From Clostridia bacterium (GTDB taxonomy: Bacteria; Bacillota; DTU025): 47,967 nucleotides of DNA. Each line of letters starts with the position of its first letter. The first letter of the stretch is position 1. The notes under the pieces were generated by a model that saw only the letters and a program-made list of their open reading frames with translations, was not told the origin of the DNA and searched no databases. The stretch is from positions 1-47,967 of the forward strand of contig JAYFQW010000008.1 of the NCBI GenBank assembly GCA_034926675.1. The letters run 5' to 3'. The position numbers and the translations under genes are program-made. Below, one piece after another: positions 1 through 47,967 of the stretch.

Positions 1-351
1 CGCGCGCAGTGTCGCCAATCTCGCCGGAACGCGCGTTTGGAGAGTCTCAATGCTGGTTTCATCGACATGATCGACGTTTCAATGTCGATTTCATCGACAT
101 TGACCTCCACACTCCGGGGTTCAAGGGGTTGAAGCGATCTCATGTCAATGCCGGAATCGCCGGCATAGCTTCCATATACGAGTTTATGGTCGCCCGGACA
201 GATGAACAGATCCTCGCTTGCATTCCAGAGGGCACGTTTGTCCGAGCTTACGCCGATGTCCCACATGCGTCTGTGTCCCATATTCGGCACCCTGACGGCA
301 CAGGGTTGAAGGTTTTTTCAGCCGATTAGCAGGCCTGCGAATGGAAAGTGA
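1..351. other. Unassigned left edge with short repeats
   Basis: No gene is recognised. An open frame at 9-329 has no ribosome site and no family resemblance. A 12-nt direct repeat (TTTCATCGACAT) occurs at 57-68 and 89-100. An inverted pair, AATGTCGA at 81-88 and TCGACATT at 94-101, could form an 8-bp hairpin. Bases 305-344 resemble 581-619, the start region of the IS1634-type fragment downstream, so the right part of this stretch is probably the start of a second, shorter transposase remnant. Confidence 0.4.
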
Positions 352-486
352 TTCCTTTACGGTCTGAATGAGTCGGATAAGGTCTGGAACGGGCGAGTGA
401 TCGAGCAACTGGTAAGTCAACTCACCGACAATCTGACGGAACTGGTGTATGTGGCCGATCCGGCTAGCGAGCAAATAAGCCTTTAG
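352..486 (+). pseudogene. IS1634-type transposase, core remnant
   Basis: Read from 352 on the plus strand, this gives a short frame with LNESDKVWN followed by VIEQL and LVYVADPAS, ending at TAG 484-486. That order (N-ESDK-W-N, then VADSA-like) matches the central part of IS1634-family transposases. The fragment lacks both ends. The bases just before it (305-344) match the N-terminal start region of the fragment at 582-1094. This copy therefore seems to join the first few codons directly to the catalytic core, as an internal deletion would. The identification is by eye from remembered family motifs. Confidence 0.5.
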
Positions 487-581
487 CTGGTCACTCTCCA
501 AATGCCTGCTTGCCATGTGTTACATGCGGAACGTGAGCTCTTGCGTGACATGCCCCATCTTTCGCACCATTGATGACATAG

Positions 582-1094
582 AGGTGAAGGTTTTTGAACC
601 GGTTGACAGGCCTGCAAATGGAGACAGCTCCCTTGTACTCTTGGCGTGGTGAGGCCGGTGACCGCAGGCGCGACTTCTCTGATCGCCGCCATGGCGAAGG
701 AATTGGCCTGGCCGACATAATCGATAGATGCTGCGAATGGGACCGGACGAGATGCATAGTCTCGCCTGGACAGGCCGTCGAAGCCTTGGCAATCCGCATC
801 CTCTCGGATCAGAAGGCGCTCTACCGTGTCGAGGAGTTCTACGAAGGCAAAGACGTAGAGGCGCTCTTCGGCGCAGGCGGAAACAGGGTTCTTGGGGAGG
901 CGATCTCCTCCGCGCTTAAGGCGCATGACGTCGCGGTGGGTTCGGTTCACCTCGATACGACAAGCCTCTCAGTGTGTGGAGAGTATGAGAATCAGGACTG
1001 CGAGAACGCCATCCAGGTGGTCCTCGGATACAGCAAGGATCGGAGGCCTGATCTAGAGCAGACCAAGTTCGGAATCGGAGTGACTCGCGTTTGA
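582..1094 (+). pseudogene. IS1634-type transposase, N-terminal fragment (DUF4277)
   Basis: The frame 594-1094 contains GLADIIDRCCEWD, then VSPGQAVEALAIRIL, LYRVEEFYEGKDVEALFG, a segment with LDTTSLSVCGEY, and YSKDRRPDLEQTKFGIG. This is the N-terminal half of IS1634-family transposases. The rest, with most of the DDE catalytic part, is missing after about residue 160. Upstream of about 700 the matching peptide (TAGATSLIAAMAKEL) is in another frame, so at least one frameshift is present as well. The gene is dead. Together with 352-486 it marks an old insertion-sequence site next to the ImmA/DUF4411 pair. Confidence 0.75.
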
Positions 1095-1124
1095 CGTCTG
1101 TCTACATGAGCAATTCCAATCGGG

Positions 1125-1130
1125 TATAAT
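1125..1130 (+). promoter_or_regulatory. Possible -10 element of the immA-like gene
   Basis: A perfect TATAAT lies 79 nt before the chosen ATG at 1209. TTGACG at 1091-1096 is 28 nt away, too far for a standard -35, and nothing better sits at 17 nt. The -10 is plausible but unconfirmed. Confidence 0.35.
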
Positions 1131-1208
1131 GAACTCGACGACCTATCCATGTCAGAGTGTGCCCGACGCCGCAAGTGGGCAAGAACCCATTCGGAAGGAG
1201 GTAGTGGT

Positions 1209-2360
1209 ATGAGCATGGTTGAAGTCAGTGAGCAGGTCTTGAGTTGGGCGCTGAATCGCGCCAATCTCACTGAGGACCATCTTGTGAACAAGTTTCCAAA
1301 GATCCATGAATGGATTTCCGGAACAAAGCAGCCCAGCCTTAAGCAGCTCGAACGCCTTGCGCAGACCACTCGCACACCACTCGGATACTTCTTTCTGGAT
1401 GAGCCGCCCGAGGAAAGCCTGCCGATTTCCCACTTTCGAACTCTGGACGATGGGATGCCGAGTCAACCCAGCCCCGACCTAATAGAGACGATCCACACAA
1501 TGCAGAGTCGCCAAAATTGGATGCGAGAGTCTTTCATAGAAAGGGGTCAGGAGTCGCTGCCTTTTGTGGGATCGGTTCATATGGGTGAAGATCCAAAAAC
1601 GATCGTGGAAAGCATGCGCCATGCATTGGGCTTCGAAGCGGGCTGGGCTGCATCGTATTCGAATTGGAGTGAGGCTTTGCGCGCTTTGCGAGAGGCCATG
1701 GATGAGATTGGAATTCTGGCCGTCGTGAACGGAGTTGTGGGGAATAATACCAATAGAAGACTCTCCCCAGATGAGTTTCGCGGATTTGTCCTGGTGGATG
1801 AGTACGCCCCCTTGTTGTTCGTGAACGGCAGAGACAGCAAGGCGGCGCAGATGTTCACGCTTGCCCATGAGCTAGCTCATGTTTTCTTTGGCAGCAGCGC
1901 TGCTTTTGACCTACGCGGCATGCAGCCGGCCAAGGATCCCATGGAGAAAGCCTGCAACCGTGTAGCCGCCGAGTTTCTTGTGCCAGAAAGTGAGTTGCGA
2001 CGAATCTGGCCGTACGTTCAGAGCAATCCAGAACCACTTCAAGCGGTTGTCTATCAGTTCAAAGTGAGTACGCTCGTCGCAGCGCGCCGAGCGTTGGATC
2101 TGTTACTGATAAGCAAAGATCAGTTCTTCAAGTTCTATAATTCGTACCTAGATGATGAACGCAGAGTGGCTGATGGCAAAGAGAGCGGCGGAGATTTCTA
2201 TGTGAACCAGAGTCTGCGTGTCGGGCGAAGATTTGCTACGGAAGTCGCTAATGCTGCTGCAGAGGGCCGATTGCTTTACTCCGAAGCTTATGATCTGACA
2301 GGGCTGCATGGAAACACATTTCATCGGTATATAAACTTGATCGGGATGGATGGAGTATAG
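1209..2360 (+). CDS. ImmA/IrrE-family metallo-endopeptidase regulator
   Basis: The product is a 383-residue protein. The N-terminus (about residues 1-60) is a short helical DNA-binding-like region (LSWALNRANLTEDHLVNKF ... PSLKQLERLAQTTRTPLGYFFLDEP), typical of Xre-type N-termini fused to ImmA/IrrE domains. The zinc protease motif HELAH is near residue 219 (AHELAHVFFG), followed by the expected EKACNRVAAEFLVP, which supplies the third ligand region. The family cleaves regulators or acts as the antitoxin-like partner of a toxin. The open frame extends up to an ATG at 1149, but a GGAAGGAGG site just before 1209 marks 1209 as the real start. The next gene follows after 2 nt, so the two are co-transcribed and probably work together. 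Confidence 0.85.
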   Translation: MSMVEVSEQVLSWALNRANLTEDHLVNKFPKIHEWISGTKQPSLKQLERLAQTTRTPLGYFFLDEPPEESLPISHFRTLDDGMPSQPSPDLIETIHTMQSRQNWMRESFIERGQESLPFVGSVHMGEDPKTIVESMRHALGFEAGWAASYSNWSEALRALREAMDEIGILAVVNGVVGNNTNRRLSPDEFRGFVLVDEYAPLLFVNGRDSKAAQMFTLAHELAHVFFGSSAAFDLRGMQPAKDPMEKACNRVAAEFLVPESELRRIWPYVQSNPEPLQAVVYQFKVSTLVAARRALDLLLISKDQFFKFYNSYLDDERRVADGKESGGDFYVNQSLRVGRRFATEVANAAAEGRLLYSEAYDLTGLHGNTFHRYINLIGMDGV

Positions 2361-2362
2361 CG

Positions 2363-2887
2363 ATGGAGTGTCCAGTCTATGTCCTTGATTCCAACGTTTT
2401 CATACAGGCGGTGCGTCAGTACTATGCGTTTGATCTCGTTCCAGACTTCTGGGAAGGGTTGATTTGGCACGCCAATGAGGGAAGAATACAGAGCATTGAC
2501 CGCGTCAGAAAGGAATTGGAGAAAGGGAAAGATGAGCTCTGGAGTTGGGTGCGTGATCATTTCAGCCACGCGTTTGCCTCTACAGATGATGAGGATGTCA
2601 TAAGAGTGTACAGGGATATCATGGGGTGGGCACAACGACAGCCCCGGTTTACCTCCGCGGCTAGATCAGGTTTTGCCAACGGGGCAGATGCTTGGCTGGT
2701 TGCATATGCCAAGGCAAGGGAATGTGTTGTCGTGACTCATGAAACGTCGGATCCGAAGAGCAAGACACGGGTGAAGATTCCGGATGTATGTGATGCTTTT
2801 GGAGTGCCTTTTACGAACACATTTGACATGTTGCGCGAGCTAGGCGGATTGGGCAACCAGGTTGCTGCAACGAGTGATGACCTTTGA
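2363..2887 (+). CDS. DUF4411 family PIN-like protein (putative toxin)
   Basis: The product has 174 residues. It starts with VYVLDSNVFIQAVRQYY, the PIN-domain opening with its first acidic residue (D in LDSN). It then has an acidic IDRVRKELEKG segment, GADAWLVAYAKA with the next Asp, and VVTHE followed by KIPDVCDAFGVPF. This order is that of DUF4411 proteins, predicted RNases of PIN-like fold. The gene begins 2 nt after the ImmA-like gene. The pairing of an Xre/ImmA protein with DUF4411 recurs in genomes and is predicted to be toxin/antitoxin-like. Toxicity here is inference. No gene follows for about 250 nt on this strand. Confidence 0.8.
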   Translation: MECPVYVLDSNVFIQAVRQYYAFDLVPDFWEGLIWHANEGRIQSIDRVRKELEKGKDELWSWVRDHFSHAFASTDDEDVIRVYRDIMGWAQRQPRFTSAARSGFANGADAWLVAYAKARECVVVTHETSDPKSKTRVKIPDVCDAFGVPFTNTFDMLRELGGLGNQVAATSDDL

Positions 2888-3137
2888 CTGACCGCTGCGT
2901 TCGATGGTCATGTACTGTCTACCTACGGCATATGGGCTATTGCCCGCATAGCTGAGGCGAAGATGCATGAACAGAAACGCGCGGCATGAGGGCACGAGCG
3001 TCAAGCTGCATGGTTGCTGATCTTGGCTGCTCATCAAGCAGGGATAGGATTCTGGAGCGCCATTGGCCCGAATTCCAGGAGGAAGACCGCGATGAGTATG
3101 CACGTTACTCCAACCAATCACCCGCCTCCGTGCAGGA
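2888..3137. other. Intergenic gap between converging genes
   Basis: No gene, clear terminator or repeat is seen between the converging DUF4411 gene and the HutD-family gene. Confidence 0.4.
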
Positions 3138-3749
3138 TCAACTGCCATCGGAGGCGATCGACACCAGCACCAGTGTAAGCTGGTCCTGCCCATTGTCAAC
3201 CACATCGTATGGCGCCAGGCGCGCCGTGTCGGACGCAGCCCACAGCAGATCTCCTGCTCCCAGGCTACATGTTGAGGCATTAGGCAGCGAGAACATTGCA
3301 TGCCCATGCCAGCAGTAGGCCAGGGCATGCTGCGCGGTGTCTTCCGGTCGCCAAGTAAGGCGCTCTCCGGGCGCGAGGACGATATGGGTCAGACGTCCGG
3401 CCCAACCTGTGGCAAGCATCAGGTTGAAGTCTGTTGCCAGCCCATAGCTGATCATAGGCGTTTCGCCCTGAAAGACGTGCTGTTCGCCCGGATGCAGCAC
3501 TACTTCCAGGCCAGCGGCTGGCCGTAGGCGAAGCTCACCCGCCAACAGAAGCAGGCGCCGCTCGTAGCCGGGCAAGCGTGTGAACTCACTAGTCATGACG
3601 GCCACTGTGGCTGAGCTCACGCGCCAGGCGAAATCCCGAGCCGCGTAATGGCTGTGGAGAGGGAAGATGGCCAACTCGGTCGTTTCGCCGCCACTCCAGG
3701 TACTGATGCGGTGCTCGTCTCGGCGCACCACGCGCACATCTGCGAACAT
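3138..3749 (-). CDS. HutD/Ves family cupin-like protein
   Basis: The product has 203 residues with WSGGETTELAIFP near residue 18, FAWRVSSATV near 40, FTRLPGYERRLLLLAGE, and later DFNLMLA. This is the pattern of the HutD/Ves family, small bicupin proteins. HutD occurs with histidine-utilisation genes in some bacteria, and Ves is a cold-induced E. coli protein; the biochemical role is not settled. On the minus strand a good AGGAGG sits about 8 nt before the ATG. No hut genes are nearby, so the gene stands alone between the toxin-like pair and the sugar locus. It is transcribed away from the ROK repressor gene. Confidence 0.8.
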   Translation of the reverse strand: MFADVRVVRRDEHRISTWSGGETTELAIFPLHSHYAARDFAWRVSSATVAVMTSEFTRLPGYERRLLLLAGELRLRPAAGLEVVLHPGEQHVFQGETPMISYGLATDFNLMLATGWAGRLTHIVLAPGERLTWRPEDTAQHALAYCWHGHAMFSLPNASTCSLGAGDLLWAASDTARLAPYDVVDNGQDQLTLVLVSIASDGS

Positions 3750-3928
3750 GCTGCAGCCTCCTATTGTGATTCGGAGAGCAGGTTACCGACACCTGACCCC
3801 CTACGGCTGAGAAACCCTTCATCCTGTGACGTCAAGGGTGCTGAATACCGACTGTAGTTAGAGCAAAATCCAATTTCGTCAGAAACGAAGAAGGAGACAA
3901 GGGAATGGTGTCGAAAGATAGCACTAAA

Positions 3929-3954
3929 ATTAGTTGGGTTACTAAACAAACCAA
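3929..3954 (+). promoter_or_regulatory. ROK/XylR-type operator, copy 1, over a -10 element
   Basis: The pattern is ATTAGTTGGG, six bases, AACAAACCAA. Read on the other strand it resembles the Bacillus XylR operator (TTAGTTTGTTT then CAAACTAA). The centre contains TACTAA (3940-3945), a possible -10. It ends 30 nt before the repressor start, which suggests autoregulation. A near-identical site with the same spacing is at 7979-8004. Confidence 0.75.
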
Positions 3955-3984
3955 AGTAGCCCCGCTGTGTTGAGGTAGTGTTCC

Positions 3985-5250
3985 ATGGAGATGAGTGGAC
4001 GCGTAGACTGGCTAATGCCTGTTCAAACAGGGAATCAGGGATTCGTGAAGGGCCTAAACAAGGCTATAGTGCTCAACGCCATATGGAACCAGCCCGACAT
4101 ATGCCGTGCAGAGATCTCGAGGCTATCGGGGCTGAACCGCGCGACAGTCTCTAGCCTGGTCGAAGAGTTGATTGCAGATGGGTATGTAGTGGAAAACGGA
4201 ATGGGCGAATCGGCTCTTGGCAGGAAACCGGTGATGCTCCAGGCCAATCCCAACGCATGTTTGATGGTGGGTGTGGATCTGGGAGTGGACTATGCCAAAC
4301 TCGCCATGGCCGATTTCACCATGAAGGTGCTGGCCACAGAAACACTGCCCATTGGCGAAGATCCACGTCATGAAGACGTAGTTAGCGGAATCAACGCGTG
4401 CATTCGTCAGTTCGTTGAAAGGGCTCCTGCGACAGTACGGGGGCTGGCGGGGATCGGGTTGGGAGTGCCTGGCCTTGTGGATTCCGACAGAGGCGTGCTT
4501 GCTTTCGCCCCTAACCTGCATTGGGAGAACGTGCCGCTGAGGGAGCTTGTTCAGTCTCAATTCCACGTTCCAGTGTTTGTTGACAATGAAGCAAATGCAG
4601 GCGCCATAGGAGAGAAGTGGTTTGGAGCAGGGAAGGGCGCTCAGAACATGATCTACTTCAGCGCCGGCATAGGAATCGGAGCGGGGATCTTCGTAAATGG
4701 GGGGTTGCTGCGCGGTTTCAGAGGATACGCGGGTGAGGTCGGCCATTTCACTGTGATCCCGGGCGGGCTCCAGTGCGGTTGCGGCAACCATGGCTGCTGG
4801 GAAACGGTGGCATCGGAAAGCGCCGCGATACATCGGGTCAAGTCATCCATTAAGGCTGGGCGACAAACGCTCTTGCAGGAGGCCATTTCTTCGCGGCGCA
4901 GCCATAGCAGCGGTTGTCGCCTTACCGCGGATGACCTGCTTGAAGCCTGCGAGAAGGGCGATGCAGTGGCGATTGAGGCTTTGAAGGAGACGGGACGAAG
5001 CCTTGGAACTGGCATTGCCGGTTTCGTAAACGCTTTCAACCCTGAACTAGTGATTGTGGGCAACTCCATGGGCCGCATGATGGGTTTCGTATTGGAAGAA
5101 GCAGAACGGGAAATGCGCAAACACGCTCTAGTGCAGCTTGCCGACGGCTTGCAGCTTGTGCCAGCGATGCTAGGGGCAGACGCATGTGTCATCGGAGCAA
5201 TATCTATGGTTCTCAATCAGATCCTAAGTCTTCCAAACATATACTCATAG
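3985..5250 (+). CDS. ROK family transcriptional repressor (XylR-like)
   Basis: The product has 421 residues. A winged helix lies at about 20-75 (ICRAEISRLSGLNRATVSSLVEELI). The sugar-kinase-like ROK domain follows: the DLG phosphate-loop region at 98-100, DNEANA at 200-205, GH at 253-254, and the zinc motif CGCGNHGC at 264-271. The family represses sugar genes and is released by the sugar. The position before a xylose-isomerase-like gene and xylB supports a XylR-like role, but the true inducer is unknown. ATG 3985 has GAGGT 8 nt upstream; ATGs at 3991 and 4015 are alternatives. The operator at 3929-3954 overlaps its probable promoter. Confidence 0.9.
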   Translation: MEMSGRVDWLMPVQTGNQGFVKGLNKAIVLNAIWNQPDICRAEISRLSGLNRATVSSLVEELIADGYVVENGMGESALGRKPVMLQANPNACLMVGVDLGVDYAKLAMADFTMKVLATETLPIGEDPRHEDVVSGINACIRQFVERAPATVRGLAGIGLGVPGLVDSDRGVLAFAPNLHWENVPLRELVQSQFHVPVFVDNEANAGAIGEKWFGAGKGAQNMIYFSAGIGIGAGIFVNGGLLRGFRGYAGEVGHFTVIPGGLQCGCGNHGCWETVASESAAIHRVKSSIKAGRQTLLQEAISSRRSHSSGCRLTADDLLEACEKGDAVAIEALKETGRSLGTGIAGFVNAFNPELVIVGNSMGRMMGFVLEEAEREMRKHALVQLADGLQLVPAMLGADACVIGAISMVLNQILSLPNIYS

Positions 5251-5289
5251 TGTGCATCGTGCATGCTGTCAAAGGGGGATAACGATCCA

Positions 5290-6351
5290 ATGCAGAGTCG
5301 AGTCAAGAATAGCGTCGGGATATGGGCCTTTGGCCATAATGCCACACGTTTCATGCCGTCAGGCTATCATCCTGAGGCCCATGCTGAGGCTATGCCCGAC
5401 AGGGTTCGCAGAGTAGTTGATTCACTGGGCGATCTAGTTGATGGATACGAGTTTCACTATCCAGGAGAGGTAGACGAGAACACCATTGACAAGGTCATGG
5501 ATGTGCTTCGCCCGGCAGATCTCTATGCGGTTGCACTTGGGTTGTTCTCCAATCCTAGATATGCGTCGGGCTCATTCATCAATCCTGACCCTGCCATCCG
5601 CAAGGAATCAACCGAGATTGCCAAGAGAGGTGTAGACCTAGCAGCGTCGGTTGGCGCCAAGTTTATTATCTGGCCGGGCGGCGAGGGGTACAACTATTCG
5701 TTCCAGATCAGGTACGGTCAAGTATGGGATCATTTCGTATCTGCCATAGCCGAGATTGTGGCCCATGCCAATGAGCGCGGCGTAACGGTTCTTTTGGAGC
5801 ACAAGAACTCCGAACCCGCGATGAGGATACTTATGAGGGACATCGGCATGACGATGTTTGTGATTCGCAAAGTCAAGGAGTTGGGAGTCAACACCGACAA
5901 CCTCAAGATAAACATGGACTGGCAGCATCTGATCATGAATGGTGAGCCTCTTGCTGAATACGCTGCTTTGCTTGCCAAAGAGAACCTGCTCGGTCACAAC
6001 CATGGGAACTCTGGCTGGGGCACATTTGATGACGACAACATGGTGGGGTCGTCTTTCTTCATGCAGACCCTTGAGTTAGCCCTAGAGCTGCGCAGGAATG
6101 GCTACGGCGCCAATGGCGAGCGAGTGGGATTCGATCTGTTCCCATACACGGAGGACCAGATTGAGGCAGTTCGCCAGAACGTGTACCAGTGGGAGTTCAT
6201 AGACTCACTGGCTGCGCGAGTTGACTCCGACACGCTTGCTCGAGCACAGGAAGCACACGATGCCGTAGGCGGAAGCAAGATAGTGTTCAGGGCCTTGGGC
6301 CTCGACAACGAATTCGTCAAGTCGGTTCACGCAAGCCGGAGCCGAGGTTAG
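5290..6351 (+). CDS. Xylose-isomerase-like TIM barrel sugar isomerase
   Basis: The product has 353 residues and belongs to the xylose isomerase-like TIM barrel superfamily. Visible marks are FHYPGEVDE near residue 56, LLEHKNSEP near 176 (the E-x-K-x-x-EP metal and substrate segment), NMDWQHLIMNGE near 216, and HNHGNSGWGTFDDDN near 240. It is shorter than classical XylA (about 390-440 residues) and lacks its usual signature. It could be a divergent xylose isomerase or act on a related ketose or aldose. Chosen start: ATG 5290 behind AAGGGGGA; the upstream ATG at 5263 has no ribosome site. The adjoining xylulokinase and XylR-like repressor favour D-xylose or a related pentose as substrate. The stop abuts the next gene. 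Confidence 0.75.
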   Translation: MQSRVKNSVGIWAFGHNATRFMPSGYHPEAHAEAMPDRVRRVVDSLGDLVDGYEFHYPGEVDENTIDKVMDVLRPADLYAVALGLFSNPRYASGSFINPDPAIRKESTEIAKRGVDLAASVGAKFIIWPGGEGYNYSFQIRYGQVWDHFVSAIAEIVAHANERGVTVLLEHKNSEPAMRILMRDIGMTMFVIRKVKELGVNTDNLKINMDWQHLIMNGEPLAEYAALLAKENLLGHNHGNSGWGTFDDDNMVGSSFFMQTLELALELRRNGYGANGERVGFDLFPYTEDQIEAVRQNVYQWEFIDSLAARVDSDTLARAQEAHDAVGGSKIVFRALGLDNEFVKSVHASRSRG

Positions 6352-7911
6352 GTGGGCGAAGTGGACGGGTTTTTGGGTATTGATGTGGGAACCACCGGCG
6401 TCAGAGCCATCGTCATAGATGTAGAAGGCAAGGTGGCAGCAGAGGGGAAGGCGGATCACGCACTGCACATTCCCAGGCCAAACTGGGCGGAGCAGGATCC
6501 CGCCGATTGGTGGAACGCAACCATCAGAGCTGTGCATGCCTGCATCGAGCGAGCATCGGCCGTTGATGGGGGGCGTTTGCCTCGGGTCATGGGAATCGGT
6601 CTCACAGGGCAGATGCATGGCACGGTATTCCTCGACGCCGATGGTGAAGTCCTCCGCCCGGCCATGCTCTGGTGCGATCAACGTACCGATGAGCAGTGCA
6701 GTGAGATCGAGGAGCGTGTTGGAGGCCGGGAAGCCTTGGTAGAACTCACGTCAAACAAGGCGATCAACGGCTTTTCAGCTCCAAAGATCTTGTGGGTGAA
6801 GAAGAACGAACCCCACGTTTACGCGCGAACTCGCAAGGTGCTTCTGCCAAAGGACTACGTTCGTTACAGAATGACAGGTTCAATGGCGACCGACGTATCT
6901 GACGCTTCCGGCACTCTGCTGTTCGATGTGGCAAACAGAAAGTGGTCGTCGCAGATGCACGCCGCATTGGGGATACCGGAATCATGGATGCCCGACTGCG
7001 CTGAATCGCCTGAGATCGTGGCCAGAGTCACACATGAGGCCAGTCAGGCACTGGGAATCCCAGCGGGTACGCCTGTGGTTGCTGGCGCAGGCGACCAAGC
7101 GGCGGGAGCAGTGGGCAATGGTATCGTAACCACGGGAGCGGCCTCATGTGCCTTGGGCACCAGCGGGGTCGTGTTCTGGCACTGCGATGAGCCTGTGTTC
7201 GACCGCCAGGCGCGGCTGCACTCGTTTTGCCACGCGATCCCTGGCAAATGGCACCTTATGGGCGTAACTCTGGCTGCAGGAGGTTCGTTGAGATGGTTCC
7301 GCGATACGTTGTGCCAGGAGGAACTGCTTCGAGCTGGCGCAACTGGTGAAGATCCATATGACCTGATGACGGCTGAGGCCCAAAAGGTCGAGCCGGGCAG
7401 CGAAGGATTGCTGTTTCTGCCATATCTGGCGGGCGAACGCACACCCTACACCGACGCTAACGCGAGGGGAGCGTTCGTAGGGTTGTCGCTGCGACACGGC
7501 AAGGCGCATATGACTCGCGCCGTGCTGGAAGGCGTAGCCATGAGCCTGAGGGACTGCGTGGAACTGGCAAGAGAAGTGGGTGTTGAGGCTGATGAGATAC
7601 GCGTCACTGGCGGCGGAGCAAGGAGCGAGCTATGGCGAGAGATACTGGCGGCCACGATGAACACGGCTGTCAACATCACATCAGTTGATGAAGGGCCAGC
7701 CTATGGAGCCGCCATACTGGCAGCTGTGGGTGTGGGAGCCTTCAGCTCAGTGGAACAGGCCTGCAACAGCCTTATCCGCGTTTCAAAGAGCGTGCGAGCT
7801 GATGACAATCAGGCCAAAGCCTACGATGGGATCTACTCGCTGTATCGACCGCTCTATGGGGCGTTGAAGCCGTTTTTTGAGGATTCGGCACACATGTTTG
7901 GAAGGCCCTAA
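6352..7911 (+). CDS. xylB: Xylulokinase (FGGY family)
   Basis: The product has about 519 residues, the usual xylulokinase length. The N-terminal phosphate loop is FLGIDVGTTGVRA (residues 7-19). GLTGQMHGTVF near 84 is the MHG signature of xylulokinases. GAGDQAAGAVGNG near 245 and VTGGGARSELWREILA near 420 are the other FGGY motifs. The enzyme phosphorylates D-xylulose to xylulose-5-P. The start is GTG 6352, directly after the stop of the isomerase-like gene; GTG 6361 is possible. Operon: repressor, isomerase, kinase. No terminator is obvious after it, and the second operator follows within 70 nt. Confidence 0.93.
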   Translation: MGEVDGFLGIDVGTTGVRAIVIDVEGKVAAEGKADHALHIPRPNWAEQDPADWWNATIRAVHACIERASAVDGGRLPRVMGIGLTGQMHGTVFLDADGEVLRPAMLWCDQRTDEQCSEIEERVGGREALVELTSNKAINGFSAPKILWVKKNEPHVYARTRKVLLPKDYVRYRMTGSMATDVSDASGTLLFDVANRKWSSQMHAALGIPESWMPDCAESPEIVARVTHEASQALGIPAGTPVVAGAGDQAAGAVGNGIVTTGAASCALGTSGVVFWHCDEPVFDRQARLHSFCHAIPGKWHLMGVTLAAGGSLRWFRDTLCQEELLRAGATGEDPYDLMTAEAQKVEPGSEGLLFLPYLAGERTPYTDANARGAFVGLSLRHGKAHMTRAVLEGVAMSLRDCVELAREVGVEADEIRVTGGGARSELWREILAATMNTAVNITSVDEGPAYGAAILAAVGVGAFSSVEQACNSLIRVSKSVRADDNQAKAYDGIYSLYRPLYGALKPFFEDSAHMFGRP

Positions 7912-7978
7912 GGGGCCATTGGAGGTTGCTGGCGATTGCCCGGGCACATGAAGTACAGGGTCGAGGCAATGCAAGGCT

Positions 7979-8004
7979 ATTGGTTGGGATATAAAACAAA
8001 CTAA
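7979..8004 (+). promoter_or_regulatory. ROK/XylR-type operator, copy 2
   Basis: The pattern is ATTGGTTGGG, six bases, AACAAACTAA. It matches the site at 3929-3954 in 18 of the 20 arm bases with identical spacing. TATAAA at 7990-7995 occupies the same place as TACTAA in copy 1 and may be the -10. It lies about 180 nt before the binding-protein gene, so it should control the transport operon. Confidence 0.75.
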
Positions 8005-8056
8005 GTATCCAGCATACTGCCTTGGCAATTGTCAGCACATTCTTAAGGGAAAGGTG

Positions 8057-8113
8057 ATGATGCTGCAGGGTTGGGGATCTAGCATCGGGCGCCTCGTTCT
8101 CCGGTATGGTTAG
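8057..8113 (+). CDS. Possible 18-residue leader peptide
   Basis: In the long leader between operator 2 and the binding-protein gene, a small frame starts at ATG 8057 (or 8060) behind GGGAAAGG and ends at TAG 8111-8113. Its product has 18 residues and no recognised motif. It may be chance. Its position and ribosome-site-like sequence make a leader peptide possible. Confidence 0.25.
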   Translation: MMLQGWGSSIGRLVLRYG

Positions 8114-8185
8114 GTGTCTGGGTGGGTAGGAGTCTACCAGAAGCTCGACATCGGAACAAGACTAAGACATGAGGAGGATCCGTAA

Positions 8186-9181
8186 ATGCGCAAGTTGCTT
8201 ACAATCGTAATGACTGCTGTTCTTGTTGTGACCATCGCGACGATGGGCTTCGCGGCGAAGAAACCCGTGATCGCCTTCTCACAGTGCGCCATGAACCACC
8301 CCTGGAGAGTGGCCATGACCAACGACATCAAGTTCTGGGCCGAGAAGCTCGGAGTAGAGCTGATATGGAACGACGGCGAGTGTGACGCAGCAGTTCAGCT
8401 CACCAAGGTGAGAGACTTGCTGCTCAAGAATCCCGACGCCCTGATCATGTCGCCGTTCCAGGCCGCGGCGCTCGATCCAGTCAAGAAGATGTGCGACGAG
8501 AAGGGAATACCGTTGATCTGCATCGACAGAAGTATCGAATCGAAGCCTGGCAGCGGCAAGTACGTTGCGTTCATCGGCAAAGACAACCTCCAGATCGCTG
8601 AAGAGTTGGGCAAGTTCGTTGCTGAGTCCCTCAAGGATACCTACGGGCAGTACAAGGGCAACATCGTGGAGATCCAGGAGATGATCGGCTCGTCGGCGAC
8701 CATCGAGAGGTTCCAGGGCTTCAGAAACGCGATCAGCAAGTACCCCAACATCAAGATAATTGCCAGCCAGACCGGCAACGGCAACAGGGCTGACGGTACC
8801 AAGGTCATGGAGAACTACTTGGAGCGCTTCCCCAAGGGTAGCATCGATATCGTGTACACCCACAGCGACGAGATGGGCCTTGGTGCTCTGCAGGCCATTA
8901 AGGCAGCTGGCAGAACCGAACTGATCGGGCGCCTTGTCACCATAGACGGCCAGCGTGCAGCCATCAAGACCGTCGTGGACGGGGAGCATCTAGCCATTTC
9001 CGACTACGCGCCCCACTTCGGAGAGGCCGCGATCAAGACGGCTCTGGATTACCTGGCGGGCAAGCCCGTGCAGCCAGTGCAGATGCTGAAATCGAACTTG
9101 TACCAAATGAAAACACCTGCTGGCAAGTCGTTCACCGTGAACTACTACAACAGGATGCTGGCAGAGGATCTGTTCTACTAG
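8186..9181 (+). CDS. Sugar ABC transporter substrate-binding protein
   Basis: The product has 331 residues. A signal peptide (about 1-23, ending TMGFAA) lacks a lipobox cysteine, so a soluble exported protein is expected. The mature part has the periplasmic-binding-protein fold of the ribose/xylose class: VIAFSQCAMNHPWRVAM near 28, DALIMSPFQAAALDPV near 87, PLICIDRSI near 111, and YTHSDEMGLGALQAIKAAG near 230. The family binds pentoses or hexoses and delivers them to RbsC-type permeases, here encoded at 14.3-16.3 kb. AGGAGG precedes ATG 8186 by 9 nt. A hairpin after the gene (9192-9222) may let this gene be made in excess over the rest of the operon. Confidence 0.92.
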   Translation: MRKLLTIVMTAVLVVTIATMGFAAKKPVIAFSQCAMNHPWRVAMTNDIKFWAEKLGVELIWNDGECDAAVQLTKVRDLLLKNPDALIMSPFQAAALDPVKKMCDEKGIPLICIDRSIESKPGSGKYVAFIGKDNLQIAEELGKFVAESLKDTYGQYKGNIVEIQEMIGSSATIERFQGFRNAISKYPNIKIIASQTGNGNRADGTKVMENYLERFPKGSIDIVYTHSDEMGLGALQAIKAAGRTELIGRLVTIDGQRAAIKTVVDGEHLAISDYAPHFGEAAIKTALDYLAGKPVQPVQMLKSNLYQMKTPAGKSFTVNYYNRMLAEDLFY

Positions 9182-9191
9182 GCATCAGCTT

Positions 9192-9222
9192 GGGGGGCCA
9201 TAGCCCTGGGCTTCGGCCCCCC
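9192..9222 (+). terminator. Hairpin after the binding-protein gene (partial terminator)
   Basis: GGGGGGCC (9192-9199) pairs with GGCCCCCC (9215-9222), an 8-bp GC stem with a 15-nt loop, followed by TTCT. There is no long T run, so partial termination or mRNA protection is more likely than a full stop. This is common after binding-protein genes. Confidence 0.55.
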
Positions 9223-9269
9223 TTCTAGACTCTGCGGGCCATATAGACTAAGGGATTGAGGTAGTGAGC

Positions 9270-10034
9270 ATGCGATGCGCTTCATCACGCGTGATACTTG
9301 TGATAGGTGTTGCGCTGATCATGTCGATGTGCGGGGTGGCCGTGGCGGATGACGCTCCCGAGATTCCCATCCCCACAACTGACATTTCAAGATTGGGCCC
9401 AGAGGATCTGGAGACAAACTACTATGGGTTGATCGTCGAATGGACCCAGAAGGCTTCACTGGCCGACAACGTTTCAGTTGAAGTGTGCTATGTAGATCCC
9501 AAACTGGCTCTGGCCTCAGCCGTAGTTGAGGGTGAGGTGAGCGAAGACAATCTTCGGGAGTACACAGCATTGCTAGAGGAATCATACGCAGTACAGACTC
9601 CCTTCAGAATCAGGCTATCGCACGGCAGCGACACGCAGAAACTTGACATCAGCGCGTGGGACTTGACTGTTAGGAACGACAAGGGTGCTGAGTTCGGCCT
9701 GGTTGATGTTTCCGGAGGAGAGCCTGAGCTCCGAACCAGTTACAGCCGGGGAACCTACTATCAGGCTGAGTACAACGCGGCTTTCTCCACTTCAGGAGAG
9801 CAGTTCATAACCTCCGACACCGAGTGGATATCAGTGGCTTTTTCAAAAGATGGCGTCAATCACGAGTTGAAGTGGGATTTCAGCAGCGGCGTTGCTGCGG
9901 AGGAGTCCTACGTGTTCGAAAATGCCGTCAAGAGCGTGACTGTAGGTTTGCTCGTGCTTGTTTGCCTGGCGTTGATCGTCACCCGACCAAGAACTGAGCA
10001 CAAGGGGGATGAGTGTCGATGTACGAGAGACTGA
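9270..10034 (+). CDS. Membrane-anchored exported protein of unknown function
   Basis: The product has about 254 residues and I do not recognise the family. There is a signal-like segment at about 7-27 (VILVIGVALIMSMCGVAVA), an extracytoplasmic region of about 190 residues rich in acidic, Ser and Thr residues, one C-terminal membrane helix (about 225-245, VGLLVLVCLALIV), and a short basic tail. The topology would place nearly the whole protein outside, held at both ends if the signal is not cleaved. ATG 9270 has GAGG at 8 nt; GTG 9264 is too close to it. The end overlaps the start of the M20 gene by 16 nt. The position inside the transport operon suggests a role with the binding protein or with extracellular substrate handling. 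Confidence 0.7.
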   Translation: MRCASSRVILVIGVALIMSMCGVAVADDAPEIPIPTTDISRLGPEDLETNYYGLIVEWTQKASLADNVSVEVCYVDPKLALASAVVEGEVSEDNLREYTALLEESYAVQTPFRIRLSHGSDTQKLDISAWDLTVRNDKGAEFGLVDVSGGEPELRTSYSRGTYYQAEYNAAFSTSGEQFITSDTEWISVAFSKDGVNHELKWDFSSGVAAEESYVFENAVKSVTVGLLVLVCLALIVTRPRTEHKGDECRCTRD

Positions 10035-11302
10035 GAGCTGCTCTGAATGAGCGAAAGGACGAGTACCTCAACTATCTCCTGGAGTTGCTATCCCGTGATA
10101 CTCAGGTCATAGGCCATGGTATACAGGGCGGACGCGAGAAAAACGGCCAGGACTATCTTGAGAGCTTGCTCCAGAGCATGGGGGCGGATGTGGTTCGCGA
10201 ACCCCTTGAGGAGAGTCTGGTTCAAAGGGGAATTGCGGAATACCAGGAGGGGAATCCCGATCACAACTATGACGACCGTTACAACCTTGTAGCCAGCTTC
10301 AAGGGGTCGGCAGGCGGCAGGTCGCTGATGTTCAACGGCCATGTTGATATCATGCCTCCAGGCGACTTGTCCTTGTGGCACAGCGACCCGCTCAAGCCTG
10401 AGATTAGAGATGGGATGCTGTACGCGCGCGGAGTGGCCGACATGAAGGCAGGGCTCATGGCAAGCGTACTAGGTGTGAAGCTTCTGCAGGATGCAGGCGT
10501 CGAGCTTCCTGGCGACGTTACCCTGCTATCCGTCGTGGATGAAGAGGGCGGGGGCAATGGGACCCTGGTATCGATGCTCAACGGTCGTCGGGCAGATGCC
10601 TCAGTGGTGTGTGAGCCCACTTGCAGAAACGTGATTGTGGCGCATATGGGGTTCATCTTTTTTGAGGTCAACGTCACTGGCGTTGCTCTGCACTCGTCGT
10701 CAAAGTGGAAGGGCGTCAACGCCATAGACAAGGCCATATTCCTTATCGATGCTCTGCGCGAATTGGAGAACAAATGGCTCATGACATGCAGGCATCCTGT
10801 ATTGCCGCCGCCAACCTTGAACGTGGGCGTGATAAGTGGAGGCACTGCCGGAAACGATGTGCCCAACAGCTGCACCTTCAAGTTCTGCCTGCACTACGTT
10901 CCTAGCTTGATGACACACGGCGCCGTGATAAAGGAAGTCAAGGATACGTTGCTCCTGCGTTCGCAGGGCGATGAATGGCTGCGCAAGAACCCGCCCACTA
11001 TCAGCATATACCAGCAGGGGCTGGGATTCGGAATGGATCCGGATCACTGCTTCGTACGAACGGCACATGCGTGTTCCTCACAGGTTCTGGGGGATGAAAC
11101 CGTGGTTACCGGCAGCCCTGCCGCGAACGACGCCAGGCTGATGCGGAATATCGGCCAGATGCCCACAGTCATTATGGGGCCCGGGAGAATGGAAGATTGT
11201 CACGTGGTCAACGAGTCAATTCCTGTCGAGGAGTTCTTCGATTTCGTGTTGATCTATGCCGCGTTGATCTTCAATTGGTGCGGTCGGCGCGATGCTGAAT
11301 GA
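10019..11302 (+). CDS. M20 family deacylase/peptidase (ArgE/DapE-like)
   Basis: The product has 427 residues. The metal ligands of the M20 family are visible: H-x-D in FNGHVDIMPPGD (near 108-110), D in RGVADMKAG (near 141), and the catalytic/metal E-E pair in VVDEEGGGNG (near 175-176). CEPT (near 202) and CHVVNESI near the C-terminus supply the remaining ligands. Such enzymes remove N-acyl groups or cleave small peptides and other amides (acetylornithine, succinyl-diaminopimelate and relatives). The substrate is unknown. ATG 10019 has AAGGGGG at about 10 nt; GTG 10013 is an alternative. The placement inside a sugar operon suggests a substrate with an amide bond, such as an N-acylated amino sugar or a sugar-amino acid conjugate. 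Confidence 0.85.
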   Translation: MYERLRAALNERKDEYLNYLLELLSRDTQVIGHGIQGGREKNGQDYLESLLQSMGADVVREPLEESLVQRGIAEYQEGNPDHNYDDRYNLVASFKGSAGGRSLMFNGHVDIMPPGDLSLWHSDPLKPEIRDGMLYARGVADMKAGLMASVLGVKLLQDAGVELPGDVTLLSVVDEEGGGNGTLVSMLNGRRADASVVCEPTCRNVIVAHMGFIFFEVNVTGVALHSSSKWKGVNAIDKAIFLIDALRELENKWLMTCRHPVLPPPTLNVGVISGGTAGNDVPNSCTFKFCLHYVPSLMTHGAVIKEVKDTLLLRSQGDEWLRKNPPTISIYQQGLGFGMDPDHCFVRTAHACSSQVLGDETVVTGSPAANDARLMRNIGQMPTVIMGPGRMEDCHVVNESIPVEEFFDFVLIYAALIFNWCGRRDAE

Positions 11303-11343
11303 TGCTGGCCATCGCCGCACAGCAGTCATAGGAGGAGTGCGAC

Positions 11344-12738
11344 ATGACAGTCAGACTAGTCGAAGTAGAGTTTCCAGAACCTATGGCGCCCATGGAAGTG
11401 CCCGCCATAGCCAAGAGCGTATATGATGACCGTATCAAGCGAGCAGTCGGCGCCATGCAAGAACGCGGGCTATCGCATCTGGTGGTATACGCTGACCGCG
11501 AGCATTTTGCCAATATGCACTTTCTAACCGGATATGATCCCAGATTTGAAGAGGCGCTCCTCGTCATATCTCCGGGCAATAGGCCCGCCCTGTTCGTTGG
11601 GAACGAGGGCATGGCGTATGCAAGCATATCCGAAGTTGAAATGGATGTGGCACTCTGCCAGTCCTTCAGCTTGATGGGCCAGCCCAGGGGCAAGAGCCCT
11701 TCACTCAAGCAGATGCTGAATGATGCAGGCATCGCCAGTGGGGCAAGGGTGGGCATGGTGGGATCGAAGTATTATGGTCCCCGTGAAGTAGATGACCCAG
11801 AGCACGCAACTGATGTTCCAGGCTTGATCGTCGATATTCTTCGATCTCTCGCAGGTTACGAAAACGTCGTCAATGCAGCCGATATGTTCACAAACCCAGT
11901 GAACGGGCTTCGCGTTTGCCTGAATGTGGATGATATCGCCTTCTTCGAATACGGGGCCGAGGTAGTCTACAGTGGGGTGAATCGTGTTCTGAAAGGGCTA
12001 AGGGAGGGCATTTCGGCTCTGGAGGCGTCCGCTCTGTTTGGCTATGCAGGCTATCCGCCTCTGTCATGCCACCTTACCATGTCCTTCGGGGAGCGCGCCA
12101 TGCTGGGTCTGGCTTCGCCGTCGCCCGGCAATAAGTTGAAAATCGGCGACTTCGTGAACTTCGGTTACGGCGTATGGGGCGCCAACATGGCGCGATCAGG
12201 ATTCGCAGTAGAGAACAAGGATCAGCTAGCCTCTGAAACTACAGGGGTGGTGGAGGATCTCTATATACCGTATTTCAAGATGATGGCCAGATGGTATTCC
12301 AGCCTTGCGGTGGGTAAGGCTGCTGGCGAGGTATATGAGGCAGTCAAGGACTTCGTTGAGGATCAGCAATATGGAGTGGCACTGAACCCCGGTCATCTGA
12401 TACACCTTGATGAGTGGCCTCATTCGCCGTTTTCACCAGGCTCCACATGCGAGCTGAGATCGGGCATGGCGATGCAGTGCGACATTATATCGTCTACAGG
12501 CGCTCCATATTACGGTGTTCACGTTGAGGATGGCCTGGTTCTGGCAGATGCTGCTCTAAGAGCCGAACTGATCAGCAGATACCCGGCGACTGCCGAGAGA
12601 ATGCAGCAGAGGAGACGACGCTTCACCGAGACGCTCGGCATCAGGCTATCAGAGGATGTTCTGCTGATGAGCAGCATTCAAGGCGTTCTCAGCCCGTACA
12701 TGCTAAGGCCTGAGCTAGCACTTGGGCTGCAACTGTAG
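11344..12738 (+). CDS. M24-like (creatinase/prolidase fold) protein with altered metal site
   Basis: The product has 464 residues. Residues 30-190 resemble a creatinase N-terminal domain (SHLVVYADREHFANMHFLTGYDPRFEEALLV). Residues 200-400 resemble the pita-bread M24 domain. The usual ligands D, D, H, E, E appear as N272 (DFVNFGYG), N281 (GANMARSG), H351 (NPGHLIHLDE), D380 (QCDIIS) and E395 (VHVEDGL). Two of the five are Asn, so normal dinuclear metal binding is doubtful. It may act as a metal-free hydrolase, like creatinase, or be non-catalytic. A GGAGG lies about 8 nt before ATG 11344. It sits between the M20 gene and the ABC ATPase in one operon. Confidence 0.8.
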   Translation: MTVRLVEVEFPEPMAPMEVPAIAKSVYDDRIKRAVGAMQERGLSHLVVYADREHFANMHFLTGYDPRFEEALLVISPGNRPALFVGNEGMAYASISEVEMDVALCQSFSLMGQPRGKSPSLKQMLNDAGIASGARVGMVGSKYYGPREVDDPEHATDVPGLIVDILRSLAGYENVVNAADMFTNPVNGLRVCLNVDDIAFFEYGAEVVYSGVNRVLKGLREGISALEASALFGYAGYPPLSCHLTMSFGERAMLGLASPSPGNKLKIGDFVNFGYGVWGANMARSGFAVENKDQLASETTGVVEDLYIPYFKMMARWYSSLAVGKAAGEVYEAVKDFVEDQQYGVALNPGHLIHLDEWPHSPFSPGSTCELRSGMAMQCDIISSTGAPYYGVHVEDGLVLADAALRAELISRYPATAERMQQRRRRFTETLGIRLSEDVLLMSSIQGVLSPYMLRPELALGLQL

Positions 12739-12768
12739 CAGATCATACGTTGAAAGGACGCGTGCGCT

Positions 12769-14289
12769 GTGGCTGACAACAATCCTGTTCTTAAGATGGA
12801 GCAGATCACCAAGGAGTTTCCAGGCGTGAAGGCTCTAGAGAACGTGAACCTCGAGCTGAGGTCCGGCGAGGTCCACTGCCTGATTGGTGAGAACGGGGCC
12901 GGCAAGTCCACTCTAATAAAGATAATGACCGGCGCACTTTCCAAGACTTCTGGGAGGATCCTGTCAAACGGAGAACCTGTGGAGATAAACGGCCCGCAGG
13001 ACGGTAAAGCCCTGGGGATAAGGGCCATCTATCAGGAACTTGACCTCCTGCCAACACTGTCGGTTGCGGAGAACATATTCGTGGAAAGCAGACCCACGAC
13101 TCGTGCAGGTCTGGTGGACTGGGCCGAGATGAACCGACGGGCTCAAGAACTCCTGGGCCGGTTCAACGTTCCCATCGACGCCCGGGCCAAAGTGAGGCAG
13201 CTGACAGTAGCAGAGCAGCAGATAGTAGCCATTGTCAAGGCTCTATCACAGGATTCGCGAGTGCTGATAATGGATGAGCCTTCGGCCGTACTCACAGGCG
13301 CCGAACTCGAGCGCCTGTTCAGCATCATTCGTCAGCTCCAACAGCAAGGCGTGGCCATTGTGTACATCACGCACCGATTGGTGGAAGCTTTCGAGATAGG
13401 CGACAGAGTCACGGTGCTGCGCGACGGGAAGTATGTCGCCACTGCCGAGATGAAGGACGTGAGCATGGAGCAGCTCATCAAATGGATGGTAGGCCGCGAA
13501 CTCGAGGAGCAGTTCTATAAGGAGAGAGTCGAGATCGGGCACACGGTGCTTGAGGCCAAGGGGCTCACCGTGAGCGGCAAGATCAAAGACATCGACTTTC
13601 AGCTGCGCGAAGGCGAGATCCTGGGGATAGCCGGCCTTGTGGGGGCAGGAAGAACAGAGCTGCTCAAGACGTTGTTCGGCGCCTACAAGCCAGACGGGGG
13701 TTCTGTGGCCATAAACGGCAAGCCGTACCCCATCACTTCGCCAAGAAGCGCCATCCGGCATGGCCTAGGTCTCGTTCCGGAAGACCGAAAGAACGAAGGA
13801 GTAGTGCTCTGCCGCAGTATAGAGGAGAACATCTCCGTAGGGGTGCTTGTGCACAGGGTGTTCAAGTTCATAGTGCGCTTTCCCCAACTCTTTGCCAGGG
13901 TAGCGCAGTTAGCCAACTACGTTGGCGTCAAATGTCATTCACTGAAGCAGGAAGTAGGAACGCTTAGCGGAGGAAACCAGCAGAAAACGGTTCTTGCCAA
14001 GTGGCTGGCCTCTGAATCCAGGATCCTACTGCTTGATGAACCTACGCGAGGAATTGACGTCGGCAGCAAGTTGGAATTCTACAAGCTCATAGCTGCAATG
14101 GTGCGGGAACGCAAATCCATCATACTGGTGTCGTCGGAGTTGCCCGAACTCATGGCGCTGTCTGACCGGATCCTTGTGATGTCGAATGGGCAGATCAGGA
14201 AGGAATTCATGGCGGATCAGGCAACCCAGGAAGACATCCTGAAATACGCGATTCCTCAGGAATTGAGGCAATCGCCGGCGGTCAGCTGA
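12769..14289 (+). CDS. Sugar ABC transporter ATP-binding protein (RbsA/XylG type)
   Basis: The product has 506 residues with two tandem ABC domains, the standard size for the ribose/xylose/galactose class. First domain: Walker A GENGAGKST (40-48), Walker B VLIMDEPSAVL near 164-174, and H-loop in YITHRL. Second domain: the degenerate Walker A GLVGAGRTELLK typical of the family, signature LSGGNQQK near 404, and LLDEPTRGIDVG. It energises sugar import with the two permeases that follow. GTG 12769 has GAAAGGA upstream. The next gene follows after a few nt. Confidence 0.93.
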   Translation: MADNNPVLKMEQITKEFPGVKALENVNLELRSGEVHCLIGENGAGKSTLIKIMTGALSKTSGRILSNGEPVEINGPQDGKALGIRAIYQELDLLPTLSVAENIFVESRPTTRAGLVDWAEMNRRAQELLGRFNVPIDARAKVRQLTVAEQQIVAIVKALSQDSRVLIMDEPSAVLTGAELERLFSIIRQLQQQGVAIVYITHRLVEAFEIGDRVTVLRDGKYVATAEMKDVSMEQLIKWMVGRELEEQFYKERVEIGHTVLEAKGLTVSGKIKDIDFQLREGEILGIAGLVGAGRTELLKTLFGAYKPDGGSVAINGKPYPITSPRSAIRHGLGLVPEDRKNEGVVLCRSIEENISVGVLVHRVFKFIVRFPQLFARVAQLANYVGVKCHSLKQEVGTLSGGNQQKTVLAKWLASESRILLLDEPTRGIDVGSKLEFYKLIAAMVRERKSIILVSSELPELMALSDRILVMSNGQIRKEFMADQATQEDILKYAIPQELRQSPAVS

Positions 14290-14295
14290 GTAGGG

Positions 14296-15255
14296 GTGAG
14301 AGAGGTGTTTCAAGTGCAACGAGACCTCGAAAGAAAGACCGCTGCTGGTCTTCTGGGCAACATGTTCTTGCCTTTGACTCTTGCAGTGATCATCGTGGTG
14401 TGTGCCTTCATTTCGCCGCCGTTCCTTACGTACGAGAACCTCAAGAACGTCATTATTGGTTCTGCGACATTCGGCATATTGGCGTGCGGGATGACAATGG
14501 TGTTGGTTACTGGCGAGGTTGATCTGTCGGTAGGATCGCAGGTGGCGTTGACCTCAGTGATAGTCGCAACACTGGCGCCAAAGAGCCTGGCCCTGGCGGT
14601 TGTCACGGCAGTCGCGGCAACTACTGTGATTGGCTTGGTAAACGGAGTGCTGCTGACGAAAACCCGGATGCCCTCATTCGTGCTGACCCTGGGCGCCATG
14701 GGCGTCGTGCGCTCCATGGCCCTGGTCATTGCCAACGGACAGCCGGTTTACGGAGTGCCACAGAGCTTCACCGCTCTGACTAGTTCCATGGTGGGGAAGA
14801 TCCCGCTTGTGGGAGTAGCTATGGTTGTCATGTATGCCCTAACGTGGTTCTTCTTGAAATACACGAGCCTGGGGAGGTCCGTATATGCCGTAGGCAGTAA
14901 CAGTGAGTCCGCCAGGCTATCGGGCATAGGTGCAGAGCGAGTCAAGATCGCAGTCTACGCCATATCGGGGTTCTTGGCGGGCATAGCTGGGTTGTTCTAC
15001 ACATCCTATGTCACCCTGGGCCTGCCTGATGGAGGCGTAGATTATGAGACTCAAGCCATTACCGCAGCCATAATCGGGGGCACGAGCTTCTTTGGAGGCG
15101 AAGGCGAGGTCCACAACACGTTCTTGGGCCTGTTCATAGTCGGTGTTGTCAAGAACATTCTCAACCTGGTGGGAGTGTCGCCTTTCGTGCAACCAGTTGC
15201 CATCGGCGTTCTCATCATAATCGCAGTGATCCTTAGAACCAGGAAGCCGGAGTGA
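14296..15255 (+). CDS. Sugar ABC transporter permease 1 (RbsC/XylH type)
   Basis: The product has about 319 residues with some nine hydrophobic segments. Family marks are GMTMVLVTGEVDLSVGSQ near 76 and AVGSNSESARLSGI near 196. The conserved loop AITAAIIGGTSFFGGEGEV near 260 contacts the ATPase. With the second permease it would form the membrane channel. GTG 14296 is the first start, and GTG 14305 is an alternative; neither has a decisive ribosome site. The gene lies 7 nt after the ATPase gene. Confidence 0.9.
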   Translation: MREVFQVQRDLERKTAAGLLGNMFLPLTLAVIIVVCAFISPPFLTYENLKNVIIGSATFGILACGMTMVLVTGEVDLSVGSQVALTSVIVATLAPKSLALAVVTAVAATTVIGLVNGVLLTKTRMPSFVLTLGAMGVVRSMALVIANGQPVYGVPQSFTALTSSMVGKIPLVGVAMVVMYALTWFFLKYTSLGRSVYAVGSNSESARLSGIGAERVKIAVYAISGFLAGIAGLFYTSYVTLGLPDGGVDYETQAITAAIIGGTSFFGGEGEVHNTFLGLFIVGVVKNILNLVGVSPFVQPVAIGVLIIIAVILRTRKPE

Positions 15256-15289
15256 ACATAGCACAAGCCAGAAGTGAGGAGAATCGACT

Positions 15290-16261
15290 ATGGAACTCTC
15301 AGCCGATACGAGCAAATCGAGCTGGTCGCGGATACTGGCGATCCTTGGCAGGAATCCCCGCCTGTCGGTGCTCTTGCTGCTAACGGTGGTATCGACGGTG
15401 CTTTCAAAAGGCATCTTCCTGAGCCCAGCAAACCTCCACAACATGCTGAGGCAATACGCCGGAATAGGCATCATGGCCGTGGGCCAGACTTTGGTCATTC
15501 TGCTGGCAGGTGTAGATCTATCACAGGGATCAGTTGTGGCGCTAGTATCCATGGTTGTTGCCTACCTGAACACCAGTGGATACGGCATCATCTGGCCGCT
15601 GGTCATCGGCGTATCAGCTGGCGCTGCATGCGGCCTCACCAGCGGGTTGATTGTCACGAAAGGCAAGGTTCCGCCGTTCATTGCCACACTGGCCATGTCG
15701 AGCATTGCTCGGGGCATCGCCACCCTGACCACCCAGGCTCGACCCATATACGGCCTTTCGAAAGAGCTGCTAGTGTTCGGACGAGGAACTGTGGCCGGCA
15801 TTGGCATACAGATACTTGTGTGGGCGAATACCGCGCTGTTGGGTGTATTCCTCTTAGCGAGAACGGTTTACGGACGCGAGGTATACATCGTGGGCGGGAA
15901 TGAAAAATCCGCCAACCTTTCTGGCATCAGCACCCACAGAGTTAAGCTGATTGCGTACATCCTCTCAGGCGTATGCGCGGCTCTAGCAGGCATCATGATC
16001 ACATCCAAGATGGACATGGGCGGCCCCTACATCAGCCTGAACGACAACGTTCAGTCAGTGGCTTCAGTCGTAATTGGGGGCACGAGTTTCGCCGGCGGGC
16101 GCGGATCCGTATCAGGCGCCATAGTGGGCGCCTTGATAATCGCCATGATAAACAACTTGATGAATCTGTTGCTCATCAACCCATACATTCAACAGGGAAT
16201 CATCGGGGCCATCATACTTCTGACAGTCACAATGAACCAGCGTAAGATGGGCGTGAGGTAG
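15290..16261 (+). CDS. Sugar ABC transporter permease 2 (RbsC type)
   Basis: The product has 323 residues with multiple membrane segments. It shows the same motifs as permease 1 but is clearly divergent: GQTLVILLAGVDLSQGS near 64, VGGNEKSANLSGI near 202, and VASVVIGGTSFAGGRGSV near 260. Having two different RbsC-type permeases with one ATPase points to a heterodimeric channel, whereas the ribose system uses one permease as a homodimer. A GAGGAG site precedes ATG 15290. It is transcribed with the ATPase and permease 1. Confidence 0.9.
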   Translation: MELSADTSKSSWSRILAILGRNPRLSVLLLLTVVSTVLSKGIFLSPANLHNMLRQYAGIGIMAVGQTLVILLAGVDLSQGSVVALVSMVVAYLNTSGYGIIWPLVIGVSAGAACGLTSGLIVTKGKVPPFIATLAMSSIARGIATLTTQARPIYGLSKELLVFGRGTVAGIGIQILVWANTALLGVFLLARTVYGREVYIVGGNEKSANLSGISTHRVKLIAYILSGVCAALAGIMITSKMDMGGPYISLNDNVQSVASVVIGGTSFAGGRGSVSGAIVGALIIAMINNLMNLLLINPYIQQGIIGAIILLTVTMNQRKMGVR

Positions 16262-16304
16262 AACACACACGACCATAACACTTGGCGCGGAGGCGATGAA
16301 GGGT

Positions 16305-17060
16305 ATGACAGCCACTAAGGCGCTCATAGTTGGCGAATCATGGACCAGTGTGGAAGCGCACTGCAAAGGGTTCGACTACTTCATGACGGTATCCCACAAC
16401 GAAGGAGTCAAGTGGCTCAAAGAGGCCCTTGAGGATGGCGGAATCAGTGTAGACCACCTTCCATCACAGGCGGTGGCGACGAGCTTCCCTGCGGATCTCG
16501 CTGAGTTGAAGAAATACGACGTGATAATGCTCAGCGACATCGGAAGTAACTCGTTCCTGCTGCATCCCGATACCTATGTGCGTTCGCAACGCACGCCCAA
16601 CCGACTAAAGCTGCTTCGACAGTATGTGAGCGAAGGCGGCGGGCTGTGCATGATCGGGGGCTACATGACGTTCCAGGGCATCGATGGACGGGGCCGTTGG
16701 CATCGCACGCCCGTAGAGGAGTGCCTCCCGGTGACCATCCATGAGTACGACGATAGAGCCGAGGCGCCTGAGGGCTTTGAACCACGAGTAGTTGACCCGG
16801 AGCATCCCGTTCTTCAGGGCATCCCGGGCGAGTGGCCGTTTTTCCTGGGCTACAACCAGGTTATCGCTAAGCCCGAAGCCCACGTGCTTCTGGAACACGA
16901 AGGCGATCCTATCCTGGCAGTTGGGGAGTACGGCCATGGCCGCACGATGGTTTTCACGTCGGACTGTGCGCCGCACTGGGCGCCATACGCTTTCCTTGAG
17001 TGGGGCCACTTCGGGCCGTTTTGGCAACAGGCAGTCAACTGGCTCGCCCAGCGGGCATAG
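16305..17060 (+). CDS. Glutamine-amidotransferase-like (ThuA-like fold) protein
   Basis: The product has 251 residues and resembles the putative glutamine amidotransferase family of class I-like fold (PF07090/COG5426 type). Visible marks are KALIVGESW at the start, YDVIMLSDIGSNSF near 71, EGGGLCMIGGYMTFQG near 109, HPVLQGIP near 168, and GEYGHGRTMVFTSDCAPHW near 205. The Cys in GGGLCMIGG is not in the usual G-x-C-x-G nucleophile setting, so amidotransferase activity is doubtful. GGAGG at 16289-16293 fits ATG 16305 (11 nt) better than ATG 16296 (2 nt). Relatives occur in sugar loci, but their role is unknown. It is in the operon with the permeases. Confidence 0.75.
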   Translation: MTATKALIVGESWTSVEAHCKGFDYFMTVSHNEGVKWLKEALEDGGISVDHLPSQAVATSFPADLAELKKYDVIMLSDIGSNSFLLHPDTYVRSQRTPNRLKLLRQYVSEGGGLCMIGGYMTFQGIDGRGRWHRTPVEECLPVTIHEYDDRAEAPEGFEPRVVDPEHPVLQGIPGEWPFFLGYNQVIAKPEAHVLLEHEGDPILAVGEYGHGRTMVFTSDCAPHWAPYAFLEWGHFGPFWQQAVNWLAQRA

Positions 17061-17094
17061 TGACGATCTCCGCCGCGCCAGGAGTTGAACTACC

Positions 17095-17727
17095 TTGCTG
17101 GAGGTGCCTCTATTGGAGACTGGGAAATGGACTGAGACCGGTCGCAAGGCCATGTTGGCTGAGGCTGAAGCGATAAGCGCCGTGGCTGATGGCCTTGATC
17201 ACAGATTCGACGAAGCAGTGGCCCTGCTGATGAGTTGTACCGGAAGGGTAGTCGTTTTCGGACTGGGCAAGTCCGGCCATGTAGGCCGGAAGATTGCGGC
17301 CACTCTGGCGAGCACTGGCTCACCTGCGTTCTTCGTCCATGCAGCAGAGGCGTTTCACGGTGATTTCGGCATGATTACCGTTGACGACGTAGTGCTCGCA
17401 ATATCCAACAGCGGTGAGACGGCCGAAGTGGTGAAGGCGATACCTCACGTACGCGGGATCGGCGCGCGGGTCGTGGCGCTGACGGGCAACGCAGGATCAT
17501 CGCTTGCCGCGGTTAGCGACGCGGTTCTGCTTTGCCCGGTGAAGAGGGAAGCCGATTCGCTTGGCTTGGCGCCCACCAGTAGCTCGACCGCCATGCTGGC
17601 GATGGGGGATGCAGTGGCTGTAGCCTTGATGACGGCGAAGCAATTCGATGCACAGGGATTCGCCGTATTCCATCCTGGCGGGAGCCTAGGCGGAAGACTT
17701 GGAAAGCACGACGACAGGAGTGAGTGA
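17095..17727 (+). CDS. SIS-domain sugar isomerase (arabinose-5-phosphate isomerase-like)
   Basis: The product has about 210 residues and consists of one SIS domain. VVVFGLGKSGHVGRKIAATLASTGSP near 53, HAAEAFHGDFGMI near 82, LAISNSGETAEV near 102 and TSSSTAMLAMGDAVAVAL near 163 are the marks of the KdsD/GutQ/KpsF family. These enzymes interconvert D-arabinose-5-P and D-ribulose-5-P. The CBS pair that normally follows is absent, and the protein ends after FHPGGSLGGRLGK. TTG 17095 with AGGAG at 10 nt is the listed start; TTG 17113 with GGAGG at 8 nt is equally good. The ribokinase gene follows after 3 nt, which links the two steps. Confidence 0.85.
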   Translation: MLEVPLLETGKWTETGRKAMLAEAEAISAVADGLDHRFDEAVALLMSCTGRVVVFGLGKSGHVGRKIAATLASTGSPAFFVHAAEAFHGDFGMITVDDVVLAISNSGETAEVVKAIPHVRGIGARVVALTGNAGSSLAAVSDAVLLCPVKREADSLGLAPTSSSTAMLAMGDAVAVALMTAKQFDAQGFAVFHPGGSLGGRLGKHDDRSE

Positions 17728-17730
17728 GCC

Positions 17731-18642
17731 TTGGGACACACGCCCAGAGTCGCAGTTGTGGGCAGTTTCATCATGGACATGGTTGTGAGGGCTCCGCGAA
17801 GGCCGGCCAGGGGCGAGACCATCGTCGGTAGCAGTTTCGGCATGTTTCCCGGAGGCAAAGGAGCTAACCAGGCGGTTGCAGCTGCCCGGCTAGGCGCCAA
17901 AGTGAACATGATTGGGTGCCTGGGGAATGACACTCTCGGCAGTACGTTTCTCAGTCTCATGGCCGAGGAAGGCATAGATGCGAGTCGCGTCGTGGCAGAT
18001 GATGTTCTGGGCACTGGTGTGGGTAATCCGGTGGTCGAGGATACGGGAGAGAATAGCATCATCATAGTGCCTCAGGCCAATTCCAAACTGAGCGTGGACG
18101 ATATCGAAAGGGCTTCTGAGGCCATAAGAGGCGCCGATGTGCTGCTGCTTCAACTGGAAGTGCCCATGGAAGCGTCGATGGCGGCGGCACGAATCGCGTA
18201 TGGAGCCGGGGTGAGGGTTGTTCTCAATCCCGCGCCTGCTAGGAAGCTACCCGACTCATTCCTGAGCATGACGAGTGTGATCGTGCCCAACGAGATCGAG
18301 TTCCAGTGGTTTACAGGCGCCGCCCCTGACGATCTGATGGCGACGGCGGCCGCATCCAAATCCCTTATGGCGAAGGGGCCTGGCACAGTCATCGTGACTC
18401 TGGGCTCCAGGGGCGCCTATGTTGTGGAGGCTGGCAACGCGATTCACGTGCCAGCCGAAAAGGTTGACAACGTAGTGGACACCACTGCCGCCGGTGATGC
18501 GTTCTGTGGAGCACTTGCCTTTGGAATAGCATCGGGCGCGACGGTGGTTGACGCGGTTCGCTACGCTAACAAGGCAGCGGCAGTAGTTGTAACTAGGCTG
18601 GGAGCGATTCCATCGCTGCCCAGAGCAGATGAGATACGGTAG
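17731..18642 (+). CDS. rbsK: Ribokinase (PfkB family)
   Basis: The product has 303 residues, normal for ribokinase. The PfkB marks are FPGGKGANQAVAAARLG near 38-54 and the catalytic anion-hole motif DTTAAGDAFCGAL near 250, with Asp as the base. It phosphorylates ribose, or another pentose, at O5. TTG 17731 has AGGAG upstream. Being coupled to an arabinose-5-phosphate-isomerase-like gene, it may act on D-arabinose as well as ribose: the two steps would give ribulose-5-P. That is inference from gene order. It is the last gene of the transport operon. Confidence 0.9.
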   Translation: MGHTPRVAVVGSFIMDMVVRAPRRPARGETIVGSSFGMFPGGKGANQAVAAARLGAKVNMIGCLGNDTLGSTFLSLMAEEGIDASRVVADDVLGTGVGNPVVEDTGENSIIIVPQANSKLSVDDIERASEAIRGADVLLLQLEVPMEASMAAARIAYGAGVRVVLNPAPARKLPDSFLSMTSVIVPNEIEFQWFTGAAPDDLMATAAASKSLMAKGPGTVIVTLGSRGAYVVEAGNAIHVPAEKVDNVVDTTAAGDAFCGALAFGIASGATVVDAVRYANKAAAVVVTRLGAIPSLPRADEIR

Positions 18643-19408
18643 AGAGACGACAGTTTTGAAGAGGGAGCGTCCGAGTGTGGGGTCGGGGCTTACCGCATCA
18701 ATACCCACATCCCGGGTCGTGCGGCCAGACTCGCAGGCTAGCGATCCGCGGCCACACAACGCCGGTTGTTAAGTCTCCACTGTGTATTGGATCTTACGAT
18801 TCTCAGGGGTCGCGATTCACTTGAGGAATGGTAGTGCATACCGACGGCGCCCCGGACGACTGGTCTTCCCGGCAAAGTCATAGATATCCCCAAGCAAAGG
18901 TTAATGAATGCGCTGCAGGTGAGCAAAGTCGAATTACCCCTCAACCAGGTCGGCCGCAACCGAGTGCCCAGCCCCGCGGCGGGGATCATCGTGGTCTTGA
19001 CCAGAGACATCAGCCAAGCCTCCGCACAGTCGTAACACATATCCCATGAGCGTGTTCTGGCGCCCTGGCGAGCAGGTCTGGCGATGGGGCACAGATGTGA
19101 TGGGCGATGAGGAAGGCTATCATGGAAGGTGTTTCCCGCGCGGATACGAATATTCCCGTAGAGAAGCTGGGCATTTCAATCTGACCTGACGCGCTTCGCT
19201 GCACAGACGTAGCTGCTTCTGATGCCTCTCGGGCACGAAGAGTGGCGAAAAGATTGGCCATAGGCGGATTCGGGAGTCTTCGCAGCGTCTGTGTGGAGAT
19301 TGCGGTTGATCTCGCTGTCGCGGCTCCACAGCTTGCTGTGTCGCTACAGAGCATACTCCATAGCATCCAACTCTGCGACGGCGTATCTGAAGTGGGGAGG
19401 AGCGAACG
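18643..19408. other. Decayed region without an intact gene
   Basis: No intact gene is seen. Two short plus-strand frames look like gene remains because of their composition. One runs from about 18833 to 19035 (contains GLPGKVIDIPKQ and PSPAAGIIVVLTRDIS). The other runs from 19108 to 19185 (MRKAIMEGVSRADTN, then IPVEKLGIS). I cannot name either family. Minus-strand frames over the same bases show no support. Confidence 0.4.
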
Positions 19409-19610
19409 GTGGAAACCAGAACTGAGTTTGTTCAGGTATCCTGTGGAGCGAACCCTGCAACCCTTGTAGCATTACCGGGTCCTAGCGCCTACCCTGTGGT
19501 CATCGTGCGGACTGTCTACGGGCGGCACAACCTGCCGGGCTTTGGCAACCTCTCTGGCAGTCACGGCTACGCCACTGTGATCCAGGGCGTGCGTGGAAGC
19601 GGCGAGTCGT
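19409..19610 (+). pseudogene. CocE/NonD-type hydrolase, N-terminal remnant
   Basis: The frame reads YPVVIVRTVYGRHN, then SGSHGYATVIQGVRGSGES. This is the opening of X-Pro dipeptidyl-peptidase/cocaine-esterase-like hydrolases (YPV-L-RTPYG, then RGYAVV-QDVRG-G-S). Everything after GVRGSGES, including the Ser-Asp-His catalytic core, is missing, and the sequence runs straight into GNAT remains. Confidence 0.6.
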
Positions 19611-19838
19611 CTTGGCTTGCTCACCTATGAGGTGCGCGACGGCCAATGCGAGATCGTCACCTTTGCGCTGAGATTCTACCATAAAGCGGGTTTCCGCCTG
19701 GTTGCGGTTCATCGGGATGCCGTGACTCTGGCTCGGCGAATCAAGCCTGAGATACCCTTGATTGGGGAGGACGAGATACCGATTTGCGACGAGGTCGAAC
19801 TTGAGATGATACTGGATCTGGATGACGGCAGCGTATAG
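19605..19838 (+). pseudogene. GNAT acetyltransferase with internal deletion
   Basis: The frame joins GLLTYEVRDGQCEIVT, which is the beta-strand region before the acetyl-CoA loop, directly to ALRFYHKAGFRLVAVHRDA and then IKPEIPLIGEDEIPI-CDEVELE, the GNAT C-terminus. In related GNAT proteins roughly 45 residues, with the acetyl-CoA-binding Q/R-x-x-G-x-G/A loop, lie between these parts. The N-terminus is also missing. The join keeps the reading frame. The remnant is non-functional as an acetyltransferase. Confidence 0.65.
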
Positions 19839-19951
19839 AGGCGAGAGAGTAACGGTGCGAGAGCCATCACATATGCGCTGACCGACAGCGTCGCCAGGGC
19901 CGGTGTGCCATGGCTCGACGATCACCCTCGTCGAGTTTCGGAGGGATGATT

Positions 19952-20956
19952 ATGACTCTGTGTATAGACGTTCTGTGCCTGGGAGAACTGAATGTGGACA
20001 TAATTGTAGACGCCCAAGACGCCAAGATCGAGATGGGCAGTGAACACCTCGCTCGGTCATACAAGCTGTGCCTGGGGAGCTCCACCGCCATATGCGCAGT
20101 GGGCCTCGCGCGCCTTGGCGCAAGAGTCAGGTTCGTGGGGGCAGTGGGCGATGACATGTTCGGCGAGTTTGTCCTGAGAGCGCTGTCGTCGGAGGGAGTG
20201 GATGTATCCCACGTCAAACAGGTGGGCGGCGCACCGACAGGCTTGACTCTCAGTTTCACGAACGGAACGGACAGGGCCCTGCTGACCATTCCAGGCCTGA
20301 TCTCCAGCGCTGCCGCAGAGGATTTGGACGTGATGAGTGTCTTGGCCCAAACGGGGGCGCGACACCTCCACTGTTCGTCCTATTACCTTCAATCTGGCTT
20401 AAGACCCTCGCTGCCGACAGTCTTCAGAGCCGCAAAAGATGCAGGGATGACAATATCACTCGACACAGGGCACGACCCGGATGAGATGTGGGAGGGCGGC
20501 ATCCTTGACGCGTTGCCCTATGTGGACGTATTCTTGCCCAACGAGGTAGAGGTCAGGAGCATTGCAGCAAAGCTCGGCCAAGATACTGAACCAGAGCTAA
20601 CTTACAAGGCTGCGGCAAGGATCGCTGCGCTGACTCGCATGGTGGTTGCAAAGATGGGGCATCGGGGGGCAATGGCGGTTTCGAGAGACGGCGACGGATA
20701 TGAAGTAGCCGCGTGTCCGGCCAATGATGTGCAGGTTGTGGACACAACAGGCGCCGGCGATGCGTTCAATGCAGGTTTCATCTACGCCATGCTTCGAGGC
20801 CGCTCGACCCGTGAGTGCCTTGCAATAGGAAACGCATGCGCAGGTCTTTCGACGATGGGCACAGGCGGAACCGAGAAGATGGCGAATCTAGAGGCGCTTG
20901 CGCAGTTTCTGCATGATCACGGCGCGCCGGGGCTCGCAGCATCACTGAAACCGTGA
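19952..20956 (+). CDS. PfkB family carbohydrate kinase
   Basis: The product has 334 residues. VLCLGELNVDIIV opens the fold. CLGSSTAICAVGLARLGA replaces the usual GG-x-x-xN segment. VGDDMFGEFV, the N-E motif FLPNEVEV, and DTTGAGDAFNAGF (with catalytic Asp) complete the PfkB pattern. The substrate cannot be told from the sequence; 2-keto-3-deoxygluconate, fructose or a pentose are all possible. GGAGGG at 19940-19945 favours ATG 19952 over ATG 19946 and the longer frame from 19910. It stands alone among decayed genes, and no partner gene is intact downstream. Confidence 0.85.
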   Translation: MTLCIDVLCLGELNVDIIVDAQDAKIEMGSEHLARSYKLCLGSSTAICAVGLARLGARVRFVGAVGDDMFGEFVLRALSSEGVDVSHVKQVGGAPTGLTLSFTNGTDRALLTIPGLISSAAAEDLDVMSVLAQTGARHLHCSSYYLQSGLRPSLPTVFRAAKDAGMTISLDTGHDPDEMWEGGILDALPYVDVFLPNEVEVRSIAAKLGQDTEPELTYKAAARIAALTRMVVAKMGHRGAMAVSRDGDGYEVAACPANDVQVVDTTGAGDAFNAGFIYAMLRGRSTRECLAIGNACAGLSTMGTGGTEKMANLEALAQFLHDHGAPGLAASLKP

Positions 20957-21325
20957 GGCGAAATCGGAAGTATTGCTGTGGATCTTCAAGACATTACAGC
21001 CTTGCTGAACTCCGTTGAAGACGGTCAAGCCATAGCAGCGTTTAGCCAGATCCGCTGCAAGCCAGAGAATTCGTGCCTAAACTGCTTCGACCAGAAGCAC
21101 GAAGTCACTGTCGCCCGTGACCCGATAGGAAATGCGGGCTTCTCTACAACGCCTAGACATCGCGTGCCTCGCGTGAACTGGGCGAGCTGATGGATGAAGT
21201 TTAGCGGCTCTGAACCTGAGGCTAAGTCACTCAGCGAGCATGACTTGGGGTAGTATTTGGGGCAATATGGTGGGCGCAAACGACAGATTCAACTACGTCC
21301 ACTGAACTATATGTCCACTTAACTG
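20957..21325. other. Intergenic gap with possible gene remains
   Basis: A GTG frame at 20978 opens MDLQDITALLNSVEDGQAIAAF but degenerates by about 21050; it may be the start of a lost gene. On the minus strand, roughly 21087-21155 reads SYRVTGDSDFVLLVEAV and then a stop, similar to the C-terminal RAM domain of Lrp/AsnC regulators. Both are weak calls. Confidence 0.3.
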
Positions 21326-22687
21326 ATGAAATGGGGCGGCGTGTTGCGATACGACATAGGCGACATCAAACGCATGGAACGGGAAAGCAACCGGTTGATT
21401 GGCGAGATGAGGTTCGCCGAGGCTGAGGCCATGCTGAGGGAGGCATTGCAGGTCACGTCGACGCCTCCTGTTCTGAACAATTTGGCGTTCTGTCGCTTCT
21501 ACCAGAACGATTCCGAAGAGGCACTCGAGATACTTCAGCCCAACCTTTCGACTGGCGTTCATAATCCCTTCGCTCACGCACTTGCAGCCCAGATATGCGT
21601 TGCGTTGGGACGCCGGGATGAGGCCGAGAAGCACCTGGAAAGCGCCATCCGCGATTTTGAAGATGGCCTGCCCAAGGCGCGCTTGGCCCCGGCTGCAATA
21701 GCCAAACCGTGGCGCCAGTACAGTGTAGCGTTGAAAAGGGCAGCCGGCGACCTCGGCCGCCATCAGCTGGTAATTGATCTGTACCGTCGCCACGAAACCT
21801 ACCATGCCGGCGTAGAAGATCGCTTCTTGGCAGGTGTTGCCGAGTTTAACCTCGATCGGATCGGAAGAGCCATTTCCTATTGGAAGAAAGTGCCCTGGCA
21901 GTTTGCAGCTGATTACGTCTACGTGGCTCAAGCAGTGGACATGGGGGTGGTCCCTCGGTTTTCTCTCGAGTATCGCCTACCCGATCTTGGTGGCACATAT
22001 CCCCAAATGGCCGCTAAGGGCGCTGGCCGCATGATGATCGTTCATAGTCTGCTGGCAGGAGAGACGATAGGCGGAGACACGCGTGCAGCCAGCGCCATGC
22101 TTAGCCTAGCTGTGGACGTGGATCGCGAATGGGGTTTGCAGCTTGCGAAGAACATTATCGAGTATCCCGCGGCGTCGAGTGCGGTGAAAACGGCTGCGCT
22201 TGGCATCTTGGTGGACTGCGGCGTCTGCCAAAAGGGCCAGCTCATCGATGCGGTGGACGAGAATGGGAGAGAAACTCGCGTGTCGGTCCAGGAGAAGATA
22301 ATCACTTTTGACACTGACGAACAGGACAAGGAGGCCATTCTCAAGGCGGCTGAGCTCGGCGACGCCGACAGGTTCGATGAAGCAATCGAAGTGCTGTGTG
22401 AAGCAACAGATGCTCATGAAGTCAGTTTCCGAGTGTACCTTGCCCTGGCGACCACATACATGTACAAGGGTGATCTCGACCGAGCCCATGATCTGCTTTC
22501 CATGCTTCGTGACATAGCGCCTGATCACCCCATGCTTTTGTTCCGTTTAGCTGAGTACTACACGAAGTCAGGCCGTGTTGATGAGGCCATTCGCTGCTTG
22601 GATCGCATAGATCTGGAGACCATGTCCCCAACATTTCGAAAGGGAATCGCGGATCTGCGCGAAGCGTTAGGTCGGGCTTCAAACTAA
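21326..22687 (+). CDS. TPR-repeat protein
   Basis: The product has about 453 residues without signal peptide or membrane helix, so it is cytoplasmic. TPR-like helix pairs occur at about 17-50 (RLIGEMRFAEAEAMLREAL), 50-85 (NNLAFCRFYQNDSEEALEIL), 86-120 (LAAQICVALGRRDEAEKHLESAI) and again at about 335-450 (AAELGDADRFDEAIEVL, ATTYMYKGDLDRAHDLL, AEYYTKSGRVDEAIRCL). The middle is less regular. It is probably a protein-interaction scaffold; no catalytic motif is seen. The start is ATG 21326 with no good ribosome site, so TTG 21344 or an ATG further in (21375) is possible. Confidence 0.75.
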   Translation: MKWGGVLRYDIGDIKRMERESNRLIGEMRFAEAEAMLREALQVTSTPPVLNNLAFCRFYQNDSEEALEILQPNLSTGVHNPFAHALAAQICVALGRRDEAEKHLESAIRDFEDGLPKARLAPAAIAKPWRQYSVALKRAAGDLGRHQLVIDLYRRHETYHAGVEDRFLAGVAEFNLDRIGRAISYWKKVPWQFAADYVYVAQAVDMGVVPRFSLEYRLPDLGGTYPQMAAKGAGRMMIVHSLLAGETIGGDTRAASAMLSLAVDVDREWGLQLAKNIIEYPAASSAVKTAALGILVDCGVCQKGQLIDAVDENGRETRVSVQEKIITFDTDEQDKEAILKAAELGDADRFDEAIEVLCEATDAHEVSFRVYLALATTYMYKGDLDRAHDLLSMLRDIAPDHPMLLFRLAEYYTKSGRVDEAIRCLDRIDLETMSPTFRKGIADLREALGRASN

Positions 22688-22861
22688 AACCGAGCTCACA
22701 GGGGGTATACAGAAGGCGAGCTTGAATGTCACGTGCAGCAGATTTGGGGTTGATCTGAACCCAGCCCAGATTGTGAAGATAGGTGAGCTGTTGCAGAGTA
22801 GCCAGATTCAAATGACCGAGCGGCGATAGGGATATTCCTGGATATTCTGGGTATCTACACG

Positions 22862-23030
22862 GTGAGCTTCGGGTTCGGGCTCAAAGATGAGTATTTTCAC
22901 GCTCCCGACGAGTTCTTTCGTATAAGCAGCTGGGATCGAGGCCAATTGGCCTACTGCAGGCTGTTTGAGCGGCTTGGCAAGGAAGGGCTGCCAATTGGGC
23001 TAGAAGGAGTCTGGGTCTTAGTACAGAATA
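22862..23030 (+). pseudogene. M20 dipeptidase, C-terminal remnant
   Basis: The frame opens FGFGLKDEYFHAPDEFFR, then SWDRGQLAYCRLFERLG. This is the C-terminal signature of M20 dipeptidases (FGFG-x-x-D-x-x-HAPNE-F with the last metal-binding His). Nothing of the N-terminal 400 residues precedes it. Bases 22688-22861 hold no recognisable gene. Confidence 0.55.
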
Positions 23031-23153
23031 TGGGGACACGTGCGGAAACATGGGCTGCAAAAATCTGGCGGCACTTGTGCCGCTGGCCTCAACAATGATT
23101 GCTGACGGGCTACTGGCGATGTGAGAAAGTGAAATCAAGGAGGGAACTGGACC

Positions 23154-25103
23154 ATGAGACCAGTGCGTCTGACGGGAAGGCATCTCCGGCTCATCTCCAT
23201 AGGGGCTCTGTTGGCAGCTTTGACGCTCATGCTGACGGGGTGCTTTGGACCAAACCCGCCAAAGCCTCAGTTTGTATCCCTCTCGGGCACGGTGTCGGCT
23301 CCGCCCGATGAACCCTACCAGGGGTCGTCGCATTCGATAGTAGCCTGCGCTGTTGACCACACGCCAGTGAATGGGGCGAGCGTCGCGGCGTTCGACTTCG
23401 CCAACGGCAAGCAGGTGGGGGTGACGGCGACCACCAGCTCGAATGGCGGATACACGATTTCCAACATTCCCAAGGGCATCGATGTTGTGGTCATAGCGAC
23501 CGCGGGCACGGGAACTCGCAATGGGTCCGGCATGAGGCTGTCTGCGTTGATTGCCGACGCGAGCCAGGGTGCAGGCGGCGATATTGATGGCGTGACTTCG
23601 CTTGTGGCGGAGGCATGGGGCAAGTTCTTCCGCCAGGCGCGCAACGTGGCGATCACGGACCTTCGTACGACTCATTTCGCCGCCATGCGGGTTCTTGAAC
23701 GCCTGGGCTGGCTGGATCTTGCTCCAGACGGGGCCATTCTCTACAGAGACTACGGCAATGGCCTGAAGCCAGACGGAGCTGTAGGCGAGGTCACGGGCTC
23801 AGTCCCTGGCGAGAACGACAGCCAAGTCTGGCCCGCTAAGGAAATGATCCAGGACCTCAGAGACGCTGGCCTTACCCTCAAGGGTACATACGAGCAGGAG
23901 ATCGCGGATCCATCCGGACACATTGCTACGAACGTGGCGCCCTATCTTGAGGCAGTGGCCATGCACGTGGGTGGATTGCATCCGCAGGTCATGCAGCAGC
24001 GATCGGGCTGCAGGTACCGAGAGAAGGAAGACGGAGAATTCGTGTGGGCAGGGCCGTATCTCGAAGGGAAGTGGCTCCTTGAGAGGTTCAACGAGCCGTA
24101 CGAAGAGGAGTGGACCAAAGTTGGGGTTATTCCTCTATCGGCAAGCCTGCCCGAACGGTGGACTCTGCGCGATGTGGCTTCAGGCGAGATCGCGTTTGAA
24201 GTCAAGAATACCGCCGATCGGTTTTTCGTGTTCAACGGCCGCCTGAGCGTAACTATGGATGATTCCGCAGGAGGTCTCCCAACCGAGGCTCACATTGATG
24301 CGGAGCTTAGGGATCCCGAGAACCCGTTGCTGGCTGAGGCAACCACGCTAACGGGAGAATACCATGGCTCATTCGGCGATCAGCCACCGACCGTAGAGGT
24401 TTCAGTAGAAGGCGCCTTCCGTTCGCCGCATGTCAATGCCGATGGGACGTTGACCATTTCAGGGGACTTGGATTCTAGCGGCGAGGTGGAATTCTCCGGA
24501 TCCATACGTACAGATGAAGTCACGCTGAGTGGAAGCATCGAGCTCTCGGCAGTGAAGAGCAATGTGATCACGATTGGTGACATTCCCTTGTTGGCGCCCA
24601 ATGATGTGAGGATTAACGGCAGTTTCGCCAAAGTTGGCGTGACCGAGCCGATCTTCGAAGGTAACGCTCACATCACGCTCACCAATGCTGCTGGCTTTGA
24701 TTTCCGCAACGATCCCGCCCCTGGCAACTGGCCAGAGGGCACGGTGGACTTCAGCGGCTCTGTGAACCCGCCTGGCAAGGCCAGCGTGTTGGCGCATATC
24801 GTGGTGTCGACTCGAAGCTACAAAGCCTTCACTGCTACGGTGCGCTACGACCATGGCAGCCGGTGGCTGGATGGAACGGCCAGTTATGACGGGTCCAATG
24901 ACGCGAGACACACGGGCGCGCTTCAGATCCAGAACCAGGCCGGGCTGAAGGTCAACATACAGATGGTTTACATTAGCGAACGCTTTGAGGCGACGGGCAC
25001 AATCAAAAACGCGAGCAATGCCGTGATTGGCGAAATAGAGACTGACAGCGATGGGCTCGTGAGGATTATCTACGAGGATGACTCCTGGGAGTCGCTTTCC
25101 TAG
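23154..25103 (+). CDS. Large lipoprotein with carboxypeptidase-regulatory-like domain
   Basis: The product has 649 residues. A lipoprotein signal ends in the lipobox LMLTGC (Cys near residue 31). Residues about 42-125 look like a carboxypeptidase-regulatory/CnaB-type beta sandwich (VNGASVAAFDFANG ... SSNGGYTISNIPKGIDVVV). After about 390 the sequence is made of repeating beta-rich segments with GSFG, EFSGSI, TLSGSI, INGSFA and DFSGSV patterns, suggesting a long beta-sheet or solenoid. It is exposed on the outer face of the membrane. AAGGAGG precedes ATG 23154. The function is unknown; the composition suggests a surface or adhesive protein. A perfect hairpin follows 18 nt after the stop. Confidence 0.8.
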   Translation: MRPVRLTGRHLRLISIGALLAALTLMLTGCFGPNPPKPQFVSLSGTVSAPPDEPYQGSSHSIVACAVDHTPVNGASVAAFDFANGKQVGVTATTSSNGGYTISNIPKGIDVVVIATAGTGTRNGSGMRLSALIADASQGAGGDIDGVTSLVAEAWGKFFRQARNVAITDLRTTHFAAMRVLERLGWLDLAPDGAILYRDYGNGLKPDGAVGEVTGSVPGENDSQVWPAKEMIQDLRDAGLTLKGTYEQEIADPSGHIATNVAPYLEAVAMHVGGLHPQVMQQRSGCRYREKEDGEFVWAGPYLEGKWLLERFNEPYEEEWTKVGVIPLSASLPERWTLRDVASGEIAFEVKNTADRFFVFNGRLSVTMDDSAGGLPTEAHIDAELRDPENPLLAEATTLTGEYHGSFGDQPPTVEVSVEGAFRSPHVNADGTLTISGDLDSSGEVEFSGSIRTDEVTLSGSIELSAVKSNVITIGDIPLLAPNDVRINGSFAKVGVTEPIFEGNAHITLTNAAGFDFRNDPAPGNWPEGTVDFSGSVNPPGKASVLAHIVVSTRSYKAFTATVRYDHGSRWLDGTASYDGSNDARHTGALQIQNQAGLKVNIQMVYISERFEATGTIKNASNAVIGEIETDSDGLVRIIYEDDSWESLS

Positions 25104-25121
25104 ACGATCGTACAACCAGAA

Positions 25122-25147
25122 TCTGGGAGGGGGAGACCCCTCCCAGA
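25122..25147 (+). terminator. Perfect hairpin after the lipoprotein gene; intron target
   Basis: An 11-bp perfect stem (25122-25132 with 25137-25147, arms TCTGGGAGGGG and CCCCTCCCAGA) is capped by a GAGA tetraloop. It is the expected intrinsic terminator of the lipoprotein gene. The intron begins 7 nt after it, the usual target of group IIC introns, so any T run is displaced by the insertion. Confidence 0.75.
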
Positions 25148-25154
25148 CTGTTAG

Positions 25155-26075
25155 GTGCGCCCGGCATGATCGTTGTCTGAGGGGTGAAAGTCCCCGATGG
25201 TGAAGGCAGCAGTAGCCATAGCTTAAGGCAAGGGTGTCCGCCGCGAGGCGGAATCTGGCGGGAGCGCCTAGCCCTTCTTCGGCGCGAACCACAGAGCAAC
25301 CCGGGGAGAACACGCAGAGACTCATGGAGCTCATCGTATCCAATTCCAATGTGGTAAGCGCGTGCAAACGCGTGGAGCAGAACAAAGGAGCTGCGGGGAT
25401 CGATGGGATGCGAGTTGGCGAACTACGCCCATACTTGCATGTCCATTGGGCTGAGCTCAAGCAATCGCTGCTCAGCGGGACCTGCAGGCCAAGCCCTGTA
25501 CGCCGGCACGAAATCCCGAAGCCGGGCGGAGGCGTAAGACTTCTGGGGATACCCACCGCATTGGACCGTTTCATTCAGCAAGCCGTTCTACAGGTGCTGA
25601 CGCCGCTGTTTGAACCCACGTTCTCTGAGCACAGCTACGGCTTCAGGCCGGGCAAGAGCATGGCCAGCCGCATTCGCGAGCTCAACTCCTACCTGCGAGG
25701 TTGGATGGGATACTACCGAATCGCGCGGACCCCGAGCGTATGCCAGGAGATGGATCAATGGATACGACGACGTCTGCGGATGTGCCTGCTGAAACAATGG
25801 AAGAGGCCCAAGACGGTGCGGCGAAACCTCGTCGCTCTGGGCATTCCCGATGAGTGGGCACAAAAGATCAGCGGGTCGCGTAAAGCATACTGGCGACTCG
25901 CTAACACTCCGCAGGTGAACAAAGCCCTCGGCATCGCCCACTGGCGCAACCAAGGGCTTCTGAGCTTGACGGATCTCTACGCGCAGAATTCCTAAGGTTT
26001 CATGAACCGCCTTATGCCTAACGGCACGTACGGTGGTGTGGGAGGACGGGGGCTAGACGCCCCCTCCTACCCGAT
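25155..26075 (+). mobile_element. Group II intron (IIC type), internally deleted
   Basis: The 5' end GTGCGCCCGGCATGAT and the following GAGGGGTGAAAGTCCCC are the standard start and domain I of this intron class. At 26004-26040 the domain V hairpin is present (GAACCGCC ... GTACGGTGGTGTG). It is followed by a domain VI stem (GGAGGACGGGGGC ... GCCCCCTCC) and the 3' end CTACCCGAT. The element is about 0.9 kb where full-length relatives are about 1.8-1.9 kb; the loss lies inside the encoded protein. It sits just behind a terminator hairpin, as IIC introns do. The RNA ends look complete, so splicing with a maturase supplied in trans is conceivable. Confidence 0.85.
25324..25995 (+). pseudogene. ltrA: Intron-encoded reverse transcriptase/maturase, core deleted
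   Basis: The protein starts MELIVSNSNVVSACKRVEQNKGAAGIDGM and runs through RRHEIPKPGGGVRLLGIPT and FSEHSYGFRPGKS, that is RT blocks 0 to about 2. After GFRPGKSM it jumps to RIRELNSYLRGWMGYYRIA, the maturase X domain, and ends normally (WRLANTPQVNKALG, YAQNS). The missing part of some 200 residues contains the catalytic YADD box, so it cannot reverse transcribe. The join keeps the frame. The open frame continues upstream to 25234, but those bases belong to the intron RNA structure; ATG 25324 is the likely start. Confidence 0.85.
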
Positions 26076-26125
26076 TGTGCGAAATGTGTGCGAACGAGCT
26101 GAGAGTGTGCGTGACCGCTGTGTAG

Positions 26126-27256
26126 TTATCCGAAGAGCATGCCCTCGAGTTTGTTCACCGCGCTCTGCTGCATGTCGGGCAGCACGTGCGAGTAGGTGTC
26201 GAGCGTCAGCTGGGTACTGGCATGCCCTAGCATGTCGGACACGATCTTGGGATGCTCGCCGGCGCCTAGTAGGAGCGTGGCACACGTATGACGGAGATCA
26301 TACAGGCGTATGGCATCCGGCAATCCTGCAGCTTTGAGCGCCGGCTTGAAATGGCGGTTCACCAGGTTGTGGCTGTCTAGCGGCTGGCCATTGTCTGCCG
26401 CGAACACGAGGTCCAGGTTCTGTTACTTGATCCCAGCACCCAGCCTCTGTTCAGCTTGCCTGCTCCTGTGAACCCGCAGGGCATGGACCACCGTGGGCAG
26501 GAGTTTGACGGTGCGCCTACTCTTCGGTGTCTTGGGCTCATCGAAACGCCATTCTGCCTTGTTCCTCACCAGACTCCGGCATACGTGGATCATGCTTTCA
26601 TCAAGGTTGACGTCCTTCCACTGCAGCCCTAGGTATTCCCCTGGCCTCATGCCGGTTGTGACTGCCAGCAGGAACAGGGCATACAGCGGGCTGCTCTCTG
26701 CGGAACTGAGGAACTGGGCTACTTCAGTTCTCGACATAGCGCGCATCTCGGTGTGCTTCTGACGCGGTAGATCAACATACTCAGCCGAGTTCTTAGGAAG
26801 CAGCTGCCACTTCACCGGCTGTTTCAACGCACTGCTCAGGACCGCATGGGTGTACCGAACGGTGCGCGGCGATAGCCCCTTCTCCAACATGCTGGTGTAC
26901 ACCCCCTGGACGTCGAGCGGGGTTATCGACGAGAGGGTTCGTAATCCCAATGATGGTCTCACATGGCGGTCCAACAGGCCACGGTAATCTGTCAAGGTCC
27001 GGCCCCTGACGCGCGGGGCGGCTGACGTCTCCAACCACCGATCCAGATACGCGTTCAGGGTCTCCTTCGAAGGCTCAACGAAAGTGCCCCGGTCAAGGTC
27101 ATTAAGTACGGATGTTCGATAACGCTGGGCGTCTTTCTTCGTGCCTCTGATGGTCTTGTTGTGATAGACTCGCCCTCCGGCCTCATCAACACCAATGCAG
27201 ACCCTGACTAAGTGCCTATCCTTGCCCCTGGTGATTATCTGGCCTCGTTCACGCAT
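26126..27256 (-). pseudogene. Tyrosine recombinase/integrase split by one in-frame stop
   Basis: The N-terminal part (27256 to 26423) has an arm-binding-like start (GGRVYHNKTIRGTKKDAQ), the core-binding SAM-like domain (TLNAYLDRWLE, LTDYRGLLDRHV) and the first catalytic Arg in TTGMRPGEYLGLQW. The C-terminal part (26407 to 26126) has LYDLRHTCATLLL (H-x-x-R region), LGHASTQLTLDTYSHV and the catalytic Tyr. A single TAA at 26420-26422 separates them in the same frame (GAGIK, stop, QNLDLVFAADNG). Everything else is intact, so this is a very recent knockout, a sequencing error, or readthrough. It is a phage/ICE-type integrase next to the BREX island and lies immediately behind the small RHH-like gene. 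Confidence 0.88.
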
Positions 27257-27309
27257 TCCTGACCTCCTCCCGTTAACTGAACTATAACGATGGTAGAGCC
27301 GGAGGATGC

Positions 27310-27459
27310 CTACTTTCCATTGCCTTCATCGCGGTCGCTGTCTCGGGCCTGTTCGATGAGCTCCCTTATCACCTGTGCCAGGCTCTTTCGGGAGTGAAAG
27401 GCAACCAGCCTAAGCCATTCGTAGGCATCATCTGGAAGCATAATGTGCAAGTCCTTCAT
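27310..27459 (-). CDS. Small ribbon-helix-helix-like protein
   Basis: The product has 49 residues: a short strand MKDLHIMLPDDAYEWL, a helix LRLVAFHSRKS, then LAQVIRELIEQA. This is the pattern of CopG/Arc-type RHH proteins, which dimerise and bind DNA. A longer open frame continues upstream to 27804, but its translation has no protein-like character; ATG 27459 has GGTGAAGG before it. It is transcribed toward the integrase gene 53 nt downstream and may regulate it. Confidence 0.6.
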   Translation of the reverse strand: MKDLHIMLPDDAYEWLRLVAFHSRKSLAQVIRELIEQARDSDRDEGNGK

Positions 27460-28130
27460 GATGGCGCCTTCACCTGGACTATAGTCCATCACGAGTGAAT
27501 GATCAACGCTCGATTGGGATGCAGGACTGAGCGTACCGTCTCGGCACCTGACTGCATCATGTATGGAGCAGGACGGTAGACAATCCGAGGAATATGCTTG
27601 AAAGAGTTGCCATGAACAAGGCGCCTGTGGAGCGCTTCGGAGCCCCCCCATGCCAGGTTGCACCCCACCTACAGATCGAGTCTCCCTGGGCCTCGCAGGG
27701 TAGCGTAACGCTGTCCGTAACGGTACGCCTGACAGAGGCTCAGCAAGATCCGCCGCGAGCTTACCCACACTCGTCCAGACAACTTGCGCAAGAGGAGCAA
27801 ACAACTGAATATCTGTGCAAGGTTCGCCTAGACAATCGTCTCTGAGGAGTCGGTCAAGCCTAGGCCTACAATCACCCTAGACATCCCTGAGATCACCCTC
27901 GTGAAGCTCTCCAGGGGGCTCAAAGGGGGCTTGGAATCGTGTATGTCGGCTTGATGTTGTGATGGTGATGGGATAGGGTGGTCGGGGGCGGTGTGCACGC
28001 ATGTGCCGGTACTCCTGCGGCATGGGGATCGATGCAGGGCCCATCGCTAGGTTCCGAGGGCGAGGTGAGGGGCCCTCGCCATGTGGTCGTGTTCTGCGTG
28101 TGGTGGCTGTTGGTTGGCAGGCCCTGGGAC
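27460..28130. other. Gap without a recognised gene
   Basis: No intact gene is recognised. A plus-strand frame at roughly 27835-27954 (TITLDIPEITLVKLSRG) lacks a start codon and may be a remnant. A GC-rich 7-bp hairpin (GGCGAGG ... CCTCGCC, near 28057-28082) lies beyond the 3' end of the minus-strand gene at 28131 and could be its terminator. Confidence 0.35.
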
Positions 28131-28586
28131 TCAGTCCCTACCTCCGAGCTCGCGCCACTGCTCCTTCAGTTCTGCAGCCCGCCGGCGCCTTTCATCCGCC
28201 TCGCGCTTGCCGCGTTCTGCGGCCTCTGCCTCGAGCTGCGCAACCCTGCGCTCATGAGCTGTCTTAAGGTTCATGAACTCGTCAGGCGAAGTGAGTATCC
28301 CTTGCTCTACCTCGCGCCTGATGCAGTCATACTCGACCGGGTAATCGTTCTTCATCCTACCATACAGCATTGCGCCTGACCAACCCCAGGACCGGCCCTG
28401 CTTGGTGATTTCCGCGGCATCCTCCAGGTGCATGAGGATACCTATGTAGCCTCGGTTCTCCCACTTGGTCTCCTTCAGACGATCACGGACGAATTGCGTC
28501 CTGATGCCTGTAAAGCTTCTTTGCGGCGTCAAGGCTTTCACGAGACCCCTAGCAAGCTCGTCTTCCTCCCTGAAGTCCTCCTTCAT
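28131..28586 (-). CDS. Hypothetical protein with charged C-terminal coiled coil
   Basis: The product has 151 residues and I do not recognise it. Residues 1-95 look globular (GYIGILMHLEDAAEITKQGRSWGWSGAMLYGRM). Residues 100-150 are a highly charged heptad-like helix (AQLEAEAAERGKREADERRRRAAELKEQW), likely a coiled coil. AAGGAGG sits 8 nt before ATG 28586 on the minus strand, so the start is firm; GTG 28595 is upstream but overlaps the ribosome site. It lies between the integrase and the BREX operon and is transcribed toward the integrase. It is probably cargo of the mobile island. Confidence 0.65.
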   Translation of the reverse strand: MKEDFREEDELARGLVKALTPQRSFTGIRTQFVRDRLKETKWENRGYIGILMHLEDAAEITKQGRSWGWSGAMLYGRMKNDYPVEYDCIRREVEQGILTSPDEFMNLKTAHERRVAQLEAEAAERGKREADERRRRAAELKEQWRELGGRD

Positions 28587-28630
28587 ACGGCACACCTCCT
28601 TCCAGGCGATAGATTCGCCTCTCGAACTGG

Positions 28631-28852
28631 ATGATACGCCAGTTGCGTGGGGTTACCTTCCTGGTAAGCCAGACTCATTCGCAGGATTCGTCGCGGGCTC
28701 GAGATCCAGACCACCGCTTTCGGAAGAGCGTGATCGCCAACTGGCAGGCACAATGGTGTAATTGTCCACAGATGGCTGAGCGGGCCAGACTCTTTTGTGA
28801 ATGGCATGCCTTGGCGATTGAGCGTCGGACCTCAGGGAGGAGTGAGCGGTGA
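28631..28852 (+). CDS. Possible small Cys-containing protein
   Basis: The open frame of 73 residues ends in WQAQWCNCPQMAERARLFCEWHALAIERR. The last part looks protein-like, the first 30 residues less so, and no ribosome site precedes ATG 28631; a start at GTG 28730 is possible. Its stop codon overlaps the start of the next gene, the arrangement of translational coupling, which is the main reason to list it. Confidence 0.35.
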   Translation: MIRQLRGVTFLVSQTHSQDSSRARDPDHRFRKSVIANWQAQWCNCPQMAERARLFCEWHALAIERRTSGRSER

Positions 28853-29097
28853 TGGGTGATGACATGGAGATGCTGGCGCATGCGGAGAGCATCGCAAGAA
28901 CGCTGGAGCTGTGCTCCCCTCTTATGGAAACACAGCGCATACGTGAGTGCTTCGCCGAGCTTGGGCGGAGGTTCTCAGACCTAGTCACTATCGGAAAAGA
29001 GCCCGGAGGCGCTGAAATTGTTGCCGATCCCATTAGGAACGCTATCCGAGAGGCAGAGCAGGTGCTGGACGGGCTTATCAGGATGCCCGAACACTAG
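28849..29097 (+). CDS. Small hypothetical helical protein
   Basis: The product has about 82 residues and is almost wholly helical in character (MLAHAESIARTLELC, RECFAELGRRFSDLV, NAIREAEQVLDGLIR). I do not recognise a family. GGGAGGAG lies 8 nt before GTG 28849, with ATG 28852 as an alternative start. The ribosome site supports a real gene. It may be coupled to the frame ending at 28852. Confidence 0.55.
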   Translation: MMGDDMEMLAHAESIARTLELCSPLMETQRIRECFAELGRRFSDLVTIGKEPGGAEIVADPIRNAIREAEQVLDGLIRMPEH

Positions 29098-29455
29098 TGG
29101 CGTGTCGCGTTCGAGCCATACGATTGGTGCACCATCGAATCGATGTGGATGTACGAAATACAACTCAAGACTAAGCCTGGCGCGTGGCAACACGACTTGG
29201 AGATCCGGCCTCGTTATTGCCAGGTTCACCTGCTGCCACGCGTCTTGCCTATCCGCACGATATCGAAGTCGAGGACAGGCAAGCGGTCGCGCCACCAATG
29301 AGAAAGCTCGGTCGGCGCATTCCTCCCGAGCTCCCCATGTCGGTCATACACTCATCCAGTAGTTAGCTGATGCGCCAACGGCTCCGCAGGCCCGAACACG
29401 GCCTATCCCGGCAGAGCAGTAGGGCACGACCGTACATAACAGCCGTGGTATCCCA

Positions 29456-29491
29456 CTAGTGTCCGGGGAGGATCAAAATACGTTCTAACAT
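29456..29491 (-). other. Strong ribosome site with an 11-codon frame
   Basis: On the minus strand GGAGGTGAT (29504 to 29496), a 9-nt match to the 16S anti-Shine-Dalgarno sequence, stands 4 nt before ATG at 29491. The frame (MLERILILPGH) ends after 11 codons at 29456. It is either the start of a truncated gene or a real mini-peptide divergent from the BREX operon. Confidence 0.4.
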
Positions 29492-29528
29492 AATCATCAC
29501 CTCCAGAAAGTGAAATCCGAAGCTGATG

Positions 29529-29557
29529 TTGACATGAAATCTGCGCAGCCATATGAG
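29529..29557 (+). promoter_or_regulatory. Candidate promoter of the BREX operon
   Basis: TTGACA (29529-29534) and TATGAG (29552-29557) are 17 bp apart. The hexamers are a perfect -35 and a 4-of-6 -10. Transcription would start about 200 nt before the HTH gene. No other good promoter was found, but the call is by eye. Confidence 0.45.
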
Positions 29558-29762
29558 TCAGGGGCAGGTGCTACGGAGTACACCACATGAATTGGTGAAC
29601 AGGCCGACATTCAGCAAGAGTATTCCGAGTGAATATGAACCACTCAGTGTATACATAATACTACTAACTCATATCAAACCCGACAAAGTCCTTACAATTT
29701 GATGGCGAATATGTTACCATCACTAGTAGGTCTTAGTTGCAGGACAACCAGGAGGTAAGCAA

Positions 29763-29954
29763 ATGCCTAACGAACCTGAGAAATGGTCAAGCCTTGAGGA
29801 GATAGCCGAACACCTCGGCGTGAGTAAGGACACAATTCGCAACTGGATTAAGAAAGGCGTCATCCCGCACCGTCGGATAGGCAAGCAGTTCAAGTTCAGA
29901 ATTTCTGAAGTAGACGCTTGGGTCGACAGTGGCAAGAGCGCTGAGATTGAATAA
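29763..29954 (+). CDS. Excisionase-family helix-turn-helix protein
   Basis: The product has 63 residues: WSSLEEIAEHLGVSKDTIRNWIKKGVIPHRRIGKQFKFRISEVDAWV. This is the MerR-like/excisionase (HTH_17) domain, with helix-turn-helix at about 9-29 and the wing RIGKQFKF. AGGAGG sits before ATG 29763. It is the first gene of the BREX operon, about 50 nt before brxA. BREX loci often carry a WYL-domain repressor (BrxR) in this place. This protein could be a different regulator, or it could be a directionality factor for the island recombinase. Regulation of BREX is inference from position. Confidence 0.85.
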   Translation: MPNEPEKWSSLEEIAEHLGVSKDTIRNWIKKGVIPHRRIGKQFKFRISEVDAWVDSGKSAEIE

Positions 29955-30005
29955 GCCACCGATGGCAATTGAGGTCAAAGGGGCGTGAATGGGTGATCAA
30001 AAACT

Positions 30006-30611
30006 ATGGGCTTAACTATGCCGTACAACGGCTGCCTGACTGGTGAGCAGTTCCTGTTCTACGAGATGAGGATTGTTTCAGAGCAGTATCTTGAGGGCAA
30101 GCCGATTGAAGAAATAACCGAATACATCAAGCGGGATAATCTGTTCCAGTACCCGACGGAGCGCAAGATAAGTAAACTCGTCCGCGTCTGTCACAGGCGG
30201 ATTGTCGCGCTTGGCAACGAGAATCTGGTCTACGAGGTGGCGAACGCTCCCGTCGAGGTGGCGAAGCAGATTAACCTCTATGCGATGATGCGGTATAACC
30301 GCCTTGTCCGTGAGTTTATGGTTAATCTTGTCGGCGAGAAGTACCGTCAGCAGGACTTTTCTTACACCCGCAAGGACATCAACGTGTTTTTTTCCCGTCT
30401 GCAGGAGCAGAACGACAATGTAGCCGCTTGGAGCGAGCAGACGATAACCAAGTTGAAGCAGGTGCTGACCAAATGCCTGATTGAAACGGAGATGCTCGAC
30501 AGCGTTAAGGATACGACGCTGAACCCAATCTTCATCAGCGCGGAACTGGAAAGCGGCATCCGCCAAAACAACGACTTGACTGCGCTTGCCGCTTTCAACT
30601 GTTTCAGATAG
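30006..30611 (+). CDS. brxA: BREX protein BrxA (DUF1819)
   Basis: The product has 201 residues. NGCLTGEQFLFYEMRIVSEQYLEGK, then LFQYPTERKISKLVRVCHRRI, and further QDFSYTRKDINVFFSRL match the DUF1819 family, small DNA-binding proteins related to NusB-like inner-membrane-associated folds. BrxA is required in several type 1 BREX systems. No convincing ribosome site is seen; ATG 30018 (MPYNGCLTGEQ) is a good alternative start because most relatives begin near that point. brxB follows after 10 nt. Confidence 0.9.
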   Translation: MGLTMPYNGCLTGEQFLFYEMRIVSEQYLEGKPIEEITEYIKRDNLFQYPTERKISKLVRVCHRRIVALGNENLVYEVANAPVEVAKQINLYAMMRYNRLVREFMVNLVGEKYRQQDFSYTRKDINVFFSRLQEQNDNVAAWSEQTITKLKQVLTKCLIETEMLDSVKDTTLNPIFISAELESGIRQNNDLTALAAFNCFR

Positions 30612-30621
30612 GAACGTGACT

Positions 30622-31179
30622 ATGGAAGACATCAAACAGAAACTTGATAAAATCAAGGGGCGAATATCCGACGCGAACTTCCTCGCCAATAAGGGGCTTT
30701 CCAACGAAGTTGGTATTCACGTCTTCAAATACGCGCCGGAGTATGAACTCATGGTCCGCGACTACATCGAGCGGCTCGTCAGTACTCCGTCCGACGATTA
30801 TAGGGTCATCGAGCAGGATATGTACAAGATACTGCTTGAGATCTTGGAGGAGAAGCGGGTGCTTGGCACGGTGCCGGGGCTTGAGGAAAAGAAGGGTAAG
30901 GACTACCTGCTCGCCCAACTCCAGAAGATAGCGACGCCGGAGGCGTTCCTTGCCAAGATGAAGTATGAGCCGCACCAACGCGGCGACGTGCTATTTTTGA
31001 TGGGTGTCGGCAAAGTGTATCCCTTTATGCGGTCGCATAAGATGCTCGACAGTATGCAGCAGATGTTCTCGGATATACCGATTGTGATGTTCTATCCGGG
31101 GGAATTCAACGGGCACAGCCTAATCCTATTCAATAAGTTCCACGACGGTAACTATTATAGGGCGTTTAATTTACTTTAA
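30622..31179 (+). CDS. brxB: BREX protein BrxB (DUF1788)
   Basis: The product has 185 residues, the usual size of DUF1788. LANKGLSNEVGIHVFKYAPEYE near 20-40, LLEILEEKRVLGTVPGLEEKKGKDYLLAQL in the middle, then VLFLMGVGKVYPFMRSHKMLDSMQ and IPIVMFYPGEFNGHSL near the end are its hallmarks. Its role in the BREX complex is needed for defence but poorly understood. The open frame extends to 30586 inside brxA; ATG 30622 with AGGAA at 8 nt fits better. brxC follows after 15 nt. Confidence 0.92.
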   Translation: MEDIKQKLDKIKGRISDANFLANKGLSNEVGIHVFKYAPEYELMVRDYIERLVSTPSDDYRVIEQDMYKILLEILEEKRVLGTVPGLEEKKGKDYLLAQLQKIATPEAFLAKMKYEPHQRGDVLFLMGVGKVYPFMRSHKMLDSMQQMFSDIPIVMFYPGEFNGHSLILFNKFHDGNYYRAFNLL

Positions 31180-31194
31180 CCGGAGGAAATCACA

Positions 31195-34100
31195 ATGAAG
31201 ATTCAGAGTATGTTTCAAAAGGACATAAACCGTGACATCAACGGCGTTATTAAGGTGGCGCAGGACGACGAGTACAGCCTACAACAGGAACTTGGCGAGT
31301 ACATAATTACGAAGGAACTCCGCCGCCACTTTAATACTTTTTTTGATAACTACTCCAAAGCCATCGACCACCCGACCGACAAAATCGGGGTCTGGATTTC
31401 CGGTTTCTTTGGAAGCGGTAAATCCCACTTCTTAAAAATCCTGTCCTACTTACTGTCCAACCGTACGGTCGGTGGTAGAACCGCCGTCGACATCTTCAAG
31501 GACAAGTTCGACGACCCGATGATGTACGCCACGGTTGTCCGCTGCACTAATATTCCCACAGAGTCGATTCTCCTTAACATAGACATCGAGGGACCCATTA
31601 ACAAAGACAAAACGGCAGTTCTGCGCGTGTTCGCCAAGGTGTTCTATAACCACCTCGGCTTTTACGGCGAGGATTTGAAGATAGCGAAACTGGAACGCTT
31701 TGTGGACAAGCAGGGCAAAACCGAGGCATTTCGCAGAGTGTTTGAGGAAGTAAACGGCGCACCCTGGTTGGAGAGCCGCGCTTCCTACGCATTCTTTGAG
31801 GACGACATTGTGTCTGTTCTACAAAGTGTGCTTGGCATGAGCGAAACCGCCGCCCGCAACTGGTTCAACAGCGAAGAGAACGCCAACATGAGCATCAAGC
31901 AGCTCGTCGAGGAAATCAAGGAGTATGTGGACAGCAAAGGCAAAGACTTCCAGCTTCTATTCTGCGTGGACGAAGTCGGACAGTACATCGGCGACGATGG
32001 CGACCTGATGATAAACCTGCAGTCTATTGTCGAGGAAGTCGGTAGCAAGTGCCGGGGCAAGGTCTGGGTTATGGTAACGAGTCAAGAAGCCATCGACTCA
32101 GTTGTGAAAATCAGTGGCGATGACTTTTCTAAGATTCAAGGGCGTTTCAATACCCGTCTATCCCTTTCTTCCGCTTCGGTGGACGAGGTCATTAAGAAGC
32201 GTATCCTTGAAAAGACAGAGGACGCGGACGCACTTTTGAGTATGGTCTACGACAAGGAACGCGCCGTGTTGAAGAACCTTTTCACGTTCAATAACGCGGT
32301 GCTGGATATCAAAGGCTATGAGGACGGTGCTGAGTTCTCCGCTACATACCCGTTCGTGCCTTATCAGTTTATCATCATTCAGAAGGTACTCACCGAAATC
32401 CGCAAGCACGGCAATTCAGGAAAGCACCTATCGGGCGGCGAGCGTTCTATGCTCTCCGGCTTCCAAGAGGCGGCGCAGAAGGTACAGGGCAATTACGAGA
32501 ATGCCCTTGTATCTTTCTCGCAGTTTTACGACACGGTGCATACCTTCCTTGAAAGTTCGATACGCCGAGTGATAGACCGTTGCCAGACCGCCGCTGACAA
32601 GCGCGACGGCTTGGAGCAGCGTGACGTGAACGTTCTGAAACTGCTCTACCTCGTGCGATACATCGACGACATCAAGGCGAACATCGACAATATCGCCATT
32701 CTGATGGTGGATGACATCCGCACGGACAAAATAACCCTGAGGCGTGAAATCGCTGAATCCTTGGAGCGTCTGGAAACGCAGAACTACGTCGCCCGCAACG
32801 GCGACACCTACTCGTTCCTAACCGACGAGGAGCAGGACATCGCCATCGACATCCGCAACACGTCCGTGGACAGTGCGACAATCGTCCAGAGCATCGGGCA
32901 GACGATCTTCAGCGAGATTTACCCGTCAAAGAAATACAAATATAACAAATACGACTTCGCTTATGACCAGTACATCGATGAAACCCTCGTTGGTGCGGCT
33001 ACGGGCGGGGTACGTCTGCGTTTCGTCACGGTGGCAAGCGACTATTACAACGCACCCGAAGCGCGGCTGATTATGGACTCGCAGGTTAACAACGAGGCTA
33101 TCGTCCTACTATCGAACGACGCCCTATACTTCGAGGAACTTGAAACGGCCGCGAAGATTCGCAAGTACATCAAGCAAAAGAACGTATCTCAGTTGCCGGA
33201 GAGCATTCAGGATATTATCCGCAAGCATCAGGCACAGGCTCGGATGCTGGAAGAGAGTGCAAAGGTACAGATTGACAAGGCTATCATAGACGGGGTGTTC
33301 TTCATTTATGGCGAGAAGGTCGACATAAAGTGCGGCGACGCCAAGACTAGACTGGACGAAGCCTTGAAGCAACTGATAGAAAGTGTCTACTCGAAACTGA
33401 ACCTTGTGAACACGTTCAGTGAGAGCGACGCGGATATTCTAACTATCCTCAACGGAGAGCCGCAGCAGAGCGGACTGGTCGGAATTGGAAGCAATAACGA
33501 GTTTGCCTTAAACGAGGTCAGCCAGTGGCTTGAGGACCGCCATATGAGCCACGTCCCCGTTTCGATGGGCGACGTACAGCGCCGCTATCAGGCAATTCCC
33601 TACGGCTGGCGTGAGGTGGACATCGCCGCGCTTGTGGCAAGGCTTATCGTCGCACAAAGAATAGAAATCCGCTACGGCGGCGCGATCGTCGGCAAGGACG
33701 ACAAGAACCTCGTCCGCTATCTGCGCGTCAAATCCGAGATTGACAAGGCAAGCGTGAGCCGCCGAATCGCTCCATCAGAGGAAGATATGCGGAAAGCAGT
33801 CAAGTTTCTGCGCGACTGGCTCGGACAGATGAGCATTGCCGAGGACGAGGACGGCTTGCTGCAGTTCGTCAAAGACACGCTGACCGATAAAAAGAACCGC
33901 TACGAAGCCCTGATTGCCGAATACACTCACGACCGCTACCCGCAAAAGGAAGTCGTGATGAGCGCCCGTGACTTGATGAGTGACATTCTCTCGCAAAAGA
34001 ACGACAATGTAGCTCTCTTGAAACGCCTGCTTGCAAGGCAGGACGACCTGCTTGACAGCATCGAAGACATGGAGGAGATCGAAACCTTCTTCAAGTCCCA

Positions 34101-34719
34101 GAGGGGCATCTTTGATGCGGCGCGAAAACTTCAAACCGACCTGCAAAGTGAGCGGGACTACTTCGTCACTGACCCTAACACCAATGAAAAAATCAGCGAG
34201 ATTGCCGCTATCCTCGGTATGCCGAAGCCTTACGGACGGATCAAGGACCTCTCCGATCTGATGCAGTCCATCAAAACCGCCTATGGCGTTCTTTTGGAGC
34301 AAAAGAAAGAGGAAGTGCTCGGCATCATTACTCTATGTATGGGTGATGTCCACACACTTGCGGGCGTCAGATACAGAGCTAGCGACGAAGTTAGGAAGTC
34401 AGATGACCACTTCATCGAGTACAAGCAGAGAGTCGCCGACGCTACGAGCCTGACCGTGCTTGACGCAATGATAACGCAGCTACAGAACTGTAAAGACCAA
34501 GTTTGCAGGCGGGTGGAGTCCATGCTCCACGAAGACCCCGTGCCATACGGAACGGGCGCTGAAAAGCCGAAGCCGCAGAGAATCGTGCAAGTGCGCCGTT
34601 ACGATGTGTTTCCCGTCAAGCGGCTGACCTCACGCGAGGACGTGGACGGCTATCTTGATATTATCCGCAAGAAACTGTACGACACCTTGGAGGCAAATGA
34701 CGGAATCCAGATTAACTGA
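31195..34719 (+). CDS. brxC: BREX protein BrxC, large P-loop ATPase
   Basis: The product has 1174 residues, typical for BrxC (DUF499-related AAA ATPase). Walker A is FFGSGKSHFLK (71-81). Walker B is LLFCVDEVGQYIG near 254-266. VWVMVTSQEAID and the FNTRLSLSSASVDEVIKKRIL sensor region follow. The C-terminal half is helical and charged. BrxC is essential for BREX defence and methylation and probably assembles on DNA with PglX and PglZ. GGAGG lies 8 nt before ATG 31195. It ends 14 nt before pglX. Confidence 0.95.
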   Translation: MKIQSMFQKDINRDINGVIKVAQDDEYSLQQELGEYIITKELRRHFNTFFDNYSKAIDHPTDKIGVWISGFFGSGKSHFLKILSYLLSNRTVGGRTAVDIFKDKFDDPMMYATVVRCTNIPTESILLNIDIEGPINKDKTAVLRVFAKVFYNHLGFYGEDLKIAKLERFVDKQGKTEAFRRVFEEVNGAPWLESRASYAFFEDDIVSVLQSVLGMSETAARNWFNSEENANMSIKQLVEEIKEYVDSKGKDFQLLFCVDEVGQYIGDDGDLMINLQSIVEEVGSKCRGKVWVMVTSQEAIDSVVKISGDDFSKIQGRFNTRLSLSSASVDEVIKKRILEKTEDADALLSMVYDKERAVLKNLFTFNNAVLDIKGYEDGAEFSATYPFVPYQFIIIQKVLTEIRKHGNSGKHLSGGERSMLSGFQEAAQKVQGNYENALVSFSQFYDTVHTFLESSIRRVIDRCQTAADKRDGLEQRDVNVLKLLYLVRYIDDIKANIDNIAILMVDDIRTDKITLRREIAESLERLETQNYVARNGDTYSFLTDEEQDIAIDIRNTSVDSATIVQSIGQTIFSEIYPSKKYKYNKYDFAYDQYIDETLVGAATGGVRLRFVTVASDYYNAPEARLIMDSQVNNEAIVLLSNDALYFEELETAAKIRKYIKQKNVSQLPESIQDIIRKHQAQARMLEESAKVQIDKAIIDGVFFIYGEKVDIKCGDAKTRLDEALKQLIESVYSKLNLVNTFSESDADILTILNGEPQQSGLVGIGSNNEFALNEVSQWLEDRHMSHVPVSMGDVQRRYQAIPYGWREVDIAALVARLIVAQRIEIRYGGAIVGKDDKNLVRYLRVKSEIDKASVSRRIAPSEEDMRKAVKFLRDWLGQMSIAEDEDGLLQFVKDTLTDKKNRYEALIAEYTHDRYPQKEVVMSARDLMSDILSQKNDNVALLKRLLARQDDLLDSIEDMEEIETFFKSQRGIFDAARKLQTDLQSERDYFVTDPNTNEKISEIAAILGMPKPYGRIKDLSDLMQSIKTAYGVLLEQKKEEVLGIITLCMGDVHTLAGVRYRASDEVRKSDDHFIEYKQRVADATSLTVLDAMITQLQNCKDQVCRRVESMLHEDPVPYGTGAEKPKPQRIVQVRRYDVFPVKRLTSREDVDGYLDIIRKKLYDTLEANDGIQIN

Positions 34720-34733
34720 GCGAGGGCAATGAC

Positions 34734-37700
34734 ATGAACAAGAACGCCATACAAAAATATGCGGTATGGGCTCGGAACGAGCTAATCGATCAAGTGAAGC
34801 AGCGCGCCTATCAATACGGCATCAGCGACAAAGGCTACGGCGACGAAAACGCATCAGTTATAGCCGGGCGTGTGCTGTCGGCAGACGAGAAGCGGCAACG
34901 CTGTGAGTTTGTCACGCTGATAAAAGAGAACGGTTATCAGCAGGCTGTTGAGGAAGTGGCGTACACTTGGTTCAACCGCTTTGTTGCCCTGCGCTTTATG
35001 GAGGTCAACGACTATCTGCCTTCCCACGTTCGTGTGTTCTCCGACGCGAATGGCGAGTTCAACCCCGAAATCCTGAAAGAGGTTCTGCACCTTGACTTGC
35101 CGGAGTTGGACAAGACGAAGGTGTCTGAGCTGCTGAACGCTAACCAAACCGAGGAACTCTACCGTTACCTCTTGTTGATACAGTGCAACGCACTAAACGC
35201 TGCTCTGCCGGAGATGTTCGGGAAACTGGGAAGCTACACCGAAATGCTCCTGCCAAACAACATTCTCAAACAGGACAGCGTACTCGCCCGCCTTGTGAAG
35301 GATATTCCCGAAGAAGACTGGCGCGATGCTGTGCAGATTATTGGGTGGCTATACCAGTATTACAACACCGAGCCGAAGCAAGCCGTGTTCGACGGCTTGA
35401 AGAAGAACATAAAAATCACGAAAGATAAAATTCCTGCCGCGACGCAGCTTTTCACACCAGACTGGATTGTACGGTATATGGTGGAGAACAGCCTTGGTCG
35501 GCTGTGGGTCGAACGCTGCCAAGTTGAATCCGGCTTGGATTCAACCTATATGAACGGCAGTTACTTTGGTTGGAAGTACTACATTGAGGAAGCCAAGCAA
35601 ACGCCAGAAGTCGCAGAGCGTCTACGCTTTCTACGTTCGCAGTCTCCCGTGAAGTCGCCGGAGGATATTCGCCTAATCGACCCGTGCATGGGCAGCGGCC
35701 ACATACTGGTTTACGCTTTTGACGTGTTGATGCAGATATATGAGATTGAGGGCTACAATCCCCGTGACGCGGCGAAGCTGATACTCGAAAAGAACCTCTA
35801 TGGTCTAGACATCGACCGCAGAGCTTATCAACTTGCCTATTTCTCGCTGATGATGAAAGCGCGGCAGTACAACCGCCGCATTTTCACCGAGGACGTAAAG
35901 CCGCAGGTCTACCGCCCTACGGGATTCCTGGACGGCGAGGAATACGGCTCACTCGTGAAAGTGGAGTCGATACCGCCGAGGCCTGTTGAAAAACCAGGGC
36001 AGTTGAGCCTTGAAGATACCGCCTATGCTCTGCAACTCAATGCTTGGAACTTCAAGCGTCTTTTGGCGCAGAAGTACGACGTTGTAGTAACCAACCCGCC
36101 GTATATGGGCGGTAGGGGTATGGGCGCGAAGCTATCTAAGTTTGTGAAGAAGAACTACCCTGATAGCAAGAGCGACCTTTTCGCCGTGTTTGTTGAGAAG
36201 TGCGGCGAACTGCTGAATGCCACGGGCTATCAGGCGATGATTACGCAACACACTTGGATGTTCCTGTCGAGCTATGAGAAACTGCGCGGCAAGCTGATTC
36301 ATCGCGACATCGTTAATATGACGCACCTCGGCGCAAGGGCGTTTGAAGAAATCGGCGGTGAAGTCGTGCAGACGACCGCCTTCGTGCTGTCAAAACGCAA
36401 TATCGCCGACTTTGAGGCGAGCTATGTCCGCTTGGTGGATTACAACAGCCAACAAGCGAAAGAGAAAGCGTTTTTGTCCGGTACCAACCGCTACACCGCA
36501 ATAAAAGAGAACTTCGAGAAGATACCCGGCTGCCCTGTGGCGTATTGGGTGGGGGATAATATTATATCAGCGTTCACTTTTGGAAGTAACTTTGGTGATG
36601 CTGTAAAGTTCTGTGTAGGTATATCAACAGCCGACAACAATAGATTTCTACGGTATTGGCACGAGATAAGAAATTCCGACTTTGCAATGCCTGTCGAAAC
36701 AACAGATGAAGTTAAACGTGATAAAAAGTGGTTTCCTTTTAACAATGGTGGAGAAACGAAACGATGGTATGGTAATAATTTTTTAGTAATCAACTGGGAG
36801 AATGATGGCAGGGAGATAAAAGCGACTGGTAGAGCGTCAATCCGAAACAAGGATTACTATTTTCAAGCTGGTTTTACATGGTCAGATGTTTCAACAGGGA
36901 GAATAGGACTAAGACAATTCTCATTCGGCCATATTTTCTCGACGGCAGGATTATGTGTTTTTGGTCACGAAAATCTGAATTTCGTTGTTGCATTCCTTAA
37001 TAGTGTTGTTAGTAAAGCGTTGTTGGAAATTCTTTGTCCTTCGATTCACTTTAATATCGGAGACCTTGCCAAAATTCCTATATTAGAATATTCCCTGTAT
37101 AGGTTAAGAATCGACTCGTTAGTTGGTAAAAGCGTTACTGTCTCCCGTGCCGACTGGGATGCGTTTGAAACCTCGTGGGACTTTAAGGCTCATCCGCTCG
37201 TTGCCTTTCGACTCGCGGGAGCATCCGCTTGGGGTGACAACGAACCAGTTCGTCGGATTAGCTCCGCATATAAAGCGTGGGAAATGCTAGCCGATGGTCG
37301 TTTTCAGACCCTCAAAGCCAACGAGGAAGAACTCAACCGCATATTCATTGACATCTACGGTTTGCAGGACGAACTCACGCCAGAGGTTGAGGACAAGGAC
37401 GTAACCGTGCGCCGCGCCGATTTGGGGCGAGAGGTTCGCAGTCTAATCAGCTACGCCGTGGGCTGTATGTTCGGACGGTACTCGCTCGACGTGGAGGGGC
37501 TTGCCTACGCCGGCGGCGACTGGGATGCGGGCAAATATCGGTCGTTTATCCCCGACAAGGACAATATCCTTCCCATCTGCGACGATGAATATTTCGATGA
37601 CGACATTGTGGCACGGTTCACGGAGTTCGTCCGTGTGGTCTACGGTGCGGAAACCTTGGAGGAGAACCTGGAGTTTATCGCCGACGCGCTCGGAGGCAAA

Positions 37701-38129
37701 GGTACTCCGCGCGAGGTCATTCGTAACTACTTCTTGAATGATTTCTACAAAGACCATGGCAAGACTTACCAGAAGCGCCCGATTTACTGGCTGTTCGACA
37801 GCGGTAAGAAGAATGGCTTCAAGGCCCTGACCTACCTACACCGCTACTCGCGTGACCTGCTCGCCAAACTGCGGACGGATTATGTCCATGAACAGCAGGA
37901 GCGTTACCGCACACAGCTTACGCACATCGCCGCCGCTCTGAACACCGCGACGGGACCGGAGCGCGCACGGCTGCTCAAACAGCAGGATAAACTGACAGAG
38001 CAGTCGCGTGAAATAGGAGTGTATGAAGAAAAGGTTCACCACCTCGCCGATATGAACATCGCAATGGACCTCGACGACGGCGTGAAGAAGAACTACGGGA
38101 TTTTCGCCGACGTTCTTGCGAAGATATAG
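34734..38129 (+). CDS. pglX: BREX site-specific adenine methyltransferase PglX
   Basis: The product has 1131 residues. SAM motif I is DPCMGSGHILVYAFD near 314, and the catalytic motif NPPYMGGRG is near 453, so it is an N6-adenine methyltransferase. It marks one strand of a short asymmetric site on host DNA and is also needed for phage exclusion in type 1 BREX. The part at about residues 607-802 (36555-37140) is visibly AT-rich compared with the rest and corresponds to the presumed target-recognition region. By direct count, 36721-36780 has 19 G/C of 60 and 36001-36060 has 29 of 60. The frame is intact. The next gene starts 16 nt later. Confidence 0.95.
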   Translation: MNKNAIQKYAVWARNELIDQVKQRAYQYGISDKGYGDENASVIAGRVLSADEKRQRCEFVTLIKENGYQQAVEEVAYTWFNRFVALRFMEVNDYLPSHVRVFSDANGEFNPEILKEVLHLDLPELDKTKVSELLNANQTEELYRYLLLIQCNALNAALPEMFGKLGSYTEMLLPNNILKQDSVLARLVKDIPEEDWRDAVQIIGWLYQYYNTEPKQAVFDGLKKNIKITKDKIPAATQLFTPDWIVRYMVENSLGRLWVERCQVESGLDSTYMNGSYFGWKYYIEEAKQTPEVAERLRFLRSQSPVKSPEDIRLIDPCMGSGHILVYAFDVLMQIYEIEGYNPRDAAKLILEKNLYGLDIDRRAYQLAYFSLMMKARQYNRRIFTEDVKPQVYRPTGFLDGEEYGSLVKVESIPPRPVEKPGQLSLEDTAYALQLNAWNFKRLLAQKYDVVVTNPPYMGGRGMGAKLSKFVKKNYPDSKSDLFAVFVEKCGELLNATGYQAMITQHTWMFLSSYEKLRGKLIHRDIVNMTHLGARAFEEIGGEVVQTTAFVLSKRNIADFEASYVRLVDYNSQQAKEKAFLSGTNRYTAIKENFEKIPGCPVAYWVGDNIISAFTFGSNFGDAVKFCVGISTADNNRFLRYWHEIRNSDFAMPVETTDEVKRDKKWFPFNNGGETKRWYGNNFLVINWENDGREIKATGRASIRNKDYYFQAGFTWSDVSTGRIGLRQFSFGHIFSTAGLCVFGHENLNFVVAFLNSVVSKALLEILCPSIHFNIGDLAKIPILEYSLYRLRIDSLVGKSVTVSRADWDAFETSWDFKAHPLVAFRLAGASAWGDNEPVRRISSAYKAWEMLADGRFQTLKANEEELNRIFIDIYGLQDELTPEVEDKDVTVRRADLGREVRSLISYAVGCMFGRYSLDVEGLAYAGGDWDAGKYRSFIPDKDNILPICDDEYFDDDIVARFTEFVRVVYGAETLEENLEFIADALGGKGTPREVIRNYFLNDFYKDHGKTYQKRPIYWLFDSGKKNGFKALTYLHRYSRDLLAKLRTDYVHEQQERYRTQLTHIAAALNTATGPERARLLKQQDKLTEQSREIGVYEEKVHHLADMNIAMDLDDGVKKNYGIFADVLAKI

Positions 38130-38145
38130 TGGGAGGTGAACGGAC

Positions 38146-39753
38146 ATGCGGGGATACATCACGATTGAGGAACTGCTGAATGCTCCCGAAGGCGAGCATT
38201 TCGAGTTCAAGGAAGCAAAAACGCGCTTTGATTCAAACGAAGCCGCGAGATACTGCTGCGCCCTGTCAAATTGGGGCGGCGGCAAGTTCGTGCTTGGCAT
38301 CAGCGACAAACGTCCACGCCAAGTGGTCGGAAGCAACGCCTTTGACCAGCCGGAGCGCACTCGCCAAGGCTTAATGGATAAGCTGCGCGTCCGCGTGGAC
38401 TTTGATACTCTTGAACAAGACGGCAAGCGCGTACTGGTATTCGATGTGGCGGGTCGTCCGTTAGGTCTGCCCGTTCAAGTGGATGGTATTGCTTGGTGGC
38501 GCGATGGGGACAGCCTTGTTCCGATGCCGGAGGATGTGCGCCGCAGGATTTACGATGAAACGGGCTTTGATTTTTCGGGTAGTGTCTGCCCCGGCGCAAG
38601 TATTAAAGACTTAGGCGAGAACGCAATTAACGCTTTCCGTAGTAAATGGGCTGAAAAGAGTGGCAGCAGCCGCGTTAAGAACCTGTCAGCGGAGCAACTG
38701 CTCATCGACTGTGAGGCAATATCGGGCGGTGGCGTGACCTATGCGGCATTGGCGTTGTTCGGCACACGCGCCGCACTCGGAAAGTATCTTCCGCAATCTG
38801 AGATAGTGTTTGAGTACCGCTCGTCGGATGCTTCGGGTCCGGCACAGCAACGTGAAGAGTTCAGGGTGGGCTTTTTCGCCTGCTACGACCGCATATGGGA
38901 GCTTATTAACCTGCGGAACGACAAACAGCATTATCAAGACGGTTTGTTCGTCTTTGATATACCGACGTTCAATGAGCGTGTCGTGCGCGAGGCCCTGTTA
39001 AATGCTGTCAGCCACCGCAACTACCAGTTTAGCGGAAGCGTGTTCGTCAGGCAGTATCGCGACAGGCTTGTTGTCGAGAGCCCCGGTGGGTTCCCGACTG
39101 GTGTGACGCTCGACAATATCCTTGACAGGCAATCGCCACGCAACCGTCGTATCGCCGAGATACTTGCGCTCTGCGGTTTGGTCGAGCGTTCGGGTCAAGG
39201 TATGAACCTGATTTACGAGTTGAGTATTAAGGAAGCAAAATCGCTCCCCGACTTTCGCGGCACGGACGATAACTTCGTCACCATTACGCTGAACGGTTTG
39301 GTGCTTGACCGAAAAATGTTGTCGCTGATAAACAAAATCGGCAATGAACGACTCGAAGCTATGGCGACCGACGATTTTCTTGTAGTGAACGCCCTGTTCC
39401 ATGAGAAACCGCTGTCTGACACCCTGCGGCTGCGCACCAAACGGCTGATTGAGTTAGGCTTGGTTGAACACGTCAGCCGTAACAAGTTCGTATTGGCTCG
39501 CAGTTTATACGAAGCCACGGGCAAGTCAGGCGTTCATACTAGACTTTCGGGTTTGGACCGCGATACGAACAAGGAGTTGATCCTGAAACACATTCGCAAG
39601 AACGGCGAAAACGGCACGCCCTTCAAAGAGTTGGAACAAGTTCTGCCAAGTCATTCGAAGAACCAGATAAAGGTGCTGATGAGAGAGTTGAAACAAAGCG
39701 ACCAGGTTTATGTTGTCGGCAAAACCTCGTCAGCAAAGTGGTTCGCAAGATGA
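38146..39753 (+). CDS. AlbA_2/Schlafen-like and HATPase domain protein (BREX accessory)
   Basis: The product has 535 residues. Residues about 15-110 form an AlbA_2 domain (EGEHFEFKEAKTRFD, ALSNWGGGKFVLGI). Residues about 270-400 hold a GHKL-type ATPase (VREALLNAVSHRNYQF N-box, ESPGGFPTGVT, NRRIAEILALCGLVERSGQGM). The last 130 residues look like winged helices (NKELILKHIRKNGENGTPFKELE). Such COG2865-type proteins are ATP-binding regulators or defence accessories. The slot between pglX and pglZ is where type 1 BREX loci often carry an extra gene. Just behind its stop, the same frame would read LGTKLGT, a linker type I recall from this family. Its contribution to defence is not known. Confidence 0.88.
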   Translation: MRGYITIEELLNAPEGEHFEFKEAKTRFDSNEAARYCCALSNWGGGKFVLGISDKRPRQVVGSNAFDQPERTRQGLMDKLRVRVDFDTLEQDGKRVLVFDVAGRPLGLPVQVDGIAWWRDGDSLVPMPEDVRRRIYDETGFDFSGSVCPGASIKDLGENAINAFRSKWAEKSGSSRVKNLSAEQLLIDCEAISGGGVTYAALALFGTRAALGKYLPQSEIVFEYRSSDASGPAQQREEFRVGFFACYDRIWELINLRNDKQHYQDGLFVFDIPTFNERVVREALLNAVSHRNYQFSGSVFVRQYRDRLVVESPGGFPTGVTLDNILDRQSPRNRRIAEILALCGLVERSGQGMNLIYELSIKEAKSLPDFRGTDDNFVTITLNGLVLDRKMLSLINKIGNERLEAMATDDFLVVNALFHEKPLSDTLRLRTKRLIELGLVEHVSRNKFVLARSLYEATGKSGVHTRLSGLDRDTNKELILKHIRKNGENGTPFKELEQVLPSHSKNQIKVLMRELKQSDQVYVVGKTSSAKWFAR

Positions 39754-39809
39754 CTTGGAACTAAGCTTGGAACCATCTTAGAACTAACTTGGAACTAAAG
39801 GTTCCAAGT
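39754..39809 (+). repeat. Phased CTTrGAAC repeat array with hairpin before pglZ
   Basis: Four copies of CTTGGAAC (one CTTAGAAC) start at 39754, 39766, 39777 and 39788, spaced 12, 11 and 11 nt, about one helical turn. An inverted copy (39801-39808) pairs with the last to give a perfect 9-bp stem (39787-39795 with 39801-39809) and a 5-nt loop. pglZ starts 15 nt later. It may be an operator array, an attenuator, or decayed coding repeats. Confidence 0.8.
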
Positions 39810-39824
39810 CAACGGAGGAACACT

Positions 39825-42416
39825 ATGCTGTCAGGAACGATAAAACTAAGGCTTGCGGAACGGTTCGCCGCGCCGCTGCCGGAATTTCATAAACGCCGAA
39901 TTGTCTTCTGGCACGATGAAGACGGTGAGTTTGCGGATGCAGTTGACGAACTCGACTTGCCCGGCGTGAGCCTCGTCAAACTTGATGGTAGGAACAACTT
40001 CGCCGTCAAGAAGCTGTTGTCAAGCGACGACCTGACAGGAGACTACCTTATCTATGACCCGCTGTCCTACGAGAAAGACCTCAAAGACGACTGGCTCTTG
40101 GACATCAAGCTGTTCAGCGAGGAGTTCCGCGCCGACCGTGTGTCACTCCAAATGGAAGAACTGCTCGTTGAGCCGTCCTCGCCGATGCGCAAGGCGATGA
40201 AGCTGTACGCAAAGTTCCTTGACAACAAAGACCGCAAAGCAAAACTACGAAGAATAGGCAGAACGTACCAGACCCCGCTGCAACTCCACATCGACATTAT
40301 GGCGGTGCTGTGCGGTCTGGCCGGCGGCTCGGCTCAGGACGTGATTATTGCCGTCCTGTCGGCGGATTTGGAGAAAGAGAACAACGACGCACTGGTCAAC
40401 ATAGAGAAGTTCGGCAACATCGAGGCGTTCTGGCAGCTGGTACAGAAGTACACAGGTTATGTGAACGCAGAGGACCGCCCGCTTTCCGACCTTGCCGCCC
40501 ATGTCCTTATCACCGCCCTGTCGCAGACGATGCCCGTTTCTGCTCTGCGCGGCCTGGAGCGGTATGTTTCTGACTCTAACAAGGCGTACTGCTATCAGCT
40601 TGTCCACGAGTGGCAGCGCGGCGACAGCAGCGACGACTTGGCGGAACTTTGCCGCTATGTGGAGCGAGAACTGCGTCTTGCTGATCGTTTTGACAAGATC
40701 GAGACAAATGCTCTCTTAAAGAGCGACGCATTCCCCGCCATCGATGAGAGTATACTGAAACGCTTTTTCACCGAGATTGGTGAGCAAGTTATTAAGGTTG
40801 ACGCTATCCTGGAAGCGGTGGAGAACCGCCGCGCTTCCAGCTGGTATCCCATGACGGATAACTACTTTGAGTGTCTATACTACATCGCCAAGATGCAGGA
40901 GTTTTACTTGGCACACATCGAAGGTTTTCACATTGTAGAGCCCGCTAGGGTTTGGAAACTCTACACGACGGACGCTTACCAGATGGACAGCCACTATCGG
41001 CATTTCCATTATTATTTCGGTAATACCCTGAAAGCCCCGAACGCTCTATTGGAGGACTTTTTGAAGAAGTGTTCCGACGTGGTCGAGGGCTTGTACCGTG
41101 AGTGGTTCTTAAAGGAACTTACTCTTGCTTGGACAAAAGCCATAGCGGGTGATTTGAATACGCTCGGCTATGTTTCTGAGATAAATGAGCAACGCCAGTT
41201 CTACAGTCGTTACGTCTCCCCAAATGTGAGCAAGGGAAACCGCGTGTTTGTGGTGATATCCGACGCACTGCGCTTCGAGGTTGCCACCGAACTCTCCGAA
41301 GCCCTCAGCCGCAACACCAAGGGCAAGACGACACTGGAAGCCGTGCAAGCCGTGTTCCCAACCATTACGAAATTCGGAATGGCGGCCTTGCTCCCCGGCA
41401 AAGAGGTATCAACAAACGACAAGATTGAGGTATTCGTGGACGGGAGTGCGACCGTCAGCACCGCCCAACGCGGTGCGATTTTGAACGCCGCGGACAAAGA
41501 AAGCGTCACCATCCAATATCAAGACATGCTCCAGATGAAGCAAGCCGACCGCCGCGCTTTGGTACAGGGCAAGGCTATCGTCTACATCTATCACAACACG
41601 ATTGACGCGCTCGGCGACAAAGCTGCCACCGAAACAAAGGTGTTCGAGGCTTGCGAGACTGCGATTGACGAATTGACAGCCATCGTGAAGATAATCGTGA
41701 ATGACCTGAGCGGCATTAATATCCTCATCACCGCCGACCACGGCTTCCTATACACCTACAAACCGCTTGAGGAAAGCCAGAAAATCAGCCGCCAGACTTT
41801 TAACGGCGAGATACTCGAACTCGGTCGGCGTTACGCGCTTGTGCCGCCCGAAACGAGCGCCGAATACCTCCTGCCTGTCAAGACGGAGCGGACGTTTGGC
41901 GGCGTTCCGATGAAAGGCTACGCCCCGCATGATACCGTCCGTATCAAGGTACAGGGCGGCGGTGCAAACTACGTCCACGGCGGTATCAGCTTGCAGGAGA
42001 TGGTCGTGCCGGTCATCGTCTACAAGGGTATGCGGACGGGTTATAAGAAGTATGTAGAAGTGCAGAATCCGGGGTTGACACTGATTTCTGAGAGCCGCAA
42101 GGTGTCAAACCTGATGTTCTCCCTTGACTTCCTGCAAAAACAGCCCGTTGGCGATAAGGTGCAACCCTGCAACTACACACTGCATTTCACCGACGATGAG
42201 GGCGTTCCCGTCAGCGACTTCCAGACGGTTATCGCCGACAAGGGCAACAGCAACGCTTCCGAGCGCGTGTTCCGCGTGAGGTTCACGCTAAAGCCGATGC
42301 AGTACAACCGCAACAAACTATACCGCCTTATTATTGCGAACGAAACCGATGTTCCCGAAGAAGTCGAGTTCCGCATTGACATAGCGTTCGCCGATGACTT
42401 CGGCTTTGACCTGTAA
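39825..42416 (+). CDS. pglZ: BREX alkaline-phosphatase-fold protein PglZ
   Basis: The product has 863 residues. The alkaline-phosphatase superfamily domain shows VFVVISDALRFEVATEL near 475-491 (first metal site), a QDMLQMKQADRRAL segment, and LITADHGFLYTYKPLEES near 635 (second metal site), followed by the beta-rich C-terminus (VHGGISLQEMVVPVIVYKG). PglZ is a core BREX component; homologues show phosphodiesterase/nuclease activity. A longer open frame begins at 39789, but GGAGG at 39814-39818 places the start at ATG 39825. The hairpin array lies just upstream. brxL follows after 15 nt. Confidence 0.95.
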   Translation: MLSGTIKLRLAERFAAPLPEFHKRRIVFWHDEDGEFADAVDELDLPGVSLVKLDGRNNFAVKKLLSSDDLTGDYLIYDPLSYEKDLKDDWLLDIKLFSEEFRADRVSLQMEELLVEPSSPMRKAMKLYAKFLDNKDRKAKLRRIGRTYQTPLQLHIDIMAVLCGLAGGSAQDVIIAVLSADLEKENNDALVNIEKFGNIEAFWQLVQKYTGYVNAEDRPLSDLAAHVLITALSQTMPVSALRGLERYVSDSNKAYCYQLVHEWQRGDSSDDLAELCRYVERELRLADRFDKIETNALLKSDAFPAIDESILKRFFTEIGEQVIKVDAILEAVENRRASSWYPMTDNYFECLYYIAKMQEFYLAHIEGFHIVEPARVWKLYTTDAYQMDSHYRHFHYYFGNTLKAPNALLEDFLKKCSDVVEGLYREWFLKELTLAWTKAIAGDLNTLGYVSEINEQRQFYSRYVSPNVSKGNRVFVVISDALRFEVATELSEALSRNTKGKTTLEAVQAVFPTITKFGMAALLPGKEVSTNDKIEVFVDGSATVSTAQRGAILNAADKESVTIQYQDMLQMKQADRRALVQGKAIVYIYHNTIDALGDKAATETKVFEACETAIDELTAIVKIIVNDLSGINILITADHGFLYTYKPLEESQKISRQTFNGEILELGRRYALVPPETSAEYLLPVKTERTFGGVPMKGYAPHDTVRIKVQGGGANYVHGGISLQEMVVPVIVYKGMRTGYKKYVEVQNPGLTLISESRKVSNLMFSLDFLQKQPVGDKVQPCNYTLHFTDDEGVPVSDFQTVIADKGNSNASERVFRVRFTLKPMQYNRNKLYRLIIANETDVPEEVEFRIDIAFADDFGFDL

Positions 42417-42431
42417 GAGGAGGACTTCGCA

Positions 42432-44507
42432 ATGAATTTAGAACAGACAAGCTATATGCCGGAAACGGATGACGCGAATGAGGTCATCTATCGGAAACTG
42501 CGCCAGCATTTCGACGGCAAGATTGTCCGCAAAGATCTGACCAAGGCGATCAAGGAGGGTGCGAACGTTCCTGTCTATGTCTTAGAGTTTTTACTTGGAC
42601 AATATTGCAATTCCGACGACCCGAAGATAATCGAGGAAGGCGTGAAAAATGTCAAGCGAATTCTCTCGGAGAACTTCGTACGCCCCGACGAAGCGCAGAA
42701 GGTGCTGTCCGGCTTACGTGAGCGCGGCAGTTACACGGTTATCGACCGCATAACCGTCATCCTGAATATCAAACTCGACCGCTACGAAGCCGATTTCTCA
42801 AACCTCGGTATCCGTAACATTCCCATATCCTCGGATTATGTATCGAAGTACGACCGCCTGCTCTGCGGCGGCATTTGGTGCATTGTCGGGCTTGAATACG
42901 AGTATGTCGAGGAAGACAAGAAGTCCACGCCGATTCGAATTGTGAAACTCACGCCCATTCAGATGCCTCACATCGATATGCACGAAATAAAAGACGGTCG
43001 CCGTGCCTTTACCAAGGACGAGTGGATTACCGTCCTGCTCCGCTCCACGGGTATGGAGGCAGACCGTTTCAGCGACAGAGAGAAGTGGCTACAACTTGCC
43101 CGTATGCTTCCGCTCATTGAAAACAACTTCAACCTCTGCGAACTGGGGCCGCGCAGCACGGGCAAGTCGCACCTTTACAAGGAAATCTCGCCGAACAGTA
43201 TCCTCGTGTCCGGCGGGCAGACCACGGTCGCCAACCTTTTCTACAACATGGCGAGCAAAACCGTGGGGCTTGTGGGCTTGTGGGACTGCGTCGCGTTCGA
43301 CGAAGTAGCGGGTATCACATTCAAAGACAAAGACGGCATTCAGATAATGAAGGACTACATGGCTTCCGGCTCGTTTGCCAGAGGAAAAGAGGAAAAGGCG
43401 GCATCCGCGTCGATGGCTTTTGTGGGCAACATCAATCAGAGTGTGGACGTGCTGCTGAAAACATCGCACCTCTTTGACCCGTTCCCCGAAGCGATGGCGT
43501 ATGATACGGCATTCCTTGACCGTATGCACTGCTATATCCCCGGCTGGGAGATACCGAAATACCGCCCCGAATCGTTCACCAACGACTACGGCTTTATCAC
43601 GGACTACCTCGCGGAGTTTATGCGCGAGATGAGGAAAGAACCGTTCGGCGACGTGTGCGACAAGTACTTCCGTTTTGGCAGGAACCTGAACCAGCGTGAT
43701 GTCATCGCCGTCCGCAGAATAGTGTCAGGCTTCACTAAGCTGCTCTATCCCAACGGTGAGTTCAGCAAGGAGGACATCGAGGAAATCCTGACCTTTGCCC
43801 TCGAAATGCGTCGCCGTGTCAAGGAGCAGTTGAAGAAAATCGGAGGCATGGAGTTCTATGATGTGAACTTCTCTTACATCGACAACGAGTCCTTTGAGGA
43901 ACGTTATGTTTCCGTGCCGGAACAGGGCGGCGGCAAGATAATCCCCGAAGGGCTGACAAATCCGGGTAACGTCTACACCATCTCGCAGGGCAAGAGCGGG
44001 ATGATAGGCGTGTACCGTCTTGAAACGCAGATGCTCCCCGGCAACGGAAAGTTCGAGCGCACTGGGCTTGGCTCCGACCGTGACGCAAGGGAAGCCACGA
44101 ACACGGCGTTCAACTTCCTGAAAGCCAGCGGAAACCAGATAAGCGGCTCGATAAGCACGACGACAAAGGACTACATCAGTAACTATCAAGACCTCAACGG
44201 CATCGGAATGACTAAGTCGTTGACCCTGCCGACCGTGATTGCCCTCGCATCCTGCGCCCTCGGCAAGCCGACACTTTCAAGCCTCGCCGTACTTGGCGAC
44301 ATTAGTATCAGCGGCACAATCCTCAAAGTCGAGGAACTGGCAAGCGTCTTGCAAGTCTGTCTCGACAGCGGCGCGAAAAAGGTGCTGATTCCGATAACAT
44401 CTGCCGCCGAACTTGGCGCAGTTCCGGCAGACCTCATTGGAGCGTTCAGCCTCATTTTTTACTCAACCCCGCAGGAAGCTGTGTTTAAGGCTTTGGGCGT
44501 GGAATAG
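42432..44507 (+). CDS. brxL: BREX Lon-like AAA+ protein BrxL
   Basis: The product has 691 residues, the standard BrxL size. The AAA+ domain has Walker A LGPRSTGKSHLYKE near 238 and Walker B-like LWDCVAFDEVAG near 283. The C-terminal third is a Lon-protease-like domain (LPTVIALASCALGKPTLSSLAVLGDISISGTI ... ELASVLQVCLDSGAKKVLIP). Structural work on BrxL homologues shows an MCM-like ring on DNA; proteolysis is unproven. GAGGAGGA precedes ATG 42432. It is the last gene of the operon. No terminator is seen before the IS66 end 105 nt later. Confidence 0.95.
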   Translation: MNLEQTSYMPETDDANEVIYRKLRQHFDGKIVRKDLTKAIKEGANVPVYVLEFLLGQYCNSDDPKIIEEGVKNVKRILSENFVRPDEAQKVLSGLRERGSYTVIDRITVILNIKLDRYEADFSNLGIRNIPISSDYVSKYDRLLCGGIWCIVGLEYEYVEEDKKSTPIRIVKLTPIQMPHIDMHEIKDGRRAFTKDEWITVLLRSTGMEADRFSDREKWLQLARMLPLIENNFNLCELGPRSTGKSHLYKEISPNSILVSGGQTTVANLFYNMASKTVGLVGLWDCVAFDEVAGITFKDKDGIQIMKDYMASGSFARGKEEKAASASMAFVGNINQSVDVLLKTSHLFDPFPEAMAYDTAFLDRMHCYIPGWEIPKYRPESFTNDYGFITDYLAEFMREMRKEPFGDVCDKYFRFGRNLNQRDVIAVRRIVSGFTKLLYPNGEFSKEDIEEILTFALEMRRRVKEQLKKIGGMEFYDVNFSYIDNESFEERYVSVPEQGGGKIIPEGLTNPGNVYTISQGKSGMIGVYRLETQMLPGNGKFERTGLGSDRDAREATNTAFNFLKASGNQISGSISTTTKDYISNYQDLNGIGMTKSLTLPTVIALASCALGKPTLSSLAVLGDISISGTILKVEELASVLQVCLDSGAKKVLIPITSAAELGAVPADLIGAFSLIFYSTPQEAVFKALGVE

Positions 44508-44699
44508 ACAGTACGGTGTTCAAATCACATAAACAACTGAGTAATGCGATAACATACGGCCACTGGCTACGATGCCAATAACTCTGGGGGCTACCAATAC
44601 AGCCGGTATTGCGTAAGCGTCAAATGGTGCCCACATAGTCGAAGGCCAAACCACATGAGATAATCGCCCCTGAAGGCATAGATGTTGGGGGAGATGTTC

Positions 44700-44994
44700 A
44701 TGTCGCAGGCCGAAAAGTTACTTGAGTGGAAAGCCAGGATAGCCGAGTTCAGAGCCAGCGGGCTCAGCGGATCCAAGTGGTGCGAGAAGAATGGCTTCAG
44801 GAAGAAGCAATTCTACTACTGGCTCGCCTACCCAGCTCGAGACTCCAGCACAGTGGCTGCGGGTGCAAGCGTGCGAACCGGAGGCCCTCGCCAGCACTAT
44901 TGAGATCAGGATCGGCAAGGCAACCGTGGAAGTGAAGCCTGACTTCGATCCCCAGCTGCTCGTTAGAATTGTACGCGCCCTCGAGCTATGCTGA
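44700..44994 (+). pseudogene. tnpA: IS66 TnpA, frameshifted
   Basis: From ATG 44700 the frame reads MSQAEKLLEWKARIAEFRAS, SGSKWCEKNGFRKKQFYYWLA, the helix-turn-helix of IS66 TnpA. It then leaves the family. The continuation (PTQLETPAQWL, then ASTIEIRIGKATVEVKPDFDP, RIVRALELC) is in the next frame (+1), joining at about 44825. A single-base change explains this. Its stop overlaps the tnpB start at 44988. Confidence 0.75.
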
Positions 44995-45341
44995 ACGATG
45001 CCATTGCCGAGCGTGTTTATCTGGTCTGTGGCAGCACTGACCTGCGCAAGTCCATCGATGGCCTGGCTGCCCTTGTCAAAGAAGGCTTCGAGCTTGATCC
45101 CTTCTCTCCCTGCCTGTTCGCTTTCTGTAACCGCCAGCGCGACAAGATCAAGATCCTGCAGTGGGACCACAATGGGTTCTGGCTGCACTATCGCCGGCTG
45201 GAACGGGGCCGGTTCAAGTGGCCGCAGCAGGGAACTGGGGCAGTTGCGATCACCCGCAGGGAGCTTCGCTGGCTGCTTGATGGTCTGTCGCTCACTCAAA
45301 GGCAAGCTCATCCTGCCGTGACCGCCAGAACCGTGCTGTAG
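44988..45341 (+). CDS. tnpB: IS66 accessory protein TnpB
   Basis: The product has 117 residues, full length for IS66 Orf2. VYLVCGSTDLRKSIDGLAALV, LFAFCNRQRDKIKILQWDHNGFWLHYRRLERGRF and ITRRELRWLLDGL are the family hallmarks. It is needed for IS66 transposition together with TnpC; its biochemical role is unknown. ATG 44988 overlaps the tnpA stop (ATGCTGA arrangement). Confidence 0.93.
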   Translation: MLNDAIAERVYLVCGSTDLRKSIDGLAALVKEGFELDPFSPCLFAFCNRQRDKIKILQWDHNGFWLHYRRLERGRFKWPQQGTGAVAITRRELRWLLDGLSLTQRQAHPAVTARTVL

Positions 45342-45400
45342 GAATCCGCGCCAAAGTATTTCCTTGAAAACGGCCTGGGCTAGCAGGTACTCCGTGGACG

Positions 45401-45648
45401 ATGTCGAATAGATCAAGTATAAGTAACACAGAGGCAAATGCCACCTTAATGACGGATCTCGAGAAGGAGATCGATCGGCTGCGGCGGGAAAACGCCGAAC
45501 TGCATGCCAGACTCAAATGGCGTGAAGAGCAGTTCCGTTTGAACCAGCAGCGTCGTTTCGTCGCTTCCAGCGAACCCTCTGATGACACGCAGCTGCAGCT
45601 CTTCAATGAGGCTGAGTCGGAGGCGCAGGCTCTGCTGGCCGAACCCAC
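45401..45648 (+). pseudogene. tnpC: IS66 transposase TnpC, N-terminal fragment
   Basis: Only about 83 residues remain, containing the leucine-zipper-like start of IS66 transposases (DLEKEIDRLRRENAELHARLKWREEQF) and the FNEAESEAQALL segment. The DDE catalytic domain is absent because the IS21-family element begins at about 45649. Confidence 0.85.
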
Positions 45649-45675
45649 TGTAAATGACAATCGAAAAGTTGACCA

Positions 45676-46497
45676 CTAAATCCTACCTATTTCGGACGGC
45701 GCCGGCTGATCTGAGCATGCTCCGGGATCCGCCATCTTCGTCACCCCGCTTCGTGTCTTGCTTTGCTTTAGTCGGTATGATTGACCCGTTAGGACAAAGG
45801 TATGAACGTGATGAGTCAGCCGATCTAGTAAGGCGGCCGTCATGGTCACGTCTCCGAACACTTCAGCCCACCGAGAGAACTCCAGGTTACTGGTGATGAT
45901 CAAGCTGGACTTTTCGTACCTTTGAGCGAAAAGCTGAAACAGTAGAGGACCCCCGGGCCCGAGGCTGACGCAGCCCAGTTCATCAGCGATCAGAAGGTCA
46001 ACCTTCTCCCACGACTTCAGTAACTTGGGGAGGCGGAACTCCCTTTCTGCCTGGATTAGTTCCTGAACTAGAGTTGGCACGGTCGCGAAACGCACCCGGT
46101 AGCCAGCCTGGATAGCCCTCACACCCAGGCCAATGGCAAGATGGGTCTTGCCCAGGCCGGAGTTCCCCAGGAGAACGAGGTTCTCGTGTTCGCGGACGAA
46201 ACTGCCGTCAGCCAGGGCCAAGATCTTCGTCTTGTCAAGGGTCGGAACAGCATCGAAATCAAAGGAATCCAGAGTCTTGACCGTGGGGAATTTGGCCAGC
46301 TTCATCCTCGTAGCCATTGCGCTTTGATGTCTGCCTTCGATTTCGTGGGCAAGACAGGAACCCAGGAACTCGACCATCGAGTAGCCGTTTGCCTGCGAGT
46401 CCCTCAGGATCTGCCTGAAGCCCTTGCGTAGAGTCGGCATCTTAAGGGCTTTGCAGTACAGTTCGATCATGGCTTCCGCAGCTTCGTGGTTCACCAT
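45676..46497 (-). CDS. istB: IS21 helper ATPase IstB
   Basis: The product has 273 residues. An N-terminal helical domain is followed by Walker A GNSGLGKTHLAIGL near 111-124 and Walker B VDLLIADELGCVSLG near 165. SLIITSNLEFSRWAEVFGD and the sensor part LLDRLTHHVHTFVLTG complete the IstB/DnaC-like pattern. It assists IstA in target selection and transposition. Its ATG overlaps the istA stop (ATGGTGA at 46497 to 46491), which indicates translational coupling. Confidence 0.95.
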   Translation of the reverse strand: MVNHEAAEAMIELYCKALKMPTLRKGFRQILRDSQANGYSMVEFLGSCLAHEIEGRHQSAMATRMKLAKFPTVKTLDSFDFDAVPTLDKTKILALADGSFVREHENLVLLGNSGLGKTHLAIGLGVRAIQAGYRVRFATVPTLVQELIQAEREFRLPKLLKSWEKVDLLIADELGCVSLGPGGPLLFQLFAQRYEKSSLIITSNLEFSRWAEVFGDVTMTAALLDRLTHHVHTFVLTGQSYRLKQSKTRSGVTKMADPGACSDQPAPSEIGRI

Positions 46498-47951
46498 GCG
46501 GATACGCCTCCCCCCAGGGCGTCGTACTCCGAAAGGTCAGGAGCCGACACCGTGACCGCCGCAAGTTCAGCCGGAACCTCAACCGCTGCCGGCAGCTGGG
46601 TTCCAGTGATACTCAATGCCAGCTGGTGCACGACGCTGACCTCAAGGCTGCCCAACTCCATGGCCTTTGTCAGAGCCTCTTCCACAACTGAATTGGAGAA
46701 CTGCCTGTGTAGCAGCAGGATCTCAGCGAACTTGCGGTATTCTGTCGGCCCTTGCTGATTCAAACACTTCAGGAATTCCGTATGTATCGGTGAAAGGTTT
46801 CTCACCACTGACGCATGCATTACGCTGCGTCTTTTTCGCTGTATCTCGTCCAGGTAGTGATCGAGGCAGAGCTCATCGTGGTTTCTGCCTAGCGCTCTGG
46901 GATGAACTGCAACCAACTGATCCTTGTGGAATATCTCGACCCGGTCAACGAACGCCTCCAGCCTGACGTTCGCATGCGCGTACGCAGCGGGAACCGAGTA
47001 TCGGTTGCGTTCGAAGTGCACTAGGCTCAGCTTGTTCGCCTTCAGCAGGTGAGTGATCGAACACTTGAAATCGTCCTGGGGCAAAGGCATCATCGCGCCG
47101 CGTTCGGCAATCCATGATTGTCCTCGCTTGCCTCGATCCTTGTCGCACCACCGCGGCAAAGTCGCATTTAGCTCAATCAATGATTCAACGTTCGGCACGG
47201 GGACAAGAGCATTTCGCCTTACGTATCCGACGCCGTTCTCCACTGAGCCTTTCTCATTCCCTTTTCCGGGGGCGCAGAAGATGGAATCGAACAGGTAATG
47301 GGCGCGAAGCGCGCTGAACACGGGGTTCTCCTCCCTCATCGGGCCCAAGAGCACCTTCAGCACGGCTGTCTTGATGTTGTCGTATCTAGCGGTCCGCGCC
47401 ACACCGCCAAACCATTGAAAAGCCTGCACATGGCCTTCGAAGAAGGCCTCCGCCTTCTCGAACGGGTACGCTTTGGCGAAACATGCACCACTACACCTAA
47501 GCCGCATGACGAACAAGTGGATCTGGCGCCTCTCGCCGTTGATCAACGCCCACGCTTGGCCCCAGTCCACTTCCACTACCTCCGCGGGATCGGCAGTGAG
47601 CGGAATGAAAACCTCAGGCCTCAAGTTCCTCAAACGCGCCAAATACCTGCGAACCGTGGATTCCGCACCCGTAAATCCGCGATCCTCGCAGAGCCGATCG
47701 AAAACGCGCCTTGCAGTGTGGTATTGCTTTGGGGGCGCCTCTTGATCATCCCTAAGCCACTTGAGGATCACCTCACGATGGGGATCCATCACTGGGCATG
47801 CTCGCGGCTCGGACATGGTGTACGATCGTTTGACCTCCCCGCGGATGGCCTGCCTGACTGCTTGGCGCGAGACGCCCAGTGTTCTCGAGATCTCTCGGAT
47901 CGATCTGCCTTCACGTAGGCGCATCTTTCGGATAGACTCAATAGTGACCAT
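46491..47951 (-). CDS. istA: IS21 transposase IstA
   Basis: The product has 486 residues. An N-terminal helix-turn-helix (REGRSIREISRTLGVSRQAVRQAI) is followed by the DDE/rve core: VEVDWGQA (first Asp near 127), ARYDNIKTAV (second Asp) and KGSVENGVGYVRRN (Glu). This gives a complete catalytic triad. ATG 47951 has AAGGA at 10 nt; TTG 47960 is upstream but overlaps the ribosome site. The gene is intact, so the element may still be active. Confidence 0.95.
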   Translation of the reverse strand: MVTIESIRKMRLREGRSIREISRTLGVSRQAVRQAIRGEVKRSYTMSEPRACPVMDPHREVILKWLRDDQEAPPKQYHTARRVFDRLCEDRGFTGAESTVRRYLARLRNLRPEVFIPLTADPAEVVEVDWGQAWALINGERRQIHLFVMRLRCSGACFAKAYPFEKAEAFFEGHVQAFQWFGGVARTARYDNIKTAVLKVLLGPMREENPVFSALRAHYLFDSIFCAPGKGNEKGSVENGVGYVRRNALVPVPNVESLIELNATLPRWCDKDRGKRGQSWIAERGAMMPLPQDDFKCSITHLLKANKLSLVHFERNRYSVPAAYAHANVRLEAFVDRVEIFHKDQLVAVHPRALGRNHDELCLDHYLDEIQRKRRSVMHASVVRNLSPIHTEFLKCLNQQGPTEYRKFAEILLLHRQFSNSVVEEALTKAMELGSLEVSVVHQLALSITGTQLPAAVEVPAELAAVTVSAPDLSEYDALGGGVSAW

Positions 47952-47967
47952 CTTAAGCAATTCCTTT

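Follow-up and report, generated by a model that had tools for sequence, protein, structure and literature searches.

The target recognition domain (TRD) of PglX (BrxX), the adenine methyltransferase of type I BREX, is already known to set specificity, to be the most variable part of the protein and to be amenable to engineering (PMC11341690, PMC11842806; review PMC12707154), and interrupted or phase-variable pglX genes have likewise been described (PMC7513527, PMC9716671). In the Salmonella protein the TRD comprises residues 662-849, and the base preceding the methylated adenine goes with particular residues at positions 802 and 838 (Salmonella numbering): Lys802 with C, His838 with G and Asn838 with A (PMC11341690). 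The sixth base of the site is read by a loop of the methyltransferase domain, residues 587-601 in E. coli (PMC11842806).

The pglX gene considered here belongs to a complete type I BREX operon, brxA brxB brxC pglX pglZ brxL, in a 47,967-nt stretch of a Clostridia bacterium genome (contig JAYFQW010000008.1 of GCA_034926675.1; hereafter the window). Compared with PglX/BrxX of Salmonella and E. coli HS (PDB 8c45, 9ewz; PMC11341690, PMC11842806), it has the same domain order, operon, fold (TM 0.90), catalytic motifs and TRD position, but differs in its TRD sequence and in the AlbA/HATPase gene lying between pglX and pglZ; moreover, TRD exchange would be natural here, whereas there the change was engineered. 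With type I HsdS and the type IIG/IIL enzymes it shares replacement of the specificity domain between conserved flanks (PMC12707154 and general knowledge), although here TRD and methyltransferase reside in one BREX protein without a nuclease, and the longer exchange unit additionally carries along the base-6 reader, which belongs to the methyltransferase domain. In lactobacilli the same gene varies in phase beside a recombinase (PMC7513527), and in one relative, L077, the variation is directed at the same anchors; for the window's gene, however, no second copy, repeat or silent cassette was found. Given the evidence set out below, we consider it likely, at a probability of about 0.88, that the TRD block of this pglX came, by recombination, from another pglX whose backbone is unrelated.

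Operon, domain map and surroundings

The gene is a single uninterrupted frame whose product matches profile NF033452 with 1361 bits against a curated cut-off of 500, and it carries the invariant gamma-class motifs, namely the SAM site (D316, G320 S321 G322 H323) and NPPY (N454 P455 P456 Y457). Its predicted structure (mean pLDDT 88; Foldseek match to Salmonella PglX 8c45, TM 0.90) recovers the fold of the solved protein, including the TRD, the spacer helices (residues 787-808 and 842-875 in the model) and the C-terminal domain. An initial annotation had located an A+T-rich block where the DNA-target domain was expected, and alignment to 8c45 bears this out (Table 1); in the model, the block corresponds to the TRD, the first spacer helix and the tip loop. 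Within the 5' anchor, I597, P598, G599, P601, Y604 and W605 are near-invariant.

Table 1. Positions of BREX genes and of pglX features in the window
Feature	Position	Strand	Remarks
brxA, brxB, brxC	30006..34719	+	
pglX (brxX)	34734..38129	+	predicted 1131-aa (1131-codon) type I BREX adenine methyltransferase and specificity factor; NF033452, Foldseek 8c45
Catalytic NPPY motif	36093..36104	+	residues 454-457; 5' edge of longer exchange unit in other relatives
Methyltransferase-domain loop, equivalent to E. coli base-6 reader loop	36327..36371	+	residues 532-546; outside exchanged block
5' anchor KIPGCPVAYW	36519..36548	+	residues 596-605; conserved, upstream edge of exchange
TRD proper	36549..37082	+	residues 606-783, equivalent to Salmonella PglX 662-849; alignment to 8c45, limits from PMC11341690
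Exchanged cassette by third-position G+C (TRD, first spacer helix, tip loop)	36555..37304	+	codons 608-857; change-point fit, identity profile
Ala738, specificity residue	36945..36947	+	equivalent of Salmonella Thr802; alignment to 8c45
His772, specificity residue	37047..37049	+	equivalent of Salmonella Ser838; alignment to 8c45
3' anchor DWDAFETSWDFKAHPLV	37152..37202	+	residues 807-823; split relatives stop behind it
Variable tip loop between the two spacer helices	37203..37256	+	residues ~824-841; fission/insertion point in relatives
Conserved segment LKANEEELNRIFIDIYGLQDELTPEV	37311..37388	+	residues ~860-885; backbone identity resumes
SLFN_AlbA_2 / HATPase_c_4 accessory gene, between pglX and pglZ	38146..39753	+	
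pglZ and brxL	39789..44507	+	

Beyond the operon, a tyrosine recombinase-like gene (26423-27256, minus strand) lies 2.7 kb 5' of brxA, without a demonstrated link to pglX, and IS21 transposase and IstB-like genes (45676-47960, minus strand) follow directly 3' of brxL. The PADLOC assignment of the IstB-like protein (45676-46497) to DISARM DrmD was rejected, as it looks like a cross-match to the IS21 ATPase. Neither a structured RNA nor an intron was found in the window's BREX region.

Composition of the block and of recognition domains in relatives

The block, first reported at 36555-37140 within an open frame, exceeds every other 588-base stretch of the 48 kb in A+T content: GC at 36556-37143 is 0.372, the next lowest value being 0.459. 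Block codons 607-802 have a GC of 37.6% and a GC3 of 31.6%, against 52.1% and 66.2% in pglX 5' of the block and 55.4% and 67.5% 3' of it. Fourfold-site GC is 0.273 in the block versus 0.683 in the pglX backbone (Fisher p = 1e-10), and amino-acid composition accounts for just 0.014 of the block's 0.156 drop in GC. A maximum-likelihood change-point fit to third codon positions delimits the cassette listed in Table 1 with a log-likelihood gain of 42.5; 200 codon shuffles gave no more than 10.3. The reported start is thereby recovered exactly; the reported end holds for the overall GC dip, which stops at ~37140, but the third-position signal continues to 37304, where backbone identity resumes at residue 861. 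The largest 196-codon drop in GC3 is 0.35 in pglX versus 0.07-0.13 in the window's brxC, pglZ and brxL.

Low G+C had also been taken as the sign of a swap, with the same low G+C in all homologues named as an observation that would count against it. This argument failed, since low G+C is not peculiar to this gene and the named observation largely holds. Among the 80 PglX loci of the comparison set, fourfold-site GC is lower in the TRD than in the backbone in 74, drawn from several phyla (significantly in 56; significantly higher in one locus), the mean falling from 0.570 in the backbone to 0.303 in the TRD. TRD composition tracks that of the backbone weakly (slope 0.35), and in the same loci the mean largest GC3 drop is 0.22 in pglX versus 0.08 in brxC, pglZ and brxL. 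Across ~80 loci, judged on the equivalent of residues 607-802, silent-site A+T-rich TRDs are also seen in G+C-rich hosts such as L098 and L094. With low G+C present family-wide, composition neither dates nor proves the window's particular swap; likewise, it does not refute it, because the swap rests on phylogeny.

Given this family-wide bias, A+T-richness might simply be an intrinsic demand of the domain, exerted through composition, codons or mRNA, and so be uninformative on origin. Yet the amino-acid contribution is small, one homologue (L052) has no drop, and another (L039) holds the same TRD type as the window's at a GC3 of 0.62, so that low G+C is not forced by the protein sequence; the tree incongruence described below would also be left unexplained. 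An intrinsic demand as the whole explanation thus seems quite unlikely. Either A+T-rich TRDs come mostly from A+T-rich donors, or a fast-moving domain drifts to an A+T-rich equilibrium.

Probable exchange of the recognition domain

High identity outside the block and low identity inside had been proposed as the check on a swapped specificity cassette, and this is the pattern found. The nearest backbones (L022, L024, L025, L026) are 86-87% identical to the window's PglX outside the block and 31-39% inside (26-35% in another alignment). L022, L023, L031 and L068 remain highly identical to it up to residue ~580-600, after which identity collapses; in L024-L028 and L074 the collapse comes already behind NPPY, at residue ~460-480; and all full-length genes of both groups are back to 90-100% identity at LKANEEELN, residue 861. 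Conversely, L035 and L039 have backbones 52-60% identical to that of the window's PglX and blocks 66-69% identical, and the TRD tree groups the window's PglX with these two (support 100/99). On the TRD, AU tests reject a grouping with the nearest backbones (p 1.6e-53), and on the backbone they reject one with L035 and L039 (p 4e-104); the groups were picked after identities were seen, but the likelihood gaps are very large (181 and 146 units). A two-row AU test with L022 alone gives rejection too (p 0.003). The block and the rest of pglX have different histories, and at silent sites the block contrasts strongly with its backbone, a contrast seen family-wide. Since the block groups with genes of distant backbone while the AU tests reject a common history, it is best understood as an exchanged specificity cassette, and the swap suggested in the initial annotation is strongly supported.

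Further support comes from two Selenomonadaceae contigs, L047 and L054, whose DNA matches at 96-100% as far as KIPGAPVAYWVS and once more from KIPVLI onwards, but at 14-63% in the stretch between. At the level of sequence this pair is a clean natural swap between near-clonal genes, with edges at the limits of the solved domain. Divergence of the block in place, by fast evolution under selection and without exchange, would agree with the TRD being the most variable part of PglX (PMC11842806) and with most pairs sharing just 25-45% TRD identity; it is nevertheless very unlikely in light of a block closer to L035/L039 than to its nearest backbones, the incongruent trees and AU tests, and the sharp DNA edges of the L047/L054 pair.

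Programmed phase variation, in which the block would be exchanged with silent or inverted cassettes of the same genome, has precedents among relatives (an inverted partial pglX with inverted repeats in L077, an orphan TRD frame in L101), and the upstream tyrosine recombinase gene would fit it. The window's own genome (97% complete), however, contains no second or silent TRD, and within 29500-39800 there is no inverted repeat, nor any direct repeat at both block edges, making such a programme highly improbable. An assembly chimaera inside pglX can practically be set aside, for although the genome is a 90-contig draft, the frame is open throughout, the block folds as a TRD with good confidence, and the same edges recur in many independent assemblies, some of them from isolates.

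Searches of plasmids, phages, 398 genomes of the phylum and viral contigs turned up no donor above 69-71% amino-acid identity. Plasmids gave 34-42% among the matches listed and phages 27-36%; the sample of 398 genomes gave only G212, the genome of L039, at 70%, and the viral contigs a single match at 71%, L133. The latter (IMGVR_UViG_3300006226_001718), filed as viral, has a pglX C-terminal part identical to that of L035, and is probably cellular DNA or a prophage-borne BREX. No full-length pglX was found in the seven same-family genomes searched.

Acquisition by homologous recombination could have proceeded through the conserved segments flanking the TRD, KIPGxPxAYW upstream and ETSWDF and LKANEEELN downstream, and use of these flanks would permit in-frame replacement of the cassette with catalysis and complex assembly undisturbed. 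A type I BREX PglX would be expected to methylate adenine at N6 in a single asymmetric 6-base motif and to exclude phage. Since bases 1-4 of that site are read by the TRD, the swap would have re-addressed both self-methylation and phage exclusion. At the equivalents of positions 802 and 838 the window's PglX has Ala738 and His772, L022 and L025 have Asn at 838, and L024 has Lys at 802; the predicted base before the methylated adenine is accordingly G in the window's PglX, A in L022 and L025, and C in L024. These predictions are tentative because the residue rule is a correlation, and mutants based on it broadened rather than switched the motif. The base-6 reader loop is not part of the short exchange unit but falls within the long unit that starts behind NPPY. 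L022 and L023 have practically the same loop as the window's PglX, and those of L024 and L025 differ from it. The swap would thus have left the base-6 reader as it is in L022 and L023, while the longer unit would replace it in other relatives, suggesting two nested exchange units, one that may change bases 1-4 and another that may also change base 6.

The same exchange appears to be ongoing across the family, with circulating cassettes that are A+T-rich in nearly all hosts. Over 2211 pairs, TRD identity shows no correlation with backbone identity (rho 0.002), whereas the N- and C-terminal backbone parts, as a control, correlate at 0.865; these values indicate that the TRD is traded freely between distant bacteria and that exchange is general across the family. 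No reports of complete decoupling of TRD and backbone, or of a family-wide silent-site bias, were found in literature lying largely outside subscription journals.

Relatives also show other arrangements. In L077 (5974-12848) a full pglX is accompanied by a partial one in inverted orientation that stops at the 3' anchor; three places hold inverted repeats, of 145, 93 and 71 nt, and the arrangement is invertible. L052 (5971-12890) has a tandem pair of complete pglX genes. L078 (6501-7400) and L083 (8500-9708) carry in-frame extra segments of ~250 and ~370 aa at the tip loop, with no Pfam match and lacking in the sister genes L043 and L036. A second PglX insertion point, at residue ~930-938, is seen in L079 (9090-9526), where it contains a 23S_rRNA_IVP/bAvd-like gene, and in L143 (5910-6322).

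Split genes and wider implications

In 10 loci pglX consists of two frames (L066, L075, L079, L082, L084, L086, L100, L101, L143, L148). PglX-N terminates with DWDxxETSWDFxxHPL[IV] and a stop, exactly there in nine of the ten, and PglX-C starts near the second spacer helix, before LKANEEELN, typically with M[AG]xLISxKYxxW followed by LKANEEELNRIF; several loci offer a plausible ribosome-binding site for it. In the structure, the split point is the loop between the two spacer helices, right behind the cassette. Other BREX genes are present where the locus extends far enough, and L066, from Oscillibacter valericigenes An907, is complete. Short frames may reflect gene decay, but the shared end points, the new start sites and the intact genes around them favour a functional split pglX. 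Trees of the N and C parts (FastTree, rough) require at least seven changes of split state, which implies that it was gained, lost or moved on several occasions. In the window pglX is fused, yet it has the same variable loop.

Recognisable cargo genes lie between the parts in seven of the ten loci: DUF4760 in L066, a HEPN-like gene in L075, DUF559 in L082, YoeB and PIN toxin-antitoxin genes with an AlbA/HATPase gene in L084, a DUF1016 nuclease in L086, PIN_3 in L100, and HEPN-like, DUF2971 and RhuM genes in L101. In L143 and L148 the intervening sequence is unclassified, and in L079 there is hardly any. L101 combines two PglX-N and one TRD-only frame with a single PglX-C downstream, the TRD-only frame (8249-9019, between the PglX-N copies) running from NFSKIPGSPIAYW to DWDSFETSWDFKKHPLV and a stop. 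In L084 (2934-4338), three copies (100, 94 and 76%) of a 49-nt direct repeat of the ETSWDF codons stand 5' of successive cargo genes, with remnants of the PglX-C start between the repeats, which looks like repeated insertion at one place. Introns or structured RNA were rejected as the cause of inserts in split pglX, the only candidate being an xerDC RNA in L066, far from pglX. No report of a uniform pglX split with cargo was found in the literature covered, from which subscription papers were largely absent, and a 2026 BREX survey (PMC12839542) uses neither 'split' nor 'fission'.

The chances seem roughly even that the cassette border is a natural fission point, with PglX-N and PglX-C reassembling through the spacer helices in some BREX systems. 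If so, a single PglX-C could work with several interchangeable PglX-N, and defence and toxin-antitoxin genes could settle in the gap between the parts. The natural exchanges also provide naturally tested limits for swaps, residues 606-783 or 608-857, or a stretch beginning behind NPPY where base 6 should be altered as well, and they raise the question of why recognition cassettes are silent-site A+T-rich in almost every host. More broadly, a single domain of PglX is the main determinant of BREX specificity, and the data from ~80 systems indicate that this domain is a free-moving cassette, whose mobility explains how a BREX site can change in a single recombination step.
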